Assembly: GCA_030747075.1 (NCBI GenBank)
Contig: JASLLL010000004.1
Span: forward strand, 79,486 to 143,485
Source of the DNA: Gemmatimonadota bacterium
GTDB lineage: Bacteria > ARS69
Length of the DNA stretch: 64,000 nucleotides
Direction: 5' to 3'
Part shown: positions 1 to 64,000 of the stretch, one piece after another
How the letters are laid out: each line of letters begins with the position of its first letter
How positions within the stretch are numbered: the first letter of the stretch is position 1
Notes under the pieces: model-generated
What the model saw: only the letters and a program-made list of their open reading frames with translations
The model's database searches: none
Told to the model about the DNA's origin: nothing
Program-made: the position numbers and the translations under genes

Positions 1-477
1 GCCAACCCGTCGTGGGAAGTGGTGGACTTCGCGTTGGAGGACTTTGTGGCTCCGTCCGACCTGACGCGATTCCGCTTCACTGCGCGGGACACCGGGGACG
101 GGTCCATTACGGAGGCGGGGATTGACGACTTTACGATCTATCAGGTGACGGCGGCGCCTGCTACAGGAGTGGCGGTGCTTCCCGGTGAGGCGGTAGATCC
201 CGATCTGGAGCCCGCATTTCCGAACCCGTTCCGGGCCGGGCAGAACACGACGCTCCGGTTCACCATGCCAGCGGACGGGCACCTGTCCGCAGGGGTCTAC
301 GATGTGGCAGGGCGTCGGGTTCGCCTCCTTCGGAACGGGGCCTCGGACGCGGGAGTGCACGCGCTTCGCTGGGATGGACGAACCGACGGCGGAGTTCCGG
401 CACCGGCCGGGGTGTACTTCGTGCGAACGAAGACCGAATCGACGGAACGATCCCGAAAAGTACTCCTCTTGAGGTAG
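1..477 (+). CDS. C-terminal end of a secreted protein with FlgD-like sorting tail (5' partial)
   Basis: The reading frame is open to the left edge of the window, so only the last 158 residues are visible. The first ~55 residues look like the end of a beta-sandwich module (FRFTARDTGDGSITEAGIDD resembles the metal-binding edge of carbohydrate- or jelly-roll-type domains). The rest is a FlgD-like/type A sorting tail: PAFPNPFRAG, then YDVAGRRV, then DGGVPAPAGVYFVR, ending in a basic KVLLLR. In the FCB group such tails direct outer-membrane secretion or surface anchoring; that role is inferred from family knowledge. The same architecture recurs at the ends of the proteins at 2297-3904 and 59848-61494. 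The catalytic or binding part lies outside the window, so the function is unknown. Confidence 0.75.
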   Translation, partial: ANPSWEVVDFALEDFVAPSDLTRFRFTARDTGDGSITEAGIDDFTIYQVTAAPATGVAVLPGEAVDPDLEPAFPNPFRAGQNTTLRFTMPADGHLSAGVYDVAGRRVRLLRNGASDAGVHALRWDGRTDGGVPAPAGVYFVRTKTESTERSRKVLLLR

Positions 478-546
478 ACTCTCCCGACGAGTCAACGGGT
501 GGGGACGGTCTCGTGCCGTTTTCACCCGGCCTTCCGGAGGACAGCC

Positions 547-1374
547 ATGACCATCACGCTGGCGGCGGTTGCCGCATTGCTGCTTGCGGTCTCCCCCGCC
601 CTTTGCGCTCCCCGCGCACCCACGATCTTCCCGGAGGCGGCCCAGCCGGGAGAGTGGCTGCGCTTCGTCGTGTCCGGAACCGTCTACTCGGCGCCCTCGT
701 TTCGGAGCACCGTGCGCGAAAGCCGGGAGGCCGGCACGCGCATGGTGGCGCTCGCGGAGGTTGAGGGCGACGGCGTCCTGTGGGTCCAACTCTCCAGGGT
801 AGCCTTTGTCCCGGCGGCGTTTCTCGACCGGATGCCGACCGATACCGGGGGCGATCTTCCAGTCGGGAAGGAAGGCATGATCGCCGGGCGCGTGCTGCCG
901 CCCACTTATGAACCGACGGATCTTGTTCCTCTCGCGGATTCGCTCAAGGTCGCGGGAACCGAGAAGCGGAAGCTCCATCTCCGGCGCGGCGCGGCAGAGG
1001 CGTTTACTCGAATGATCGCGGCGGCGGACAAGGACGGGATTGTGATCCGGATCTTCTCCGCGTGGAGAGGCGCCCGCCATCAGGCGTCGCTTTACGCGGC
1101 GGGCCTCCGGCGGGATCCCGCGCAGCGATCGGTCGCTGCGCCCGGGCGAAGCGAACACCACCTGGGGACGACGGTGGATGTGGCTACCCCGGGAATCCCG
1201 GTCCTGACGGACACACTCGCGGATGCTCCGGCCGGGCGCTGGATCGAGGCCCATGCGGCCGAATACGGGATCGTCGTGAGCTTCTCGCGGGAGCGTTCGG
1301 CGCAAAGAGGCATGGCTTTCGAGCCGTGGCATCTGCGCTGGATCGGCAATGAGACGGTCGAGGATCTCTGGTAA
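547..1374 (+). CDS. Secreted D-alanyl-D-alanine carboxypeptidase, VanY/M15B family
   Basis: 275 residues. The start at 547 is preferred over the upstream GTG at 499 because it follows CCGGAGG with normal spacing and begins directly with a signal peptide (about residues 1-20, cleavage near ALC-AP). Residues ~35-95 form an SH3-like segment. The C-terminal half carries the M15B zinc-site motifs: SEHHLGTTVD (residues 202-211, ligands H204 and D211) and EPWHLRW (259-265, catalytic E259 and ligand H262). The expected role is trimming peptidoglycan stem peptides in the periplasm by removing terminal D-alanine. Length fits VanY-type enzymes with an extra N-terminal module. A Rho-independent terminator follows 30 bp after the stop, so the transcript probably ends here. 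Confidence 0.85.
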   Translation: MTITLAAVAALLLAVSPALCAPRAPTIFPEAAQPGEWLRFVVSGTVYSAPSFRSTVRESREAGTRMVALAEVEGDGVLWVQLSRVAFVPAAFLDRMPTDTGGDLPVGKEGMIAGRVLPPTYEPTDLVPLADSLKVAGTEKRKLHLRRGAAEAFTRMIAAADKDGIVIRIFSAWRGARHQASLYAAGLRRDPAQRSVAAPGRSEHHLGTTVDVATPGIPVLTDTLADAPAGRWIEAHAAEYGIVVSFSRERSAQRGMAFEPWHLRWIGNETVEDLW

Positions 1375-1403
1375 GTCCCAGCTACGCAGGCAGAGAGACC
1401 CGT

Positions 1404-1435
1404 GGCGGCGACCCTGATTGGGCCGCCGTTTTTTT
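1404..1435 (+). terminator. Rho-independent terminator after the VanY-like gene
   Basis: Perfect stem GGCGGC (1404-1409) with GCCGCC (1422-1427), 12-nt loop, followed by G and seven T. It separates the peptidase transcript from the marR-type gene downstream. Confidence 0.85.
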
Positions 1436-1448
1436 GTGAAACAAGGGG

Positions 1449-1477
1449 TTGACGACCCTATGGGAACGGCATAAGAT
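1449..1477 (+). promoter_or_regulatory. Sigma-70-type promoter of the marR-like gene
   Basis: TTGACG (1449-1454), 17-nt spacer, TAAGAT (1472-1477). The predicted transcription start falls at about 1484-1486, on or next to the ATG at 1486, so the message would be leaderless. No Shine-Dalgarno is present upstream of that ATG. Confidence 0.65.
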
Positions 1478-1483
1478 CATACC

Positions 1484-1508
1484 ATATGAAAACAGACCTC
1501 TTTCATAT
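1484..1508. promoter_or_regulatory. Candidate MarR operator over the start codon
   Basis: Perfect inverted repeat ATATGAAA (1484-1491), 9-nt spacer, TTTCATAT (1501-1508). It overlaps the predicted transcription start and the first eight codons of the regulator. MarR proteins bind palindromes of this size, so it is a good candidate for autorepression; no binding data exist here. Confidence 0.55.
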
Positions 1509-1968
1509 CGTGTCCCGCGTGGACCGTCTTGGCGAGCGCCGAGACGCATACCGCAGGGACCTGGTGCGGCAGCATCAGGTGACGCCCCCGCTCGTGGTGA
1601 TCCTGCGGCTTCTGGAGAGCGTTCCGGGAATGACCATGGTGGACATGGCGCGTCGGCTGGGATCGTCCGTACCCACGGTTCAGAGCCGCTTTGCCCGCCT
1701 GGAGGATTTGGGCCTGATCCGGAGAACCCGGAGCCGGGACGACCGGCGGAAGGTCGGGACCCGCCTCACGAGGAAGGGGAAGTCGCTCCTGGCGCGGGTC
1801 CCCATGGCGGGGGCCGGACGAATCCTGGACGCGCTGGAAAGCGGGTCGGTGACTCCGCGTTCGCTGAGGCGAATGGTCGCAAACCTCGAACAGGTGGAAC
1901 GACTTCTCTTTCCTGACGCGAGCGGGAAGCAGAACGGACGCAAGAAGACGGGAGTCTGGATGAGATAG
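1486..1968 (+). CDS. MarR-family transcriptional regulator
   Basis: 160 residues, the normal size for a MarR dimeric winged-helix repressor. The helix-turn-helix covers about residues 45-75 (MTMVDMARRLGSSVPTVQSR) and the wing is LIRRTRSRDDRRKVGTRLT, with the characteristic D-x-R at the wing tip. The C-terminal helices would form the dimer interface; the final residues are basic. The ATG at 1486 lacks a Shine-Dalgarno but sits just downstream of a good promoter, and an 8-bp inverted repeat covers it, so leaderless, autoregulated expression is likely. The ligand and target genes are unknown. The next gene (2297) has its own promoter, so regulation of a neighbour is not established. Confidence 0.85.
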   Translation: MKTDLFHIVSRVDRLGERRDAYRRDLVRQHQVTPPLVVILRLLESVPGMTMVDMARRLGSSVPTVQSRFARLEDLGLIRRTRSRDDRRKVGTRLTRKGKSLLARVPMAGAGRILDALESGSVTPRSLRRMVANLEQVERLLFPDASGKQNGRKKTGVWMR

Positions 1969-2296
1969 CCGAACGAAACGACGCTGTGACCCGGGGCCGC
2001 TCGTGGTGATGTGCTGGTGTGTGGATGTCCTGGTTGGGAGGACCCCGAAGGCCCTCCTCTTTCTGGGAGAGTTGGTTCCGGGTCCGTTTCGTTCAGTTCC
2101 TGCCAGAATGAGGGAGAGGGGGCCAGCGTTCCCTGATTTCCGTCTGATTTCCCGGAGACTCCCGTGTATTGACAAAGCCGCACCCGCGGATCCGGTCACC
2201 CCCCCCGGGAGGCGCTTGCACATTCCCAGGGTGTTTCGGTAAAATGGAAAACTGAACTGTCAGTCAGACCTCTCCTCGCGTCCCCGAGGTGTATCT
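1969..2296. other. Intergenic region with weak terminator and downstream promoter
   Basis: 328 bp without a credible gene. A small hairpin GGAGG/CCTCC (2037-2041 and 2053-2057) followed by TCTTTCT is a weak candidate terminator for the marR-like gene. The promoter of the next gene lies at 2216-2245. Nothing else recognisable is present. Confidence 0.5.
2216..2245 (+). promoter_or_regulatory. Sigma-70-type promoter of the secreted glycosidase-like gene
   Basis: TTGCAC (2216-2221), 18-nt spacer, TAAAAT (2240-2245), giving a transcription start near 2252 and a ~45-nt leader that ends with GAGGT six bases before the ATG at 2297. Confidence 0.6.
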
Positions 2297-3904
2297 ATGA
2301 TGCGGCTTCCCCCCGTGTTCGCATCGGCCCGGTCCTTTTCGACCTTGGCGCCGTGGCTGCTGGCCCTTTTGTTCGTAACCTGCGCCCTCCTTCCCGTGTC
2401 GGCTTCGGCGGTCTCCATTCGCACGGACGGGCTTCTGGAGGTGGACGGCGAGCCGTTCTACCCGCTGGGTCTTGTGGAGCTGGCGACCTATCGCTACGAA
2501 GACTGGAACGATCGCATTCGCCGGTCCCGGGCAAACATCGTCTGGGACATTGAGATTGCGTATGCGGACACCACTCCATCGTGTGCGGACATCGCGGACT
2601 CGGCTGCGGCGACGGGGTACTACATCATGCTGGGGTCGGGAGATACCTGGAACTGGGACGATCTCTCCACGCCCGAGCTTGAGGTCGATCAGAATATGTA
2701 CGAACCCGCACTTCTGGACGCGGCTGTGCAGTGTCTGGATTCGCGTGGCGTGGGACCGCTTGTGGTGGCAAACCGGGACGAGCCCGTCTGGACGCTTTCA
2801 CGGAACAAGCTCGGCGACATCGACCGCGCGCACATTTACGACACCTACGACCAGCTGAAGAGCGTTCTGCCGGATCGACCCGTGGCAATGAACTTCGCCC
2901 CGGTTCACCTCTCCGGAGACCGGGATTTGTGGAAGGCCGATGTGAGTACGTACATGGATGCGACCGACATTGTGATGTATGCCGCGTACCCGTTCCCGGG
3001 AGGGGAGGGGACATGCAGTTCGTACAATGTCATTGATTTTCCCGCGTGCAGACTCGACCGGCTGCCGGTGACGGCGGACATCTTCCTCGGCGAACTCAAT
3101 CAGGCGGGTCAGCCGCTCTGGGTGATCGTGCAGGCGTTCAAGAATATCCCGCTGAAGGAGGCCCGGTGGCAGGCGTACACCTCGGTTGTTCACGGGGCGA
3201 CGGGGATTTTCTGGGCGGGCTGGTCCTGGACTCACTTCCTGGGTGGGGGGCCGCCCACATGGCCGGTGGTGGAGCAGGTGATGGGTGAGGTCAGCGACCT
3301 GTACGATGTGCTCCTCTCCGAAGATGAAGCCGGAGCGTGGAGTGAGGAACCGGCGGTGGAAGTGCGAGCCAAGCGCGGTCCCGACGGAATGGTCACGCTC
3401 TTTGCGGTGGCCCGGAACGGTTTTGTGGGGTCGGCGCGGATCCACCTTCCGAATGCGGGGGTCGGTGGGGTGACGGTCCTGAATGAAGACCGGACGCTCC
3501 CCATGTCCAATCGCACGCTGGTCGATGATTTCGACGGCTACGAGGCGCATGTCTACAGGTACCGGGCGCGGATGTCCAGCCAGGGCGGATCGACTTCTGT
3601 CCCGGATGGTGTTCTCTTTCCGGCGGATCGATTCCGAATGGTGGTTGCGCCCAACCCCGCGACGGGGCCGGCTCGAGCACGGTTTCACCTTCCGCGAGCG
3701 GGGACGGTTCTCTTCACGGTGTACGATGCCTCCGGTCGTCGGGTTGCGGTCCCGGGCCGCGGGTCGTTTGCCGCAGGCGAGGGGGAGTTCTACTGGAACG
3801 GCCGGGATTTCTCCGGCCAGCCCGTCTCACCCGGCGTGTACTTCCTCAGCGGTCGGACTTCGGCCGGGGAAGAGGCCACGGCCAGGATCGTTCTGCGGCG
3901 CTAG
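2297..3904 (+). CDS. Secreted glycosidase-like protein with C-terminal sorting tail
   Basis: 535 residues. A signal peptide covers about 1-38 (hydrophobic LLALLFVTCALLPVSASA). Residues ~40-340 resemble a TIM-barrel glycoside-hydrolase fold: the opening LEVDGEPFYPLGL is typical of beta-galactosidase/endoglucanase-like proteins, and aromatic-rich stretches and acidic residues on strand ends follow (for example NRDEPVW and MYAAYPFPGG). A beta-rich module covers ~350-420. The last 95 residues (from 441) are a FlgD-like sorting tail with APNPATG, YDASGRRV and SPGVYFLSGR. I cannot assign catalytic residues or a substrate with certainty. Start chosen at the first of two adjacent ATGs, six bases after GAGGT. 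Likely exported and surface-attached, monocistronic. Confidence 0.7.
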   Translation: MMRLPPVFASARSFSTLAPWLLALLFVTCALLPVSASAVSIRTDGLLEVDGEPFYPLGLVELATYRYEDWNDRIRRSRANIVWDIEIAYADTTPSCADIADSAAATGYYIMLGSGDTWNWDDLSTPELEVDQNMYEPALLDAAVQCLDSRGVGPLVVANRDEPVWTLSRNKLGDIDRAHIYDTYDQLKSVLPDRPVAMNFAPVHLSGDRDLWKADVSTYMDATDIVMYAAYPFPGGEGTCSSYNVIDFPACRLDRLPVTADIFLGELNQAGQPLWVIVQAFKNIPLKEARWQAYTSVVHGATGIFWAGWSWTHFLGGGPPTWPVVEQVMGEVSDLYDVLLSEDEAGAWSEEPAVEVRAKRGPDGMVTLFAVARNGFVGSARIHLPNAGVGGVTVLNEDRTLPMSNRTLVDDFDGYEAHVYRYRARMSSQGGSTSVPDGVLFPADRFRMVVAPNPATGPARARFHLPRAGTVLFTVYDASGRRVAVPGRGSFAAGEGEFYWNGRDFSGQPVSPGVYFLSGRTSAGEEATARIVLRR

Positions 3905-4655
3905 TGGACCAGGCGGTCCAGAGCCGGATTAAGAGCCACTTTGGAGTTTTTTCCAGGGCGCTGTTTTTCCGGGGAACCTCCCGGGCTGACCGGGGTATTT
4001 CCTCCGACGCCGCCTGAGTTGAGGCTCTCGGGCGGTGCCGAAGGGGAAGTGCCAGGCTCGAATTGGGACATGGGACAAGGTCAGGGACCGGAACCCGGGG
4101 AGGACCCCCCCGGAACCTCCGGTCCCTTTCTCTTGGGTGGTGTTGCGGTGATTGTTGTTGGGGTTCACGCGCTGGCTCGCACGCCCGACATCGAGCGTGC
4201 GCCTTGCCCTTCCCTCATTCAGCTGCGGATCCTGGCATGGCTCAACAGCTTGCCCCTCCGGGAGGCGGGCGTCCGGGCGGGATGGCTGCAGAAAGGCCGC
4301 CGGTGCCGGGCGCTGAAAGGAGCCCGGTCTTCTGGGAAACAGCGCTCCGTAGGCCGAAGATGCGCAAATCGCCTCCTGGCAGCGTCCCTCCAGGGCGAAG
4401 ATCAGGCGGGCCCGTCGTCTGCCCCGGGGGCGTAACTACCACTGCAGCCACCAGTTACCCAGTGTTGAGAGGTGACCGGTGCCTGCGAGGGAAAAACAAC
4501 AATCTTCGGAACACAACCAACCGGAAGTGAGCGGGAAGGAGAGCTCCGGAGGGATCGCAAGGAAGACACCACCTCCTCGCAACACCACCTTTCTGTTGGC
4601 CCTGCGATCGGCCGCCGGGCTACCCTTCGCCGTTTCCAGGGGAGGTTGGAGAAGA
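3905..4655. other. Long non-coding region upstream of the methionine-synthesis gene
   Basis: 751 bp with no ORF that looks like protein: the reading frames through it are low-complexity, Pro/Gly/Arg-rich and overlap each other. It holds a strong hairpin with a T-rich tail (4084-4134) and a GTAACT/AGTTAC inverted repeat (4432-4437 with 4453-4458). I looked for SAM, SAH, THF and cobalamin riboswitch signatures and found no convincing match. A structured regulatory leader for the downstream gene is possible but unproven. Confidence 0.45.
4084..4134 (+). terminator. Hairpin with T-rich tail, probable terminator or attenuator
   Basis: Perfect 9-bp stem GGGACCGGA (4084-4092) with TCCGGTCCC (4118-4126), plus an inner stem CGGGG/CCCCG inside the loop, then TTTCTCTT. 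It lies 180 bp after the secreted glycosidase-like gene and 520 bp before the methyltransferase gene, so it could terminate the former or attenuate the latter. Confidence 0.55.
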
Positions 4656-6536
4656 ATGGCCGGTCGTCACTTGCTGGAACGGCTCTCCCGGGGCGTCCTT
4701 GTTGGAGACGGGGCGATGGGCACCATGCTCTACGCCAAGGGTGTCTACATCAACCGCTGCTTCGACGAGCTCAACCTGACGGAACCGGATCTCGTGCGCG
4801 GCGTTCACTCCGGCTATGTCGAGGCCGGGGCGGACTTTCTGGAGACCAACACCTTCGGCGCAAACACCTTCAAGCTGGAACCCCACGGATTGGGCGATCG
4901 CGTCCCCGAGATCAACCGGCAGGGAGCGGAGATTGCGAGAGAGGCGGCGGGCGAGGAAGTCCTGGTCGCTGGTGCGATCGGGCCTTTGGGTGTTCCCATT
5001 GAACCGATCGGGCGCATCGCCTTTGAAGAGGCGCGCGCTGGTTTCCGGGACCAGGCGGAGGCGCTCGCGGAAGGGGGTGCCGATTTTCTCATCATGGAGA
5101 CATTCCATCGGCTGGAGGAGATGCGCGAAGCCATCCGGGGAGCGCGGGAGGCGACCGATCTCCCCCTGGTCGCGCAGATGACCCTCACCGAGGAGAACGC
5201 GACCGCGCTGGGGGATCCCGCGGCGCAGGTTGCCGCCAGGCTCGAGGAGTGGGGCGCCGATGTGGTGGGGCTCAACTGCTCGGTCGGCCCTCGTCCGATG
5301 CTGAAGGCGCTGGAGGTCGTTCGGGAGTACACCGCACGGCCGCTGTCCGTCATGCCGAATGCGGGGATGCCGCGCCTTGTGGAAGGGCGGTACCTGTACC
5401 TGTCCTCTCCGGATTACTTCGCCAAGTATGCGCGCCGGTTCTTCCAGGCGGGCGCGAAGATCGTGGGCGGGTGCTGTGGTACCACCCCGGACCACATTCG
5501 TGCGGTGGCCGCGGCTGCCCGGGCGATTCCGCGCAAGACGGCTGCGCTTGAGCCCGCGCGAACGCCGGTGCGTCTTTCGCCCAAGGTGCTCCCGGAGGCG
5601 AAGGCGGTACCGAGTCGTGCGAAGTCGGCCTTTGCGGAGGCTCTTGCGAGTGGCCGTTTCGCCGTCTCCGTGGAGGTGTCGCCGCCGCGCGGTCCGGATC
5701 CGGCCCGCGTGCTGGAGCGCATCCGCCTTCTGGAAGAGGCGGGCGTGGATGCCGTGAACATCCCGGACGGCCCCCGGGCGAGTGCACGCATGAGTTCTCT
5801 CGCGCTGGCCGTGCTGGCGGGGCAGGAGACCGGCATCGAGGTCATCCTCCACTACTGCTGCCGCGACCGGAACCTGCTGGGGATGCAGTCGGACCTGCTC
5901 GGAGCGGGGCCGCTCGGGATTCGGAATCTCCTCATCGTTACGGGAGACCCCCCGAAGATGGGCGACTACCCGGACGCCACGGCGGTCTTCGATGTGGATT
6001 CCATCGGGCTGCTTCAGATTGCCGGTCGGTTGAACCACGGGCAGGACATTGCGGGGAACCCCATGAGCCAGCCCACCGCGCTGCATCTGGGTGTGGGTGT
6101 GAATCCCGCGGCCGTGAATCTCGACGAGGAGGTCCGGCGGTTTGAGTACAAAGTGGAAGCTGGAGCCGAGTACGCGCTGACCCAACCGGTCTACGATGTG
6201 TCGGTGCTGGAGCGGTTCATCCGCCGAACGGAGCACTGCCGGATTCCGACGCTGGCGGGCATTCTCCCGCTCAGAAGCCACCGGAATGCCGAGTTCCTGT
6301 CGAACGAGGTTCCCGGGATGGAAGTGCCGCGGTCGATCCTCGATCGAATGAAGGCAGCGCCGACGGGAGCGGAGGGCCGGGAGGAGGGCATCGCGATCGC
6401 GAAGGAAGCGCTTCGGGAATGCGCGCCGATGGTGCAGGGGGTCTATGTCATGCCGCCCTTCGGGAAGATCGACGTGGCGCTGGAAGTGGTGGCGGCCGTC
6501 CCCCCGGAGCTTCGCGCACCGAAGCAGGGGATGTAG
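4656..6536 (+). CDS. Bifunctional homocysteine S-methyltransferase / methylenetetrahydrofolate reductase
   Basis: 626 residues from the ATG at 4656, chosen because homology starts there and GGAGG/GGAGA lie just upstream; the longer upstream frame is low-complexity. Residues 1-300 are a Pfam-type S-methyl-transferase barrel: GDGAMGTML (18-26), ETNTFGANT, and zinc cysteines in LNCS (C208) and GGCCGTT (C273, C274). Residues ~325-626 are a MetF-like barrel (SVEVSPPRG, HYCCRDRN, TGDPPKMGDYP). This is the architecture of Bacillus YitJ: it reduces methylene-THF and transfers a methyl group to homocysteine, supplying methionine. There is no cobalamin domain. The next gene begins at the base after the stop, so the two are probably cotranscribed. 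Confidence 0.9.
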   Translation: MAGRHLLERLSRGVLVGDGAMGTMLYAKGVYINRCFDELNLTEPDLVRGVHSGYVEAGADFLETNTFGANTFKLEPHGLGDRVPEINRQGAEIAREAAGEEVLVAGAIGPLGVPIEPIGRIAFEEARAGFRDQAEALAEGGADFLIMETFHRLEEMREAIRGAREATDLPLVAQMTLTEENATALGDPAAQVAARLEEWGADVVGLNCSVGPRPMLKALEVVREYTARPLSVMPNAGMPRLVEGRYLYLSSPDYFAKYARRFFQAGAKIVGGCCGTTPDHIRAVAAAARAIPRKTAALEPARTPVRLSPKVLPEAKAVPSRAKSAFAEALASGRFAVSVEVSPPRGPDPARVLERIRLLEEAGVDAVNIPDGPRASARMSSLALAVLAGQETGIEVILHYCCRDRNLLGMQSDLLGAGPLGIRNLLIVTGDPPKMGDYPDATAVFDVDSIGLLQIAGRLNHGQDIAGNPMSQPTALHLGVGVNPAAVNLDEEVRRFEYKVEAGAEYALTQPVYDVSVLERFIRRTEHCRIPTLAGILPLRSHRNAEFLSNEVPGMEVPRSILDRMKAAPTGAEGREEGIAIAKEALRECAPMVQGVYVMPPFGKIDVALEVVAAVPPELRAPKQGM

Positions 6537-8246
6537 GTGCTCCGCCGCCCATCGTCCGAGCGGCTTCTTCGCGCTCTTCTGCTGGGCGTGGTGGCGTGCC
6601 TGGCGGTACGCGGCCTGTTTGCGGCCAGCTGGTTTGAGTCCCATGAAGCCGCGTCATACCCGGCGCGAGTCGTGGAAGTTCTTCAGTGCTGGGAGGACGG
6701 AATGCCCTCCGCGCGCTGGTTCCCGGATCTCGCGGGGGGGCGCGGGTACCCGTTTCTTTCCTTCTACGCGCCCGGGCTCTTTTTCGCGGCGGCCGCGCTG
6801 GCGAAAGCGGGGCTGGGTGTGGCGGGCGGGCTGAAGGCCGTCACGATTCTGGCCGCACTTCTCGGCACGGTGGGTGCGTACCGTCTTGCGCGCATGGGGT
6901 GTGGATCGCCGTGCGCGCTGGTCGCGGCATCGCTCTACACGCACGCGCCGTATCTTCTGCGCGACCTCTGGGTTCGCGGTGACCTTGCCGAGTACCTGGC
7001 GCTGGGGATCCTGCCGTGGGCGATTCGCGCCGTGATTCGCCTGGCTCTGGGCGAAGCCTCCGGGACTCGGGCGATTCTCTCCGCGGCGGGATGGGTGGCG
7101 GCGGTTGCGTTGACTCACAATGTGGCCGGGCTTCTTGCGGGGGGGGCACTGGCGATTGCCACAATGGTCGCTCTCGCACCGGCGGGTCCGGAGCGGGGCC
7201 GGCGTTTCGCCGCAACCGTGCTGGCCGGGGTCGTGGCACTTCTTCTGTCCGCGTTCTTCTGGGTTCCCGCGCTTGCCGAGCGAGCGTGGGTGCGCCTGGA
7301 TGCACTTCGCAGCGGGATCTTCGATGTGAATCGGAACTTCGTGGGATTCGCCGACCTCCTGAAGTGGGAGGGGGCGGAGCGGGTTTTTGTCCCCGGGAGC
7401 GCGGAGGAGATGGCCTTTGGGCTGGGCGCTGCGCTGGTGGTGCTTCCGACGGCGCTTCTTGCGCTACGGCAAGCGGACGCGGGGCGGCGTCTGGTGGTCG
7501 CCCTCGGGGCGGCACTTCTGCTGGCGGGAGTTGTGATGGCGACGCCTCTCTCCCGTCCGCTTTACGGAAGTGTTCCGCTGCTGTCGTATGTGGGCTTCCC
7601 GTGGCGGTTTCTTTCGCTGGCGTCTCTGGGTGCGGCACTGCTGGGCGCCGCAGGGCTGGCGGGACTCCTCTCCGGGCGACCGCGCCTGCGCGTGGCGGTG
7701 TGCGGGGTCGTGTGCTGCGGGACGGTAGTGGTGGCGCAGGATCTGTCCCGACCGGTCGCGCCGCTGGATCTCACGCCGCGCCTGCTTGATCCCGTCGCGT
7801 ACCGATCGGGCGATTTTACCGCCACCTCCGCGGACGAGTATCTTCCCGTCTGGGTCACCGCTTCCACCGAGCCTCCCTTTCACGATGGCGTGTGGATTGA
7901 CGGCCGGGCGCGACTCCGCAAAGTGGAGAGACTCGCGGCACGGTGGACAATGGAGATCGAGACGACCGGTCCGGCCACGGTTGTCCTGCGGGAGTACTTC
8001 TACCCCGGGTGGGAGGGGGTCGATCGGGGTCGCGCCGTTCCTGTCCGCCCGGTGCAGGGCTCGGGTTTCGTCGCGTTTGACCTCCCCGCCGGAGAGTGGC
8101 GGGAAGTTTCCGTTCGCCTGCACCCGCGATCCGCGCGCCGAACCGCGCGGTGCATCTCCGCCTTGACGGCGCTCGTCGCGCTGGTGGCGCTCTCGGTCTC
8201 CTTCCGGCGAAGCCTCTGTCGGCGCCCTACTGCTGGACCATCCTGA
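6537..8246 (+). CDS. Polytopic membrane protein of the PTPS-related family
   Basis: 569 residues, GTG start immediately after the stop of the upstream gene. Roughly a dozen hydrophobic segments occupy residues 10-400, followed by a ~130-residue soluble beta-rich domain and a final membrane segment near 540-560. Recognisable blocks are GGRGYPFLSFYAPGLFF and APYLLRDLWVRGDLAEYLAL, which are characteristic of the 6-pyruvoyl-tetrahydropterin synthase-related membrane family; despite the name these resemble GT-C/YfhO-type glycosyltransferase membrane proteins and are not PTPS enzymes. The soluble REYFYPGWEG block is like those in YfhO-like proteins. A role in cell-surface glycan transfer is inferred. 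The 3' end overlaps the opposing M16 gene by 20 bp. Confidence 0.65.
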   Translation: MLRRPSSERLLRALLLGVVACLAVRGLFAASWFESHEAASYPARVVEVLQCWEDGMPSARWFPDLAGGRGYPFLSFYAPGLFFAAAALAKAGLGVAGGLKAVTILAALLGTVGAYRLARMGCGSPCALVAASLYTHAPYLLRDLWVRGDLAEYLALGILPWAIRAVIRLALGEASGTRAILSAAGWVAAVALTHNVAGLLAGGALAIATMVALAPAGPERGRRFAATVLAGVVALLLSAFFWVPALAERAWVRLDALRSGIFDVNRNFVGFADLLKWEGAERVFVPGSAEEMAFGLGAALVVLPTALLALRQADAGRRLVVALGAALLLAGVVMATPLSRPLYGSVPLLSYVGFPWRFLSLASLGAALLGAAGLAGLLSGRPRLRVAVCGVVCCGTVVVAQDLSRPVAPLDLTPRLLDPVAYRSGDFTATSADEYLPVWVTASTEPPFHDGVWIDGRARLRKVERLAARWTMEIETTGPATVVLREYFYPGWEGVDRGRAVPVRPVQGSGFVAFDLPAGEWREVSVRLHPRSARRTARCISALTALVALVALSVSFRRSLCRRPTAGPS

Positions 8247-10935
8247 GAATCGCCGACGGAGCGAACACCTCTGCCGCCAGCGACGATACCTGCTGGAATG
8301 TGACCGCGCGCAGATTCTCCGGGGCGCGGGTGTAGGATTCGAAACCGCCGTTTCCCTCCGCAACCGCGAGCCGCCAGGCGAGCACCGCGTTGTCCTGTCG
8401 GGACAGAACATGGGAGTTGATCAGTCGCATGACGGCGTCTTCAAAGTTTTTCCGCGGCAGGCCTTCTTCGGAGTACCGCACGAGATCCTCCTCAAACATC
8501 GCGAGAATCTCGTCGAAGCGTTCGCGCTTCACATCATTCTCGATGATCCACATGCCCGGGCCACGGGCCTCCCAGAAGCGAATCCAGCTCCGGTACGAAA
8601 CGCCTTCGCCATAGACATACTTGTAGAAGTGATCGTTCCCCGCCATCCGGCTCAGCACGCGGGACGGAATCTGATCCGCATCGGTCCACAGTGCGCCCGG
8701 GCGGCCCCAGTTCACGGTCCAGTAGTCCTTGCCGAGCGGAATCACCTTCGTCTCCGGCGAAGGTGCCCAGTCCACGGTCTCAGCGGGAGGGAGCGGACCG
8801 GCGCGCCGATTCGGAACATCCGCCCAGTGCGAGGCCAGCCACTCGGCGGCGTGGTGCGGATCGACATCGCCCACGAGGGTGACCACGACCCGATCCGCGG
8901 TCCAGTGGGCCTTGTGGAACGCCGCGAGATCATCGGAAGAAATGGCGGAGATGGACTCCTCCGTCCCGACCGTAGGCCGACCGTAGGGGTGGCCTTCGAA
9001 AGCACTCACATAGAACTGCTGCTTGATGTACTCGAGGTTGTTCTCCGGAAGGGTGCGGATTTCGGTGAGGAGGTCTTCCCGAACCTTGGACATCTCCTTC
9101 GGGTCGAACTGAGGGAAGAAGGTCGTCTCCTTGAGGATGGTGAGAGCTTCGCGCCAGGTGTCCGCCGTTCCCCGGAGGTGGCGCCCCGCGGAGTCGCGGT
9201 AGTCCACATTCCGCGATGTGTTGGCCCGGCTTCCGATGGATGCGTGCGCCGTCGCCGTCATGGCGAGTGAGCCGAGGAGTTGACCAAGTTCGCTCTGATC
9301 AAAGGAGCGTGTTGCGCGGAGGCCGAGTTCGGAGACGAACCGGTTGATGCCGGCCTGCGAAGCGGGTTCCACCCACTGCCCGCCGAGGATGCGTGCGCTA
9401 GCTGCGAGAACACGCGACGCGTCGGACGGACTCACCAGAAGGCGAAGACCGTTGGAGAATCGAAACCGCACGATCCCGTCTTCGCGACCGGTCTCCTCGA
9501 AGGCGAGCGGATCGACGGGTGGCGGCTTCAGCAACCCGGGTCGCTGGAGGGAAGGCTGCGGTGTGTCCTCGGCACCGGCGGTGGCAATCGGGCCGGGGAG
9601 GGCGGTCGACGGGTCGAAGCCTTCCGGGTAGACCGTGACCGTCACGAGCTTTCGGGGGCTGATGTGCCGGGCGGCGGCTTCCGCCACTTCATCGGGCGTG
9701 ACCAGCGACAGCATCCGCACCCAGCGGTTCGCGCGTTTCGTGCCGAGGCGGCTGGCGAGAAAGCCGAGTCGCTCGGCACGGTCGGCATAGGTCGCTCGTT
9801 CCCGCGCTTCCTGCGCGAGGAGTCCGCGCCGCACATCTTCGAAAATGGTGGATGGAATGGCGCTCGGATTGAACCCGACCAGATAGTCCTGGAGGAAGGC
9901 ACGCACGGCGGGCCCGCGCTCCGGGTCCAGGCGGGCCGTGATCTGGAAGGCACCGTAGTCGCGCATGAAGTAGTGACTGGCTTGCGCGGAGGTCACCCAT
10001 TTCTCCTGATCGATGAGCGGTTGCTGGAGTCCCCACACCGGGTGGTTCATGAGTGCGGCCAGCATGGTGAGTGCTGCCGTGTCGTCGGGGCCTTCGCGCG
10101 TGACCACGCCCGTGAGGACAGTGGCCCGGGTGGCCTGCGGGACGAACTCCTCGCGGGAGCGCGGGCCGCGGATCTCCGGCTCCATGACCCCCAGCTCGAA
10201 GCTCGACGGACCGGGTTCCCGGCCACTCCATTCCTCCCGCACGAGTTCCACCATCCGGTCCGGGTCGAAGTCTCCGGCAATGGAGAGGATCATGTGGTTG
10301 GGCGTGAAGCGCTCGCGGTAGTAGGCCTCGGTTGCGTGCATCTCCAGTTCGCGGATGGCCTTCTCCGTTCCGATCACGGGCCGCCCGTAGGGGTGCGCCG
10401 TGAACGCCAGCTCGCTCCATGCGTGGTCCACCATCCGTTCGGGCTGTTCCTGTCCTCGGAACATCTCCTGCAGAACCACGCGCTTCTCGTCTTCGAACCA
10501 CTCTTCTTCGAACTTGAGGTCCAGGAGTGCTTCCCGGTAGAGGGAGAGAGCCTCGGCGAAGTTCTCCTTCGGCGTTTCGAATCCGAAGTTGATCTCGTCG
10601 TCCCAGGTCCACCCTCCGGCCTCGCGACCGAGCAGGCTCATTTCTTTTCGATACATGGTCGGCGGGAGGTTGGGGGTTCCGCCCTTGAAGACGAGATGTT
10701 CGATGTAGTGCAGAGATCCCTGATAGTACTCGTCTTCGGTGCGTCCCCCTGTGGTGACAAACCCCGAGAGGGCGATGACCGGATGCGCGTTCCCCGGAGA
10801 GAGAAGCAGCGTGAGACCGTTGTCGAGGACGACTTCCCGGAAAGCCGGGGAAGGGTTCCCGGCGGCGGTCGGTGTTGCGAGACCAGCCGCGACGAGGAGT
10901 AGGGGAAGCGCGGCACGGGCAATGTGAGCGAGCAT
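8227..10935 (-). CDS. Tandem-domain M16 zinc metallopeptidase, exported
   Basis: 902 residues with an N-terminal signal peptide (about 1-26, LPLLLVAAGLATPTAAG). It has two M16 halves of about 430 residues each, as in PqqL or pitrilysin-like proteases. The first half has the inverted zinc motif HYIEH (H76, E79, H80) with the distal glutamate in the FEDEKRVVLQEM segment. The second half lacks HxxEH (IRFRFSNGLRLLVSP region) and is presumably the inactive partner that closes the chamber. Expected role is periplasmic degradation of peptides. The start follows GGAGAG in the gene's own direction. It is convergent with the membrane-protein gene and divergent from ychF; about 130 bp between the start codons would hold both promoters. 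Confidence 0.88.
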   Translation of the reverse strand: MLAHIARAALPLLLVAAGLATPTAAGNPSPAFREVVLDNGLTLLLSPGNAHPVIALSGFVTTGGRTEDEYYQGSLHYIEHLVFKGGTPNLPPTMYRKEMSLLGREAGGWTWDDEINFGFETPKENFAEALSLYREALLDLKFEEEWFEDEKRVVLQEMFRGQEQPERMVDHAWSELAFTAHPYGRPVIGTEKAIRELEMHATEAYYRERFTPNHMILSIAGDFDPDRMVELVREEWSGREPGPSSFELGVMEPEIRGPRSREEFVPQATRATVLTGVVTREGPDDTAALTMLAALMNHPVWGLQQPLIDQEKWVTSAQASHYFMRDYGAFQITARLDPERGPAVRAFLQDYLVGFNPSAIPSTIFEDVRRGLLAQEARERATYADRAERLGFLASRLGTKRANRWVRMLSLVTPDEVAEAAARHISPRKLVTVTVYPEGFDPSTALPGPIATAGAEDTPQPSLQRPGLLKPPPVDPLAFEETGREDGIVRFRFSNGLRLLVSPSDASRVLAASARILGGQWVEPASQAGINRFVSELGLRATRSFDQSELGQLLGSLAMTATAHASIGSRANTSRNVDYRDSAGRHLRGTADTWREALTILKETTFFPQFDPKEMSKVREDLLTEIRTLPENNLEYIKQQFYVSAFEGHPYGRPTVGTEESISAISSDDLAAFHKAHWTADRVVVTLVGDVDPHHAAEWLASHWADVPNRRAGPLPPAETVDWAPSPETKVIPLGKDYWTVNWGRPGALWTDADQIPSRVLSRMAGNDHFYKYVYGEGVSYRSWIRFWEARGPGMWIIENDVKRERFDEILAMFEEDLVRYSEEGLPRKNFEDAVMRLINSHVLSRQDNAVLAWRLAVAEGNGGFESYTRAPENLRAVTFQQVSSLAAEVFAPSAILRMVQQ

Positions 10936-11053
10936 GGCAATCTCTCCGGAAGTTCAGGGGACCGATGACGGCAGGCTAGCACGCGTGCGCGGGGTCGGCA
11001 TACGGCGGGGACGCTTGCCGCTGTCGGTTTGACCCTCTATGATGCGCCGAATC

Positions 11054-11060
11054 AAGGGGG
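11054..11060 (+). promoter_or_regulatory. Ribosome binding site that sets the ychF start
   Basis: AAGGGGG ends one base before an ATG at 11061 (spacing 0), which is too close. The in-frame GTG at 11067 is six bases away and gives the conserved N-terminus M-N-I-GIVGLP. The GTG is therefore the better start. Confidence 0.6.
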
Positions 11061-11066
11061 ATGGTG

Positions 11067-12152
11067 GTGAATATCGGGATAGTCGGGCTTCCTTCCTCAG
11101 GGAAGTCCACGCTCTTCAATGCGCTGACTCGCGGGGCGGCCGAGACGGGTCGATTCGGCTCGGGCCGGGCGGAGATCAATCAGGGGCGGGTGCTCGTTCC
11201 TGACGAGCGTCTCGGATGGTTGGCAGGAGTGTACTCTCCAAAGAAGCGGACCCCCGCGTCGGTGGACTTTCTGGATGCACCGGGTGTGCGGCCCGGCGAC
11301 TCCGCACGCGGTGCGGCGAGCCTGATCTCTGACCTCCGGACGGTGGAGGCGCTTCTTCAGGTCGTGCGCGTGTTTCCGGACGATTCGGTGCCGTCGCCAT
11401 CCGGTTCCGTGGATGCGGTGCGGGATGCACAGGATCTGGACGCGGAGTTTCTGCTTGCCGATCTGGCGGTTGCGGAGAACCGGTTGAAGCGGCTGGAGTC
11501 GGATCGGAGCAAGGGCCTCTCGACGCCCGAACTGGCGGAGGAAGAAGCCGTACTCGGTCGAGTTCGTGACGGACTGGAAGAGGGCACCGCGATCCGATGC
11601 CTCGGGCTTGATCGTAGGGAGATGCTTCGGCTGAAGGGTTTCGCGTTTCTCTCCGCGAAGCCGCAGATTCTCGTCGGGAATGTGGGTGAGGAGGAACCGG
11701 GCGGAGGAAGTGCCGACGCGGGTCTTCGGCAACTTGCGTCGGAAACGGGGAGGGAGTATCTGGCGGTATCCGCGCAGATCGAGTCGGAGATTGCACGGAT
11801 GGATGAGGAAGAGGCGGGCGCGTTTCTGGAAGATCTGGGTATTGCGGAGGCCAGTCGGGGTCGTGTGATCCGTACATGCTTCGACCTTCTCTCACTCATC
11901 TCGTTCTTCACATTCGGCGAGGACGAGTGCAAGGCATGGACGCTACCGAAAGGATCCAGCGCGGTGGAGGCGGCGGGGAAGATTCACTCGGACATTTCGC
12001 GGGGCTTCATCCGGGCGGAGATTGAGCCATTCGAGGAGTTCAAGGCTGCCGGAACATGGGCCGCCGCCAAGGATGCGGGGAAGTTTCGCCTGGAAGGCCG
12101 GGACTATGTCATGCGCGACGGGGACTGCGTCGTGTTCCGGTTCAACGTCTGA
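11067..12152 (+). CDS. ychF: Ribosome-associated ATPase YchF (OLA1 family)
   Basis: 361 residues, matching the ~363 of YchF. The P-loop is GLPSSGKST at residues 6-14, DAPG is the G3 motif, and the G4 position is NVGE rather than NKxD, which is the hallmark that makes this GTPase-fold protein prefer ATP. The helical arm with charged residues follows, then the C-terminal TGS domain beginning with FFTFGEDECKAWTLPKGSSA and ending FRLEGRDYVMRDGDCVVFRFNV-type sequence. The family binds ribosomes and negatively regulates the oxidative stress response. The stop codon overlaps the ATG of the next gene (TGATG), so the phosphodiesterase downstream is translationally coupled. Confidence 0.92.
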   Translation: MNIGIVGLPSSGKSTLFNALTRGAAETGRFGSGRAEINQGRVLVPDERLGWLAGVYSPKKRTPASVDFLDAPGVRPGDSARGAASLISDLRTVEALLQVVRVFPDDSVPSPSGSVDAVRDAQDLDAEFLLADLAVAENRLKRLESDRSKGLSTPELAEEEAVLGRVRDGLEEGTAIRCLGLDRREMLRLKGFAFLSAKPQILVGNVGEEEPGGGSADAGLRQLASETGREYLAVSAQIESEIARMDEEEAGAFLEDLGIAEASRGRVIRTCFDLLSLISFFTFGEDECKAWTLPKGSSAVEAAGKIHSDISRGFIRAEIEPFEEFKAAGTWAAAKDAGKFRLEGRDYVMRDGDCVVFRFNV

Positions 12153-13987
12153 TGGGCGGCTTCCTGCGAGCGTTTCGAGCCGGACTGATTGCCGCCATCA
12201 CCGGGGCGGCGGGCTACGCGCTTCTGGAACTGGCCTTCTTCGCGCGACGAAACCACCTGCTTCCCTGGGATCCCGGACATGGAGTGCTGGGGATTGTGTT
12301 CTTCGCCATGCACCTGGGCGTGGCGGTCGCGGCTTGCGCGCTGGGGGCGGCCCTTGGAGCGCGCATTTCCAGAGATGGCGCAGGCGTGCTCTCGTCGGCA
12401 CTTCCGGTCGCGGCACTTCTGGCCGTCCACTGGCTCACCTGGTATCGCGAGCGAATGAACGCGCTGCCGAGAGACTTCGCCGGAACGGCCGTGTCGCTGG
12501 GGATCGTGTTGCTGCTGCTGGTCGCAGCGGTCGCCGTGGCGCTTCTCTTCCGGAAGCGAGGATCGTCCGGGCGACGCATCGTGCGCGGAACGGCGGGCCT
12601 GATTGTTCTGGCGGGCGTGGTGCAGGTCGTGATGGCTCGCCCGGTGGCGGAAGCGGAGAGAAGCGTTCCGCGCCCGGAGACGGATCGCCTGAGAGCAGCG
12701 GACACCGGACAGCGCGTCGTCGTCTTTGGGTTCGACGGGGCGACATGGGCCGTGCTGGATCCGTTGATGGAGGCGGGGAAACTTCCGAATCTTGCGGCGC
12801 TTGTGTCGCGCGGACGCACCTTTGACCTGCGGACGATTCGCCCGACCTTCTCGCCGGTGATCTGGACTTCGGTGGCCACGGGGAAGACGCGTTTCCATCA
12901 CTCCATTCACGATGTCGTACAGACCCGGCTTCCCGGAGGCACCCGGTTGCCGAGGTCGCTTCGGCGCACCGCCTTCTTGACGAAGACGACGGGCGTCTTC
13001 TTCCGCGCGCTGAATGGCCGCCGCCTGCTGAGGGTGGAGCCGTACCGGAGCGATCATCTCGATGCGACCTCCGTGTTTGAGGCGGCTTCCGAGGCGGGCG
13101 TTCGCACGAATCTCGTGGAGTGGTATGTCACCTGGCCCGCGAGACCGCTGGAGGGCGTGACGGTGTCGGACCGGTTTCACCTACCGGTGTATGGCGGAGT
13201 TCCGCTGACGGGCCTGGTACTGCCCGAGGCGTTGGAAGCGCCGCTGGCGAAGTTCCGCCTCACGCCGGACGAGGTGCCGGTGGAGACGGTTCGCCGATTC
13301 TACGACACCACCGGCCTCGACGAGGCGGGCATGAGCGCATGGGAAGAAGGACACCCGGAGTTCGTGACGGAACTCCGGCACAACATCGCGCGGGACTTGA
13401 CCACGCGCGATGTGACGGTGGACCTCCTGGCTCGAGATGCAAAATGGCGACTGTTCGGGACCTACTTCCGCGCGGTCGATCTGACTCACCATCTGACATG
13501 GGGACTCCGCACGAAGGAGGGGACCGTGGACGGGGATGCCGCGCTGCGCCTGCGCCCGGCCATCGATCGATACCATGAGTTCATGGACGAAGTGGTGGGT
13601 GATGTGCTGGCGGCCGTCCCCGAGGATGCGGTGGTTCTCATGCTCTCCGACCACGGGTATGAGTCGCGTTATGCGCACTCTCGCGCGCCGGACGGGTTCG
13701 CCATTCTGGCGGGGGGCGCGACGGAACCCTCTGCCGTGCGTGGCACGCTGGACATCTACGAGGTGGCCCCGACGGTGGCGGCGCTTGTGGGGCTTCCCGT
13801 TGCGGAGGATCTGGAAGCGCGGCCCCGGATGGATCTGCTGAGCCCGGACTTTGCCGCCGAGTATTCGGTGCGGAGCGTTTCGACCTGGGAGCGCGCGGGA
13901 GGGGCGGGCGGGGAAGTGTCGGCGGACACGCGCGGGGCCGCCGACGCGGAAGTGGAGCGCCTCCGCGCCCTCGGGTACATCCAGTAA
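12152..13987 (+). CDS. Membrane-anchored alkaline-phosphatase-superfamily phosphodiesterase
   Basis: 611 residues starting at the ATG that overlaps the ychF stop. Four to five hydrophobic segments occupy residues ~10-165. The catalytic domain begins at VVVFGFDGATW (189-199; the Asp binds metal), then PTFSPVIWTSVATGK (231-245) contains the nucleophile Ser/Thr, and LSDHGYE near the C-terminus supplies further metal ligands. This matches the type I phosphodiesterase/nucleotide pyrophosphatase family of the alkaline phosphatase superfamily. The substrate is unknown; phospholipid head groups or nucleotides are common in the family. It ends in VERLRALGYIQ, a tail I regard as typical of this family in related genomes. 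Coupled to ychF and followed by a strong hairpin. Confidence 0.8.
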   Translation: MGGFLRAFRAGLIAAITGAAGYALLELAFFARRNHLLPWDPGHGVLGIVFFAMHLGVAVAACALGAALGARISRDGAGVLSSALPVAALLAVHWLTWYRERMNALPRDFAGTAVSLGIVLLLLVAAVAVALLFRKRGSSGRRIVRGTAGLIVLAGVVQVVMARPVAEAERSVPRPETDRLRAADTGQRVVVFGFDGATWAVLDPLMEAGKLPNLAALVSRGRTFDLRTIRPTFSPVIWTSVATGKTRFHHSIHDVVQTRLPGGTRLPRSLRRTAFLTKTTGVFFRALNGRRLLRVEPYRSDHLDATSVFEAASEAGVRTNLVEWYVTWPARPLEGVTVSDRFHLPVYGGVPLTGLVLPEALEAPLAKFRLTPDEVPVETVRRFYDTTGLDEAGMSAWEEGHPEFVTELRHNIARDLTTRDVTVDLLARDAKWRLFGTYFRAVDLTHHLTWGLRTKEGTVDGDAALRLRPAIDRYHEFMDEVVGDVLAAVPEDAVVLMLSDHGYESRYAHSRAPDGFAILAGGATEPSAVRGTLDIYEVAPTVAALVGLPVAEDLEARPRMDLLSPDFAAEYSVRSVSTWERAGGAGGEVSADTRGAADAEVERLRALGYIQ

Positions 13988-14029
13988 GTTGTGGAGAGGC
14001 TGGCCTCTGCGACCGGCTCTCTCCACAAC
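13988..14029. terminator. Bidirectional hairpin between convergent genes
   Basis: Perfect 11-bp stem GTTGTGGAGAG (13988-13998) with CTCTCCACAAC (14019-14029), 20-nt loop. It fills the gap between the converging phosphodiesterase and TolB-like genes and probably terminates both, although neither side has a T-run. Confidence 0.65.
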
Positions 14030-14038
14030 GCGACCGGG

Positions 14039-15160
14039 TCAGTCGGCCCAGTTCGCCACGAAGACATTCGTCTCTCCCATCACGCTGCCGTTGCGATTCG
14101 ACGCGAACGCCAGTCGTTTCCCGTCCGGGCTGAACATCGGGAACGCATCGAAGGAAGGGCAGAATGTGACCCGTTCCAGGCCGGATCCGTCCAGATTGAC
14201 GAGATAGAGATCGAAGTTTCGCCCCTGCGGATCTCCCAGATTGGAGGAGAAGATGATGCGTTCTCCATCCGGCGTGAAGAAGGGGCAGAAGTTCGCGGCT
14301 CCGCTGTCGGTGACCCGCGTCTTGTCGGTTCCATCCGCATTCATCCAGTAGATGTCCAACTGGCCCGGGCGAATGAGTCCTTCGCGGAGGAGGCGCTGGT
14401 AGTCTTCGAGTGCTTCCCCTGTCGGACGGCTTGCGCGGTAGCAGATCTTCGATCCGTCGGGTGAGAAGAAGGGGCCGCCGTCGTAGCCGGGATCGTCGGT
14501 GAGTCTGAGGACCTCGGACCCGTCAGGGCGCATCCGGTAGATGTCGAGGTCGCCGTCGCGCGTGGAAGTGAAGAGTACCCACTCACCGTCCGGAGAGAGC
14601 GTGGCTTCCGCGTCGTAGACTCCCGAATCAGTGATGCGGACGAGATCCGACCCGTCGTCCCTGGCCGTGTAGATGTCGTACCCGGAGTAAATGGGCCAGA
14701 CATAGCCGCGAGAGAAGTCCGGTGGAGGCGGGCACTCCTTCGAAGCCGCGTGCGTGGATGAGAAGATGATGCGATCCGTTCCCGGGATGAAATAGGAGCA
14801 GGTCGTCCGCCCGAGACCGGTGGAGACGAGCGCGTTCCCTGAACCGTCCGCGTTCATGACGAAGATCTGGTCGCAGCCCTCGTCCTGCGGCGTGGCCTGA
14901 TAGATGAGGCGCTTGCTGTCCGGAGCCCAGTAGGCCTCGGCGTTTTGACCTCCGAAGGTCAACTGAACGACACCCGTCAGGTGATCCTCCCCGTCGAAAT
15001 GGAGACCTTGTGGTTCCCCCGCAGCCTCGGCGTGATGGGCGTGTGCGTGGGGGTGTTCCGATCCCTCCCCCTCCCCGGCCGCGGCGGCGCCGGGCATGAT
15101 AAGCAGACAGAGCAGCGCGAAGAATGCCGGGGTGGCCCGGCCGAAGGTCTTGCAGGACAT
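14039..15160 (-). CDS. Exported TolB-like WD40/PD40 beta-propeller protein
   Basis: 373 residues from the ATG at 15160, which follows CCAGGAG with good spacing and opens a signal peptide (FFALLCLLIMPGAAAA); the longer upstream frame has no such features. After a His-rich linker (HPHAHAHHAEA) come about six PD40 repeats of the form SPDG-x-x-hydrophobic-x-F-x-S-x-R with DxDIYxMxxDGS (DLDIYRMRPDGSEVLRLT, QLDIYWMNADGTDKTRVT, FDLYLVNLDGSGLERVT). This is the six-bladed propeller of TolB and related periplasmic proteins. There is no separate N-terminal TolB domain, so a general protein-protein scaffold or metal-associated role is as likely as Tol function. The His-rich segment could bind metal. Confidence 0.8.
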   Translation of the reverse strand: MSCKTFGRATPAFFALLCLLIMPGAAAAGEGEGSEHPHAHAHHAEAAGEPQGLHFDGEDHLTGVVQLTFGGQNAEAYWAPDSKRLIYQATPQDEGCDQIFVMNADGSGNALVSTGLGRTTCSYFIPGTDRIIFSSTHAASKECPPPPDFSRGYVWPIYSGYDIYTARDDGSDLVRITDSGVYDAEATLSPDGEWVLFTSTRDGDLDIYRMRPDGSEVLRLTDDPGYDGGPFFSPDGSKICYRASRPTGEALEDYQRLLREGLIRPGQLDIYWMNADGTDKTRVTDSGAANFCPFFTPDGERIIFSSNLGDPQGRNFDLYLVNLDGSGLERVTFCPSFDAFPMFSPDGKRLAFASNRNGSVMGETNVFVANWAD

Positions 15161-15302
15161 TTTGAACTCCTGGAAAGTCGGCCGGGGGCCGGGGGCCGGG
15201 GACGGTTGCCTGACGGACCCGGAAAGGTACACAATCCCCGAAGTTCCGAGTAGCACGGAGCGATTCCCCGTACGACTTCCACCCCGAACGACTGGAGAGG
15301 TG

Positions 15303-15662
15303 ATGATCGACCCGGTTCTTCTCACGACAGTGGCTGAGATTGACTCCCTCCTTGCGGAATCCCGCGACAGGATCGCCCTTCTCTTCAAACACAGCGTGAC
15401 CTGTCCCGTCTCGGACGCCGCCTTCGCGGAGTTTCATGCATTCCTGGAGAGCATCGACTCCGAGGGAGAAACGATGCTGTTCGCCGCAGTGATCGAGATC
15501 CAGAACGCGCGCCCTGTCTCCGCGGCCGTGGCGGAGCGAACCGGTGTTCGCCATGAGTCGCCCCAGGCGATCGTGTTCCAGGACGAGGAGGCCATCTGGC
15601 ACGCCAGCCACCAGGCGATCACCGCGGCATCGTTGCGGGACACGGTCGAGTCGGTGTGGTGA
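15303..15662 (+). CDS. Monothiol bacilliredoxin YtxJ/BrxC family
   Basis: 119 residues in a thioredoxin fold. The active site is KHSVTCPVS with the single reactive C34, followed by the family-specific RPVSAAVAERTGVRHESPQAIVF and WHASHQAIT blocks. This is the bacillithiol-system protein YtxJ, which reduces mixed disulfides between proteins and bacillithiol in the cytoplasm. Its presence suggests that the cell uses bacillithiol as low-molecular-weight thiol; this is inference, because bshA/B/C are not in the window. GGAGAGG is close to the ATG, and an in-frame GTG at 15300 is an alternative. The 3' end overlaps the MocA-like gene. Confidence 0.85.
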   Translation: MIDPVLLTTVAEIDSLLAESRDRIALLFKHSVTCPVSDAAFAEFHAFLESIDSEGETMLFAAVIEIQNARPVSAAVAERTGVRHESPQAIVFQDEEAIWHASHQAITAASLRDTVESVW

Positions 15663-16285
15663 CGCCGCCCCCCGTGGCTCTGGTGCTGGCGGGGGGGGCG
15701 TCGCGGCGACTGGGCAGGCCGAAGGCGCTTCTGGAGTTTGGCGATCGGTCAGCGATGAGGCTCGTGCTCGACTCGTTGGAGGCGGCCGGCGTGCGGTCGG
15801 GGGCGGTGGTCACGGGAAGTGACGCGGATGCCACCCTGGCCGTCGATCCCGCGCCCTTCGCCTTTGTCCGCAACCCGAACCCGGCGGCGGGTCGCATGGG
15901 GAGCATCCTCGCCGGGATGGCCCTGGCACCGCCCGCCGCGGATGTGGTTCTCTGGCCGGTGGATCGTCCGCTGGCCTCTACCAACACGCTGGCCGCGCTT
16001 CTCGTCGCGCGCCCCCTGCCGGATGCGGAGGGGCACGCCGCCACACCCTGGGTGGTCATCCCGCGAGCCGACGGCGGCTGTGGACACCCCGTGATCCTGG
16101 GGGCTGCCTTCTGCGCGACCCTCCACGCTCAGCCGCCGGACGCCAGCCTGCGAACCGCGATGGCGGCGCCCGGAGTCCTTCGGGTGGAAGTGCCGGTAGC
16201 TGACCCCGGCATCCACCACAACCTCGACACGGACGACGCCTACACGCGCGCCCTCGCTTGGTGGGAAGCACGCACCACTCCCTGA
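15659..16285 (+). CDS. MobA/MocA-like NTP transferase (molybdenum cofactor cytidylyl/guanylyltransferase type)
   Basis: 208 residues from a GTG that overlaps the upstream stop (GTGA); an in-frame GTG three bases earlier is equally possible. The nucleotide-binding signature LAGGASRRLGRPKALLEFG is at residues ~11-29, and PVDRPL is the metal/NTP aspartate motif. MocA enzymes add CMP to molybdopterin for xanthine-dehydrogenase-family enzymes, which fits the two Mo hydroxylase loci in this window (28.5-32.1 and 45.7-48.4 kb). Family members can also act on sugars, so the assignment is based on context and medium similarity. Coupled to the bacilliredoxin gene. Confidence 0.7.
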   Translation: MTPPPVALVLAGGASRRLGRPKALLEFGDRSAMRLVLDSLEAAGVRSGAVVTGSDADATLAVDPAPFAFVRNPNPAAGRMGSILAGMALAPPAADVVLWPVDRPLASTNTLAALLVARPLPDAEGHAATPWVVIPRADGGCGHPVILGAAFCATLHAQPPDASLRTAMAAPGVLRVEVPVADPGIHHNLDTDDAYTRALAWWEARTTP

Positions 16286-16301
16286 TCCGGAGGCGCCTCG
16301 G

Positions 16302-18812
16302 CTACTCCAAGCCGCCTCCTCCAGTGACATAGACCTTGCCACGCTCGCGGAACCCCCCACGGGTCAGGCCTTCCTCCCGGATCTGATCCAGCAGTCCGAA
16401 GCGGTGCAGTCTCTTGTTCAGGGACCTCCGCGAAATCCCCAGCCTCCGCGCGGCCCGGTGCTGACTTCCTCCGTCCAGTCTGAGCGCTTGCAGGATCTCC
16501 TCCTTTTCGTAAGTGGTAAGCCGCGCAGGGAGATCCTCCGGGGACTGGGCCTGGTTCAAGTGCCCACTGAAGCGGGTGGATCCGGCGGCGTATTCGATCT
16601 CCTTTGTCCCGATCTCCGTCCGGCTGTCCGGGGTGAGGAGCGCCGCCGAGTGAATCAGGCTGAACAGCTCCCGGATGTTCCCCGGCCAGGAATAGGTCGA
16701 AAGCAGGTTTCTCCCCTCCACGGAGATCTCCCTCGGGGGAGAGCCCTCGGTGCTCCGGACCACGCGCAGGGCCAGCGCGAGAAGAAGATCGAAGTCCTCC
16801 CTCCGTTCCCTGAGTGCGGGCACCGCCACGCAGAGTCCACCGAGGCGGTAGGCGAGGTCCGGGAGGAACTCCCCATGCATCGCCAGTTCGTGGAGGTTCC
16901 GATTCGTCGCGAAGACGAAGCGCGCGTTCGCGGGGAATGAACGGTGTCCTCCCACGGGCCGGACCTCGTGCCGGTCCAGCACATGCAGGAGGTTCGCCTG
17001 CATGGAGGAGGATGCCTTGTCGATTTCGTCGAGGAAGACCGTGCCGCTTCTGGCCGCCCGAATGAGTCCGGGCTTCTCCGCTTCCGCTCCGGTGAAGGCT
17101 CCGCGCACATGGCCGAACAGTTCCGACTCCTGGAGCGTCTCCGGCAGAGATGCGCAGTTCACCACCAGAAACGGTTCCTCCGGCGAACTGCCGGACCGGT
17201 GGAGAATCTCCGCGAAGGAGGTCTTCCCCGCGCCGCTTTCACCCAGAATGAGCACCGGCCTGGAGCTCTTCGCATAGTGACACGCCCGGTCCAGAGCGGA
17301 CCGGAAGCGACGGGAACGCCACGGGATGGCCAGCGCCGTCCGGGCCATCGGAGTGGTCCGGTCCACCGGTTCTTCTTTGAGGTCGTGGAGTTCCAGAATG
17401 TCCTCTGTCACCCTTTCGTGAAGCGTCAGCGATGCCGGGTCTTCCTCTTCGGCGGACCGGGTCGCCGCCTCAAGGAGCGCGGCTCCCAGCGGGCTGTTGA
17501 GCTCTCCCAGCACCTCTCCGGCGGATGCCAGGCAGCGCCGGGCACGATCGGGCCGGTTCTCTTCTCCCAGCGCCCGGGCGATCTCCAGGAGTGTCCGTCC
17601 CACCTCAAACGGAACATGAATGCTCCTCAGACGACGCAGTGCCGCACGCAACCGGTCGTGTCCCGCTCGGCGGCGCCCCCTCGCACACAGGACGATTCCG
17701 TACGCGCGGATTGTGAGCGCTTCCTCTTTGGTGTCCCCGTTGCTTCCGCAGATGTCCAGTCCCTTGCGGACCCAACGCTCCGCGTCGGCGGGCTCTCCAA
17801 GCCGGAGTCGGTTCAGCCCGATTCTCCACGCCAGCTCTCCAGCGACTTCCCCGCCGGGGGAGGTCTCCCGCACAGACTCCCACGCCTGCCGATAGTGGTC
17901 CGCAGCGCCCGGGTAGTCCTTCCGATGCGAGAGCAGGTCTCCCAGGTCTTCATGCGCGAGGGCTGTGGCGTGCGGGTCGGTTTCCGGATCCGGGTCCGAG
18001 AGTACGGATCTCCAGAGGGCCTCCGCCTCGGAGGCTCTTCCGAGCTGGAACAGGATCCGTGCACGGGAAATGCGGCAGAAGAGAACGCCGCGCCACGCCG
18101 ACTCCTCTGCCAGTGCCACGGCGCGCCCGCTGTACTCCTGCGCGGCGGAGAGGTCTCCGGTCAGACGCGCCACCACCGAAATGTCGAGCGCGATCCGGGC
18201 CACCATGGACGGTGCCCCCAACTCCGCGAAGCCCTCATAAGCCTCCAGGCGAAGTGCGAGCGCTTCCGCGTAGTGCGCGCGGATACGGTGGATGCGTGCG
18301 AGTCCCAGCTTGGCCAGCGCGATATTCCGCGCTTCGCCGAGTCGTTCCGCAGCCCCGAGCGACTCGTACATGGCTTGAATGGCCGGCCGGGTCCGCCCCT
18401 GCGACTGAAGCGCATGCCCCAGCCAGCGGGCCGTCTCCGGAATCCACCGGTCGGTTCCCAGGGCGCGGAGTCTTGCGAGGCTTTCGGTGCAAGCCCGGAC
18501 GCACTCTTCGGGATCTCCGCCGTGGCTTGCATCCCAGCCCGTCATGGCGTCCAGGGCGACACCCGCCACTCCGTCGCGGTCGATCCTCCGGACGAGGTCA
18601 TCGCTCGTCTCCCGGAATCCTGCGCGGTCCGCAAGAATGGCATGGCACAGCGCCAGTTGGAGCAGTGCGTCGTGTCGAGCGTCTTCCGTGATGTCGTGGT
18701 CTGTAAGGAGTTCCTTCAGGGCTTCTGCCGCGATGGCGAACTCGCCCCGGACAAGCGTTTCTTGAATCCGGTCCCGCAGGATCCCGGACTCCGTGATGCC
18801 GGCTATAACCAT
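16302..18812 (-). CDS. Sigma-54-dependent activator with N-terminal TPR array
   Basis: 836 residues from ATG 18812; a longer TTG start at 18866 would overlap the upstream gene and has no Shine-Dalgarno. Residues ~20-450 are helical TPR-like repeats with no receiver, GAF or PAS domain. The AAA+ domain has Walker A GESGAGKT (524-531), an intact GAFTGA loop (571-576) that contacts sigma-54, Walker B GTVFLDEID (590-598), and SWPGNIRE. The C-terminus is a Fis-type helix-turn-helix (GGSQHRAARRLGISRRSLNKRL). The protein should open sigma-54 promoters in response to a signal sensed through the TPR region, perhaps a partner protein. Its targets are unknown. The small exported protein immediately upstream on the same strand may be linked. 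Confidence 0.88.
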   Translation of the reverse strand: MVIAGITESGILRDRIQETLVRGEFAIAAEALKELLTDHDITEDARHDALLQLALCHAILADRAGFRETSDDLVRRIDRDGVAGVALDAMTGWDASHGGDPEECVRACTESLARLRALGTDRWIPETARWLGHALQSQGRTRPAIQAMYESLGAAERLGEARNIALAKLGLARIHRIRAHYAEALALRLEAYEGFAELGAPSMVARIALDISVVARLTGDLSAAQEYSGRAVALAEESAWRGVLFCRISRARILFQLGRASEAEALWRSVLSDPDPETDPHATALAHEDLGDLLSHRKDYPGAADHYRQAWESVRETSPGGEVAGELAWRIGLNRLRLGEPADAERWVRKGLDICGSNGDTKEEALTIRAYGIVLCARGRRRAGHDRLRAALRRLRSIHVPFEVGRTLLEIARALGEENRPDRARRCLASAGEVLGELNSPLGAALLEAATRSAEEEDPASLTLHERVTEDILELHDLKEEPVDRTTPMARTALAIPWRSRRFRSALDRACHYAKSSRPVLILGESGAGKTSFAEILHRSGSSPEEPFLVVNCASLPETLQESELFGHVRGAFTGAEAEKPGLIRAARSGTVFLDEIDKASSSMQANLLHVLDRHEVRPVGGHRSFPANARFVFATNRNLHELAMHGEFLPDLAYRLGGLCVAVPALRERREDFDLLLALALRVVRSTEGSPPREISVEGRNLLSTYSWPGNIRELFSLIHSAALLTPDSRTEIGTKEIEYAAGSTRFSGHLNQAQSPEDLPARLTTYEKEEILQALRLDGGSQHRAARRLGISRRSLNKRLHRFGLLDQIREEGLTRGGFRERGKVYVTGGGGLE

Positions 18813-18843
18813 GAGTACGGCTCCGGTTCGAAGGGTGGAGGGA

Positions 18844-19149
18844 TCACGATCTCGGGAGTCGGACAAGGATCTGGCAGGCGATACGGACCCAGCGGTCCTT
18901 CGCCGTGGCGCGCGGTGCGGGTGTCTGATTCACCCTCGGGCGCGCGGAGCGGTCAGTTCCGTCCGTGGCGGGAATGGCCGCCCGGTCGAGGAACGCCCCG
19001 GCAGGGGCTTCCGGCTCTCCGTCTGTGAGGATCTCCCGGATGTTCAGCGAGGGGATCAACTCTGCGCGAGCACTCCCCACCGGAACCAGAAGGAGCGCGG
19101 CCCACAGACCGGCGAGCGTTCCGATCTTCGAGTATTTGTGCATATTCAT
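18844..19149 (-). CDS. Small exported protein of unknown function
   Basis: 101 residues with a clear signal peptide (KIGTLAGLWAALLLVPVGSARA, cleavage near residue 29). The start follows AAAGGCGGCG. The mature part (~70 residues) has no motif I recognise: LIPSLNIREILTDGEPEAP, then a Pro/Arg-rich stretch and a basic hydrophobic end. It ends 31 bp before the sigma-54 activator and is on the same strand, so the two probably share a transcript. It could be a signal partner of the TPR activator, but nothing in the sequence shows that. Confidence 0.5.
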   Translation of the reverse strand: MNMHKYSKIGTLAGLWAALLLVPVGSARAELIPSLNIREILTDGEPEAPAGAFLDRAAIPATDGTDRSARPRVNQTPAPRATAKDRWVRIACQILVRLPRS

Positions 19150-19527
19150 CGCCGCCTTTCAGGACCGGGCGATGCCCGGATGGCTCGTGTACCCGGATCT
19201 CTCCGGGCAGAGGCGGACGCTCGGGTCCGCCGGACGGTCCCGGACTCCGCGAGGATCGTGCCAGTTTCGTTCCCGAACCGGGGGTCCCCTGATGCCACGA
19301 AGGGCGATTCCTCGACGGTCCCTCTCGGGAACCGGAACGCAAGGGCCAGAGAACCGGCCCTTGGTGGCCATATTACTGAAAGTGACAAGCCAAAACTGAC
19401 ATTTTTACCCGACGCTTTGCAAAAATACCCTGGTGTTGCCCGGCATCTCCTATCCCTCGCGGGGGGCTCCGGCCCTGCGCGGAGATTGCATCGGGCGAAA
19501 TCCCGCTGGATGGGCTATTCTGCCCCC
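19150..19527. other. Divergent intergenic region
   Basis: 378 bp between the small exported protein gene and the MobB-MobA fusion. An unusually A/T-rich patch at about 19370-19432 is the likely promoter area for the leftward genes, but I could not find a convincing -35/-10 pair. A TATTCT box lies six bases before the rightward ATG at 19528. No gene or RNA recognised. Confidence 0.45.
19516..19521 (+). promoter_or_regulatory. Candidate -10 box for leaderless mobB-mobA transcript
   Basis: TATTCT ends exactly seven bases before the A of ATG 19528 and no Shine-Dalgarno precedes that ATG. The spacing would place the transcription start on the start codon. No clear -35 element. Confidence 0.4.
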
Positions 19528-20646
19528 ATGATGCCTACTTCACCGAATTCAGCCTCTGTCTTCCCGACTCCGGCGGGGCCGGTTCTCGCCGTCTGCGGGT
19601 GGAGCGGATCCGGGAAGACGACGCTTCTGGACCGCGTGATTCCGGAGATCACTGCTCGCGGGCTGTCCGTGGCGGCGCTCAAGCACGATGCCCACGGCCT
19701 GAAGGTGGATCCGCGGGGGAAGGACTCGGATCGCCTCTTCCGGGCGGGTGCCGATGTTGTCCTCCATGCGCCGGGCCAGTCGCTCATCCGTCGGCATGCT
19801 CCCGCCGGGGGAGAGCTGCCCTCGGTGGTGGCCGCGCTTCTCGGCGAGTACGACCTCGTCCTTGTGGAGGGGCACAAGGGAACTCCGCTGCCCAAGGTCT
19901 GGCTTCGGAATGAAGCCGGGGACGATCCTCCTCCGGAAGTCACGGAGATCCTCCACGATCTCCCATGGGACTCCGACCGGCCTTCCGCGTTCTTGCATCT
20001 GCTGGATTCGTGGCTTCCGACCGCCTGGCGGAGACCTCCCGTCCATGCCGGCGTGCTCATCGGTGGCGGCAGCCGAAGGATGGGGCGTCCCAAGCACCTC
20101 CTGCGCGTCGATGGGCGGACCTTCGTCGAACACGCGGTCGAGACGCTGTCTCCGCTGGTGGACGGGGTGGTCCTGCTCGGCAGCGGGGATCTCCCCGCTT
20201 CCTGCCGGGAATTGCCGTGTCTTCCGGACCCTCCCGGTCTCGGCGGACCGCTGTCAGGGATACTGGGCGCGCTCCGGTGGGCTCCGGCGGCCACCTGGAT
20301 GGTCGTCGCCTGCGACCTCCCGAGGATCGGTCCGGAAGCCATCTCCTGGCTGCTGGACCAGCGTGCTCCCGGGGTCCATGCCGTGCTTCCCCGGCGGGAT
20401 GCGGCGGGCGTCGAGCCGCTGCTTGCGCTGTATGACGCGCGGGTCCGGGTTCTGCTGGAGCGGCTGGCCGCCGCGCGCTGTCTGGCACCCTCCGCGCTGG
20501 CCCCCCACGCCCGGGTACAGACGCCCATTCCCCCGAAGGCCATTCTGGGATCGTGGCAGAATGTCAACACGCCGGAGGATCTGGCCCGCATATCCAGGCC
20601 GCACGAGGCGGATTCGGGCGAAATCAGCGATTCCGGGGCCGTTTAG
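19528..20646 (+). CDS. MobB-MobA fusion, molybdopterin guanine dinucleotide synthesis
   Basis: 372 residues. The N-terminal half (to ~165) is MobB: Walker A GWSGSGKT at 24-31, AALKHDAHG, and EGHKGTPLPKV at 114-124. The C-terminal half is MobA: LIGGGSRRMGRPKH (177-190), GGPLSGILGAL and ACDLP. MobA attaches GMP to molybdopterin to make the guanine dinucleotide cofactor of DMSO-reductase-type enzymes; MobB is a GTP-binding adaptor. The fused order MobB-MobA is known but less common than separate genes. Together with the MocA-like gene the cell appears able to make both GMP and CMP forms. Start: ATG 19528 (ATG 19510 is possible); neither has a Shine-Dalgarno. Confidence 0.88.
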   Translation: MMPTSPNSASVFPTPAGPVLAVCGWSGSGKTTLLDRVIPEITARGLSVAALKHDAHGLKVDPRGKDSDRLFRAGADVVLHAPGQSLIRRHAPAGGELPSVVAALLGEYDLVLVEGHKGTPLPKVWLRNEAGDDPPPEVTEILHDLPWDSDRPSAFLHLLDSWLPTAWRRPPVHAGVLIGGGSRRMGRPKHLLRVDGRTFVEHAVETLSPLVDGVVLLGSGDLPASCRELPCLPDPPGLGGPLSGILGALRWAPAATWMVVACDLPRIGPEAISWLLDQRAPGVHAVLPRRDAAGVEPLLALYDARVRVLLERLAAARCLAPSALAPHARVQTPIPPKAILGSWQNVNTPEDLARISRPHEADSGEISDSGAV

Positions 20647-20694
20647 CGGGGGATATCCCGCCTCTCCGAACAAAACACGAGTATTCGTCCCGTA

Positions 20695-20708
20695 AAGTTT
20701 GTAAACTT
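20695..20708. promoter_or_regulatory. Perfect palindrome upstream of the beta-helix protein gene
   Basis: AAGTTT-GT-AAACTT, a 14-bp inverted repeat 92 bp before ATG 20800. It could be an operator. Its right half contains TGTAAACT, which also occurs upstream of the secreted propeller gene (59779-59785). No protein partner can be named. Confidence 0.3.
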
Positions 20709-20799
20709 CCGTCACGCGCCGCAACAACGATGTTCTCCCCCCAGACCCGGGGCGGTGCGAATCAGCGGATCTTCGACCCTCGCGAAAGGGGATCGCGTC

Positions 20800-22200
20800 A
20801 TGCGTAAGGCACACATTCTGATTTGTGGGGGACTCGTCGTCCTTCTGGCCACCGCGGCCGGTGCGGCGACGGTATTTGTGCCCGCAGATTATCCCACGAT
20901 CCAGCAGGCCATCGACGGTTCCGTGGCGGGCGACCAGATCATCGTTTCGCCGGGAACTTACGAGGAACAGCTCGTCCTTGCCAAGGATGTCACCGTGACC
21001 GGCTCCGGTCCCGGCGTCACCGTGGTCCGTTCACCGGACACGCTCACCGAGTACTTCACGACGAGCGCGAACAACTACCCGGTCGTGTATTTCACCGGCA
21101 CGCTCAACGCAGTCGTTGAAGAGCTGACGGTGGACGGAGCGGGGAAGGGAAATGCGAACAGCCGGTTCATCGGAGTCGGCTTCTACAACGCGGGTGGTTC
21201 GCTCCTGAACTGCACCGTCACCGATGTGCGGGACACGCCGTTCAGCGGCGCGCAACATGGGGTTGGCATCTACGCCTACTCCGACGGCGGCGGCTACCCG
21301 ACTCACAATGTGCTGCTCTCCCGGTGCCGTGTGACGGACTATCAGAAGGCGGGCATCGTGATGAACGGCACCCAGCTTCTGGGCACCGTGACCGAGTGCA
21401 TCGTGTCCGGCGCCGGGCAGACCTCCGTGACCGCACAGAATGGGATCCAGTTCGGTTACGGATGCAGCGGCATGGTCAACACCTGTCAGGTGCGGGACCA
21501 TTCGTACACGGGCGCGTCGTGGACCGCGTCCGGGATTCTCGCGTATCAGGCGGGGAATCTGGATGTCGTTTCCTGCCCGCAGATCGCGCACAACCAGATG
21601 GGCGCCTACTTCGTCATGACTTCCGGCACCTTTACCGACAACACCCTCTATTCCGGCGCACTGGGGCAAGGTGCGGGGGGTAGCTACTGGGGGCTTGGTG
21701 TGGATCGGGAGGGAGCCCATTCGCCCGCTCCTGCGGTCTGGACCGAAGACCTGCTGCCGCCGTTGGCCGGGCGAAGCACGACCACGGTTCTCGTGAACTC
21801 GTGCAGCTTTGCGGGGGACGGTACAGGCTCCGGCACCGGGATCGGCGCATGGGCGCAAAACGGAGACAATGTTTCGCTGTCCGTGGATACCTGCGACATC
21901 ACCCAGTGGACCTGGGGTGTGGAGGTGTGGGACGACGGGTCGGCTGCGGCTTCCGTCGGAGTTCACAGTTGCTGCATTCGCTCCAACACGAGCGAAGGTG
22001 TGGTGAACTACACCGCCACGGATGTCATCGCGACCAACAACTGGTGGGGAAGCACGAGCGGTCCTTCGGGCGAGGGGCCGGGAACGGGAGACGCGGTTTC
22101 CACCGGAGTAGTCTTTGCTCCGTGGCTCTCCTACAATCCCTGCAACCCGGTTTCCGTCGAAGATGTCTCCTGGGGCCGCGTGAAGGGATTCTACCGGTAG
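20800..22200 (+). CDS. Exported right-handed beta-helix (NosD/pectate-lyase-like) protein
   Basis: 466 residues with signal peptide 1-22 (LICGGLVVLLATAAGA), start after GAAAGGGG. The opening VPADYPTIQQAIDGSVAGDQIIVSPGTYEE is the standard first coil of NosD/pectin-lyase-type parallel beta-helices; subsequent coils repeat short N/G/S-rich turns. The module NNWWGSTSGPSGEGPGTGD near the end is the recurrent NWWG capping block of these surface proteins. The C-terminus is PVSVEDVSWGRVKGFYR, a tail that differs from the FlgD-like sorting tails in the window. No catalytic residues are visible; carbohydrate or surface adhesion is the likely role. Confidence 0.75.
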   Translation: MRKAHILICGGLVVLLATAAGAATVFVPADYPTIQQAIDGSVAGDQIIVSPGTYEEQLVLAKDVTVTGSGPGVTVVRSPDTLTEYFTTSANNYPVVYFTGTLNAVVEELTVDGAGKGNANSRFIGVGFYNAGGSLLNCTVTDVRDTPFSGAQHGVGIYAYSDGGGYPTHNVLLSRCRVTDYQKAGIVMNGTQLLGTVTECIVSGAGQTSVTAQNGIQFGYGCSGMVNTCQVRDHSYTGASWTASGILAYQAGNLDVVSCPQIAHNQMGAYFVMTSGTFTDNTLYSGALGQGAGGSYWGLGVDREGAHSPAPAVWTEDLLPPLAGRSTTTVLVNSCSFAGDGTGSGTGIGAWAQNGDNVSLSVDTCDITQWTWGVEVWDDGSAAASVGVHSCCIRSNTSEGVVNYTATDVIATNNWWGSTSGPSGEGPGTGDAVSTGVVFAPWLSYNPCNPVSVEDVSWGRVKGFYR

Positions 22201-22526
22201 TGCACTTCGGCCGCCCGTGCGCGGCGGTCGGACGCACCGAAGAAAAAGGGCCCGGACGCACAGGGAGGCGTCCGGGCCTGATCGCGTTCCGAGGCGGGAG
22301 GTGGCGGATCGTTCTCTGCTCTGCAGGCGACCCGAGCCATCCCCCCTCGGGTCTCCACCACCTCGCCGCCATCGGAACGGGAAGCTGATTTCCAGCGCTC
22401 GGTCCACTGAGCACCACGGACCAGTTTACGAGTACCGGGTCAGGAAAGCAAGAACCAGGGACAAGAAAATGCCCCGGCTCCGACTCTCCGGCAAGGGGCG
22501 GGAACCGTTCCCGCCCCCCGGTGGAG
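22201..22526. other. Intergenic region with two strong hairpins
   Basis: 326 bp between converging genes. It contains the leftward terminator at 22243-22278 and a second GC-rich hairpin (GGGGCGGGAA at 22495-22504 with TTCCCGCCCC at 22508-22517) ten bases beyond the cytochrome fragment's stop. The rest shows no gene. Confidence 0.5.
22243..22278 (-). terminator. Rho-independent terminator, leftward
   Basis: Stem GGCCCGGACGC (22249-22259) with GCGTCCGGGCC (22268-22278), 8-nt loop. On the minus strand it is followed by CCTTTTTCTTC, so it works for transcripts coming from the cytochrome gene; for the rightward beta-helix gene it lacks a T-run but may still stop transcription. Confidence 0.75.
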
Positions 22527-23105
22527 CTACTCGTTGTAGCGCTCCTTGTACATCTCCCGGAGCGCGGCGGCTTCTTCCACCGAAAGCCCCTTCATCCAGA
22601 GGTGGTCCTTCCCGGTCAGGAAGGTCTCCACCTTCTGGCGGTACTTGTTGCCCATCTCCTCGCTCTTCAGCTCCGCGGCCTCGATCACGGCCGGGAGGAA
22701 ATCCATGTAGAAGTGCTTGGAGACCTCGTACATACCGTGCCAGTGCGTATAGTCCGGGCCCATCATGCTGGCACCGTGCCGTGCGCGACGGCCTTCGTGG
22801 TGCCAGAGTTCCCAGAAGATCCACTGCACATTGTGCTCGAACGGCGCGTCGGGCTTCAGGACGCCGTCGGCCTTGAGGTCGGTCATGAACTGCTTGGCGG
22901 GCTTGGCGAACTTCTCGTTGTACAGCACGACGAGGCTGTCGAACTGCTCGTAGAAGTTCTTCGTGTGCGTGTCGCTGTGGCAGTTCCGGCAGGCGCCCAT
23001 CATCTTCTCCCGCCGTTCCTCCCAGGTGACGACCTCCGCGACTTTCCGCTCCACCGACTTCTTCACCAGCTCGTAGTCCTCGACGACCTTCTCGATGGTG
23101 TTCAC
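22527..23105 (-). CDS. C-terminal fragment of an HAO-like multiheme cytochrome c
   Basis: 192 residues from a GTG. One heme site, CRNCH, is present with the surrounding helices typical of the C-terminal part of octaheme hydroxylamine-oxidoreductase-like proteins (ELWHHEGRRARHGASMMGPDYTHWHGMYE). No signal peptide and none of the other expected CxxCH motifs. Coding-like sequence continues in frame to 23195 without a start (GCRRTVAECAIPEVGSK) and then meets TAG, so the gene has lost its 5' two-thirds. Intact relatives are periplasmic nitrogen- or multi-electron oxidoreductases. Immediately upstream, on the other strand, is an equally truncated cytochrome b, which marks a rearrangement or assembly join near 23,200. 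Confidence 0.7.
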   Translation of the reverse strand: MNTIEKVVEDYELVKKSVERKVAEVVTWEERREKMMGACRNCHSDTHTKNFYEQFDSLVVLYNEKFAKPAKQFMTDLKADGVLKPDAPFEHNVQWIFWELWHHEGRRARHGASMMGPDYTHWHGMYEVSKHFYMDFLPAVIEAAELKSEEMGNKYRQKVETFLTGKDHLWMKGLSVEEAAALREMYKERYNE

Positions 23106-23278
23106 CTTCGAGCCGACCTCCGGGATCGCGCACTCGGCTACCGTCCTCCGGCACCCGAAGCGATCGAGCCGCTGCCACTCCGGCTCGTCGCAGGTCTAAC
23201 TTAGAGAGTGGTACAACATGTCCCGGGCAGGTCACGGGGATCTTCCAGTTCCTCTTCGGGTGGGACGGGGGCGCGGGC

Positions 23279-23791
23279 GTGCGCGGCACTCTTCATCGGG
23301 GAGCGGCGGTGCTGTTCTCGGTCGGGTGCGTGTGGCACCTCATCTACCTGTGTACGGCGCGTGGCCGCCAGTTCCTGCGTGACATGTGGCCGCGGATCTC
23401 GGACGGGGCGGATCTCTGGAACATGCTGCTCCACAACCTCGGGCGCCCGGAGTCCCCGCCGCGCTTCGGACGATTCAGCTTTGTGGAGAAGATGGAATAC
23501 TGGGCGCTCATCTGGGGATCGGTCATCATGGCGGGGACCGGCCTCTTCCTCTGGTTCGACAATGTGGCCGTTCAGTACATCCCCAAGGGAGTGCTGGATG
23601 TTCTCCTGATCATCCACTTCCTGGAAGCAGTGCTGGCGACGCTCGCGATTGCCATCTGGCACTTCTATTTCACCGTGCTGCGGCCGGGCGTGTACCCGGG
23701 GAATCCATCGTGGCTGACGGGGAAGATGCCGCTGGAAATGCACCGCCACGAGCATCCGGCGGAGTACGATGCGGAGGATGTGGACGCGTAG
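23279..23791 (+). CDS. Truncated membrane cytochrome b (b/b6 domain)
   Basis: 170 residues from GTG 23279; the frame is coding-like back to about 23,220 (TGIFQFLFGWDGGAG). It has three or four transmembrane segments with the family blocks RGTLHRGAAVLFSVGCVWHL, FGRFSFVEKMEYWALIWG, GLFLWFDN and IHFLEAVLATLAIAIWHFYF. The histidines in these helices are the heme b ligands. The expected first helix with its His ligand is missing, so the protein is probably non-functional. In related genomes such cytochromes b sit beside multiheme cytochromes c and pass electrons to or from quinones; here the partner fragment lies head to head. Confidence 0.7.
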   Translation: MRGTLHRGAAVLFSVGCVWHLIYLCTARGRQFLRDMWPRISDGADLWNMLLHNLGRPESPPRFGRFSFVEKMEYWALIWGSVIMAGTGLFLWFDNVAVQYIPKGVLDVLLIIHFLEAVLATLAIAIWHFYFTVLRPGVYPGNPSWLTGKMPLEMHRHEHPAEYDAEDVDA

Positions 23792-23832
23792 GGGAGACCC
23801 GGCCACTTGGCGCCGTGTGGTATACTCCACGC

Positions 23833-23943
23833 ATGAACCGCATCCTGCTCTTCGCATCACTGCTTATCGCGACCGCTCTGCCCGCCGGGACGACTCCGGC
23901 ACCTCCCACACCACCAGACCCCCTTCATTCCGGCTTGGGCTGA
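23833..23943 (+). CDS. Possible 36-residue exported peptide or gene remnant
   Basis: MNRILLFASLLIATALPAG is a good signal peptide and TATACT ends seven bases before the ATG (leaderless promoter pattern), but the mature part is only a Pro-rich 17 residues before TGA. It may be the start of a frameshifted or deleted gene next to the 23.2-kb breakpoint, or a genuine small protein. Function unknown. Confidence 0.3.
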   Translation: MNRILLFASLLIATALPAGTTPAPPTPPDPLHSGLG

Positions 23944-24069
23944 GCTCTCACTTGGACGATGATCTGACGAGGGGCGGACGGCCCCGCGGGTCCCCGGCTT
24001 CACGGGGCTGCCGACTTCCGGAGGGGCACTCTGCGCGAGCTTCCTGTCATCGTCGCGACACTGGCCGGA

Positions 24070-25290
24070 ATGTGTGCGCTCGGGTTTCCCGTGCGCGCGA
24101 TGCTCCGGCGTGCGGGGGCACCCCCGGCCGTCTCGCTGATGGCGCTGGGAGTCCTCATCGGGCCGGGCGTTCTCGACTGGATGCCCGCCGCATGGGACGG
24201 CGTTTTGGAGACGACCTCGCGCGCCGCCTTCGTCGTGCTTCTACTGAGGGCGGGGCTGGACCTTCCACCCGGGGTTCTGCGCACGGTGGCCGTGCCGGCA
24301 CTCGTATTCGGGACGGTGCCGGTGGCCGCCGAGTTTGCGGTCGTCACGGGGCTGGCGCGCGTCTTCCTCTTCGATCACTGGGTGCTTGCGCTCCTCGCCG
24401 GGGTACTCGTGGCCGCGGTCTCTCCAGCCGTGATTCTGCCGACCATGCTCTCCCGCAAGAAACGGGGGTGGGGGAGCGCGCGAATGGTGCCGGATCGAAT
24501 CATTGGACAGACGCTTGTGAACGCCATCCTCGCCCAGACGGGAATCCTGTGCCTCCTCGCGGTCCTGGACCCCGGACGGTCCGCGCAGGGCGCCGTGTGG
24601 AGTCTCGCGGCGTTTCCGCTCGCGGTGGTGGGCGGCGGGGCGGTCGGCGTCGCGGTGGGTCGCTGGGGGATCCCCCGCGCCGTACTGCAGGCGCTCCCGT
24701 CGTGGGCCGCCACCCTTGTCGTACTGGGCGCCGGGCTGGGCGTGTACTTCGGGTGTGGTCTCCTCGGGCTTGAGGCCGTGGTGGCGGCGCTGGCCGCGGG
24801 GGTCGCGGTCCGCGTCCGTCTCCCGGACGGCGCGCCCGGGATTCGGGCGGGGCTGCATCGCGTCTGGCAGGTTGCGGAAGTCGTTCTTTTCGTGAACCTG
24901 GGTTCGCAGATCGACCTGTCCGGGCTGAGCCGGTCCGACCTTGTGCTGAGCCTTCTCGCGGTGCTGGGGGTCGCTCTTGTCGCAAGGCTTGCCGTGGCCC
25001 GGCTGCTCGTCGCCCGGACATCACTGACGGCGCCGGAGCGACGCTGTGTGCTGCTGGCCCATGTGCCCAAGGCGACCATTCAGGCAGTGTTCGGGGCTCT
25101 GCCGCTCCTGAAGATCCGCGAATGGGGCCTCACTTCCATGGAGGACGCGGGGCAGGTCCTCCTGCTTCTCTCCGCGCTGGCGATCGTGGCGACCGCACCG
25201 ATCGGAGCCTGTCTTCTGGAGCGGGTGAGTGCCCGAGCCGCCACGGGAACCCCGTCGCCTTCCTCTCGCCCCGGAGCGGTCGCGCCCTGA
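24070..25290 (+). CDS. Cation/proton antiporter (CPA family)
   Basis: 406 residues from ATG 24070, with 11-12 hydrophobic helices throughout. Blocks such as LMALGVLIGPGVLDWMPA, FVVLLLRAGLDLPP and AGVLVAAVSPAVILPTML match sodium/proton exchangers of the NhaP/CPA type; the latter carries the unwound-helix proline seen at the ion site. The reading frame is homologous-looking upstream of the ATG (LRELPVIVATLAG), and GGAGGGG sits six bases before a CTG at 24031, so translation may start there and complete the first helix; an in-frame TGA at 23965 sets the limit. There is no C-terminal TrkA domain. Role: exchange of sodium or potassium for protons across the inner membrane. Confidence 0.8.
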   Translation: MCALGFPVRAMLRRAGAPPAVSLMALGVLIGPGVLDWMPAAWDGVLETTSRAAFVVLLLRAGLDLPPGVLRTVAVPALVFGTVPVAAEFAVVTGLARVFLFDHWVLALLAGVLVAAVSPAVILPTMLSRKKRGWGSARMVPDRIIGQTLVNAILAQTGILCLLAVLDPGRSAQGAVWSLAAFPLAVVGGGAVGVAVGRWGIPRAVLQALPSWAATLVVLGAGLGVYFGCGLLGLEAVVAALAAGVAVRVRLPDGAPGIRAGLHRVWQVAEVVLFVNLGSQIDLSGLSRSDLVLSLLAVLGVALVARLAVARLLVARTSLTAPERRCVLLAHVPKATIQAVFGALPLLKIREWGLTSMEDAGQVLLLLSALAIVATAPIGACLLERVSARAATGTPSPSSRPGAVAP

Positions 25291-25693
25291 AGGACCCCGG
25301 GGCGGCGGAGTGGCGCGAGACGCGGCACTCGGCGAACACACTCCTTCGCAACGCAACGCTGCCGCCTCAGCGGACGCACTCTTCGCTTCGCCTGGTCGCC
25401 GTCCGGGCGGAAGTGCGCCATGTAGGTCCGTGAAGACCGGCGCTCCCCCTGTCCGGCACGCCTGTCCAGGTCCGGTGGGTGCCCCCCCCGGGTTCCCTAC
25501 GGTGGAATCGACGGGCCGGACTTTGCGACCAAGGGCATTGAAGAGATCCGGTGTGTTCGAAGTTAAGATATAGTGACCATCTATCACTATTAGTCTGGCT
25601 TCTCGCGAAATATTCCAGCTCATGCTGGTATTTTTGCGGATGTTTGATAGGATTCGTGCCTGACAGAGGCATGGGCAAGGGGGGGGGACGGTC
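25291..25693. other. Intergenic region, A/T-rich near its right end
   Basis: 403 bp with no supported gene. The last 150 bp are clearly A/T-richer than the surroundings and hold a 7-bp inverted repeat, ATAGTGA (25570-25576) and TCACTAT (25584-25590), as possible operator. A run of nine G (25679-25687) acts as the ribosome-binding segment for the next gene. Confidence 0.45.
25570..25590. promoter_or_regulatory. Inverted repeat, possible operator
   Basis: ATAGTGA, seven bases, TCACTAT. It lies 104 bp before the GTG at 25694, in an A/T-rich stretch suitable for a promoter. No regulator can be assigned. Confidence 0.3.
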
Positions 25694-27151
25694 GTGACTC
25701 AGCGTTCTGATCACCGTACATCCTCCATGGATGACCCGCCGGGTCCGGGCCGCGGGGCGGCGGACCTGCGCGACTTTCTCAGCGGGAGGATTGCGGAGAC
25801 GCAGGCGCGGGTCGATCGGCTGGAGGAGCTTCGGCGGGACCTGACCGGGAGCGGAGACGCCGGCAAGGCGGGTGCCGCGGAGGTTCGACGGCATCAACTG
25901 GTGCTCTGTACGCGCAGGGATCGTCTGGTGGCTCTCCTCGAAGATCCTTCGATGGCGGCCGCGCTGGACGGAAGCGGTTCGCCGCGCGCGTTGACTCCAC
26001 TCTGGGCGGAGGTGGCGCGGCACCTCATGGGGGGTGGCGAGGAGGTCGACGACGAGGCGTTCCTGCGGCACCGGAAGAGCGCGGACGCGGCGAACTCGGC
26101 GGCGCGCCGCCTTGCCTCCGAGATCCAGGGCGTGCTTCCCGGGCTGGCGTTGTTGGGCCCGGAGGAAGTCAACGCCCGTCTCCATGTGTGGCTCGGGCGG
26201 TTGCGCGGATACCTGGACGGCTTCGACTTGGACGACGACGCCCAGCGCGACATTCAGCGCACCTTTGGCGAAATCAACTCCGCGCGGCGCATGCTCGGGA
26301 TCGACGGGTTTCCAGATCCCCTGAGCCGGGAGTTTCGGACGGACTGGAAGCAGTATGTCGAGTTGTGGGAGGAACGGCTCGAACGGGCTCGCCTTCAGGA
26401 TGAACTGGATCGCCGTGAAGACGGGCGTCTTCGCGAGGAGCGCGAGGGTGTCCGGTCGCTGGATCCGGAGGATCGCCGTCGGCATGATCTGATGATCCAC
26501 GAAATCACGCAGATCCTTCGGGAGATGGCCGCCAGCGAGGAATGGTGGTCCTTTCCCGATCAGCGTGAGGAGGCGCGCGAGTATCTGCTGGGCGGAATGG
26601 AAGCCGGCGGATGCACGAACGACTCCTTCCTTGCGGCAGCGCGAGTCTTTGCTCCGCTGGTGGAGGGGGACCGGTTTCGCCCGCTTCGGCGGTCCCTGGC
26701 GGGAGAGGGGATGGACCTCTCGCGGGATCGCTCTCTGTCGGACGCGCGTGACCGTCCGGACGATCCGCTCTTCGCAAGGCTTCGACCGTCGTGGGAAGGG
26801 AAGCGCGTGGTTCTCGTGGGCGGACTGCCGCGCGAAGGCTCCCGTCGTCGTCTGGAGCGGGGGCTGGCGCTGGCGTCGCTCCGGTGGTTCGAGTACTTCC
26901 GCCACCGAAGCCAGCGCGACGAAGCGGCGGTCGCGATCCGCGCGGGGGGCGTCGATCAGGTTCTGCTTCTTGCGCGGTACGCCGGGTCCGGCATCGGCGG
27001 TCTCCGGGATGTCTGCCGAAGCATGGGCGTTCCGTTTCGCACCGTCGAAACCGGATGCGGCGTCGCCGCCGTTCTCCGGACTCTGCGCGAACTGGAGGAA
27101 CCCGTCTGGGTTCACGCCTCTGAGTCGCTGGAGGAATCTCCCGTCCTCTGA
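25694..27151 (+). CDS. Unknown helical protein with C-terminal DUF2325-like domain
   Basis: 485 residues, GTG start behind a G9 tract. Residues ~1-370 are charged and mostly helical, with coiled-coil-like stretches (IAETQARVDRLEELRRDL, LEERLERARLQDELDRRED-like), no signal peptide and no membrane segment. Residues ~375-470 form an alternating alpha/beta domain that starts RVVLVGGLPREGSRRRLE, then FEYFRHRS, QVLLLARYAGSG and VCRSMGVPFRTVETG; the pattern GG...hydrophobic strand...adverse loop...CK/CR-x-x-x-x-P resembles DUF2325, a Rossmann-like domain of unknown function. I am only moderately sure of that match. It lies 26 bp upstream of rmuC on the same strand, so a DNA-related role is possible. 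Confidence 0.6.
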   Translation: MTQRSDHRTSSMDDPPGPGRGAADLRDFLSGRIAETQARVDRLEELRRDLTGSGDAGKAGAAEVRRHQLVLCTRRDRLVALLEDPSMAAALDGSGSPRALTPLWAEVARHLMGGGEEVDDEAFLRHRKSADAANSAARRLASEIQGVLPGLALLGPEEVNARLHVWLGRLRGYLDGFDLDDDAQRDIQRTFGEINSARRMLGIDGFPDPLSREFRTDWKQYVELWEERLERARLQDELDRREDGRLREEREGVRSLDPEDRRRHDLMIHEITQILREMAASEEWWSFPDQREEAREYLLGGMEAGGCTNDSFLAAARVFAPLVEGDRFRPLRRSLAGEGMDLSRDRSLSDARDRPDDPLFARLRPSWEGKRVVLVGGLPREGSRRRLERGLALASLRWFEYFRHRSQRDEAAVAIRAGGVDQVLLLARYAGSGIGGLRDVCRSMGVPFRTVETGCGVAAVLRTLRELEEPVWVHASESLEESPVL

Positions 27152-27177
27152 TAGCCTCGCCGCACCGGGAGGTGAGG

Positions 27178-28494
27178 ATGACGGGGGTGCAGTGGGTGCC
27201 GGTTCTTGCGGGGGGCGCCGTGGCCGTGTTCGGTGCCGTGGCGCTTCTTCAGTGGCGGCGGGCTGATTCGTGGCGGGATCGTGCCGCGCGCCTCGAAGCG
27301 GAACTGCAGGCGTCGCGTGACTCCAACGACACCACCGAATCCATTCTGGAGACGGTGGAGACCCGGTTCCGCGATGCCTTCCGGTCCCTTTCGGCCGATG
27401 CCCTCTCCGAGAACAGCGACACCTTCCTCCGGCTGGCGCGGACCTCCTTCGACGGGTTTCGAGAAGCGACCGCCACCGACCTCGAGCGTCGCCGTGCCGC
27501 CGTGGATGATCTTGTGCGTCCGCTTACGGAAGGCCTCGGCCGGATCGACCGGCATCTTACCGAAGCCGAGAAGGAACGAGGCAGCGCCCATGCCGCGCTC
27601 ACCGGGCAGATCGACGGGCTGTTTCGCACGCAACAGGCCCTTCAGACGGAAACGGTGGGGCTTCGCCGGGCGTTGAGCGCGCCGTCCATTCGCGGGCGGT
27701 GGGGCGAAGTGCAACTTCGTCGCGTGGTCGAAATGTCGGGGATGGCCGAACACTGCGACTTCACCACACAGGATTCGTCCTCCGACGAGGAAGGGCGCGT
27801 GTTGCGGCCGGACCTGGTGGTGCACCTGCCCGGAGGGCACAGCATCGTCGTGGATTCCAAGGCGCCGCTGGCGGCCTACCTGAAGGCGATGGATGCGTCG
27901 GGAGAAGCGGAACGCGAAGTCCACCTGCGCGCTCATGCGCAGAGCGTGCGGGATCATCTGAAGGCGCTGGGGGGAAAGGCGTACTGGGAGCGTGTTCAGC
28001 CCGGCCCGGAGTTTGTCGTGATGTTCCTGCCGGGCGAAGCGATTCTCGGCGCCGCACTCGGCAAGGATCCGGATCTGCTGGAGTACGGCGTGGATCACAA
28101 GGTGATCCCGGCCAGCCCCGCGACCCTGATTGCGCTCTTGCGTTCGGTCGCTTTCGGGTGGCGGCAGGAACGCGCCGCGGAGAGCGCGCGCGCGATTGCG
28201 GAACTGGGTCGCGAACTTCACGGGCGCATCGGTACGCTGGCCGCGCACTTCACCGACATGGGTCGCGCGCTGGGGAAGACCGTGGACACCTACAACCGCG
28301 CGGTCGGGTCGTTCGAAGCGCGCGTGTTGCCGGGCGCGAGACGGTTTCATGAACTGGGCGCGGTGGATTGTGCCGAAGTCGACTCTCCTCCTCCGCTCGA
28401 CAGAGTCCCGCGCTCGCTTCGAGATCCGGCAGACCCGGCTGGTCCGGAGCGGATCTCCGAAGGCGAACCGGAGAACACGGAGATGAAGCCGTGA
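27178..28494 (+). CDS. rmuC: RmuC-family DNA recombination protein
   Basis: 438 residues from ATG 27178, five bases after GGGAGG; the GTG at 27172 overlaps the Shine-Dalgarno and is rejected. An N-terminal membrane anchor (VLAGGAVAVFGAVALLQW) is followed by a long coiled coil (~25-165) and then the RmuC nuclease-like core: RGRWGEVQLRRVVEMSGM, RPDLVVHLPGGHSIVVDSKAPLAAY (Asp and D-S-K are the PD-(D/E)xK-like catalytic residues) and GPEFVVMFLPGEA. RmuC limits inversion between short inverted repeats. The stop overlaps the GTG of the molybdenum hydroxylase gene (GTGA), an unusual coupling for a housekeeping DNA protein. Confidence 0.92.
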   Translation: MTGVQWVPVLAGGAVAVFGAVALLQWRRADSWRDRAARLEAELQASRDSNDTTESILETVETRFRDAFRSLSADALSENSDTFLRLARTSFDGFREATATDLERRRAAVDDLVRPLTEGLGRIDRHLTEAEKERGSAHAALTGQIDGLFRTQQALQTETVGLRRALSAPSIRGRWGEVQLRRVVEMSGMAEHCDFTTQDSSSDEEGRVLRPDLVVHLPGGHSIVVDSKAPLAAYLKAMDASGEAEREVHLRAHAQSVRDHLKALGGKAYWERVQPGPEFVVMFLPGEAILGAALGKDPDLLEYGVDHKVIPASPATLIALLRSVAFGWRQERAAESARAIAELGRELHGRIGTLAAHFTDMGRALGKTVDTYNRAVGSFEARVLPGARRFHELGAVDCAEVDSPPPLDRVPRSLRDPADPAGPERISEGEPENTEMKP

Positions 28495-30749
28495 CGCGCA
28501 TCGGTGAGAGTCCGCGTCGCCCGGACGCTCTCGGGAAGGCGATCGGGACCGCGCTTTACGCGGCCGATGTCCCCATCCCCGGGGTCTTTCACGGGATGAC
28601 CATCCGAAGTCCGCACGCGCACGCGAAGATTCTCGCCATTCACTGGCGACCCGAGGCGGCGCCCCCGGATTCCGTCTTTGTCTCCGCCGAGGACATTCGA
28701 GGCCGGAACGGCATCCAGATCCTTGACGACAGCTGGCCCGTACTCGCCCGCGAAGAAGTGCGGCATGTCGGTGAACCGGTGGCCCTGGTCGCGGCGATGA
28801 CTCGTTCGGCCGCACTGGAGGCGGCGCGCGCCGTCGAAGTCGAGTACGAACCGTTGACGGCTGTGGCGGACATGGAAGACGCGGAGGATGTGCCGTTGCT
28901 GCACGAAATCCGGCTTGGAACGGACGGCGTCGAGGCCGCGCTCTCCCGCGCAGACCGCATCATCACCGGCGAGTATCGCACCGGCCTTCAGGAACACGCG
29001 TACATCGAGAATCAGGCGGTGACCGCGTGGTTTGAGACGGACGGGACGCTGCAGATCACCGGGTCGATGCAGTGCCCGTTCTATGTTCACTCCGCGCTGG
29101 TTCACAGCCTCGGCCTTCCGGAGGAGATGGTTCGCGTTCGTCCCACGGTGGTCGGGGGGGGCTTTGGCGGGAAGGAGGAGTACCCCAGCATGCTCGCGCT
29201 GCACGCGGCGCTTCTGGCGACGGCGTGCGGGGAACCGGTGCGGATTGCCTACGATCGCCACGAGGACATCGTCGGCACGACAAAGCGCCACCCTTCGCGC
29301 GTGCTGCATCGAACCGGTGTGGATGCGGAAGGGCACATCGTCGCGACGGACATTCGCGTCGATCTTGACGGCGGGGCTTACCGGACCCTTTCGCCGGTCG
29401 TGCTCTCGCGGGCGGTACTTCACGCGGCAGGCGCGTACCGCGCGGGAGTCGCGCGGATTCACGGGCGCGTGCTTCGGACGAATATGCCGCCGAGCGGAGC
29501 TTTTCGCGGCTTCGGGGCACCGCAGGTGCTCTTCGCGATGGAACGGCAGATGGATCGCATCGCGAGGGAGACGGGGATGAACCCGGTGGACATTCGCCGA
29601 AAGAATGCGCTTCGACCGGGCGATGCCCTCCCCACCGGGCAGGTTCTTGACGACACCACTGCGGCCGTGGAGTGCCTGGAAGAGGCGGTGCGGCGAACGG
29701 ACTTCGAGCGGAAGCATGCGATAGCGGAGGCCGCGCGACATGGCGAAGCGGAGGCGCCGTCGAAAGGAATCGGGGTCTCGCTCTTTCTGCACGGGGCAGG
29801 GTTCACCGGCGAGGGAGAGCGGCGGATGCGCTCGCCCGTGACCGTCCGGCTGGACGGACAGGGGCGGATCGAACTTCTGGTCGCCAACACCGAAATGGGG
29901 CAGGGGTGCGCCACGGTGCTGCCGCAGATTGCCGCGGACTCGGCGGGGGTGGCGATGGAGGACATCGTGCTGGCGGAGGTGGATACGGCCACCGTGCCGG
30001 ACTCCGGCCCGACCGTGGCGTCGCGCACAACCATGGTCGTCGGGGGAGTCGTGGCCCGCGCGGCGGGGCGCCTTGCGCGGGAGGTGCTTGCGTGGTGGAA
30101 AGAGCGCACCGGGGGAGAGGCCCCCGCGCTGCATGACGGATTGATCACCGACGGCGCGCGCGATCCCGTTCCTTTCCGGGAAGCGGCACGGCTCCGCCGG
30201 GAAGAGGTCGGCCCGCTGGAGATCACCATGAGGTATGAGCCTCCCGACTGGCAGGACTTTGACGAGACCTCCTACCGGGGGGCCGCGTATCCCACTTATG
30301 CGTGGGGCGCGAATGTCGTCGAAGTGGAAGTGGATCCTGACACGCTGGAGGTTCGCGTGGACAAGGCCACGGCTGTCTGCGAGATCGGGCGTGCGATCCA
30401 CCCGGAACTCTGCCGCGGGCAGATTGAAGGCGGGACGCTTCAGGCGATCGGCTTTGGGCTCCTGGAGGAACTGAAGACGGAAGACGGGCGTATCTTGAAC
30501 GATCGACTCCAGACTTACATGGTGCCGACCTCGGTCGACGCACCGGATCTGGCCATCCACCTGCTGGAGAAGCCGTGGGAGGGTGGCCCGTCCGGCGCAA
30601 AGGGCATCGGGGAGCTTCCCATGGACGGGGGCGCCCCGGCCGCTCTGCAGGCGGTGGAGAACGCGACGGGGCTCATTGCGGATGAGGCGCCCGCGACACC
30701 GGAAGTGCTCCTGGAACTCCAGGCGAATCGGAGAGCGGACGCGCCATGA
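28491..30749 (+). CDS. Xanthine-dehydrogenase-family molybdenum-binding subunit
   Basis: 752 residues from GTG 28491 overlapping the rmuC stop. Typical large subunit: GKAIGTALYAADV at the start, VGEPVALVAA, then molybdopterin motifs VVGGGFGGKEE, PSGAFRGFGAPQ and ANTEMGQG. The conserved catalytic glutamate is in SGAKGIGELP near the C-terminus. It hydroxylates an N-heterocycle or aldehyde at a molybdenum centre; substrate cannot be told from sequence. Subunits for 2Fe-2S and FAD follow with 4-bp overlaps (ATGA and TTGA), so the complex is made from one message. Gene order Mo, Fe-S, FAD and the coupling to rmuC are atypical. Confidence 0.92.
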   Translation: MTRIGESPRRPDALGKAIGTALYAADVPIPGVFHGMTIRSPHAHAKILAIHWRPEAAPPDSVFVSAEDIRGRNGIQILDDSWPVLAREEVRHVGEPVALVAAMTRSAALEAARAVEVEYEPLTAVADMEDAEDVPLLHEIRLGTDGVEAALSRADRIITGEYRTGLQEHAYIENQAVTAWFETDGTLQITGSMQCPFYVHSALVHSLGLPEEMVRVRPTVVGGGFGGKEEYPSMLALHAALLATACGEPVRIAYDRHEDIVGTTKRHPSRVLHRTGVDAEGHIVATDIRVDLDGGAYRTLSPVVLSRAVLHAAGAYRAGVARIHGRVLRTNMPPSGAFRGFGAPQVLFAMERQMDRIARETGMNPVDIRRKNALRPGDALPTGQVLDDTTAAVECLEEAVRRTDFERKHAIAEAARHGEAEAPSKGIGVSLFLHGAGFTGEGERRMRSPVTVRLDGQGRIELLVANTEMGQGCATVLPQIAADSAGVAMEDIVLAEVDTATVPDSGPTVASRTTMVVGGVVARAAGRLAREVLAWWKERTGGEAPALHDGLITDGARDPVPFREAARLRREEVGPLEITMRYEPPDWQDFDETSYRGAAYPTYAWGANVVEVEVDPDTLEVRVDKATAVCEIGRAIHPELCRGQIEGGTLQAIGFGLLEELKTEDGRILNDRLQTYMVPTSVDAPDLAIHLLEKPWEGGPSGAKGIGELPMDGGAPAALQAVENATGLIADEAPATPEVLLELQANRRADAP

Positions 30750-31240
30750 CCTCTCCGGGATTCTCCGTCGGGAAGGGAGGTGCGGTCCGGGTGGAGTTCC
30801 GCCTGAACGACCGGGACATCTCCGTTGACGCGTCCCCCGTTGATCGGCTTCTCGATATTCTCCGGGATCGCCTCCATCTCACGGGCACCAAGGAAGGGTG
30901 CGGCGAAGGAGAGTGCGGCGCCTGCACGGTGCTGCTGGACGGGGTTCCGGTGCTGGCGTGTCTCGTCCCGATATTCCAGTGCGCCGGGCGCGAGGTGACC
31001 ACGGTGGAGGGAATCGCGGAGTCGGGTTCGCCTTTGCCGGAACTGCTGGCGGACTCGGGTGGCGTCCAGTGCGGGGCTTGCACGCCGGGGGTGCTGGTGC
31101 GACTGCACGCGCTGCTGGCGGAAGATCCGACGCCCACGCGCGAACGCGTTCGCGAGGCGCTTGCGGGGAACCTCTGTCGCTGCACCGGCTACGAGGGAAT
31201 CCTGCGCGGAGTCTGCGCGAAGGAAGGAGAGGCCCGTTGA
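30746..31240 (+). CDS. Two-[2Fe-2S] subunit of the molybdenum hydroxylase
   Basis: 164 residues; ATG overlaps the stop of the Mo subunit. The plant-ferredoxin-like cluster is bound by GCGEGECGACTVLLDG with a further Cys in VLACL, and the helical second cluster by QCGACTPG and GNLCRCTGY. This is the CoxS/XdhC-type electron-transfer subunit that carries electrons from the Mo site to FAD. The N-terminus is about 14 residues longer than usual; an internal GTG (V15-like region) could be the true start. The downstream FAD subunit begins at TTG overlapping its stop. Confidence 0.93.
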   Translation: MTSPGFSVGKGGAVRVEFRLNDRDISVDASPVDRLLDILRDRLHLTGTKEGCGEGECGACTVLLDGVPVLACLVPIFQCAGREVTTVEGIAESGSPLPELLADSGGVQCGACTPGVLVRLHALLAEDPTPTRERVREALAGNLCRCTGYEGILRGVCAKEGEAR

Positions 31241-32091
31241 TCACCGTCCACTCGCCGCGCACGCTGGAGGAAGCGGTGGAGCATCTTGCGCGGACGCCGG
31301 GCCTGGTGCCGGTCGCCGGGTGTACGGATCTCATGGCCGCCGGAGGCTTCCCGAGCGCAGGCGGCCTGCTGGATGTGACGCGCATTGCGGAGATCGGCCG
31401 GGTGGAACGCGAAGACGCATGGGTGAAGATCGGCGCGGCCGCTTCCTTCGCGCGGATCGAGGCGTCTGAGATCGTGCGGGCCGCGTTCCCCGTGCTGGCG
31501 ATGGCGGCCGCCACCGTGGGCGGGACGCAGGTGCGGAACCGGGCGACCCTCGGCGGGAATCTCGCGAACGCCAGCCCGGCCGGTGATTCGCTTCCGGCGC
31601 TCCTGGCACTGGGCGCGGAGATTGTGGCGGTGGGGCCGGACGGTTTGCGGTCGATCCCGCATGACGCATTTCACACGGGCTACCGAAAGACGGCACTCGC
31701 TCCGGGTGAGATCATCGCGTGGGTGAGGATACCGTTGGAAGGACACGGGGCGGCCCCGTCTCCGGAGATCCAGCGGTTCCGAAAGGTGGGCACCCGCCGC
31801 GCACAGGCGATCAGCAAGGTCACCCTGGCGCTTGCGGCATCGCGGGAAGGGAAGAACGGCCCGCTCTCCCGAGTCCGGTTGGCCGCCGGAAGCGTCGCGG
31901 ATCGACCGGTGCGTCTGCGGAAGGCGGAGGAAGTGCTGGAAGGCGCATTGCCCGGGGAGAAAGTGGCGGGCGCGGTGGAGGCGGCCGCCCGGGCCGAGGT
32001 GTGCCCCATCGACGATGTCCGTTCGACCGCCACCTACCGGCTCCATGTGCTGGGGAGAGTCGCGCGCCGGATGGTGCTGTCTATCGAATAG
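31237..32091 (+). CDS. FAD-binding subunit of the molybdenum hydroxylase
   Basis: 284 residues from TTG 31237, four to five bases after GGAGAGG and overlapping the previous stop; no later start keeps the conserved N-terminus ITVHSPRTLEEAVEHLA. FAD contacts are VPVAGCTDLM (P-loop-like, normally VAGGTDL) and the TVGGTQVRNRATLGGNLANASPAGD block that binds the pyrophosphate. The C-terminal CO-dehydrogenase flavoprotein domain follows. It takes electrons from the Fe-S subunit and passes them to NAD or another acceptor. The Cys in VAGCTDL replaces the usual Gly. The operon ends here. Confidence 0.92.
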   Translation: MITVHSPRTLEEAVEHLARTPGLVPVAGCTDLMAAGGFPSAGGLLDVTRIAEIGRVEREDAWVKIGAAASFARIEASEIVRAAFPVLAMAAATVGGTQVRNRATLGGNLANASPAGDSLPALLALGAEIVAVGPDGLRSIPHDAFHTGYRKTALAPGEIIAWVRIPLEGHGAAPSPEIQRFRKVGTRRAQAISKVTLALAASREGKNGPLSRVRLAAGSVADRPVRLRKAEEVLEGALPGEKVAGAVEAAARAEVCPIDDVRSTATYRLHVLGRVARRMVLSIE

Positions 32092-32225
32092 GGCCGCTCC
32101 CGTCAACGGACTCGTCGACGCGCTCTCGGTGGGCGGCGAGTTCCGGGTGCGGAGCCCTTCTGGTGGGAGAAGACGGGGGAAGCGATGGGCAAACGCTCTC
32201 GCTCCCCCCGCGGTAGTGATGATCC

Positions 32226-32456
32226 CTAGCAGTTGTGTGCGCCGCCCCCGAAGAGAATCATGCACAGGATGAACAGGCGGAACGCCTGCCAGTAGGCGAT
32301 CGTCGGCAGGCGGAAGATGTCGGGCATCGTGCGGTTCCACAACCACATGACAATCGCGGGAACGAGGAAAATGACGCCCGCGGCAAGGCCGCAAAGCGCC
32401 GCGATTCCGAGCGCGCCGAGTACGCCGTCCGCGCAATCGAACATCGAGCAGTCCAT
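32226..32456 (-). CDS. Small two-helix membrane protein
   Basis: 76 residues with two hydrophobic segments (about 13-38, LGALGIAALCGLAAGVIFLVPAIVMW, and 55-72) joined by a short loop NRTMPDIFRLP, and a Gly/His/Cys end GGGAHNC. The ATG overlaps the stop of the upstream gene (TGATG), so both are cotranscribed. No family recognised; several Cys near the N-terminus (MDCSMFDCADG). Confidence 0.6.
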   Translation of the reverse strand: MDCSMFDCADGVLGALGIAALCGLAAGVIFLVPAIVMWLWNRTMPDIFRLPTIAYWQAFRLFILCMILFGGGAHNC

Positions 32457-32947
32457 CAGAGTCCTCCGGTTGGGGTTGGGGGCCGGTTCGTCGCGAACCA
32501 GCGGTCGAAGACTTCACGGTCCGCCGCATCTGCGATGAGATCCCCCGCGTCGCGTGCGCGTTCGCGAGAGGCCATCGCTTCAGTCTCCATTTCAAGCGTG
32601 GCAAACGCGCGGGCCAGCGCGTCATGAACGAAAGGCAGATCCCAGTCCGCCAGTCCCTCCGGCGTATCGTCGGCCAGTGCTTCGGAGTGCCGTGCCGCGT
32701 TCAACGCGGACGCGCCGAGGCCGAGCGCGGCATGGACACAAGCCACCAGGCAACTGGCACGCAGGGCGTGAATCGCCTCTCCGGCAAACGACCAGTGAAG
32801 ACGCGCGGTATGCGCAGCGTCCAGCATGACGCGGTCTTCTTCATCGGACCGGCCCGCTCGTTCCAGAAGGTCCCACGCGAGGTTGTTGTTCTCCACCGCG
32901 AAGGCCCGGTGCGCGACGGCCTTGTCGAATGTCTGCGGCATCGTCAT
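32456..32947 (-). CDS. Conserved hypothetical TPR-like protein
   Basis: 163 residues from ATG 32947 (AAAGGAC upstream); the longer upstream frame crosses the promoter region of the opposite gene. The sequence is all-helical: NNLAWDLLERAGRSDEEDRVMLDAAHTARLHW-type first hairpins followed by LACVHAALG and DLPFVHDALARAFATL. I know this pattern from unnamed bacterial proteins annotated as hypothetical or tetratricopeptide-like; no enzymatic residues are evident. It precedes and is coupled to a small membrane protein and is divergent from the acyl-CoA ligase. Confidence 0.65.
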   Translation of the reverse strand: MTMPQTFDKAVAHRAFAVENNNLAWDLLERAGRSDEEDRVMLDAAHTARLHWSFAGEAIHALRASCLVACVHAALGLGASALNAARHSEALADDTPEGLADWDLPFVHDALARAFATLEMETEAMASRERARDAGDLIADAADREVFDRWFATNRPPTPTGGL

Positions 32948-33092
32948 CCGGTTACCGTCCTTTCTCTTCGTCGAATCAGGCCACGCACGAGGTAATCCGT
33001 CAAGGATTGCCCACCCGTGAGGATAAGGTGCCACGGTGTGGTATCTTCCGGGGAAACGACACTCCGCCAAGAGCGTGAACCGGGAGGCTGGT

Positions 33093-34757
33093 GTGGGATC
33101 TTCAGCGGGCAGGTTCGCGGGGAGTTACCCGGCCGGAGTCCCGGCGGAAGTGGACACCGGTGAGTTCGCCTCCGTGGGCGATCTCTTCCTGGACGCGGTG
33201 GCGCGGTTTCCGGATCGACCCGCCTTCACCAATCTGGGGCGGACGCTGTCGTTCACGGAGACGGAGCGTGCGAGTCGTGACTTTGCGGCGTATCTCACGC
33301 GTGATCTCGGTCTCACCCGGGGCGACCGCCTTGCGATCATGTTGCCGAATCTTCTGCAATACCCGGTCGTGCTCTTTGGTGCGATGCGTGCTGGCGTTGT
33401 CGTGGTCAATATCAACCCGCTCTACACGGCGCGTGAACTTCACCATCAACTGACGGACTCAGGGGCTTCGGCGATGGTGATTCTGGAGACCTGTGCGCGC
33501 GTGCTCCAGAACGCGATCCACGGGACCGGCGTGCGATCGGTGGTGGTCACGGGTGTGGGGGATGCGCTGGGCTTCCCGCGATCGGCCCTTGTGAACGCGG
33601 TGGTCCGGTATGCGAAGCGTGCCGTTCCCCGTTGGTCGCTTCCGGGGGCTGTGCGCTGGCGAACGGCGATGCGAAGCGGTGCGGCGCTTCCGTTTGACGC
33701 GCCCGCGGTGGGGCAGGACGAGATCGCGTTTCTCCAGTACACCGGCGGCACGACGGGAGCCAGCAGAGGCGCGGTTCTGACTCATGGAAACATGGTGGCG
33801 AATGTGCTGCAGGCGGGCGCGTGGATCGGGCAGGAGGTGCGTCCGGGGAGAGAGGTCATGGTGACCGCGCTGCCGCTGTACCATATCTTTGCGCTCACAG
33901 CGAACGCGCTCACCTTCCTGCATGCCGGAGCGGAAAACCTGCTGATTACGAACCCGCGCGACCAGAAGTCCTTCGTGCGGGAGTTGTCGCGCTCGCGCTT
34001 CACCTACATCACGGGCGTGGACACGCTCTTCCGCGCCCTCCTGGACGCGCCCGGGTTCGACCGGTTGGACTTCTCCAGCCTTCGTCTGGGACTGGGCGCG
34101 GGGATGGCGCTTCGTCCGGAGGTGGCGGCGCGCTGGCAGGAGGTGACCGGCGTTCCCGCGGTCGAGGGGTACGGGCTGACAGAGGCGTCCCCGGCGGTTT
34201 GCCTCAGTTCCTTTTCCGCGACCGGGTACACCGGGAATGTCGGCCCGCCGCTTCCCTCCACCGAATGCGAGGTTCGCGCGCCGGACGGCGAGGAAGTTCC
34301 CTTTGGAGAAATCGGGGAACTGTGCGTGCGTGGCCCGCAGGTCATGCGGGAATACTGGAACCGCCCGAAGGAGACCGCGGCAGTCCTGGGCGAAGACGGC
34401 TGGCTTCGCACGGGGGACCTCGCGACGATGGACGCGGCCGGGTTTGTGAAGATCGTCGGGCGCGCGAAGGAGATGGCGATCGTCAGCGGGTTCAATGTGT
34501 ACCCGGACGAGGTGGAGGAGGTCGTCGGCGAGCACCCGGGCGTGGCGGAGGCGGGGGCAGTGGGTGTGCCGGATGAGAAGTCCGGCGAGACAATGAAGGT
34601 CGTCATTGTGCGGCGGGATCCCGCCCTCACGGCGGAAGAGGTGAGGGCGTTCTGCCGGGAGCGGCTGGCGGCGTACAAGGTGCCGCGCGTTGTGGAGTTT
34701 CGCGAGGCGCTTCCGAAGAGCGCCGTCGGGAAGATCCTTCGCCGGGAACTGCGATAG
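33093..34757 (+). CDS. Long-chain fatty-acid-CoA ligase (AMP-forming)
   Basis: 554 residues from GTG 33093, five bases after GGGAGG; the ATG at 33036 has no such site. ANL-superfamily motifs are intact: YTGGTTGASRGAVLTHGN (A3, phosphate loop), YGLTEASP (A5), WLRTGDLA (A7), and the C-terminal lysine in LPKSAVGKILRREL. The N-terminal FASVGDLFLDAVARFPDRPAF and length fit FadD-type enzymes that activate free fatty acids for beta-oxidation or lipid synthesis. The adjacent opposing genes (nitronate monooxygenase-like and glycerol kinase fused to a hotdog domain) also point to lipid metabolism. Confidence 0.88.
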   Translation: MGSSAGRFAGSYPAGVPAEVDTGEFASVGDLFLDAVARFPDRPAFTNLGRTLSFTETERASRDFAAYLTRDLGLTRGDRLAIMLPNLLQYPVVLFGAMRAGVVVVNINPLYTARELHHQLTDSGASAMVILETCARVLQNAIHGTGVRSVVVTGVGDALGFPRSALVNAVVRYAKRAVPRWSLPGAVRWRTAMRSGAALPFDAPAVGQDEIAFLQYTGGTTGASRGAVLTHGNMVANVLQAGAWIGQEVRPGREVMVTALPLYHIFALTANALTFLHAGAENLLITNPRDQKSFVRELSRSRFTYITGVDTLFRALLDAPGFDRLDFSSLRLGLGAGMALRPEVAARWQEVTGVPAVEGYGLTEASPAVCLSSFSATGYTGNVGPPLPSTECEVRAPDGEEVPFGEIGELCVRGPQVMREYWNRPKETAAVLGEDGWLRTGDLATMDAAGFVKIVGRAKEMAIVSGFNVYPDEVEEVVGEHPGVAEAGAVGVPDEKSGETMKVVIVRRDPALTAEEVRAFCRERLAAYKVPRVVEFREALPKSAVGKILRRELR

Positions 34758-34768
34758 CGCCCTGTTCG

Positions 34769-35758
34769 TCAGTCCGGGGAGGAGGCGGCCGCCGCGCAGC
34801 GCCGAACGATGTCTCCCGCGGGCAGGATGGACGATACGCCCCCCGCGCTCTTCCCGGCCTGAAGGTAGGCGCGCGAGTCGGCGCGGCCTTGCGCGGCGCG
34901 CTTCTGGCTCCATACTGAACGCAGCGTGTAGATGGTTCGCATGAGGTGTTTCGTTCGGGGATGCCGAAGGAGACGGCGGGCGACCGGTCCCGCATGAAGC
35001 CCGGTGCGTTCCACATGAGGCGTTCGGATCACCGAGACGGGAACACCGGTGAGGCGCTCCGTCAGCACGATGTCGTCCGCGGTGGCAGCGATGATGGCGG
35101 CCTTGTAGTCCGCCGGGGCGGTGCATTCCTCCGTGACGATGAAACGCGTCCCCATCTGCACGCCCGCGTAGCCCGCCCGGATGGCGTCGGCGAAGTCGTG
35201 CTCCGTGCCGATCCCACCCGCGCAGACAAGCGGAACACCGAGTCCGGCCAGCTCTGCGAACAGATCACCGGCGGTGCGCCCGCCCGCGTGTCCCCCGGCG
35301 CGGTTGTTCACGCAGATCAGGCCGTCGACTCCCGCGGCAAGGCTCTTCTCAGCCCAGCGCAGTTCGGTGACATCGTGGTAGACGATGCCGCCTGCCTCCC
35401 TGGCGCGCTCCACGACCCACCGGGGGTTCCCGAGGGAAGTGACGAAGAAACGCACGCCCTCTTCCAGCGCGATATCGATCCAGCTTTCCATGCGCTGCCG
35501 GTACTTCCTCGAGGACGATTCGATGAGCGCGTTCATGCCGATCGGGCGGGAGGTGAGCGACCGGATATGGCGGAGGCCTTCGCGGAAGTCATGCCCGTGG
35601 ACATAGGTGAGCGACACCGGCTGCACCACGCCGATCCCGCCCGCTTCCGAGACCGCGGCCACCAGTTCCGGATTGCTGCACGGGTACATCGGGCCGCAGA
35701 TGAGCGGCGTGTCGATGCCGAGGTGGCGGGTGAGCGGCGTGTCGATGAGCGCGGTCAT
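34769..35758 (-). CDS. Nitronate monooxygenase / 2-nitropropane dioxygenase family FMN enzyme
   Basis: 329 residues; ATG overlaps the stop of the upstream fusion gene (ATGA). The FMN barrel has [29 protein letters not shown] at the N-terminus, GGHAGG (phosphate loop approach), [10 protein letters not shown] and [14 protein letters not shown], all characteristic of this family. Members oxidise nitronates or act as enoyl reductases (FabK-like) or as subunits of fatty acid modification; context with the ligase and hotdog domain makes a lipid role possible. The DNA at the start of the gene contains a 17-bp direct repeat (35701-35717 and 35731-35747) that encodes a repeated IDTPL. Confidence 0.85.
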
Positions 35759-37785
35759 GCGGGGCCGAGCCTCCACCGCGCGGTCGTTACCGCGACGACC
35801 TGGCCGCCCGAGTCGAGGATTTCGGCGGTGGCGTCGAAGTCCGCGCCTTCCGGCGGGACGCGCGGCGGTGTGCAGCGGGCCACGGCGGTCAGCGGCCCGC
35901 GCGCCTTCTTGCGGTACTCGGTGGAGAGATGCGTGACGATGCCGCGGACATCGGCGGGAAGAGAAGCCAGCGTGGCGAGCCCGCTCGTGACTTCGCCGAG
36001 ATTGGTGAGAGCCACGGCGTGGACGGATCGCAGATGGTTGCGAACGCGCCGGGAGTCTCGCAGGCGCACAGTGGCACGGCCGGGGGCCAGTTCGACAACG
36101 CGCGGTCGGATCGTGTGCGTGTAGGGTACGCGCTTGCCGAGAAGGCGGCTGAAGAGCCACGCGCCACCGGGGTAGGGGCGCAAGCGGTTCCAGAGCGAGA
36201 GAAGTTCGTTGTCGGCGGTCTGAGCCGCGACCGTGGCCGCGGGAACAGGCGTGGCGCCTTCGTCTCCTTCGCTTTCGGCGGAAGTCGGCGCGGCCCAGTC
36301 CCGACAGCGGGTGACGGCCTTCGCCCAGCGGGCATGGCGTCGATTCCTCTCCTCCTCCGGGACGGCGGGTTCGTGGCGGCGCGCCATGCGCCACTTCTCG
36401 GCGAGTTCGTCGCGATTGCTCCAGAAGCCGACCGCCAGTCCTGCCAGGTACCCGGCGCCGAGTGCCGTCGTCTGCGTGATCTCGGGGACCTCCACGGGCA
36501 CGCCGAGGAGATCGCTCTGGCACTGCATGAGGAATCGATTGCCGACCGCGCCCCCGTCCACGCGAAGCTCGGTCAGGTCCACGCCGGAGGCGCGCCGCAT
36601 GGCGTCCATGGCGTCGCGCGTCTGGTGGCATATGCTCTCCAGCGTTGCCCGCGCGATGTGCGCGCGCGTTGTGCCGCGCGTGATCCCGACGATCGTCCCG
36701 CGTGCGTAGGCGTCCCAGTGCGGGACGCCGAGCCCCGTGAGCGCCGGGACGAAGAAGACATCGCCGGTGTCATCCACGGAGGCGGCAAGCGCCTCGCTTT
36801 CGGCCGCGGTCTCGATGATGCCGAGGCCGTCGCGCAGCCACTGGACGGCGGCGCCCGTGATGAAGATGGCGCCTTCGAGCGCGTATTCCACCGGCTCCTC
36901 ACCGATCTTCCACGCGATCGTCGAGAGAAGTCCCTCCCGCGCGGGCGCGGGGTGATGTCCCGTGTGGAGCAGCAGGAAGGAGCCGGTGCCGTAGGTGTTC
37001 TTCGCCATGCCGGGCCGGTGGCACGCTTGCCCGAAGAGCGCGGCCTGCTGGTCCCCCGCGATTCCGGACACGGGGATGCGTCTCCCGAGGAATGCGCCGG
37101 GGTCGGTCTCTCCATAGACGGCGGACGACGGTTCGACTTCGGGGAGAATGGCACGCGGAATATCGAGCCGCTCCAGAATGTCGGAATCCCAGTCGAGCGT
37201 GCGGATATTGTAGAGGAGCGTGCGCGAGGCGTTGGAGGGGTCGGTGACATGGCGAGCGCCACCGGTGAGCTTCCAGACGAGCCAGGTGTCGATCGTGCCG
37301 AAAGCGATCTCGCCGTTCGCACAGCGGGCGGGAAGGCCGTCGTGATGGTCGAGCATCCAGCGGATCTTCGTCGCGGAGAAGTACGGGTCGATGAGGAGGC
37401 CGGTCTTCTCGCGCCAGATCGGCTCCAGCCCTTCCCGCTTCAGTTTGTCGCAGAGCGGCGCGGTTCGTCGGTCCTGCCAGACAATGGCGCGGGAGATGGG
37501 GATGCCGGTTGCGCGATCCCACAGGAGCGAGGTCTCGCGCTGGTTGGTGATGCCGATGGCGCGAATGTCGTCCGGGGATGCTCCCGCATCGGCGAGCGCC
37601 GCCTCCACCACGGCCAGCGTGACACGCCACAACTCCTCCGCGTCGTGTTCCACGCGTCCGGGCAGGGGATAGTGCTGCGTGAACTCGGAGGAGGCGCGGC
37701 CGCGGATGGAACCCGCATGATCGATCACGAGCACGGTGGATGCCGTGGTGCCCTGATCGATGGCGATCACGAATCCGTCGCTCAT
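35755..37785 (-). CDS. Glycerol kinase fused to a C-terminal hotdog (DUF4442, thioesterase-like) domain
   Basis: 676 residues from ATG 37785 (AAAGGA upstream). Residues 1-~500 are a complete FGGY glycerol kinase: [57 protein letters not shown] and the C-terminal [19 protein letters not shown] ~25-residue Ala/Ser/Thr/Glu linker follows, then residues ~526-676 form a hotdog domain of the DUF4442/PaaI type ([22 protein letters not shown] with the typical N-x-x-x-S/T-x-H-x-x-x-L helix). There is no stop, start codon or Shine-Dalgarno in the linker, so the fusion is genuine at sequence level. Glycerol kinase makes glycerol-3-phosphate; a hotdog partner could hydrolyse or bind acyl-CoA. Coupled to the nitronate monooxygenase gene. 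Confidence 0.88.
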
Positions 37786-37927
37786 GGGGGTCCTTTCGCA
37801 ACGGCGGATGCACCGCGCACCCGCGAGAGAGATATTGCCGGAAGGAAGTGGAGAGCGGTAGCTTCGATTTGTCCGGAAGGATCTTCCGCTTGCTCGGGCG
37901 CTGCCCGGGGAAAGGAGAGTGCCGCTC

Positions 37928-38608
37928 GTGCTGCCGTTTCTCTCCGGCCTGGCCGCGGGTTCGCTGCATGTAGTCTCCGGGCCGGACCATCTGGGCGCGC
38001 TGGCACCGATGGCTGCGGGCCGTCCGGCGCGGGCGGTGGGAGTGGGCCTCTTCTGGGGATTCGGCCATGGAACGGGCGTGGTTCTCTTGGGGCTGGCCGG
38101 AGTGCTGGGTCGTTCCTTGATTGATGTGGATGCCGTGAGCGGTTGGTCGGAGCGCATCGTGGGCGTGGTGCTGGTGGCGGTGGGTCTTTGGGCGATTCGT
38201 CGATCACGAACGCTCGTTGTGCACGCGCACGGGCACAAGCACCTGCATGGCGAAGGCGACGCGGGCGGCGGCCATGAGCACATTCATGTTCACCTGGGCG
38301 ACACAGATCACGCGCGCGGCCGGAAGCACAGTCACCGTCGCCGCGCGGCTTGGGGAATCGGCGTGCTGCACGGAGCTGCGGGAACCGGCCATCTGGTCGG
38401 TGTCGTGCCTTCGCTGGCGTTGCCGGCGGGACAGGCGTTAGTCTTCCTTTCGGCGTATCTTGTTGCCGCGACCGTGTCGATGGGGGTGTTCGCCGGATTG
38501 CTCGGGAGCCTTACGGCACGACTCGGCCCGCGCGCTCTTCGGCCGATCACGCTTGTGAGCGGTCTCTTTGCCCTGGCGGTCGGGGTTGTGTGGATGGTGA
38601 GAGGATGA
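37928..38608 (+). CDS. NicO-type nickel/cobalt transporter
   Basis: 226 residues from GTG 37928, ten bases after AAGGAG (GTG 37919 is directly against it). Six hydrophobic helices with [16 protein letters not shown] in the first, [14 protein letters not shown] in the second, and a long His-rich cytoplasmic loop ([20 protein letters not shown]) before helix four. These features are those of the NicO/HupE-like high-affinity nickel or cobalt importers and RcnA-related exporters. With hypA/hypB 3.5 kb away, import of nickel for a [NiFe] enzyme is the more likely direction. Confidence 0.8.
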
Positions 38609-38636
38609 TCCGGTTGATAAGGAGGTCGGTGCGCGC

Positions 38637-39770
38637 ATGAGAGTTGCGATGATCACGAGTTACCCGTGGGATCCGGAACTCGTTCCCGGGGGCGTGACAG
38701 CGGTCGGGGCGCACATGACCCGCTGTCTGGCGGCCATTCCGGGAATCGAGCTCCATGTGGTCTGCTGCGACCCCTCCGTCGAGCGGGACATCACCACGGA
38801 ACGCGACGGTGCCACCATCCACTTTCTCACCGATCGCGTGCGGTTCTCCGCGGTGACGAACCGGCTCCCGCAGCGCTGGAAGATGGCGCGGGTTCTCGGG
38901 CGCATCCGGCCCGATCTCGTACACGCGCAGGGGCTGGGAGTTCCGGCCGCCGGGGCGCTGGATTCGCGGTGTCCGCGGGCGGTGACGGTTCACGGGCTCA
39001 TGTGGAACGAACCGATTGAACACCCGGCGTGGATCACGCGGCAGGGCGACCGAATCCGCCGCCGGAATGCTTACCGGCAGGCCGGTCGGTTCCGGCATGT
39101 GTTCATCACTTCCGGCCATGTCGCGCGCTCGTTGCCTCCGGAGGGCGACTATCGCCTCGTTGAAGTGAACAACCCGGTCGGTGAAAAGGTGTTTGCGATC
39201 CGGAATCGACCCGAACGGCCCCATGTGCTGGTCGTGGGTGGTCTCAGGCAGCGCAAGGATCCGATGACAAGCGTCCGCGTGATGAACCGTGTGCTGAAGG
39301 AGATCCCGGACGCCACGATGCATCTTCTCGGCGTGCCCGGCCGGACGGAACTGGACGATCAGGTGGCGGACTACATTGCGTCGTGTGGAATGGCCGACCG
39401 GGTAAAGATACTGGGACTCGTTCCGAATGAGACTCTCTACGAAGAGTACGAACGGGCGTCGGTGCTCTTGATGCCGTCGCTGGAGGAGTCGGCGCCGGTC
39501 GCGTTGGGCGAGGCCTGCGCGGTCGGGCTTCCGCAGGTGGGTACGGACTCGGGCGGGATTCCGGACATGATTCGCGAAGGAGAGACGGGGTTCGTGCGGC
39601 CGGTGGGGGACGTGGAGGCGTTGGCCGAGCGCGTGACGGCCATCCTTCGTGATGAAGGCCTTCGGACGCGCCTCGCGGCGGGCGCGCGGGCACTGGGGCA
39701 ACAGGAGTTTGCGGGCGAACCCATCGCGAGAAGGACGGTCGCCGCTTATGAGGAGATTCTCAGCGGATAG
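38637..39770 (+). CDS. GT4-family glycosyltransferase
   Basis: 377 residues, ATG after AAGGAGG. N-terminal Rossmann half begins MRVAMITSYPWDPELVPGGVTAVG; the nucleotide-sugar half contains VLVVGGLRQRKDP, LGLVPNETLYEEYERASVLLMPSLEESAPVALGEACAVGLPQVGTDSGGIPDMI, which includes the E-x7-E motif of GT4 retaining transferases. Soluble and cytoplasmic, with no membrane segment. Donor and acceptor are unknown; it may act in lipopolysaccharide or exopolysaccharide assembly. It starts 28 bp after the nickel transporter and is probably cotranscribed, although the functions differ. Confidence 0.88.
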   Translation: MRVAMITSYPWDPELVPGGVTAVGAHMTRCLAAIPGIELHVVCCDPSVERDITTERDGATIHFLTDRVRFSAVTNRLPQRWKMARVLGRIRPDLVHAQGLGVPAAGALDSRCPRAVTVHGLMWNEPIEHPAWITRQGDRIRRRNAYRQAGRFRHVFITSGHVARSLPPEGDYRLVEVNNPVGEKVFAIRNRPERPHVLVVGGLRQRKDPMTSVRVMNRVLKEIPDATMHLLGVPGRTELDDQVADYIASCGMADRVKILGLVPNETLYEEYERASVLLMPSLEESAPVALGEACAVGLPQVGTDSGGIPDMIREGETGFVRPVGDVEALAERVTAILRDEGLRTRLAAGARALGQQEFAGEPIARRTVAAYEEILSG

Positions 39771-39788
39771 CCGGGGTGCCCCGAGGCG

Positions 39789-40664
39789 TCACTGACCCCG
39801 ACGAAGGCCGATCACAAACGGGATCCGCGTCGCCGGGAGGGTTGCGGTTGACTCGTAGAAGCCCGTCTCGAATCCGCCGATGAGTTCCAGTTCGGTGTCC
39901 CCGACGCGGACGAACAGCTGCGCCTCCGGTCCGCCCTCCAGGTGCTGTGCACAGACAAGATCCACGGGCAGCGACAGGAGAAGCTCGTTCAGGTCGTGCA
40001 TGGAGAGCGCCTCTTCGCAGAAGATGAACAGCATGCGGCCGGAGGAGTCTTCGCCCAGAGCGGCTTCCGTCCAGCGGCGGGGTTGGGGGCTCCAGCGATT
40101 CTCGCCCGGGCGCTTGATGAGCCGGAGGTTTTGCGCGACGCAGCGGTAGTCCTCGCGAATGCGAGAGAGCGAGACTCCCGGCACATCGAGGTCGAAGATG
40201 TGGAAGGGGGATTCTCCGGGGCGGACCGGGTCGAACGCCACGGCCGACTGGTAGTCGTTCACATGCGAACTGTTCGTGTGACTCCCGACTCGGCAGTAGC
40301 CGACATGGGTCGAGTAGTCCGTGGCGAACATTCCCGCGTTGATCGCGGCGACGAGATCATGGTCCGCGCACCAGTCGCGAGCGGTCTTGCGCGCGCCGTC
40401 GGTGAGTTCGCTGGCGCAGAGGAGGTCCGGCGTCCACAGCGCGGGGTCGGCCCGGAGGACGGTGACGGTCGTGTTGTCGCCGCCCGTGGGGAATCGCGCG
40501 AGATCGAGCCCTTCGGCGAGCGGTGTCCAGGGGGAGGCGGCGGTGGCGGCGGCCGTGAAGCAGAGCGTCAGGATGAGTGCGGTGCGCAGAGAAGCGCGGA
40601 GGTGGCCGCAGGCAAATCCTCCCGCGGCCATTGCGCGAAGCGACGTCGGCGAACACAGCGACAT
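39789..40664 (-). CDS. Exported phosphodiester-glycosidase-like protein (NAGPA/DUF2233)
   Basis: 291 residues from ATG 40664, which follows GGAGGGCAGTGC; the ATG at 40685 lacks a good site. The N-terminus contains a hydrophobic export signal (ALILTLCFTAAATAAS) after a short basic lead. The domain has the family blocks AINAGMFATDYSTHVGY, RWTEAALGEDSSGRMLFIF and HLEGGPEAQL; in NAGPA the last corresponds to the active-site D/E-G-G-x-S/E region. Family members hydrolyse N-acetylglucosamine-1-phosphodiesters or related cell-wall phosphodiesters. Here the acidic residue before GG is Glu rather than Asp. Likely periplasmic. Confidence 0.75.
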   Translation of the reverse strand: MSLCSPTSLRAMAAGGFACGHLRASLRTALILTLCFTAAATAASPWTPLAEGLDLARFPTGGDNTTVTVLRADPALWTPDLLCASELTDGARKTARDWCADHDLVAAINAGMFATDYSTHVGYCRVGSHTNSSHVNDYQSAVAFDPVRPGESPFHIFDLDVPGVSLSRIREDYRCVAQNLRLIKRPGENRWSPQPRRWTEAALGEDSSGRMLFIFCEEALSMHDLNELLLSLPVDLVCAQHLEGGPEAQLFVRVGDTELELIGGFETGFYESTATLPATRIPFVIGLRRGQ

Positions 40665-40692
40665 GCACTGCCCTCCGTCGTTCATGTGATGG

Positions 40693-41292
40693 TCAGAGCG
40701 TCTGCGCGTGCTCGGACAGGTACTCGGCCACGCCCTCGGCGGATGCCGTCATGCCGGACTCGCCCTTCTGCCAGCCGGCCGGACAGACTTCGCCGTGCTC
40801 CTCCGCGAAACGAAGGGCCTCGACCATGCGAAGCATCTCGTCCACATTCCGGCCGAGCGGCAGGTCGTTCACGACCTGATGCCGGACGATGCCCTCCTTG
40901 TCGATCAGGAAGGACGCGCGCAGCGCGACACCGGCCGGGTGCTCCACGCCGTAGTCCTGCGTGATCTTGTGGGTGATGTCCGCGACCATCGGGAAGCCGA
41001 CCGGTCCGATCCCGCCCTTTTCGACCGGGGTCTGGCGCCATGCCGCGTGCGTGAAGTGGGAGTCGATCGAGACCCCGACCACCTCAACGCCCAGCGCCCG
41101 AAATGCGTCCAGCCTGCGATCGTGCGCAATGATCTCGGTGGGGCAGACGAAGGTGAAGTCCAGCGGCCAGAAGAAGAGCACCACATAGCGGCCCTTCAGG
41201 CCCGACAGGGAGAAGTCGTCCTGGATCTGCCCGTTCGGCAGGACCGCGGCCGAGGTGAAGTCCGGCGCTTCCGTCGCAACAAGAACACTCAT
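40693..41292 (-). CDS. Typical 2-Cys peroxiredoxin (AhpC/Prx1 type)
   Basis: 199 residues from ATG 41292, preceded by GGAGGAAGTAAGC. Peroxidatic cysteine C50 is in FTFVCPTE and the resolving C170 in EVCPAGW; the catalytic Thr and Arg (LRASFLIDKEG) are also present. The enzyme reduces hydrogen peroxide and organic hydroperoxides in the cytoplasm. No AhpF or thioredoxin reductase lies alongside. It is on the same strand as the hyp genes but separated from them by a strong terminator at 41367-41401. The next gene starts 28 bp after its stop. Confidence 0.93.
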   Translation of the reverse strand: MSVLVATEAPDFTSAAVLPNGQIQDDFSLSGLKGRYVVLFFWPLDFTFVCPTEIIAHDRRLDAFRALGVEVVGVSIDSHFTHAAWRQTPVEKGGIGPVGFPMVADITHKITQDYGVEHPAGVALRASFLIDKEGIVRHQVVNDLPLGRNVDEMLRMVEALRFAEEHGEVCPAGWQKGESGMTASAEGVAEYLSEHAQTL

Positions 41293-41366
41293 GCTTACTT
41301 CCTCCACTATTCCTCTGTTTTTGGATTCAGGGGAAAGCATCGTACAGGTTTGCCCGGAGGGTGTCC

Positions 41367-41401
41367 AAAAAAACCGGCCCGCGATTCACGCGGCGGCCCG
41401 G
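41367..41401 (-). terminator. Rho-independent terminator of the hyp operon
   Basis: On the minus strand a CCGG/CCGG outer stem and CCGCG/CGCGG inner stem with loop TGAAT is followed by seven T (seven A at 41367-41373 on the plus strand). It begins directly after the hypB stop codon. Confidence 0.85.
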
Positions 41402-42082
41402 TCACGCGGTTCGTTCCTCGCGCACGGCGGCGATGGTCTCACGAAGATAGCGGAACCAGTCCTCCATCCCCTCGCCCGTGCGTGCGCTCGTCTTGAGAAC
41501 CGGGGCATCCGGGTTGACTTCGCGAATGTGCCCGAGGAGTTGGTCCATTTCGAAGTCGAGATGCGGAATGAGATCCGTCTTCGTAATGACGATGGCGTCC
41601 GCGTTTCGGAAGATGAGCGGGTACTTGACGGGCTTGTCCTCTCCTTCGGTCACCGAAACGAAGGTCACCTTGCGGTCCTCGCCCAGACGGAAACTGGCGG
41701 TGCAGATCAGGTTGCCGACATTTTCGATGAAGAGGAGGTCCAGTCCGTCGAGGTTCAGCGCAGCCAGACCTTCGCGGACCATTCCCGCATCCAGATGGCA
41801 ACTGCCTCCCGCCGGGCCGCCGGTGTTCACCTGGACGACCGGCGCGCCGTGGGCTGCAATCCTCTCCGCGTCGTGACTGGTGTTGACATCGCCCTCGACC
41901 ACGCCGATCGGGGTCTCGTCACGCAGCGCATCGAGCGTGGCCTCCAGGAGTCGTGTCTTTCCCGCGCCGGGCGAGGAGACGAGATTCAGAGTCACGATGC
42001 CGCGGCGGGCGAGTTCGCCGTGATTGCTCGCGGCAACGCTGTCGTTGAGCTTCATGATGTCCCGCACGACCTTGACTTCCAT
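41402..42082 (-). CDS. hypB: Hydrogenase nickel incorporation GTPase HypB
   Basis: 226 residues from ATG 42082, eight bases after GAGGAG; the GTG at 42088 overlaps the hypA stop but is too close to the site. P-loop SSPGAGKT (36-43), EGDVNTSHDAERI, and the G-domain metal site GGSCHLDAG (C95, H96). G4 is TKTDL. There is no N-terminal polyhistidine stretch. HypB with HypA delivers nickel to the [NiFe] hydrogenase large subunit using GTP hydrolysis. It is the last gene of the hypD-hypE-hypA-hypB transcript, followed by a terminator. Confidence 0.93.
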   Translation of the reverse strand: MEVKVVRDIMKLNDSVAASNHGELARRGIVTLNLVSSPGAGKTRLLEATLDALRDETPIGVVEGDVNTSHDAERIAAHGAPVVQVNTGGPAGGSCHLDAGMVREGLAALNLDGLDLLFIENVGNLICTASFRLGEDRKVTFVSVTEGEDKPVKYPLIFRNADAIVITKTDLIPHLDFEMDQLLGHIREVNPDAPVLKTSARTGEGMEDWFRYLRETIAAVREERTA

Positions 42083-42084
42083 CG

Positions 42085-42444
42085 TCACCGCTCCTCTTCG
42101 TCGGCGAAGAGGATGCTCTCGACGAGCATCTCCTTCCCGCCGGTGATTTCAACCGCGAAAGAACCGCACTTCGTGCAGACGAAGCACGCGGACTCGCCGA
42201 TCCAGTCGTGGCCGCAGTCCTTGCAGTGCAGCGTCAGGGGCACTTCCTCCACCACGAGCCGACTCCCGGCCAGGGGGCCTTCACTCGTGAGGAGGTCATA
42301 GTAGAACTCCACCGGGCCGCGGACCGCGCCGGAGAAGAGCCCCAGCGAGAGTCGCACTTCCCGGACGGGGGCGGGGACGGCAAGAGCGCGCACTTCCTCT
42401 TCCACGGCATGAACAAGCGCTTCGGTGATGGAGTACTCGTGCAT
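42085..42444 (-). CDS. hypA: Hydrogenase nickel metallochaperone HypA
   Basis: 119 residues. It begins MHEYSITEAL, with H2 as nickel ligand. The zinc domain has C74, C77 (CKDC), C87/C90 (CFVC) and C93, a slight variation of the usual CxxC pair. The stop overlaps the start region of hypB, and it starts eight bases after hypE ends, so the genes are coupled. HypA passes nickel to the hydrogenase precursor together with HypB and SlyD. Confidence 0.93.
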   Translation of the reverse strand: MHEYSITEALVHAVEEEVRALAVPAPVREVRLSLGLFSGAVRGPVEFYYDLLTSEGPLAGSRLVVEEVPLTLHCKDCGHDWIGESACFVCTKCGSFAVEITGGKEMLVESILFADEEER

Positions 42445-42451
42445 GAGGCGC

Positions 42452-43474
42452 CTAGCAGATTCTGGGGAGCATCTCCCCGGTGAGCATATCCACGATTCTC
42501 TCCCCGCCGATGGAGGTGCGCAGCGTGACCCGTCCGGGCGGACCCTCGCGCACTTCTCCGATGCGACACGCGTCCGCGCCCGCCGCGTGTGTGCGGAGGA
42601 TGCGCAGAGCACGGTCGGCATCCGCTTCAGGGACCACCGCGATCATGCGTCCCTCGGACGCAAGATAGAGCGGATCGAATCCCATGATCTCGCACGCTCC
42701 GCGAACTCCCGGGCGCAGCGGGATGCGCTCCTCGTCGAGGCGGATGGCGACGCCGCTGGCGGATGCGATCTCCCCCAGGACCGTGGCCACTCCCCCCCGC
42801 GTGGGGTCGCGCAGTGCGTGCAGCGGGATGGCGTCGTCCGCGAGTGCGCGCACCAACCCGTTCACGGGCGCGACATCGCTCTTCACTTCCCCGTCGAGCG
42901 AGAGCCCGGCGCGGAGCGTCATGAGGCAGATCTCGTGATCGCCAAGTGTTCCGCTGGCGAGAATGGCGTCGCCCGGGCGGGCGCCGGTTCCCGTGGGGGT
43001 GATCCCGTCGGGAAGGATGCCGAAGCCCGCGGTGGTGATGAAGATCCGGTCGGCGTGCCCGCGCGGCACCACCTTTGTGTCTCCCGCGACCACGGTCACT
43101 CCCGCCTCCTTCGCGGCGGCGGCCATGGAGTCCGCGATTCGCACCAGGTCGGCGACGGGAAGGCCTTCCTCCAGGATGAAGCCCGCCGTCAGCCAGCGCG
43201 GCTGTGCGCCGGTCATGGCCACATCGTTGACGGTTCCGCAGATGGCGAGGCGTCCGATGTCGCCGCCCGGGAAGAAGACGGGGTCCACGACGAAGCAGTC
43301 CGTGCTGACGGCGAGTCGCCCGGCGGGGATGTCGCCGACGAGCGCGCCGTCGTCCAGGACATCCAGCGCGGCGTTGGAGAAGCGCGGGAGGAAGACAGCC
43401 TCCACGAGATCGTGCGCGAGCTTCCCGCCGGAGCCGTGGGACAGGAGAATGTGTTCGTCAGTGAGAGTCGGCAT
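42452..43474 (-). CDS. hypE: Hydrogenase maturation protein HypE
   Basis: 340 residues, ATG five bases after GGAGG. The PurM-like ATP-binding fold has LLSHGSGGKLAHDLV near the start, DDGALV, STDCFVVDP and GDTKVVP motifs. The C-terminus is LPRIC, whose terminal cysteine is carbamoylated by HypF and dehydrated to thiocyanate, the source of the cyanide ligands of [NiFe] hydrogenase. It overlaps the hypD fragment by 17 bp. HypF and HypC are not in the window. Confidence 0.95.
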   Translation of the reverse strand: MPTLTDEHILLSHGSGGKLAHDLVEAVFLPRFSNAALDVLDDGALVGDIPAGRLAVSTDCFVVDPVFFPGGDIGRLAICGTVNDVAMTGAQPRWLTAGFILEEGLPVADLVRIADSMAAAAKEAGVTVVAGDTKVVPRGHADRIFITTAGFGILPDGITPTGTGARPGDAILASGTLGDHEICLMTLRAGLSLDGEVKSDVAPVNGLVRALADDAIPLHALRDPTRGGVATVLGEIASASGVAIRLDEERIPLRPGVRGACEIMGFDPLYLASEGRMIAVVPEADADRALRILRTHAAGADACRIGEVREGPPGRVTLRTSIGGERIVDMLTGEMLPRIC

Positions 43475-44120
43475 GGTGGCCTCCGTCCGGGCCGTACTTG
43501 AAGTGTGCGGCGCAGGTTCCCTCGCTGGAGACCATGCACGCTCCCACGGGGTTTTCCGGCGTGCAGGCGGTTCCGAAAAGCGGGCACTCCTCCGGCGCGG
43601 CCAGTCCCTGCAGAATCTGTCCGCAGATGCAGCCCTTGTGCTCGCGAGTGGGCTCCACCTCTACGGGGATCCGGCGGTCGGCGTCGAAATCCGCGAACTC
43701 CTCCCGGATGGCAAGTCCACTTCCCGCGATGACGCCGATGCCCCGCCACCATGCGTCGGCCGGTTCGAAGACGCGGTGCAGGATTTCCAGTGCACGCGGA
43801 TTTCCTTCTTCGCGGGCAATCCGTGCGTACTGGATCTCGACCCTTGCATGGCCGCGAACGGTCTGCGTGCAGAGCATGTCGATTGCGTGGAGAACATCCA
43901 GCGGTTCAAAGCCCGCGATGACGACACCGAGCCCGTGCTGCCCGGCAAGGAAGCGGTACGGACGCGCGCCGATGATCGTGGAGACATGGGCCGGGCCGAG
44001 GAAGCCGTCGAGCTTCAGTTCTCCCGTGGCGATGGCGGCCAGCGCTTCCGGAACCGTCTTGTTGGCACCGCTCACGAAGTAGTTGGTTGGTCGTCCGGCT
44101 CTTTCAGGGGTCGATCGCAA
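43458..44120 (-). CDS. hypD: HypD, C-terminal fragment (5' truncated)
   Basis: 220 residues at most. From NYFVSGANKTVPEAL onward it aligns with the C-terminal ~200 residues of the ~370-residue HypD: GFLGPAHVSTIIG, VVIAGFEPLDVLHAI, and the Fe-S cysteines in GCICGQILQG, ECPLFGTACTPENPVGACMVSSEGTCAA. The first ~160 residues, including the CGGHTH and GPGCPVC motifs that hold the Fe(CN)2CO group, are absent; upstream in frame the sequence is non-homologous and stops at 44151-44153. The only start is a TTG without Shine-Dalgarno. The gene is therefore broken near 44,085 by a rearrangement or assembly join, and the maturation pathway from this copy should not work. Confidence 0.8.
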   Translation of the reverse strand: MRSTPERAGRPTNYFVSGANKTVPEALAAIATGELKLDGFLGPAHVSTIIGARPYRFLAGQHGLGVVIAGFEPLDVLHAIDMLCTQTVRGHARVEIQYARIAREEGNPRALEILHRVFEPADAWWRGIGVIAGSGLAIREEFADFDADRRIPVEVEPTREHKGCICGQILQGLAAPEECPLFGTACTPENPVGACMVSSEGTCAAHFKYGPDGGHHADSH

Positions 44121-44437
44121 CGATTCTCGGCAGGATTGTGGCCGAGGACATCAGTGGAGCGTGGCGGCGGTACCTGGCATTCGCCATTTATGTGGTGGGC
44201 GTGTCCGGGGGTGTTCGTGTCTGGGATCTGGAGAAGTACATCACGCCCCGGCCCGAAGAGGCGGAAGCCATCGTCCTCAATGCGGAGCGGTGGACGCTGG
44301 AAGTCTACCGAACGATCATCGGCACGCTTCAGGGTGTGGCGTGGATGCTGCTGGTGTTCTTCCTGTTCGCGCTGGTGGCGTATGTGATCGTTCGCGGACT
44401 GGAGGCGAAGCGGACGACTCCGACAGCCGGGGAGTAG
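44087..44437 (+). CDS. Small two-helix membrane protein of unknown function
   Basis: 116 residues from TTG 44087, no Shine-Dalgarno. Two hydrophobic segments: about 29-42 (LAFAIYVVGVSGGV) and 84-105 (GVAWMLLVFFLFALVAYVIV). The sequence ATILGRIVAEDISGAWRRYL before the first segment looks like the normal start of such proteins, so it is probably nearly complete, but its promoter region is replaced by the truncated hypD on the other strand. No family name or function can be given. Confidence 0.55.
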   Translation: MVVRLFQGSIATILGRIVAEDISGAWRRYLAFAIYVVGVSGGVRVWDLEKYITPRPEEAEAIVLNAERWTLEVYRTIIGTLQGVAWMLLVFFLFALVAYVIVRGLEAKRTTPTAGE

Positions 44438-44445
44438 ATCCCCGG

Positions 44446-45117
44446 TTATTCCTCCACGGGAGTAGGTGGCACGGACCCCTGAACGTACCGGAAGACCCAT
44501 GTTGCCGCCGCGGCTCCGGCAATGGGTGCTGCGATGTACAGCCACAGCGCGTCCCACTGGCCGGAGACGATTGCCGGGCCGAGTGAACGCGCCGGGTTCA
44601 TGGACGCACCGGTCAGCGGCCCGCCGAGAAGCGCTTCCCAGGTGACCGTTCCGCCGATGGCGACTCCGGCCATGATCCCCTTTTCCATGTGCCCGGTGGA
44701 CACATTGAGGATGACGAAGACCAGGAAGAAGGAGAGAGCCGTCTCCACCACCAGAGCCTGGGGTACCGTCACCGACGGCAGTGTCGCGCCCAGCGTCTCA
44801 TGCTCGGGAAACAGCACGCGCAAGAGAAGGGCGGCCGCGATCGCTCCTGCCAGCTGGCTTCCGATGTACGGGAGAACCGCCTTCCCTTCCAGGCGTCGGG
44901 CGAACAGGAAGCCGAGCGTGACCGCCGGGTTGATGTGCGCTCCGGAGATGTTGCCGATTGAGTAGATCATGGCCATGACGACCAATCCGAACACCACGCA
45001 TACGCCCAGGTGCCCCAGCGTTCCCGGGAACAAGTCGTTGACGATGGCGGCTCCGCAACCCGCAAACACCAGCGCGAATGTGCCGACGCCCTCCGCGATG
45101 AACCGGTTTCCGTTCAT
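44446..45117 (-). CDS. Aquaporin / MIP-family channel
   Basis: 223 residues, six transmembrane helices and two half-helices. Both NPA boxes are intact: GAHINPAVT (N63) and GASMNPARSLGPA (N174, with the Arg of the selectivity filter). The loop sequence and Arg/His pattern are closer to water-selective aquaporins (AqpZ-like) than to glycerol facilitators, which have NPARD. The ATG overlaps the stop of the upstream unknown gene, so they form one transcript. Confidence 0.92.
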   Translation of the reverse strand: MNGNRFIAEGVGTFALVFAGCGAAIVNDLFPGTLGHLGVCVVFGLVVMAMIYSIGNISGAHINPAVTLGFLFARRLEGKAVLPYIGSQLAGAIAAALLLRVLFPEHETLGATLPSVTVPQALVVETALSFFLVFVILNVSTGHMEKGIMAGVAIGGTVTWEALLGGPLTGASMNPARSLGPAIVSGQWDALWLYIAAPIAGAAAATWVFRYVQGSVPPTPVEE

Positions 45118-45494
45118 GAGTCTCCTCGCGCCCGGTGAGAGGGCGATCCGGCGGCTTCCGTAGTCTTCGCGGCCTGCTGAAACGAGCGCGCTCCTGCGGT
45201 CGCGTCCAGCCCGTACTTCTCCCATGCGGCAATCAGCGACGGGCCGCCCCCTTCCGCCCATGCGGAGTCGTAGACGCGGAGCCCTTCGGTGAGCCACGCC
45301 TCGTCGCACTCTTCCCACCGGTTCAGCAACGCGGGGATGTTGTGGACGGCCTCCATGAGGTCCGCCAACCGCGCGCTCTCCCCTGCGGACAGGCCCTTCT
45401 CCTGCCCACGGTGTGCGGTCGCGCGGGCTTCGAGGATGGCGCGGGACAGAACTTCGAGACAGGCGGAGCGTTGAGGCTCCGGTGCGACAGACAT
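45114..45494 (-). CDS. Conserved hypothetical protein upstream of aquaporin
   Basis: 126 residues from ATG 45494 (AAGGGGA upstream). Soluble and helical: QRSACLEVLSRAILEARATAH, SARLADLMEAVHNIPALLNRWEECDE, LTEGLRVYDSAW. No motif with a known function. Its stop overlaps the aquaporin start, so it is coupled to it; it is divergent from the selenium-dependent-type xanthine dehydrogenase with about 190 bp between. Confidence 0.6.
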   Translation of the reverse strand: MSVAPEPQRSACLEVLSRAILEARATAHRGQEKGLSAGESARLADLMEAVHNIPALLNRWEECDEAWLTEGLRVYDSAWAEGGGPSLIAAWEKYGLDATAGARSFQQAAKTTEAAGSPSHRARGDS

Positions 45495-45674
45495 GGGCGT
45501 TCCCCTTCGATGGGCGTGCCGTACGGAGTCATGGCATGGATTGGCCGGTGGATGAAACCGGAGCACTGGCGGCAGTGTACGGGGTATCCATTCCCCGCGC
45601 CAGCTTCGCCTTGCCCGCGCGCCGCTGCCGCCGGGCCGTCCCCGCCGCCGTCGCCGTCCTTGCTGGAATCGTGC

Positions 45675-45680
45675 TACCTT
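45675..45680 (+). promoter_or_regulatory. Candidate -10 box for leaderless xanthine dehydrogenase transcript
   Basis: TACCTT ends seven bases before the A of ATG 45687, which has no Shine-Dalgarno. Same geometry as at 19516 and 23821. No clear -35 element. Confidence 0.35.
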
Positions 45681-45686
45681 CGCCCC

Positions 45687-48401
45687 ATGAACTCAACCCC
45701 GCTCTCTTTCGTGCTGGATGGTGTGGATCGCGACGTGGCGGTCGAATCCGGCGAGTCGCTTCTCGAGGTCCTTCGCGAACGCTGCGGCGTCCGTTCCGTG
45801 AAGGATGGATGCAGCCCGCAGGGTCAGTGCGGGTGTTGCCTCGTGCTGGTGGACGGTTCGCCAAAGCCCGCCTGCGCCGTCCCCGCCGCGAAAGTGGAGG
45901 GAAGGACCGTCACGACACTCGCCGGTGTGCCGCAGGCGGATCGGGATCTTCTGGCGCTTTCCTTTGCCGCCGCGTCGGGAGTCCAGTGCGGGTTCTGCAC
46001 GCCGGGGATTGCCCTTCGGGCGTACGCACTGGTGGCGCAAGACCCGGCGCCCGCCCGATCGACCATCGCGAAGGCGCTGCACGGTCACCTCTGTCGCTGC
46101 ACGGGCTACACGAAAATCCTCGACGCGATCGAGCTCTTTGCGGCCGTTCGACGCGGCGACGCATCGCCCCCGGAACCGGCGCGTTCCGGTGGCGCGGGCG
46201 AAGGCGTGGGCGTGCGGCTGCGGAAGTACTCGGCCGCCGAACTCACTCTCGGGGAGCGTCCGTTTGTCGACGATCTTTCACCGCCCGGCGTGCTTCACGG
46301 GGCTGTGGCGCTGTCCGCGCATGTCCGTGCGCGCGTTCTCTCCATCGACACCACGGAAGCGCGTGCGCTGCCGGGGGTGCACGCCGTGGCGACCGCTGGC
46401 GATGTCCCCGGAGAGCGTTTCTACGGGCTCATCGAGCGCGACTGGCCGGGGCTGGTCGCGCCGGGAGAGGAAGTGCGCTGTACAGGCGACATTCTCGCCG
46501 CCGTCGCGGCCGACAGTCGGCGGATCGCCCGGGAGGCCGCCGCGCTCGTGCGCGTGGAGTACGAACCGCTTCCGCCGGTGCTGGACACGAAGGCGGCCCT
46601 CGCCGAATCCGCCCCGCGTGTCAATCCGGCCAACCCGAATCTTCTTTCGCGTACGGTGGTCCGCCGGGGTGACGCCGCGGCGGCGATGGCGGGTAGTGCG
46701 CACACGGTGGCCGGGGTCTGGCGCACGCAGCGGATCGAGCACCTCTTCCTGGAACCGGAGAGTTGCGTGGCGGTTCCCGCTTCGGCGAATCGCGCTCGTC
46801 GCGCATCCAACCCAACCTCCACGCCGCGTCTTCACCTCTACACCCAGGGGCAGGGCGTCTTCGACGACCGAAGACAGGTCGCGGCCTTCCTCGCGATGGA
46901 TGAAGACGACATCTTCGTCGAGCTTGTCCCGAACGGCGGCGCGTTCGGCGGCAAGGAGGACATGTCGATTCAAGCGCACGCGGCGCTGCTGGCGATGATG
47001 ACGGATCGGCCGGTCAAGCTCACGCTGTCGCGCGGCGAGTCGGTTCGCGTGCACCCGAAGCGGCATCCCATCGAACTGCGCTACGAGGCAGGGTGTGACG
47101 AGGAGGGTCGCCTCACGGTCGTGCGGGCGCGCATGGTCGGGGACACCGGCGCGTATGCGTCGGTGGGTGCGAAGGTGCTGGAGCGCTGCGCGGGGCATGC
47201 GTGCGGTCCGTACAAGGTTCCGTGCGTGGATGTGGAGGCGGTGGCCGTCCACACGAACAACCCGCCCGCGGGTGCCATGCGCGGATTCGGCGCGAACCAG
47301 GCTTCGTTCGCGATGGAAGGCGTGATGGATCTGCTTGCCGAGAGGGCGGGGCTGGATGGCTGGGAGATGCGTCGCCTGAACGCGGTGGAAGTCGGCGATG
47401 CCGTGACTACCGGACAGGTGCTCCACAAGTCGGTCGGGATGGTGAAAACGCTCGACGCCATCAAGCCGCACTGGGACGCCGCTCGCGCTGCCGGATTGTC
47501 TGCGGGCATCGCGTGCGGCATCAAGAACTCCGGCATCGGCAACGGCGCCGTGGAGTGGGGCAAGGCGCGACTGGTCGTGGAAGATGACGGTACCGTTTCC
47601 ATACTGAACGGATTCACGGAGATGGGGCAGGGCTTGCTCACGGTGCTCGTCCAGATTGCGGTGGAGGCCACCGGGCTTCCGGCGTCCGTCTTCCATCCCC
47701 GCGTGGATTCCACCTTTGCGCTCGACTGCGGGCAGACCACCGGGTCCCGCGCGACGCTTCTCGGTGGCCGGGCGGTGAAGCGTGCCGCGGAGAAACTCGC
47801 GGGAGCACTGGTTGAAGGGCACAGCCTGCGTGACATGGCCGGGCGTGTGTTCGCGTCCGACATTGTGGTGGACGACACGGTCGCGCCCGACCCGTCCGGG
47901 ATGGCGACGGATATCAAGACGCACACTTCCTACGGCTTCGCCACGCAACTGTGCATTCTGGATGAGAATGGACGCGTGGAGCGCTTTGTTGCCGCGCATG
48001 ATGTCGGGCGGGCGGTCAATCCCGCACTCTGCGAAGGGCAGATTGAGGGCGCGGTTCACATGGGCCTGGGGTATGCGCTCACCGAAGAACTGCCGTGCCC
48101 CGAAGGCCGGCCGGTGACAGAGAAGCTTCGGGAAATCGGGGTCCTGCGCGCGGCGGATATGCCGGTGGTGGAGGTGATTCTCGTGGAGGATCCGGAACCG
48201 GAGGGTCCGTACGGCGCCAAGGGAGTGGGCGAGATCGGTCTTGTGCCGACGGCGGGTGCGGTGGCCGGTGCTCTTCACGCCCACGACGGCATTCGCAGGA
48301 CGGATCTGCCCATGCGCGACTCTCCCGCCGCGCTGGCCATGAGCGTGCCGAGGCCGCGTCGTCGTGTGCGTACCGGGGACGATGCGGGGGGGACGCCGTG
48401 A
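45687..48401 (+). CDS. Selenium-dependent-type xanthine dehydrogenase (fused Fe-S and Mo domains)
   Basis: 904 residues. Residues 1-155 bind two [2Fe-2S] clusters: GCSPQGQCGCC (C42, C48, C51) with C63, then QCGFCTPG (C101, C104) and HLCRCTGY (C136, C138). The rest is the molybdenum domain: GGAFGGKEDMSIQAHAALLA, PAGAMRGFGANQ, GFTEMGQG and the catalytic Glu in YGAKGVGEIG. The fused Fe-S/Mo layout without FAD, and GQCGCC in the first cluster loop, are those of the selenium-dependent xanthine dehydrogenase family (TIGR03311), whose Mo carries a labile selenium. Its neighbours (SsnA, YgeW, YgeY, YgfK) are the standard partners. It should oxidise purines such as xanthine or hypoxanthine. Head of a four-gene operon. 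Confidence 0.88.
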   Translation: MNSTPLSFVLDGVDRDVAVESGESLLEVLRERCGVRSVKDGCSPQGQCGCCLVLVDGSPKPACAVPAAKVEGRTVTTLAGVPQADRDLLALSFAAASGVQCGFCTPGIALRAYALVAQDPAPARSTIAKALHGHLCRCTGYTKILDAIELFAAVRRGDASPPEPARSGGAGEGVGVRLRKYSAAELTLGERPFVDDLSPPGVLHGAVALSAHVRARVLSIDTTEARALPGVHAVATAGDVPGERFYGLIERDWPGLVAPGEEVRCTGDILAAVAADSRRIAREAAALVRVEYEPLPPVLDTKAALAESAPRVNPANPNLLSRTVVRRGDAAAAMAGSAHTVAGVWRTQRIEHLFLEPESCVAVPASANRARRASNPTSTPRLHLYTQGQGVFDDRRQVAAFLAMDEDDIFVELVPNGGAFGGKEDMSIQAHAALLAMMTDRPVKLTLSRGESVRVHPKRHPIELRYEAGCDEEGRLTVVRARMVGDTGAYASVGAKVLERCAGHACGPYKVPCVDVEAVAVHTNNPPAGAMRGFGANQASFAMEGVMDLLAERAGLDGWEMRRLNAVEVGDAVTTGQVLHKSVGMVKTLDAIKPHWDAARAAGLSAGIACGIKNSGIGNGAVEWGKARLVVEDDGTVSILNGFTEMGQGLLTVLVQIAVEATGLPASVFHPRVDSTFALDCGQTTGSRATLLGGRAVKRAAEKLAGALVEGHSLRDMAGRVFASDIVVDDTVAPDPSGMATDIKTHTSYGFATQLCILDENGRVERFVAAHDVGRAVNPALCEGQIEGAVHMGLGYALTEELPCPEGRPVTEKLREIGVLRAADMPVVEVILVEDPEPEGPYGAKGVGEIGLVPTAGAVAGALHAHDGIRRTDLPMRDSPAALAMSVPRPRRRVRTGDDAGGTP

Positions 48402-49558
48402 CTCCGCTCGCTCGACTGCACGCGGCAGGGCTGGACGCTACCGACTGCCAGGTCCACGGCGGTTTCGTCAACGCCCACACGCACATTTACTCCGCGCTCG
48501 CACCGATGGGGATGCCCGCGCCGGAACCGCCGCCCTCGGACTTTCTGGAGATTCTCCAGCGCGTGTGGTGGCGGCTCGACCGGGCACTCGATGCGCAGAG
48601 CCTTCGCGCTTCGGCAAGACTCTACGCGGCGGAATCACTCCTTTTCGGCACGACCACGCTCATTGACCATCACGAATCGCCCGGCATGATCGACGGTTCG
48701 CTCGACATCCTCGCGGACGCCTGCGAGGAAATGGGCATTCGCGCCGCCCTCGGGTACGGCGCCACAGAGCGCAATCGGGGACGCATCGAAGCGCGGGAGG
48801 GACTGGAGGAATGTCGTCGCTTCCTCACCTGGAGGGGCGCGCCGCAGCGGGAGTCCGACGCGTCGCTGGAATCCCCGCCGCTTCTTCGCGGATTGGTTGC
48901 GCTCCATGCCTCATTTACCGTCTCCGATGACTCGCTGGTCGAAGCGGCCGCGCTCTGTCGCGAACTGGGTGCGCCGATGCACATCCATCTGGCGGAAGAT
49001 GCCGCCGATGTCGCGGATGCCCGCAAGCGCGGTCACGCGGGACCGCTGGAGCGACTCCTTGCGCACGACGCGCTTCCCGCGGGATCCATCCTTGCGCACG
49101 GCGTGCACCTGGATGCGGATCAGGTGAGAATGGCACGCGACAACGGGCTGTGGATCGTCCAGAATCCGCGCTCGAACCGGGGGAATCGCGTCGGGTATCC
49201 CGGGGCTCTGGCCGCCGCCGACCGCGTGGCGCTCGGAACGGACGGGTACCCTTCGGACTCCGCCGCGGAGATTGCGGCGCTTCTCGAAGAGGCTGCCCTG
49301 CACGGCGATGACATGGCCTCCGCCCGGCGCCGTCCGGATGCGGGGCGGGATCTGGCCGGTGCCCTTTTCGGCGAACTGCGTGACGCGTGCGCGGTGGAAA
49401 AGACAGGAGTGGTCCGCCAGTTGATTGTGAATGACCGCGTGGTCGTTCGGGATGGTCGGCTGGTGGCGGAAGACATCGAGGCTCTTCGGGCGGAGGCGGC
49501 AGCGGAAGCACCCACGCTCTGGGAGCGCATGGCCGTTCAGGACGAGCGGTTTTCCTGA
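48398..49558 (+). CDS. ssnA: SsnA-like amidohydrolase
   Basis: 386 residues from GTG 48398 overlapping the previous stop (GTGA). The amidohydrolase metal site begins NAHTH (H27, H29); then LIDHHESP, LHASFT, MHIHLAED, ILAHGVHLD, NPRSNRGN and LGTDGYPSD follow in order. GGFVNAHTHIYSALAPMGMP and FLEILQRVWWRLDRAL are close to SsnA, the selenium-linked aminohydrolase of purine clusters, where it is thought to deaminate a purine or ring-opened intermediate. Compared with SsnA (~440 residues) the N-terminal strand domain of ~50 residues is missing, which leaves only 26 residues before the HxH. It is still likely functional, because all metal motifs are intact. Confidence 0.82.
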   Translation: MTPLARLHAAGLDATDCQVHGGFVNAHTHIYSALAPMGMPAPEPPPSDFLEILQRVWWRLDRALDAQSLRASARLYAAESLLFGTTTLIDHHESPGMIDGSLDILADACEEMGIRAALGYGATERNRGRIEAREGLEECRRFLTWRGAPQRESDASLESPPLLRGLVALHASFTVSDDSLVEAAALCRELGAPMHIHLAEDAADVADARKRGHAGPLERLLAHDALPAGSILAHGVHLDADQVRMARDNGLWIVQNPRSNRGNRVGYPGALAAADRVALGTDGYPSDSAAEIAALLEEAALHGDDMASARRRPDAGRDLAGALFGELRDACAVEKTGVVRQLIVNDRVVVRDGRLVAEDIEALRAEAAAEAPTLWERMAVQDERFS

Positions 49559-49576
49559 AGAGGGAGGCGAATCAGA

Positions 49577-51070
49577 ATGGCCAAGCTGGGACTCGAGCGG
49601 GAGATCGTGGACCGCAATGTCTATGATCGAACCGTGGATCGATTTGCGGAAGCGTCGATCGTGCTGCCTCGATTTTCCGAACTGGCGGACCCCTCGACGA
49701 TTCCCGTGTCCGTGGTCGAGGCTCTTGCGGAAGTGGACCCCGACGCCCCTCATCCGCTCAACCTCTTCCGCGTTCACTGGCATAACTCCTCGGACCGCCG
49801 CGGGTTCACGGAGATTCCGGACCATCTCGTGCTGCCCACTGAACTGACGGGTGTCGCCGCTCCGATTGTCGTCGCGCTCGGAAACCGATTCCCGATGATC
49901 CGTGCGCACAAGGTGCTGGCCGCGTACGCCTGCCTGGTGCCGCGCCTGATTACCGGGCAGTTCGACCCTACCCGGCATCGCGCGGTCTGGCCGTCCACTG
50001 GCAACTATTGTCGCGGTGGCATCGCCATCTCCCGCATTCTGGATTGCCATGGCGTGGCGGTCCTTCCGGAGGGGATGAGCCGGGAGCGCTTCGAGTGGCT
50101 GGAGAAGTGGGCGACGGACCCGGCGGACATCGTGCGCACGCCCGGGAGCGAAAGCAATGTGAAGGAGATCTACGACGAGTGCGCTCGTCTGGATGAAGAC
50201 CCGGACACGATCATCTTCAACCAGTTCAGCGAGTTCGGAAACCACCTGGCGCACTTTCTGTGTACGGGTCGTGCGCTGGAGACCATCCATCGCTCGCTCG
50301 TGGAGAAGACGCCGGGGTGGACAGCCGCGGCGTTCGTGTCGGCGACCGGGTCCGCCGGGACCATTGCGGCCGGGGACTATCTGAAGGAGCGGTTCGGGTC
50401 GAAGACCGTGGCGGTCGAAGCACTGGAGTGCCCGACGCTTCTCTCGAATGGTTTTGGCGAACACAACATTCAGGGTATCGGCGACAAACACATTCCGCTC
50501 ATCCACCATGTGATGAATACGGATTTCGTGGTCGCCGTCTCCGACCGCGCGACCGACTCGCTGAACCATCTCTTCTCGTCGACCGCCGGGCGGGACTACC
50601 TGCTGGCGCGACGCGGACTCTCCCCCGAGATGGCGGGGATGCTCCCGAACCTCGGGATTTCCGGGATCTGCAATGTTCTGGCAGCCATCAAGACGGCGAA
50701 GTACCTCCGTCTCGGTGCGACCGACGCCATCTACACCGTGGCGACCGACGGCGCGGAAATGTATGCGACGGAGCGTACGCGCACCGCCGAGCGGGACTTC
50801 CCGGGCGGGATCGACTCCGTTTCGGCGGCGGAAGCGTTCGGTCGGTATGCGCTGGGCGCGGGCGTGGACCATCTCCGGGAACTCACGCGTCCGGAACGGG
50901 ACCGCGTGTTCAATCTGGGGTACTTCACCTGGGTCGAGCAGCAGGGTGTATCCCTTCACGACTTTGAACGCCGACGCACGCCGGAGTTCTGGCTGGGTCT
51001 GCGAGAGTGGATCCCCGCGTGGGACGACATGATCGACGCGTTCAACGCACGCGCACGCGGGAAGCCGTGA
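49577..51070 (+). CDS. PLP-dependent enzyme, cysteine-synthase-like fold (first of pair)
   Basis: 497 residues, ATG after AGGGAGGCG. Fold-type II PLP enzyme: the Schiff-base lysine is probably K112 in [14 protein letters not shown], the Ser/Thr-Gly-Asn substrate loop is [11 protein letters not shown] (139-149), and [19 protein letters not shown] is the phosphate-binding glycine loop. It is longer than cysteine synthase (~310) owing to extra N- and C-terminal regions. Exact reaction unknown; beta-replacement or beta-elimination on a serine-, cysteine- or diaminopropionate-like substrate is expected. In the well-known purine clusters the position is taken by YgeX (diaminopropionate ammonia-lyase); this protein plus the next may fill that role. 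Overlaps the next gene by four bases. Confidence 0.75.
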
Positions 51071-52488
51071 CCAGCGGTCCGTTCCGGATGGTGTGCGCCG
51101 GGTGCGGTGCGGGGGTCCCGCCGGACGCTCCGCATCCGTTCCGCTGTCCCGAAGGACCGGCCGAAGCGGGAGATGTCGACCATGTCCTGGTGAGACTCCT
51201 GGACCCGGAACGCGTGGCCCCGCCTGACGAAGACCCCCAACCCTTCGTTCGCTATCGCACGCGCTTGAGGTCGTACCATCTGGCGCTCGCGCACGGGATG
51301 GACGATGCCGCGTTTGTGTCTCTCGTTCGCGAACTGGATGATGCCGTCGGGGCCGTCTGCGGAACCGGGTTCTTCGTGACGCCGTTCGCGCTCTCCCGGC
51401 AGGGTGCGGAGGCCGTCGGACTTTCGTCCGGAACGCTGCGCATCAAGGACGAAACGGGTCATGTGGGCGGGTCGCACAAGGCGCGCCATCTCTTCGGGAT
51501 TCTGCTGCAGTTGGAGGTCGCCCGCCGCACGGGCCTGTTCTCCACGAAGGAGAAGGCGCCGCTCGCGATCGCCAGTTGCGGGAATGCGGCGCTGGCTGCC
51601 GCGATCGTCGCGAAGGCGGGGGGGCGAGCGCTCACGGTCTTCATCCCGACGGATGCGGATCCCGCAGTGGTGTCGGCGCTTCGCGAGCACGATGCGTCGC
51701 TCACGACCTGCGCACGAGAAGAAGGGGTGCCGGGGGATCCGTGCGTGACGCGGTTCCGGCAGGCGGTGGAGGGCGGCGCGCTTCCATTCACCTGCCAGGG
51801 ACCGGAGAATGGACTTGCGATTGAGGGCGGACACACACTGGGTTGGGAGATGGCCGAAGTGCTCGCGGCCGAGGAGGGCCGTCTGGGTCATGTGCTGGTG
51901 CAGACAGGCGGCGGCGCACTCGCCAGCGGAGTCGCGGCGGGACTGGCGGAAGCGGCGGCGCTCGGTGTGCTGCCCCGCCTCCCGCGTGTTCACACGGTGC
52001 AGACGCGTGGCGCGTTTCCGCTGGAGCGGGCGTGGGACCGCGTGGCGTCGCGTGCGCTGGAAGCACTGCACGCGGAGGGTGCGTTGCCGCACGCGATCCC
52101 GGAGGGCGCCGCCGCGCGCGCGGATCTCCTGCGAACACACGCGGACTGGGCCGCCGTCGCTACGGAACTTGCGCACGCGGTCACGCACCGGGCGGAATAC
52201 ATGTGGCCGTGGGAGGGAACTCCCCGCAGCATCGCGACCGGGATTCTCGACGACGAGACCTACGACTGGTTCGCCGTCGTGTGCGGAATGATCCGAACGG
52301 GCGGTATCCCGGTGATCGTGAGCGAGGAGACGCTGGCGGATGCAAATGCCATTGCCCGGGAAGCGGTTGGAATCCGCGCGGACGCGACCGGTTCCGCGGG
52401 TCTTGCCGGGCTGATGCGGCTTGTTCGCGCGGGGGAGATCGGGGCCGAAGCCGATGTGGCGGTCCTCTTCACGGGAACGCTGCGCTGA
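51067..52488 (+). CDS. PLP-dependent lyase, threonine-synthase-like (second of pair)
   Basis: 473 residues from GTG 51067 overlapping the stop of the first PLP gene. The N-terminus has a zinc-ribbon-like CAGC (C10, C13) with C27, as in threonine synthases. PLP lysine K138 is in [24 protein letters not shown] (169-177) is the substrate loop and [12 protein letters not shown] the phosphate loop. It differs from YgeX and from the preceding PLP protein. The close coupling suggests that the two form a complex or catalyse successive steps, for example release of ammonia and pyruvate from a purine-derived amino acid; this is inference. Confidence 0.75.
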
Positions 52489-52506
52489 TCCCGGGCCGAG
52501 GTCCTG

Positions 52507-53697
52507 CTAGCGGCGGACGATTCCCCGATCCAGACAGCGGCCCAGAGCGGCGGCGGGATCCGCGAAACGCGTGTGCAGGATCATCGACGCGATCACGAAC
52601 GGCTTGTGCGCCGCCTCCTGATAGGTGCCGAGCCGGGCTTTCTCGAACACCGACTCCGACACTTCTCCCGACTCGCAACTCACGCCCGTGATGTCCGCGG
52701 GCAGACAGTGCATGTAGGAGGCCTGACCGTTCTTCGTGCGTGCCATCTTCTCTTCGGTGCACTCCCAGTCCTGGAAACGCGCATTCTCGGCAAGGCACTC
52801 CCGTTCGAGTTCCTTCAGCGCGTTCGTTTCCCCGGCGCGGAGGAGTCGGGTCCTTTCGTGCATGACGCGAACCGGCGCCCAGCTCTTGGGGTAGACGATG
52901 TCCGCACCTTCAAACGCTTCGTCCATGGAGTGGACCACCGAGAAGGCGCCCCCGTTTGCCGCGGCGCCCCGGCGCGCGGCGTCCAGCGGTTCCTCTACGA
53001 GGCCGTATCCTTCCGGGTGCGCCAGGACGACATCCATTCCGAAGCGCGTCATGAGAGACACGACACCTTGCGGGACCGACAGCGGCTTTCCGTAACTGGG
53101 CGAGTAGGCCCAGGTCATGGCGATTCGCTTCCCGCGCAGTTCGTCCAATCCGCCGAAGGTCTCCATGAGGTGCCGAAGGTCGGACAGGCTCTGCGTCGGG
53201 TGGTCCAGATCGCACTGGAGGTTGATCACCGAAGGCCGCTGTGCCAGCACGCCCTCGCGCCGACTCTCTTCCACGGCTTCCGCGACTTCCTTCATGTAGG
53301 CGTGTCCCTCGCCCAGGAACATGTCGTCGCGGATGCCGATGGTCTCTGTGAGAAACGATATCATCGTTGCCGTCTCACGCACGGTCTCCCCGTGCGCAAT
53401 CTGCGAAGTTCCCTCGTCGAGTTCTTCCGTCATGAGCCCGAGAAGATTCGCGCCGGACCGGAAGGAATAGCGCGTGCGTGTGGACTTGTCCCGGAAGATG
53501 GAGAGGGCGAGGCCGGTGTCAAAGAACCGCGCCGAGATGTTCGCCCGGTGGAGATCGCGCAGGATTTCCGCGCCGAGCAGGACGCTCCCCAGTGAGTCGT
53601 CGTCCACATCCCAGGTTCGCAGGAAGTCCCCGTCGTGGAGGCGGTTCTCCAGCGTCTCCATGGATCCGATGAGCGGGCGGATGTCGTTGTGGGTCAC
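52507..53697 (-). CDS. ygeW: Knotted carbamoyltransferase YgeW
   Basis: 396 residues from GTG 53697, which follows AGGAGGA. The carbamoyl-phosphate loop FRDKSTRTRYSFRSG has STRTR at 72-76, HPTQSLSD is the second motif and MHCLPADI the third. The segment TWAYSPSYGKPLSVPQG is specific to the knotted YgeW/AOTCase group. In purine-degrading bacteria YgeW is thought to phosphorolyse a carbamoylated intermediate, giving carbamoyl phosphate for ATP synthesis by carbamate kinase. It converges on the second PLP gene with 18 bp between stops and is the last gene of the leftward operon. Confidence 0.92.
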   Translation of the reverse strand: MTHNDIRPLIGSMETLENRLHDGDFLRTWDVDDDSLGSVLLGAEILRDLHRANISARFFDTGLALSIFRDKSTRTRYSFRSGANLLGLMTEELDEGTSQIAHGETVRETATMISFLTETIGIRDDMFLGEGHAYMKEVAEAVEESRREGVLAQRPSVINLQCDLDHPTQSLSDLRHLMETFGGLDELRGKRIAMTWAYSPSYGKPLSVPQGVVSLMTRFGMDVVLAHPEGYGLVEEPLDAARRGAAANGGAFSVVHSMDEAFEGADIVYPKSWAPVRVMHERTRLLRAGETNALKELERECLAENARFQDWECTEEKMARTKNGQASYMHCLPADITGVSCESGEVSESVFEKARLGTYQEAAHKPFVIASMILHTRFADPAAALGRCLDRGIVRR

Positions 53698-53711
53698 GGG
53701 GTCCTCCTGCG

Positions 53712-54932
53712 TTATGCGGGTACGGTGTCGAGATACACGAGCGGGAAGGTTGCGTAGAATGCGGCCGCTTTCGTGAGGTGTTCCACCGGGCACTGATCTT
53801 CGGGGCTGTGTGCGTGCGCCTCGTCGCCGGGGCCGAATCCGAATGTCGGGACGCCGAAAAGACCGCGCGTGGCGATCCCGTTGGTCGAAAAACCCCACTT
53901 GTCGATGACAGGTTCTGCGCCGAGGACGGACCTTGCCGCCTGTGCGGCCGCGACGATGACCGGGTCATCCTCCTCCAGCACCCAGGTGGGATAGTACTTC
54001 TTCGTGGGATAGGTGAGGCCGGTGTAGGCCTCCCGCGCATACTCCAGCACGGTGACGACCGCCCCTGATGCCGCGACCCCGGGGAGGCTCTCGATCTCGG
54101 CGACCGCGCTCTCCAGTGTCTCACCGCGCGTAAGGCGACGGTCGAGATGGATGGTGCAACTGTCGGCCACGGCGCACAGCGAAGGCGAAGTGGAACGGAT
54201 GTCGGAAATGGTCACGGTGCCTTTGCCGAGAAAGGGGTCCGCGGTCGCGGCAAGATCCTCGTTCAGCTTCTCGATGTCCGCGATGATCGGCGCCATGTGG
54301 TACACCGCGTTCACCCCGCGTTCCGGCGCGGACCCGTGGCAGGAAAGGCCCTGAGTGCGAACTTCCATCTCCATTCTGCCCCGATGCCCGCGGTACACAC
54401 CCAGCAGCGTGGGTTCCGTGATCACCACGACCTCCGGCTCCAGCACTTTCTCGCGGAGAATGTACTGCCAGCAGAGTCCGTCGCAGTCCTCTTCCAGCAC
54501 CGTGCCGGTAATCCACAACTGGTAGTCGCCGTCCAGACCGAGTTCGCGGATGATCCGCGCCCCGTGGACCATGGAGGCCATTCCGCCTTCCTGATCTCCC
54601 GCCCCGCGTCCATAGACCGTGCCATCGCGAAGCTCCCCCCGGTAGGGATCGCGCGTCCATGTGGAGGGATCTCCCACGCCGACCGTGTCCAGGTGCGCAT
54701 CCATTGCCAGAACGCGCTTTCCGGAGCCGATCCGGCCGAGGATGTTGCCCATTCCGTCGATACGGATCTCATCGAACCCGACGCTCTCCATTTCCTGCCG
54801 CACGCGCTCCACCACCGCGCGCTCATCCGCGCTCTCGGACGGAATGGCGATCATGTCGCGCAGAAACCGGACCATGTCAGGGGTGTACTCTTCGGCAAGC
54901 CTTGCGATGGCAGCGGCGTCAGGGAGCGTCAT
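53712..54932 (-). CDS. ygeY: YgeY family M20 hydrolase
   Basis: 406 residues from ATG 54932 (GGAG eight bases upstream). M20 metallopeptidase-type zinc ligands: MDAHLDTVG (H80, D82), GRGAGDQEGG (D113), LEEDCDG (E147 general base, E148 ligand), EPT (E173) and a C-terminal His in EAHAHSPED. The family is the selenium-metabolism-linked deacylase/hydrolase YgeY, which acts next to YgeW in purine clusters. The substrate is unproven; an N-carbamoyl or N-acyl diamino acid is likely. 14 bp from ygeW, same transcript. Confidence 0.92.
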   Translation of the reverse strand: MTLPDAAAIARLAEEYTPDMVRFLRDMIAIPSESADERAVVERVRQEMESVGFDEIRIDGMGNILGRIGSGKRVLAMDAHLDTVGVGDPSTWTRDPYRGELRDGTVYGRGAGDQEGGMASMVHGARIIRELGLDGDYQLWITGTVLEEDCDGLCWQYILREKVLEPEVVVITEPTLLGVYRGHRGRMEMEVRTQGLSCHGSAPERGVNAVYHMAPIIADIEKLNEDLAATADPFLGKGTVTISDIRSTSPSLCAVADSCTIHLDRRLTRGETLESAVAEIESLPGVAASGAVVTVLEYAREAYTGLTYPTKKYYPTWVLEEDDPVIVAAAQAARSVLGAEPVIDKWGFSTNGIATRGLFGVPTFGFGPGDEAHAHSPEDQCPVEHLTKAAAFYATFPLVYLDTVPA

Positions 54933-55008
54933 GGCAGTCTCCGATTGCGTGGATACCCCGCGCTCATCGCGGGGGAACCCGTGAATACACATCCGACCCG
55001 GCGGGTTG

Positions 55009-56958
55009 TCAAGCCGTCCCGGTCGCGATCCAGTTCGAAGCCCCGCCGCGGAGGACCGCTTCGGAGATTCTCACCACCAGATGGAATGGCCGAAGGTCCA
55101 CTTCGCCCGCCGCATGACCGGAGACCGTCCCCGCGATATCACGCGGGTCAAATCGCAGCGCGAACCCCGTTCCCTCGTAGAGCGCGCCTTCGGGGTTCAC
55201 CTCCACGAGGACTTCCTGCCCGGCGATACGAGCTCGCACGCGGATCCCGCCACCCCCCGGGTCTCCCGAAACCCCCACTGCGTGAAACCCGTCGGCGGGG
55301 GCCGCTTCCGCGAACGCCTCCGCGCTTCCGAAGAACCGGGGCTTTGCCAGATACGGCCCGCCATCCTCGGGACAGAACACATCGCAGTTTCCGCAGTCGT
55401 TGCAGAGATCCGCGAAGTTCCCGATCTGATTGGCCTTCTCCACCGGGAGAGGTTCGCCCGGGATGAGTTCCCATCCGGTGCTTGTCGCTCGAAGCACTCC
55501 GGTCGGGACCGGTTCGGCAGGCAACTCAAAGACGAAGTTGGCGGCGTTCGGGCAAGCGGGCAGGCACTTGTCGCAGTTGATGCAGTCGAAGAGGTGCAGC
55601 ACGCTTCCGATCTTTCGTGGCGGCTTCGCGTTTTGTTCCTTTCGGTAGCGCGGATCCGCCGCCGCCCTCTTCGTGTACTCCCGCGTGTTCCGAAGTACGG
55701 CCTCGTCGCGCGGGCAATCTCCGGCCTCGCCGCGGACAAACTCGTCGATGGACCGGGCGCCAGCAGCCTCCATGCGCGTCTCCAGTTCGCGCAGGTACCC
55801 GGAGGCGCGAGCGTATCCTCCCGGTCGAAGGAGGTCGGTGCAGACCGTGACCGGCACCAGACCCAGCGATACCGCATCCGCGAAGTTCGCGCGGTCAATC
55901 CCGCCCGAAAAGGACACCGGAATGCCGGGCCCGAAGTGGTCGCGGAATCGACGCACAATCTCCATGGCGAGAACATGCAGCGGCGCACCGGAGAGATAAG
56001 CCTCGGGAGTCTCCGCAGGGAGAAACCCCGCGGAGTTCTCGACAAGGAGTGTGTTCGTGAACTTGACCCCGAAGCCCAACTCAAGGGATGAAGCCGTGGC
56101 GGACAGACGCTCCACCATCTGCGTCATGTCGTTCCAGGTCGTGTCCTTGCTAAAGGCACCCGGCGGTACTCGGATGTCCCGGTAGCCCATCACATCGTGA
56201 AGGAGGCGGTTCGTCTCATCCCGGCCGAGGAGCGTGGGGTTGAACTTCACCACGCAGTGCAGTTCGTGTTCGCGCAGCAGAAAGTCGACAATGCTCTCGA
56301 TCTCATCCGGGGGGCACCCGTGGAATGTGCTCAGCGTCAGCGTGTCCGAGATGCATGTGGGGAGAGGGTCCGGAAGAAAGCGGTGAAAGGCGCGCGGTGT
56401 CTCCTTCACAAGACGAGCGACGACGGCCGATGCGTCTTTCATCCCGTCAAGGAAGCGACGCACGGGGGCGGAGCGGATGCCCGCGAGATCGTACCCCACG
56501 CTCATGTCGTACACCGTGTCGCCCTGTCCGGCCGGGAGCGAGAGCGCGCCGCTTTCGGAGAGCATCTGAATGAGGAGCGCGCCTTTGACATACTCCTCGA
56601 GAGATTCCGACAGGCGGAGCTCCTGCGACCACTCGATGTTGTATCCCACGGTCCGCATGTCGATGCACGGGCGCGGGATGGTGAGGCGATCGTTGATCTG
56701 AACGGTTTTCAACTCCAGGATGCGGCATCCGCCTGCCCACGCCAACACCATGTTCTGCGCCATCTGGGTGTGCGGGCCGGCCGCGGGTCCCAGCGGAGTC
56801 GATGCACGGTGTCCGTGGAAGTGGACGGATAGATCCAGCCCGGCTGTCCCCCGGTGGAACTTCTCCGCCGGGAGATCGAAGAGAGAGCCGCGCTCCGCCG
56901 GTTCCTGAAAAGCGCGTGTTACGAGTGCCTCGAAGGGGCGGGGGCGAAGTTCCGGCAT
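55009..56958 (-). CDS. ygfK: YgfK-like putative selenate reductase subunit, short form
   Basis: 649 residues; ATG overlaps the acs stop (ATGA). The N-terminal ~430 residues form a dihydroorotate-dehydrogenase/glutamate-synthase-like FMN barrel (LGPAAGPHTQMAQNMVLAW, STFHGCPPDEIESIV, VKFNPTLLG, VSFSGGIDRANF). Two [4Fe-4S] clusters follow: C459-x2-C462-x2-C465-x3-C469 and C519-x2-C522-x2-C525-x3-C529, then PEDGGPYLAKPRFF. E. coli YgfK is ~1030 residues because it also has a GltD-like FAD/NAD domain between the FMN and Fe-S parts; that domain is missing here. The protein may need a separate NAD(P)H partner or take electrons directly from ferredoxin. Part of the acs-ygfK-ygeY-ygeW operon. Confidence 0.82.
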   Translation of the reverse strand: MPELRPRPFEALVTRAFQEPAERGSLFDLPAEKFHRGTAGLDLSVHFHGHRASTPLGPAAGPHTQMAQNMVLAWAGGCRILELKTVQINDRLTIPRPCIDMRTVGYNIEWSQELRLSESLEEYVKGALLIQMLSESGALSLPAGQGDTVYDMSVGYDLAGIRSAPVRRFLDGMKDASAVVARLVKETPRAFHRFLPDPLPTCISDTLTLSTFHGCPPDEIESIVDFLLREHELHCVVKFNPTLLGRDETNRLLHDVMGYRDIRVPPGAFSKDTTWNDMTQMVERLSATASSLELGFGVKFTNTLLVENSAGFLPAETPEAYLSGAPLHVLAMEIVRRFRDHFGPGIPVSFSGGIDRANFADAVSLGLVPVTVCTDLLRPGGYARASGYLRELETRMEAAGARSIDEFVRGEAGDCPRDEAVLRNTREYTKRAAADPRYRKEQNAKPPRKIGSVLHLFDCINCDKCLPACPNAANFVFELPAEPVPTGVLRATSTGWELIPGEPLPVEKANQIGNFADLCNDCGNCDVFCPEDGGPYLAKPRFFGSAEAFAEAAPADGFHAVGVSGDPGGGGIRVRARIAGQEVLVEVNPEGALYEGTGFALRFDPRDIAGTVSGHAAGEVDLRPFHLVVRISEAVLRGGASNWIATGTA

Positions 56959-58907
56959 CAGCCCTCGTCCGTCTCGTACTGATCGCGGAGTTTTCGCACG
57001 ACGGCCGGATCCGCAAGCGTCGTGGTGTCTCCCAGCGTGCGCCCTTCGGCGATGTCACGAAGGAGCCGCCGCATGATCTTCCCGCTTCGTGTCTTCGGGA
57101 GTTCCGCCGTTGCGTAGATCTCATCCGGCCGGGCGAGCGCGCCGATCTTCTCCGCGACATGCCCCCGGATCTCGTCCATCTCCTCCTTCGATGTCTCCAC
57201 CTTGCCACGCAAAGTGACGAACGCGGCGATCGCCTGTCCCTTGACGGGGTGCGTTCGACCCACCACTGCCGCTTCCGCCACATCCGCATGGTCTACGAGC
57301 GCGGACTCCACTTCCGTGGTGCTGATATTGTGTCCCGACACGAGCATGATGTCGTCCACGCGTCCCATCAGCCAGTAATAGCCGTCGCGATCGCGCTTGC
57401 AGCCGTCACCGGTGAAGTACATCCCCGGGAAGCGCGACCAGTAGACTTCCCGGTAACGGTCCGGGTCGCCATGGATGGTGCGGAGCATGGCAGGCCACGG
57501 CTTTCGCAGCACGAGATACCCGGCGTCTCCCAGCGGAACGCTCTTTCCGTTCTCATCCACGACATCCGGCTCGATTCCGGGGAAGGGGAATGTGGCGGAC
57601 CCCGGGCGCGTGGTGGTGATTCCGGGGAGCGGGGTGATCATGATCATGCCGGTCTCCGTCTGCCACCAGGTGTCCACGATGGCGCACTTCTCGCGACCGA
57701 TCGTGCGGTGGTACCACATCCAGGCTTCCGGATTGATCGGCTCACCGACCGACCCCAGAAGCCGTAGCGAGGAGAGGTCGTGTCGCTTCGGGTGCTCGTC
57801 TCCCCAGCGCATGAATGTGCGAATGGCGGTCGGAGCGGTGTAGAAGATGGAGACTCCGTACTTTTCGACGATCTCCCAGAAGCGATCCTTGCGAGGCCAG
57901 TCCGGTGAACCTTCGTACATGACCCCGGTCGCGCCGTTGGCAAGCGGTCCGTACACAATGTAGCTGTGGCCGGTCACCCATCCGATGTCCGCCGTGCACC
58001 AGTACACATCTTCTTCGCGGAGATCGAAGACCCAGCGGTGTGTGACGGCGGTCCCCACCATGTACCCGCCGGTCGTGTGTGCGATCCCCTTCGGTTTGCC
58101 GGTCGTGCCGGATGTGTAGAGGATGTAGAGCAAGTCCTCCGCGTCCATGACCTCGGGAGCGCACTTTGATCCGGCGGCGGCCATGAGGTCGTGCCACCAG
58201 TGATCGCGTCCTTCGTGCATGGGGGCGTTCGCGGCGTCTCCGATTCGGCGCACCACGACGACATGCTCTACTCCGGGGCATTGTTCCAGCGCTTCATCCG
58301 TGTTGCGTTTGAGCGGAACGATGTTCCCGCGGCGCCATCCACCGTCCGCCGTCACGACGACCTTTGAATCGGAATCGATCACGCGCTCGCGAATCGACTC
58401 AGGGCTGAAGCCGCCGAAGATCACCGAATGGGCGGCCCCGATGCGTGCGCACGCGAGCATCGCAATGGGAAGCTCCGGGACCATGCCGAGATAGATGGTG
58501 ACTCGATCACCCTTGCCGACGCCCAGTGACTTCAGGACATTTGCGAAGCGCGACACTTCGCGAAGCAGATCGGCGTAGGTGAGAACCCGCTGATCGCCCG
58601 GTTCGCCCTCCCAGATGAATGCGGCTTTGTTGCGCCGCCAGGTTCGGACATGGCGATCCAGACAGTTCACCGTGATGTTGAGCTTCCCGCCAACGAACCA
58701 CTTCGCCCAGGGGCAGTCCCAGTCCAGCACCTTCTCCCACGGCGAGGACCACTCGAATGAGGCGGCCTGTTCCGCCCAGAACGCCTCGGAGTCCCGGGCG
58801 GTTTCGTAGACCGCCGGGTCGGAGACGACGGCATTCTCCGCAAGCTCGGGAGGCGGGAGGAAGGTCCGGTTCTCGTGGAGGAGCGCGTCGATCGTCTTCT
58901 TCGCCAT
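56958..58907 (-). CDS. acs: Acetyl-CoA synthetase (AMP-forming)
   Basis: 649 residues, full length for Acs. Motifs: [12 protein letters not shown] (phosphate loop), TWWQTETG (acetate pocket), [20 protein letters not shown] and the C-terminal [16 protein letters not shown] with the lysine that is acetylated by Pat-type enzymes. ATG follows GGGAG. It converts acetate, ATP and CoA to acetyl-CoA. It is first in the leftward operon and overlaps ygfK, which suggests that acetate made or used in purine breakdown is handled here; in most described purine clusters acs is not included. Confidence 0.95.
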
Positions 58908-58987
58908 CGGTGGACTCCCGCGTGCGGGTGAGGGGGTTGGCTCACGGGGCAGTCTAGCAAGAGTGGGGCGGCTCGCGAACAGCAGAA

Positions 58988-59014
58988 GGGGGTCGACGCC
59001 AGACGCCGACCCCC
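58988..59014 (-). terminator. Hairpin between the Cys-rich protein gene and acs
   Basis: GGGGGTCG (58988-58995) pairs with CGACCCCC (59007-59014), 11-nt loop. It lies after the leftward gene at 59056-59664. The minus-strand tail is only CTTCTGCTG, so termination strength is uncertain. Confidence 0.5.
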
Positions 59015-59055
59015 CCCGTATTCCGCTCGCGCGGCCGACAGCGGCGAGATCCCGC

Positions 59056-59664
59056 CTAGTGGGTTCCCTTCGAGGCGCCGCAGGACGACTTCTTCGCGGC
59101 GGCTTTCTTCGACGGGCAGCATCCGCCCTTCTTGGGTGCCTTCTTCGTCGCCGCGCCGGACATGCCGCAGGACTTGCCCGAGGCCGCCGCGGAGGCGGTG
59201 GGGCAGTTTCCCTGCTTCATCGCGACGGCGCAGGCCACGGTGCCCATCATGTCGCAGTCGTCGGAGGCGGCGGCCAGAACCGTACCCGCTGTGGCGGACT
59301 CTTCCTTGCTGGCCGCACGGGAAGAGGTGGCGTCCACGACCCGGAGCGTCGGACAGAAGCTGCCCTCGACGACCACCAGACCGTCCGAAGCGGCAGTCGT
59401 GCCCGCGTAGTGGAGTTTCCAGCCGTTGAACTGATCCAGGGCGACCCCGTCGGTCGTGGCCATGCTGGCCACCTTCAGGATCTGGGCGCAATCGCTGGCA
59501 CAGGCGGATGCGGGCTTCCCGGGGGTGTCCATGGCGGTGTGGAGACAGGCATTTTCACCGACGATGGTCACGCCCTCGATCTTGCAGGCGCCGGACGGAC
59601 CGGAGACAAGGAAGGCTGCGACGATGGCGAGGCAGAAGGGTGCGAGAGCACGACAGATGCGCAT
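59056..59664 (-). CDS. Exported protein with Cys/Lys-rich C-terminal tail
   Basis: 202 residues from ATG 59664, six bases after AAGGAG. Signal peptide about 1-26 ([21 protein letters not shown]), then a Cys-containing domain with [19 protein letters not shown] and [11 protein letters not shown]. The C-terminus is [21 protein letters not shown]-like: several Cys spaced by Lys and Ala. There is no heme motif. Such tails are seen in metal-binding or disulfide-rich periplasmic proteins; metal binding is a guess. It lies alone between acs and the propeller gene. Confidence 0.6.
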
Positions 59665-59847
59665 GATGGCTCCTTGAAGCGCGTTCTTGTGGATCGGGAC
59701 ATTTTCCCGAAGGGCACAGACCGGACATTGTGGCGAAAATCGGAGCCGGGCGCAAGTGGAGTCCCGCGGTGGAATCCTGTAAACTGAACGAGGATTCAGA
59801 TCAGAGATCTCCCCCCCGGGATTCCTCGCGCTTGAAGGAGCAGGTCT

Positions 59848-61494
59848 ATGGCAAGGAGATCCACCCTTATCCTGATGCTGGGGTTCCTGGCGCCCGGTAC
59901 CGCCTCGGGAGCGCCTGCTCTCGAGTGGTACGCCACCTACGACGGCGGCGGCGCCTACCACGATGTGGTCCGCGCGATTGCCGTAGACCCGGCCGGGAAC
60001 CCGATTGCCGCCGGAGACAGCCACGACGGAGTGCTCGGCGCGGACATGGTCGTCCGCAAGTACGACCGCGCCACGGGTGCCGCTCAGTGGACCATCCGGC
60101 AGTCCGCGTTTGACACATCCAGCATCGAGGTCTGCGGGACGGGATGGGACAGCTGGGGGCGCCTCTTCGCCGGAGGAACGCTTCTCGGCTGCGGCTCCGG
60201 GTGAGACCACGGCGATGATATCGTCGTCCTGAAAACGGACGCCGAGGCCGGAGAGGTTCTCTGGTTTTCACACATCTCGCCCGCCGGAGTCCTGCACGAA
60301 AGCGCATACAAGATGGCGGTGGACCTCTCGGACCATGTGATCACGGTCGGGCGGGCCCAGAACGAGACGGGCACGGACGACTTCTACATGGCCCGCATCA
60401 ACGGGATCAACGGAGCCTTGATGTGGGACATGCGCATCGACGGGGCGGACGGCATCGACGACACCGCCTGGGATGTGGAGATTGCGCCGGATGGCAACCC
60501 GGTGGCCACGGGCGTCGTTTTCAACTCGGACGGCACCGCTTCCACGCTGACGGCCAAGGTGAGCGTCTCAGACGGGTCGGTGCTCTGGTCGCGGACGATC
60601 CCCGGAGCCGTTCACGCCCAGGGGCGCATGGGCTGGATTGGAATCGACGCGGCGGGAGATTGCATCGTTGCGAACCGAATCTGGGAGTCCGCCACTTCCT
60701 ACGATGTCACGCTCGTCAAGTTCGACGGAAGTACGGGCGCCACCATCTGGAGCACCCGATACAACGGCGCGGCGTCCGGATCCGACGATCCGCGCGGGAT
60801 GACCCTCGACGCCGCCGGGAACGCCATCGTCTGTGGTGTCTCGATGGCGGACTACATGATCGTCGGGTTCGATGGAGCGACCGGCAGCGTTCTCTGGGAG
60901 GCGTCGTATGACGGCCCTCCCGGCTGGTATGATTCGGCGACGCAAGTCGAGGTGGGCCCCGGCGGGGAAGTGGTCGTGTCCGGATTCAGCGATGGAACCG
61001 GCTCCAGCTGGGACATGGCCACGGTGTGTCTGGACGGCCAGACCGGCACGGAACAGTGGGTCATGCGGTTCAACGGCGCCGACTCCATGACGGATGAGGC
61101 GTTTGCGGTGGCCTTCGGCTCGGACGGTGATCTGTTCGTTGGCGGATACAGCTATGCTCTCGCGACCGATATGGATCTGGCCGTCGTCCGGTACTCCCGA
61201 TCACCCGGGACGGGAATCACCGGCTGGGCGGAGGGTGCTTCCCTCGCGGTCTGGCCGAATCCATTCCGCGGAACGGAAGTGGTGCGGATCGGCGGGGTCG
61301 GGATGACGGCCACGCCCTTCACCATCGTGGACGCGCTGGGACGGCGGGTCGCCCGGACGGAAGCGCCGACGAACGGGATCTCTTCCTGGAACGGGCGGGC
61401 CAGCGATGGTCGACTGGTGCCCTCAGGCGTCTACTTCGCGGTTCCGGGCGGTACGGCCCGGTCGGAGACGGTCCGGATCGTTCGATTGCGATAG
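59848..61494 (+). pseudogene. Secreted beta-propeller protein with sorting tail, interrupted by in-frame TGA
   Basis: One frame of 548 codons runs from ATG 59848 (GAAGGAG upstream, signal peptide MARRSTLILMLGFLAPGTASG) to 61494, broken only by TGA at 60202-60204. The text on both sides continues the same repeat: xVDxxGNxxxxG...DxxVxKxDxxTGxxxW, as in PQQ/SBBP-type propellers. In another repeat the aligned site is Trp (GTGSSWDMATVCLD against GSG-stop-DHGDDIVVLK), so TGG to TGA is the simplest reading. Without readthrough, residues 1-118 form a short peptide and the frame could restart at ATG 60313. The last 86 residues are a FlgD-like sorting tail (WPNPFRG, VDALGRRVA, VPSGVYFAV). Function likely surface or secreted binding. 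Confidence 0.75.
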
Positions 61495-61854
61495 CGCCCT
61501 GTTCCGTGCGTTCGGATGCGGCCCGGCCGGATGATACCGGCGGGGCCGCACCTGCGTGGGACCGGGGAGGCTCACCCGGGAAGGGGTGTGTTCCCCGCCC
61601 GGCTCAGCCGAGAGGCGTTCGACCCCCGACCGCGTTCTGGTCCCCTTCAAACTAGCCCCCAGTTCTTTTCTGCACCAGACTTGCCGGGAAGTGTGGCAGA
61701 ATGGAGGGGTCTGTTTCCCGGTGAGGTCCGGGGGATCCTGCGCCTGTCCTGCGGACGCTGGCTCTCTCTACTTCTCCCCGGACTGCCCTGCGTCCGTCGG
61801 TTCCGGTTCCCGGCTCCGGCGGGATCGCTGCCTTCACGAAAGGACCCCCTTGTC
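61495..61854. other. Intergenic region with terminator-like hairpin
   Basis: 360 bp. A hairpin TGCGGCCC (61517-61524) with GGGCCGCA (61543-61550), plus inner CCGG/CCGG pairs, lies 22 bp after the propeller gene and probably ends its transcript, although there is no T-run. No gene is seen in the remainder. The next start codon has AAAGGA about ten bases upstream. Confidence 0.5.
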
Positions 61855-64000
61855 ATGAGAATCCCGAACATTGCATCTTGCGGGCTGACTGTACTGGCCG
61901 TGCTCTTTTCAGCGAGCTTTGCGACCGCTGCCCATCGCACTCTGGAGGTGTCCGGCGACGGAACCCGCATGGACGCGGTGTCGGATCGCGTGGACGAGCT
62001 GCGATTCTCGGTCCGCGTGGGCGAGATTTCAGCGTTGGATGTCGACACCCCCGAGGGCGCCTTCACCCGCCTTCTGATTCCGGGATTCCACGCTTCCCAC
62101 GACATCGGAGCACCGGAACTTCCCCGCATGAACCGGCTCATCGAGGTTCCGCACGGCTCCGTCGCGAGAGTTGAGATTCTCTCAGTGGAGAGCCGCGAGG
62201 TGGACCTGGGAGATCATGGGATCACTCATCCGGTCTTCCCGGCTCAGCCGAGCATGCCGAAGGATGCATCTCCGTCCGAGTGGCCGTTTGTGTACGACCG
62301 CGATTCCTACGAGACGGATCTGGTGACGCACGAACTTGTGCAGGTCAAGAGCCTGGGGACCATGCGCGCCTTGGATCTGGGCCGCGTCGAGATTGCCCCG
62401 GTGGAATACCTGCCGCGTGCGAATCGGCTTCGTGTTCACGAGTCGATTGAGTTTCGCGTGGTCTTCGAGGGAGCGGATCATCACGCCGCGGCGCAGCGTC
62501 GCGCGGTCACGGAGAGTCCCTTCTTCGATGTGGTCTACGGCCAGGTAGCGCGACCGCGGGCGTTCCAGGATGCCTATCCGGATCGCGTGGCGGATGTTGT
62601 GACGATGGCTGTGGTCACTCCGCCGATGTTCGAAGCGCAGCTGGCCGACTTCGTGGACTGGAAGACGGAACGCGGGTTCCACATGGTCGTGGGTGTACTC
62701 GGGACCCCGGAGGTTGGAAGCACGACCACCTCCATCCAGTCGTGGCTGCACGGGCTGTACAACAACGCCACTCCGGAACTCCCCGCGCCGAGTTTCGTCC
62801 TCTTCGTGGGGGATGTGGAGCAGATGCCGACCTTCCAGGAGGCGGGGGACGCGACCGACCGTCCCTACTGCGCCGTGGACGGGGACATCGTTCCGGACAT
62901 GTACTACGGGCGGTTTTCCGCGACGAACAGCAGCCAGCTTCAGGCCATTCTCGACAAGACGATGATGTACGACCAGTTCACCATGCCCGACCCAAGCTAT
63001 CTGGGCGAAGTGGTGATGATCGCGGGCGTGGATGGAACCTACGGTCCCATACACGGCAACGGGCAGATCAACTACGGGACGGACAACTACTTCAACGCGG
63101 CCCACGGAATCCTGAGCCACACATACCTGTATCCGGCTTCCGGTTCGAGCGGGGCGGCCATCATTCAGGATGTCAGCAACGGTGTCTCGTATATCAACTA
63201 TACGGCGCACGGCAGTACGACGCTCTGGGCGGATCCCGCGTTCACGCAGTCCGATGTCAACGGACTGACGAACTCCGGCCAGTACTGCATGGCTGTGGGG
63301 AACTGCTGCACCACCAGTGAGTACGATTATGGCGAGTGCTTTGCCGAGACCTGGATTCGGGCTGCCGACAAGGGCGCCATCGGCTATATCGGAGGAAGCA
63401 ACTCCACCTACTGGGACGAGGACTTCTGGTGGGGCGTGGGATCGTGCCCTTCCGGGTCGATCGGAGCCAACCCGACCTATGCCGGGACCGGACTTGGTGC
63501 CTATGACGGCCTCTTCCACGACAACGGCGAAGCGGAGCATCTCTGGTATGTGACGAACGATGCCATCATCTTCTCCGGAAACCTCGCCGTCATGGAAGCG
63601 GCGTCGAGTCTTACGGACTACTACTGGAACATCTACAACCTGATGGGCGATCCCAGCCTTTCGACCTACATGGGTGTTCCGGACGCGAATCCTGTCTCTC
63701 ACCTGCCGACGCTCTTTACCACGCTGAGCGCAGTGACGATTACGGCCGCTCCCGGGAGCTATGTCGGTCTGACGCAGGCCGGTACCTGGATCGCGGCGGG
63801 CACGGTGGACGCGACCGGTAGCATTGACCTTGCCGTGGTCCCGGGCACGCTCACTCCGGGCGTTGCCGCGAGGATTGTGGTCACTACCTCGGACAGGGAA
63901 CCGTACATCGCGGATGTGCCGGTGATCGTTCCAGCGGTGGTCACTCTTTCTCCGTCATCCATCGACGCGAATGTGGCGACGGATGTGACGGTGACGGTGA
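61855..64000 (+). CDS. Gingipain-like C25 cysteine peptidase (3' partial)
   Basis: The frame starts at ATG 61855 and is open to the window edge (715 codons). Signal peptide about 1-25 (LTVLAVLFSASFATAA). Residues ~30-230 are a C25-type propeptide (EIEFRV-like beta-rich region with FDVVYGQVARPRAFQ). The catalytic domain contains VLFVGDVEQMPT, YGRFSATN, the histidine in INYTAHGSTTLWAD (H452) and the cysteine in GNCCTTSEYDYGECFAET (C484, by spacing to CFAE as in RgpB). From ~620 an Ig-like beta module begins. In the Bacteroidetes group such proteases are exported by the type IX system with a C-terminal tail; the tail is out of view. It digests extracellular protein. Confidence 0.85.
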   Translation, partial: MRIPNIASCGLTVLAVLFSASFATAAHRTLEVSGDGTRMDAVSDRVDELRFSVRVGEISALDVDTPEGAFTRLLIPGFHASHDIGAPELPRMNRLIEVPHGSVARVEILSVESREVDLGDHGITHPVFPAQPSMPKDASPSEWPFVYDRDSYETDLVTHELVQVKSLGTMRALDLGRVEIAPVEYLPRANRLRVHESIEFRVVFEGADHHAAAQRRAVTESPFFDVVYGQVARPRAFQDAYPDRVADVVTMAVVTPPMFEAQLADFVDWKTERGFHMVVGVLGTPEVGSTTTSIQSWLHGLYNNATPELPAPSFVLFVGDVEQMPTFQEAGDATDRPYCAVDGDIVPDMYYGRFSATNSSQLQAILDKTMMYDQFTMPDPSYLGEVVMIAGVDGTYGPIHGNGQINYGTDNYFNAAHGILSHTYLYPASGSSGAAIIQDVSNGVSYINYTAHGSTTLWADPAFTQSDVNGLTNSGQYCMAVGNCCTTSEYDYGECFAETWIRAADKGAIGYIGGSNSTYWDEDFWWGVGSCPSGSIGANPTYAGTGLGAYDGLFHDNGEAEHLWYVTNDAIIFSGNLAVMEAASSLTDYYWNIYNLMGDPSLSTYMGVPDANPVSHLPTLFTTLSAVTITAAPGSYVGLTQAGTWIAAGTVDATGSIDLAVVPGTLTPGVAARIVVTTSDREPYIADVPVIVPAVVTLSPSSIDANVATDVTVTV

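Follow-up and report, generated by a model that had tools for sequence, protein, structure and literature searches.

The window, the whole stretch of 64,000 nucleotides that was analysed, contains at positions 45687-58907 eight genes arranged as two operons that meet tail to tail: xdh-ssnA-PLP1-PLP2 running rightward and acs-ygfK-ygeY-ygeW running leftward (Table 1). The sequence-only reading had described this arrangement, and it is borne out, with all eight open reading frames intact at the positions it gave. Junctions within the operons are tight, with a GTGA overlap at both xdh/ssnA and PLP1/PLP2, a single shared base at the TGATG junction of acs and ygfK, and genes lying close together at ssnA/PLP1 and ygeY/ygeW. 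The same convergent layout recurs in a second locus from Gemmatimonadota (L099), in two from Acidobacteriota (L061 and L076) and in a family relative (L028), and hence is not a chance arrangement.

Table 1. Features of the locus, in window coordinates.
Feature	Position	Strand	Assignment
xdh	45687..48401	+	Probable urate reductase / xanthine dehydrogenase; TIGR03311, 883.5 bits (cut-off 830)
ssnA	48398..49558	+	Putative ring-opening amidohydrolase; 37% identity to E. coli SsnA residues 43-322
PLP1	49577..51070	+	Fold-type-II PLP enzyme, PF00291; cysteine-synthase-like core with N- and C-terminal extensions
PLP2	51067..52488	+	Fold-type-II PLP enzyme, PF00291; CxxC N-terminus; threonine-synthase / serine-dehydratase-like
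Gap between operons	52489..52506		18 bp between the stop codons of the convergent operons (52488 / 52507)
ygeW	52507..53697	-	Knotted carbamoyltransferase; 605.9 bits (cut-off 453); 60% identity to E. coli YgeW
ygeY	53712..54992	-	M20 hydrolase, predicted to act on the second ureido group; 558.4 bits (cut-off 321.5); 55% identity to E. coli YgeY
ygfK (short)	55009..56958	-	DHODH/PreA-like flavin domain and 4Fe-4S domain
acs	56958..58907	-	AMP-forming acetate-CoA ligase; TIGR02188, 984.1 bits (cut-off 725)

The profile check that the earlier reading had proposed for the eight proteins places Xdh, YgeW, YgeY and Acs above curated cut-offs, and SsnA and YgfK below. SsnA nevertheless has SsnA as its best family (PRK07203/TIGR03314, 268.4/245 bits, the former against a cut-off of 444). 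About 45 residues at the start of the profile have no counterpart in it, and His and Asp metal ligands can be seen by eye. The same N-terminal shortening is found in L028, L099, L107, L109, L116 and other loci, and the adjacency of ssnA to xdh is conserved in many loci. YgfK reaches 398.8 bits against the 835 set for the full-length profile because an internal domain is missing: its residues 4-393 align with residues 5-406 of the E. coli protein and its residues 462-593 with 905-1002, whereas the internal FAD/NAD(P)H module (E. coli residues 455-849) has no counterpart. This domain-deleted form, which the sequence-only reading had not noted, is shared by all but two of the YgfK proteins in related loci. 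YgeW is predicted to catalyze phosphorolysis of a ureido group. The start codon of ygeY may be the ATG at 54932.

Xdh is a single chain of the 2[2Fe-2S] plus molybdenum-cofactor hydroxylase/dehydroxylase type (Pfam domains Fer2, Fer2_2, Ald_Xan_dh_C, MoCoBD_1 and MoCoBD_2), with neither an FAD domain nor an FAD subunit. As the earlier reading supposed, it belongs by family to the group that NCBI names selenium-dependent and does not fall among the aldehyde oxidases. Acs had been counted as an extra member of the cluster, a view that did not hold: other loci contain only 24-28% matches, and we rejected it as a pathway member for this lack of conservation. It is a local addition.

The earlier reading of the locus as a variant anaerobic cluster for purine/urate breakdown is supported. 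Several functions absent from the locus are encoded elsewhere in the genome. A HyuA-type hydantoinase (618 bits, cut-off 393) lies outside the cluster on contig C9, and a carbamate kinase (377 bits, cut-off 358) lies on C43 together with YqeC, a nucleoside-importer-like ABC system and an adenosine-type deaminase. Pyruvate:ferredoxin oxidoreductase (PFOR) is encoded on C5, as is an XdhC-type protein. Because C9 also carries a true PreA, its hydantoinase and PreT may serve pyrimidine degradation. We also considered PreT-HyuA of C9 as the lost half of YgfK, an idea weakened by this PreA and by the presence of PreA in relatives lacking PLP1.

YgeX, the enzyme expected at the end of the pathway, is absent from both the window and the genome, where the best match reaches 19.7 bits (cut-off 532). 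Neither PLP1 nor PLP2 is listed as a match to the YgeX family TIGR03528 at E <= 0.001, and PLP2 shows no more than a weak match to PRK08206, spanning 45 residues (19.1 bits, cut-off 276). The absence reported by the sequence-only reading therefore stands, but not as a plain gap, since the two PLP genes form a widely conserved substitution. PLP1 has at least 526 relatives, and the PLP1-PLP2 module is conserved across about eight phyla. In 82 PLP1 neighborhoods searched by tblastn, PLP2 is present in 69, ssnA in 44, xdh in 42, ygfK in 17, ygeW in 16 and ygeY in 12; among PLP1 loci from other genomes, carbamate kinase occurs in 12 and hydantoinase in 14. A full-length YgeX relative is missing from 36 of 40 PLP1 genomes, and none of those in the remaining four scores above the cut-off. 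Loci that use YgeW plus a YgeY-like protein for the ureido step and loci with a UacY-like deacylase / M20 carbamoylase both keep the pair, and its place is accordingly after that step.

Both proteins have an invariant lysine at the cofactor position and confident models of the expected fold class. In a 43-row alignment of PLP1 (69% mean column identity) Lys112 is invariant and is probably the Schiff-base lysine; K132 (numbering of the aligned protein) is likewise invariant among 39 rows of PLP2. The PLP1 model (pLDDT 92.2) resembles cyanoalanine synthase / CysK (Z about 35, rmsd 2.2, 306 aligned residues), and the PLP2 model (pLDDT 93.7) resembles threonine synthase (Z 37.5, rmsd 2.2, 318 aligned) and, at the level of the fold, the diaminopropionate (DAP) ammonia-lyase 5ygr (Z 28.9, rmsd 3.0, 314 aligned). 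Taken with gene context, we regard PLP1-PLP2 as a probable non-orthologous replacement for YgeX. In searches of open-licence papers, we found no description of the pair in a urate pathway.

We consider it fairly likely that the locus encodes most of an oxygen-independent reductive route of urate/purine degradation, probably linked to ferredoxin, with its last step substituted. The analysis itself shows gene content, domain composition, conservation and, at the level of profiles, which genes the genome has or lacks; the reactions and the electron donor are inferred by analogy with enzymes of E. coli and clostridia, whose biochemistry has been described (PMC12507026, PMC12990295). Xdh would convert urate to yanthine by removing one oxygen, the short YgfK would reduce the ring, and SsnA would open it. 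The C9 hydantoinase would then yield 2,3-diureidopropionate, from which YgeW with the C43 carbamate kinase, followed by YgeY, would remove both ureido groups, ATP being recovered at the first. PLP1 and PLP2, in the place of YgeX, would convert 2,3-diaminopropionate to pyruvate and ammonia. Since Xdh and YgfK both lack an FAD/NAD(P)H module, the likely donor is reduced ferredoxin (for example, supplied by the C5 PFOR as it consumes the pathway's pyruvate) or else a distinct flavoprotein of the PreT type. Against this reading, acs has no clear role in it.

The link to selenium proposed by the earlier reading is not established. That reading placed xdhC, selD and yqeB/yqeC outside the window, correctly; the genome search it suggested recovered selD and carbamate kinase but not yqeB, and yqeC was found as well. 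An in-frame TGA marks selD (C4:62873-63799, 363.9 bits), 16 kb to the left of the window, as the selenocysteine type; yqeC (C43:11539-12237) scores 132-135 bits against a TIGR03172 cut-off of 73, and the XdhC-type maturation protein lies at C5:79432-79866. YqeB (TIGR03309) has no match at E <= 0.001 across a genome rated 100% complete. We give an even chance to Xdh being an ordinary molybdenum/sulfur hydroxylase, selenium-dependent by family name only, with selD serving selenocysteine alone. YqeB is absent here and in most carriers (it occurs in 5 of 40 PLP1-bearing genomes, above cut-off in 4 of those), and an XdhC-type maturation protein is present; the TIGR03311 score, the yqeC score and the distribution of selD argue the other way.

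Somewhat less likely than even is a truly selenium-dependent Xdh to which SelD supplies selenium without YqeB, perhaps with YqeC and the XdhC-type protein. In addition to the family assignment and the presence of selD and yqeC, selD is found in all 28 genomes whose locus Xdh is at least 57% identical to this one, compared with 32 of 42 PLP1 genomes in which the surrounding DNA examined shows no such Xdh (p 0.0045), although phylogeny and cut contigs confound this comparison. Of 27 tested genomes with the close Xdh, just 3 have YqeB. However, C. difficile cannot use purines in the selenium-dependent way without YqeB (PMC11448449), YqeB carriers are scattered across the Xdh tree, and selD is needed for selenocysteine too, SelD here being itself a selenocysteine protein. 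We rejected selD alone as proof of selenium use: many PLP1 genomes with no Xdh nearby have it, as do both family relatives lacking PLP1. We regard selenium dependence of Xdh as plausible, not proven. In an alignment with E. coli XdhD, the column of Glu606 is variable, XdhD being too distant for the alignment to be informative.

The substrate of the PLP pair could also differ from that proposed. YgeX alone suffices in E. coli, so the use of two enzymes needs explaining, and PLP1-PLP2 could act one step before or beside diaminopropionate, for example, by beta-elimination of urea from 3-ureidoalanine (albizziin) or by a beta-replacement after which the three carbons remain together in an amino acid. 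PLP1 is cysteine-synthase-like, with O-ureido-L-serine synthase (Z 33, 3x44/3x43) and SbnA (Z 31.6) among its structural neighbors, and genes for ureido cleavage are absent from some loci. We think this unlikely, as YgeY is present in the window and above cut-off, so the ureido group should leave before the PLP step, and structural resemblance among enzymes of PLP fold type II says little about the substrate. The chemistry of PLP1 may nonetheless be broader, since it also occurs without detectable PLP2, and in several loci its neighbors are a CoA-transferase and a luciferase-family protein. Many PLP1 loci contain no other pathway gene in the surrounding DNA examined, which also counts against our proposal. 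That the cluster is a remnant or serves purine salvage, with no working degradation pathway, is highly improbable despite the scatter of hydantoinase, carbamate kinase and selenium genes over several contigs and the shortness of SsnA and YgfK relative to E. coli, given the open frames, the tight junctions and the recurrence of both short forms in other phyla.

The favored reading, a urate pathway with a substituted last step, bears on how widely this metabolism occurs. Most of what is known of the reductive pathway, which was not resolved until 2025, comes from gut bacteria. In the published survey of its distribution, SsnA served as the marker and YgeX was scored with the broad Pfam family PF00291 (PMC12507026). 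Since that family also takes in PLP1 and PLP2, the two could have been counted as YgeX. As a marker, PLP1-PLP2 takes the pathway into soil, groundwater and sediment lineages (Acidobacteriota, Gemmatimonadota, Planctomycetota, Myxococcota and Eisenbacteria). What we see here is probably a version of the oxygen-free uric-acid pathway that recurs across many bacterial phyla, with the usual last enzyme replaced by a conserved pair of vitamin-B6 enzymes. A more far-reaching version, in which two PLP enzymes not related to YgeX at the level of subfamily complete urate degradation driven by ferredoxin in some eight phyla beyond the known gut clusters, and Xdh receives selenium without YqeB, is rather doubtful as a whole. 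Cultured carriers (Propionivibrio dicarboxylicus, Rhodoplanes, Roseiarcus and Pleomorphomonas) make the last step testable, and carriers that combine selD with a close Xdh and lack YqeB do the same for a labile-selenium insertion route.

Knowledge of the reductive urate pathway comes from work on E. coli and clostridia (PMC12507026). Compared with the E. coli cluster (ygeW-ygeX-ygeY-hyuA-yqeA ... ygfK-ssnA-ygfM-xdhD), YgeW, YgeY, the YgfK flavin domain and SsnA are 60, 55, 41 and 37% identical, and the carbamate kinase, hydantoinase and YqeC encoded elsewhere in the genome 48, 42 and 28%. Xdh is only 27-29% identical to XdhD/XdhA. YgeX, YqeB, YgfM and the NAD(P)H domain of YgfK are lacking here, whereas PLP1-PLP2 and the two convergent operons with acs are additional differences; without YgeX, we class the locus as a variant and do not assign it to the E. 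coli type. The lack of YqeB also separates it from the selenium-dependent molybdenum hydroxylase system (TIGR03311, YqeB, YqeC, SelD; PMC2276186), with which it shares Xdh, SelD and YqeC; with YqeB not found in the genome, we do not assign it to that system. The C. difficile / clostridial variant has XdhD without an FAD subunit, UacX without an FAD domain, and UacY (PMC12507026). The locus resembles this variant in having redox enzymes without NAD(P)H modules of their own, suggesting ferredoxin, but uses YgfK and YgeW instead of UacX and UacY and does without the YgeX that C. difficile retains. PLP1 and PLP2 share with YgeX (2,3-diaminopropionate ammonia-lyase, TIGR03528) fold type II and, as proposed, the terminal place in the pathway, although PLP1 does not match the YgeX families and PLP2 resembles 5ygr at the level of the fold only.

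Two operons meet tail to tail in the window, which spans C4:79486-143485 (see table), with 18 bp between their stop codons. Most genes inside each operon overlap or almost touch, a spacing that fits co-transcription. Four proteins (Xdh, YgeW, YgeY and Acs) score above curated family cut-offs; SsnA and YgfK fall below theirs because each lacks a part. The genes, coordinates and family calls confirm the eight-gene, two-operon arrangement described in the sequence-only reading. Its purine-pathway interpretation holds in part: the locus represents a genuine variant of the known pathway, with a probable substitution at the last step and a domain-deleted reductase. The acs gene, listed there as an extra member, is a local feature of the locus.

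Features of the locus, its surroundings and related loci (window positions unless a contig or fetched locus is named; C5, C9 and C43 belong to the same genome)
Feature	Location	Strand	Remark
xdh, ssnA, PLP1, PLP2	within 45687-58907	+	rightward operon
PLP1	49577-51070	+	fold-type-II PLP enzyme
PLP2	51067-52488	+	fold-type-II PLP enzyme
acs, ygfK, ygeY, ygeW	within 45687-58907	-	leftward operon
Aquaporin-type MIP channel gene	44446-45318	-	near xdh, opposite strand
hypD fragment	43458-44120	-	profile positions 166-367 of 372 only
hypE, hypB, probable hypA	41402-43474		downstream of hypD fragment; hypE, hypB intact-looking
Long ORFs	31192-32625, 28350-30560, 27115-28815, 25370-27115, 33462-35126 (within 25367-35126)	-	without Pfam match at 1e-5; sequence is GC-rich, and part of them may be spurious
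Carbamate kinase	C43		377 bits, cut-off 358
YqeC	C43		135 bits, cut-off 73
Amidohydrolase	C43		narrowly above 5'-deoxyadenosine deaminase cut-off
Two aminotransferases	C43
BMP-type ABC importer	C43		like nucleoside importers
Probable second purine locus	C43 (L009), 3841-14918		comprises the nucleoside-importer-like ABC genes, adenosine-type deaminase, carbamate kinase, YqeC and both aminotransferases
Hydantoinase	C9		618 bits, cut-off 393; adjoins PreT-like flavoprotein
LarA-like protein and pyruvate:ferredoxin oxidoreductase (PFOR), respectively	L135 (from C5), 5216-6661 and 12701-16789		flank XdhC gene on either side; both identified by eye
PLP1 relative without detectable PLP2, with its neighboring genes	L103, 9923-14264

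Left of the MIP channel gene lie glycerol kinase and peroxiredoxin genes. None of the frames upstream of the hypD fragment showed an N-terminal HypD.

Profile searches of the genome (2.67 Mb, 61 contigs, completeness rated 100%) found neither YgeX, the last enzyme of the E. coli reductive urate pathway, nor YqeB. We propose that the PLP1-PLP2 pair replaces YgeX. PLP1 is strongly conserved (mean column identity 69%, 43-row alignment), and its model (pLDDT 92) shows a core like that of cysteine synthase, extended at both termini (Z about 35, rmsd 2.2 over 306 residues against structural neighbors). The PLP2 model (pLDDT 94) resembles threonine synthase (Z 37.5, rmsd 2.2, 318 residues). In alignments, both have a fully conserved lysine where the cofactor is expected to bind. 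Enzymes of this fold type, to which YgeX also belongs, commonly carry out beta-elimination. The use of two proteins rather than one could reflect opposite stereoisomers or a mixed complex.

Scanning 84,980 species genomes for PLP1 gave at least 526 relatives, of which 80 loci were kept; the phyla named in record titles and tree annotation are Pseudomonadota, Acidobacteriota, Actinomycetota, Planctomycetota, Gemmatimonadota, Myxococcota, Chloroflexi and Eisenbacteria. In an 82-locus neighborhood set (two loci repeat contigs of two others, reached via different tools), PLP1 lies near PLP2 in 69, ssnA in 44, xdh in 42, ygfK in 17, ygeW in 16 and ygeY in 12, all lower bounds because contigs end. 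Hydantoinase, carbamate kinase, nucleoside ABC importers, UacY-like deacylases and carbamoylases recur. Loci keep the pair whichever ureido-cleaving chemistry they encode, suggesting that it acts after ureido cleavage. Genome-wide, 4 of 40 PLP1 genomes carry YgeX relatives that span most of the profile, none over the cut-off, and YgeX lies in a single PLP1 locus. There, in a Thermoanaerobaculia genome (L049), a YgeX relative (46% to E. coli) stands alongside PLP1-PLP2, xdh and carbamate kinase. The proposed last-step substitution is conserved and lacks a description in the open-licence papers searched.

In a different context, PLP1 relatives without detectable PLP2 (fetched loci L103, L104, L117 and L118) precede CoA-transferase-like genes and a luciferase-family protein; PLP1 may therefore have a wider role.

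The hydantoinase and PreT-like flavoprotein on C9 may belong to pyrimidine degradation, since a true PreA is also on C9 and PreA is found in relatives without PLP1 too.

A selD gene is found 16 kb to the left of the window, its in-frame TGA read through in the motif CAGUASK. SelD occurs in 28/28 genomes whose locus Xdh is at least 57% identical to the window Xdh, versus 32/42 PLP1 genomes whose fetched DNA contains no such Xdh (Fisher p 0.0045); the 57% threshold was set after the data were seen, and the statistic is confounded by phylogeny and cut contigs. YqeB, needed in C. difficile for selenium-dependent purine use, occurs in only 3 of 27 genomes with such an Xdh (one below cut-off); its carriers are scattered across the tree of Xdh proteins, and Rhodoplanes tepidamans differs from its sister species R. 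serenus in whether YqeB is present. Either selenium goes into Xdh without YqeB, or Xdh is an ordinary Mo/S hydroxylase and selD is there for selenocysteine.

E. coli YgfK residues 5-406 and 905-1002 align to the window protein, and residues 455-849, the FAD/NAD(P)H domain, have no counterpart. The domain is missing from all but two YgfK proteins of related loci, and this recurrence argues against an assembly fault. The N-terminal segment is missing from SsnA and likewise from several homologues. No FAD domain was found in Xdh by Pfam, and no FAD subunit among neighboring genes. A PFOR gene, identified by eye from its translation, lies close to the XdhC gene on C5. For the C. difficile enzymes, from which these modules are likewise missing, ferredoxin has been proposed as the donor (PMC12507026); by the same reasoning, it would be the likely donor for the window Xdh and YgfK.
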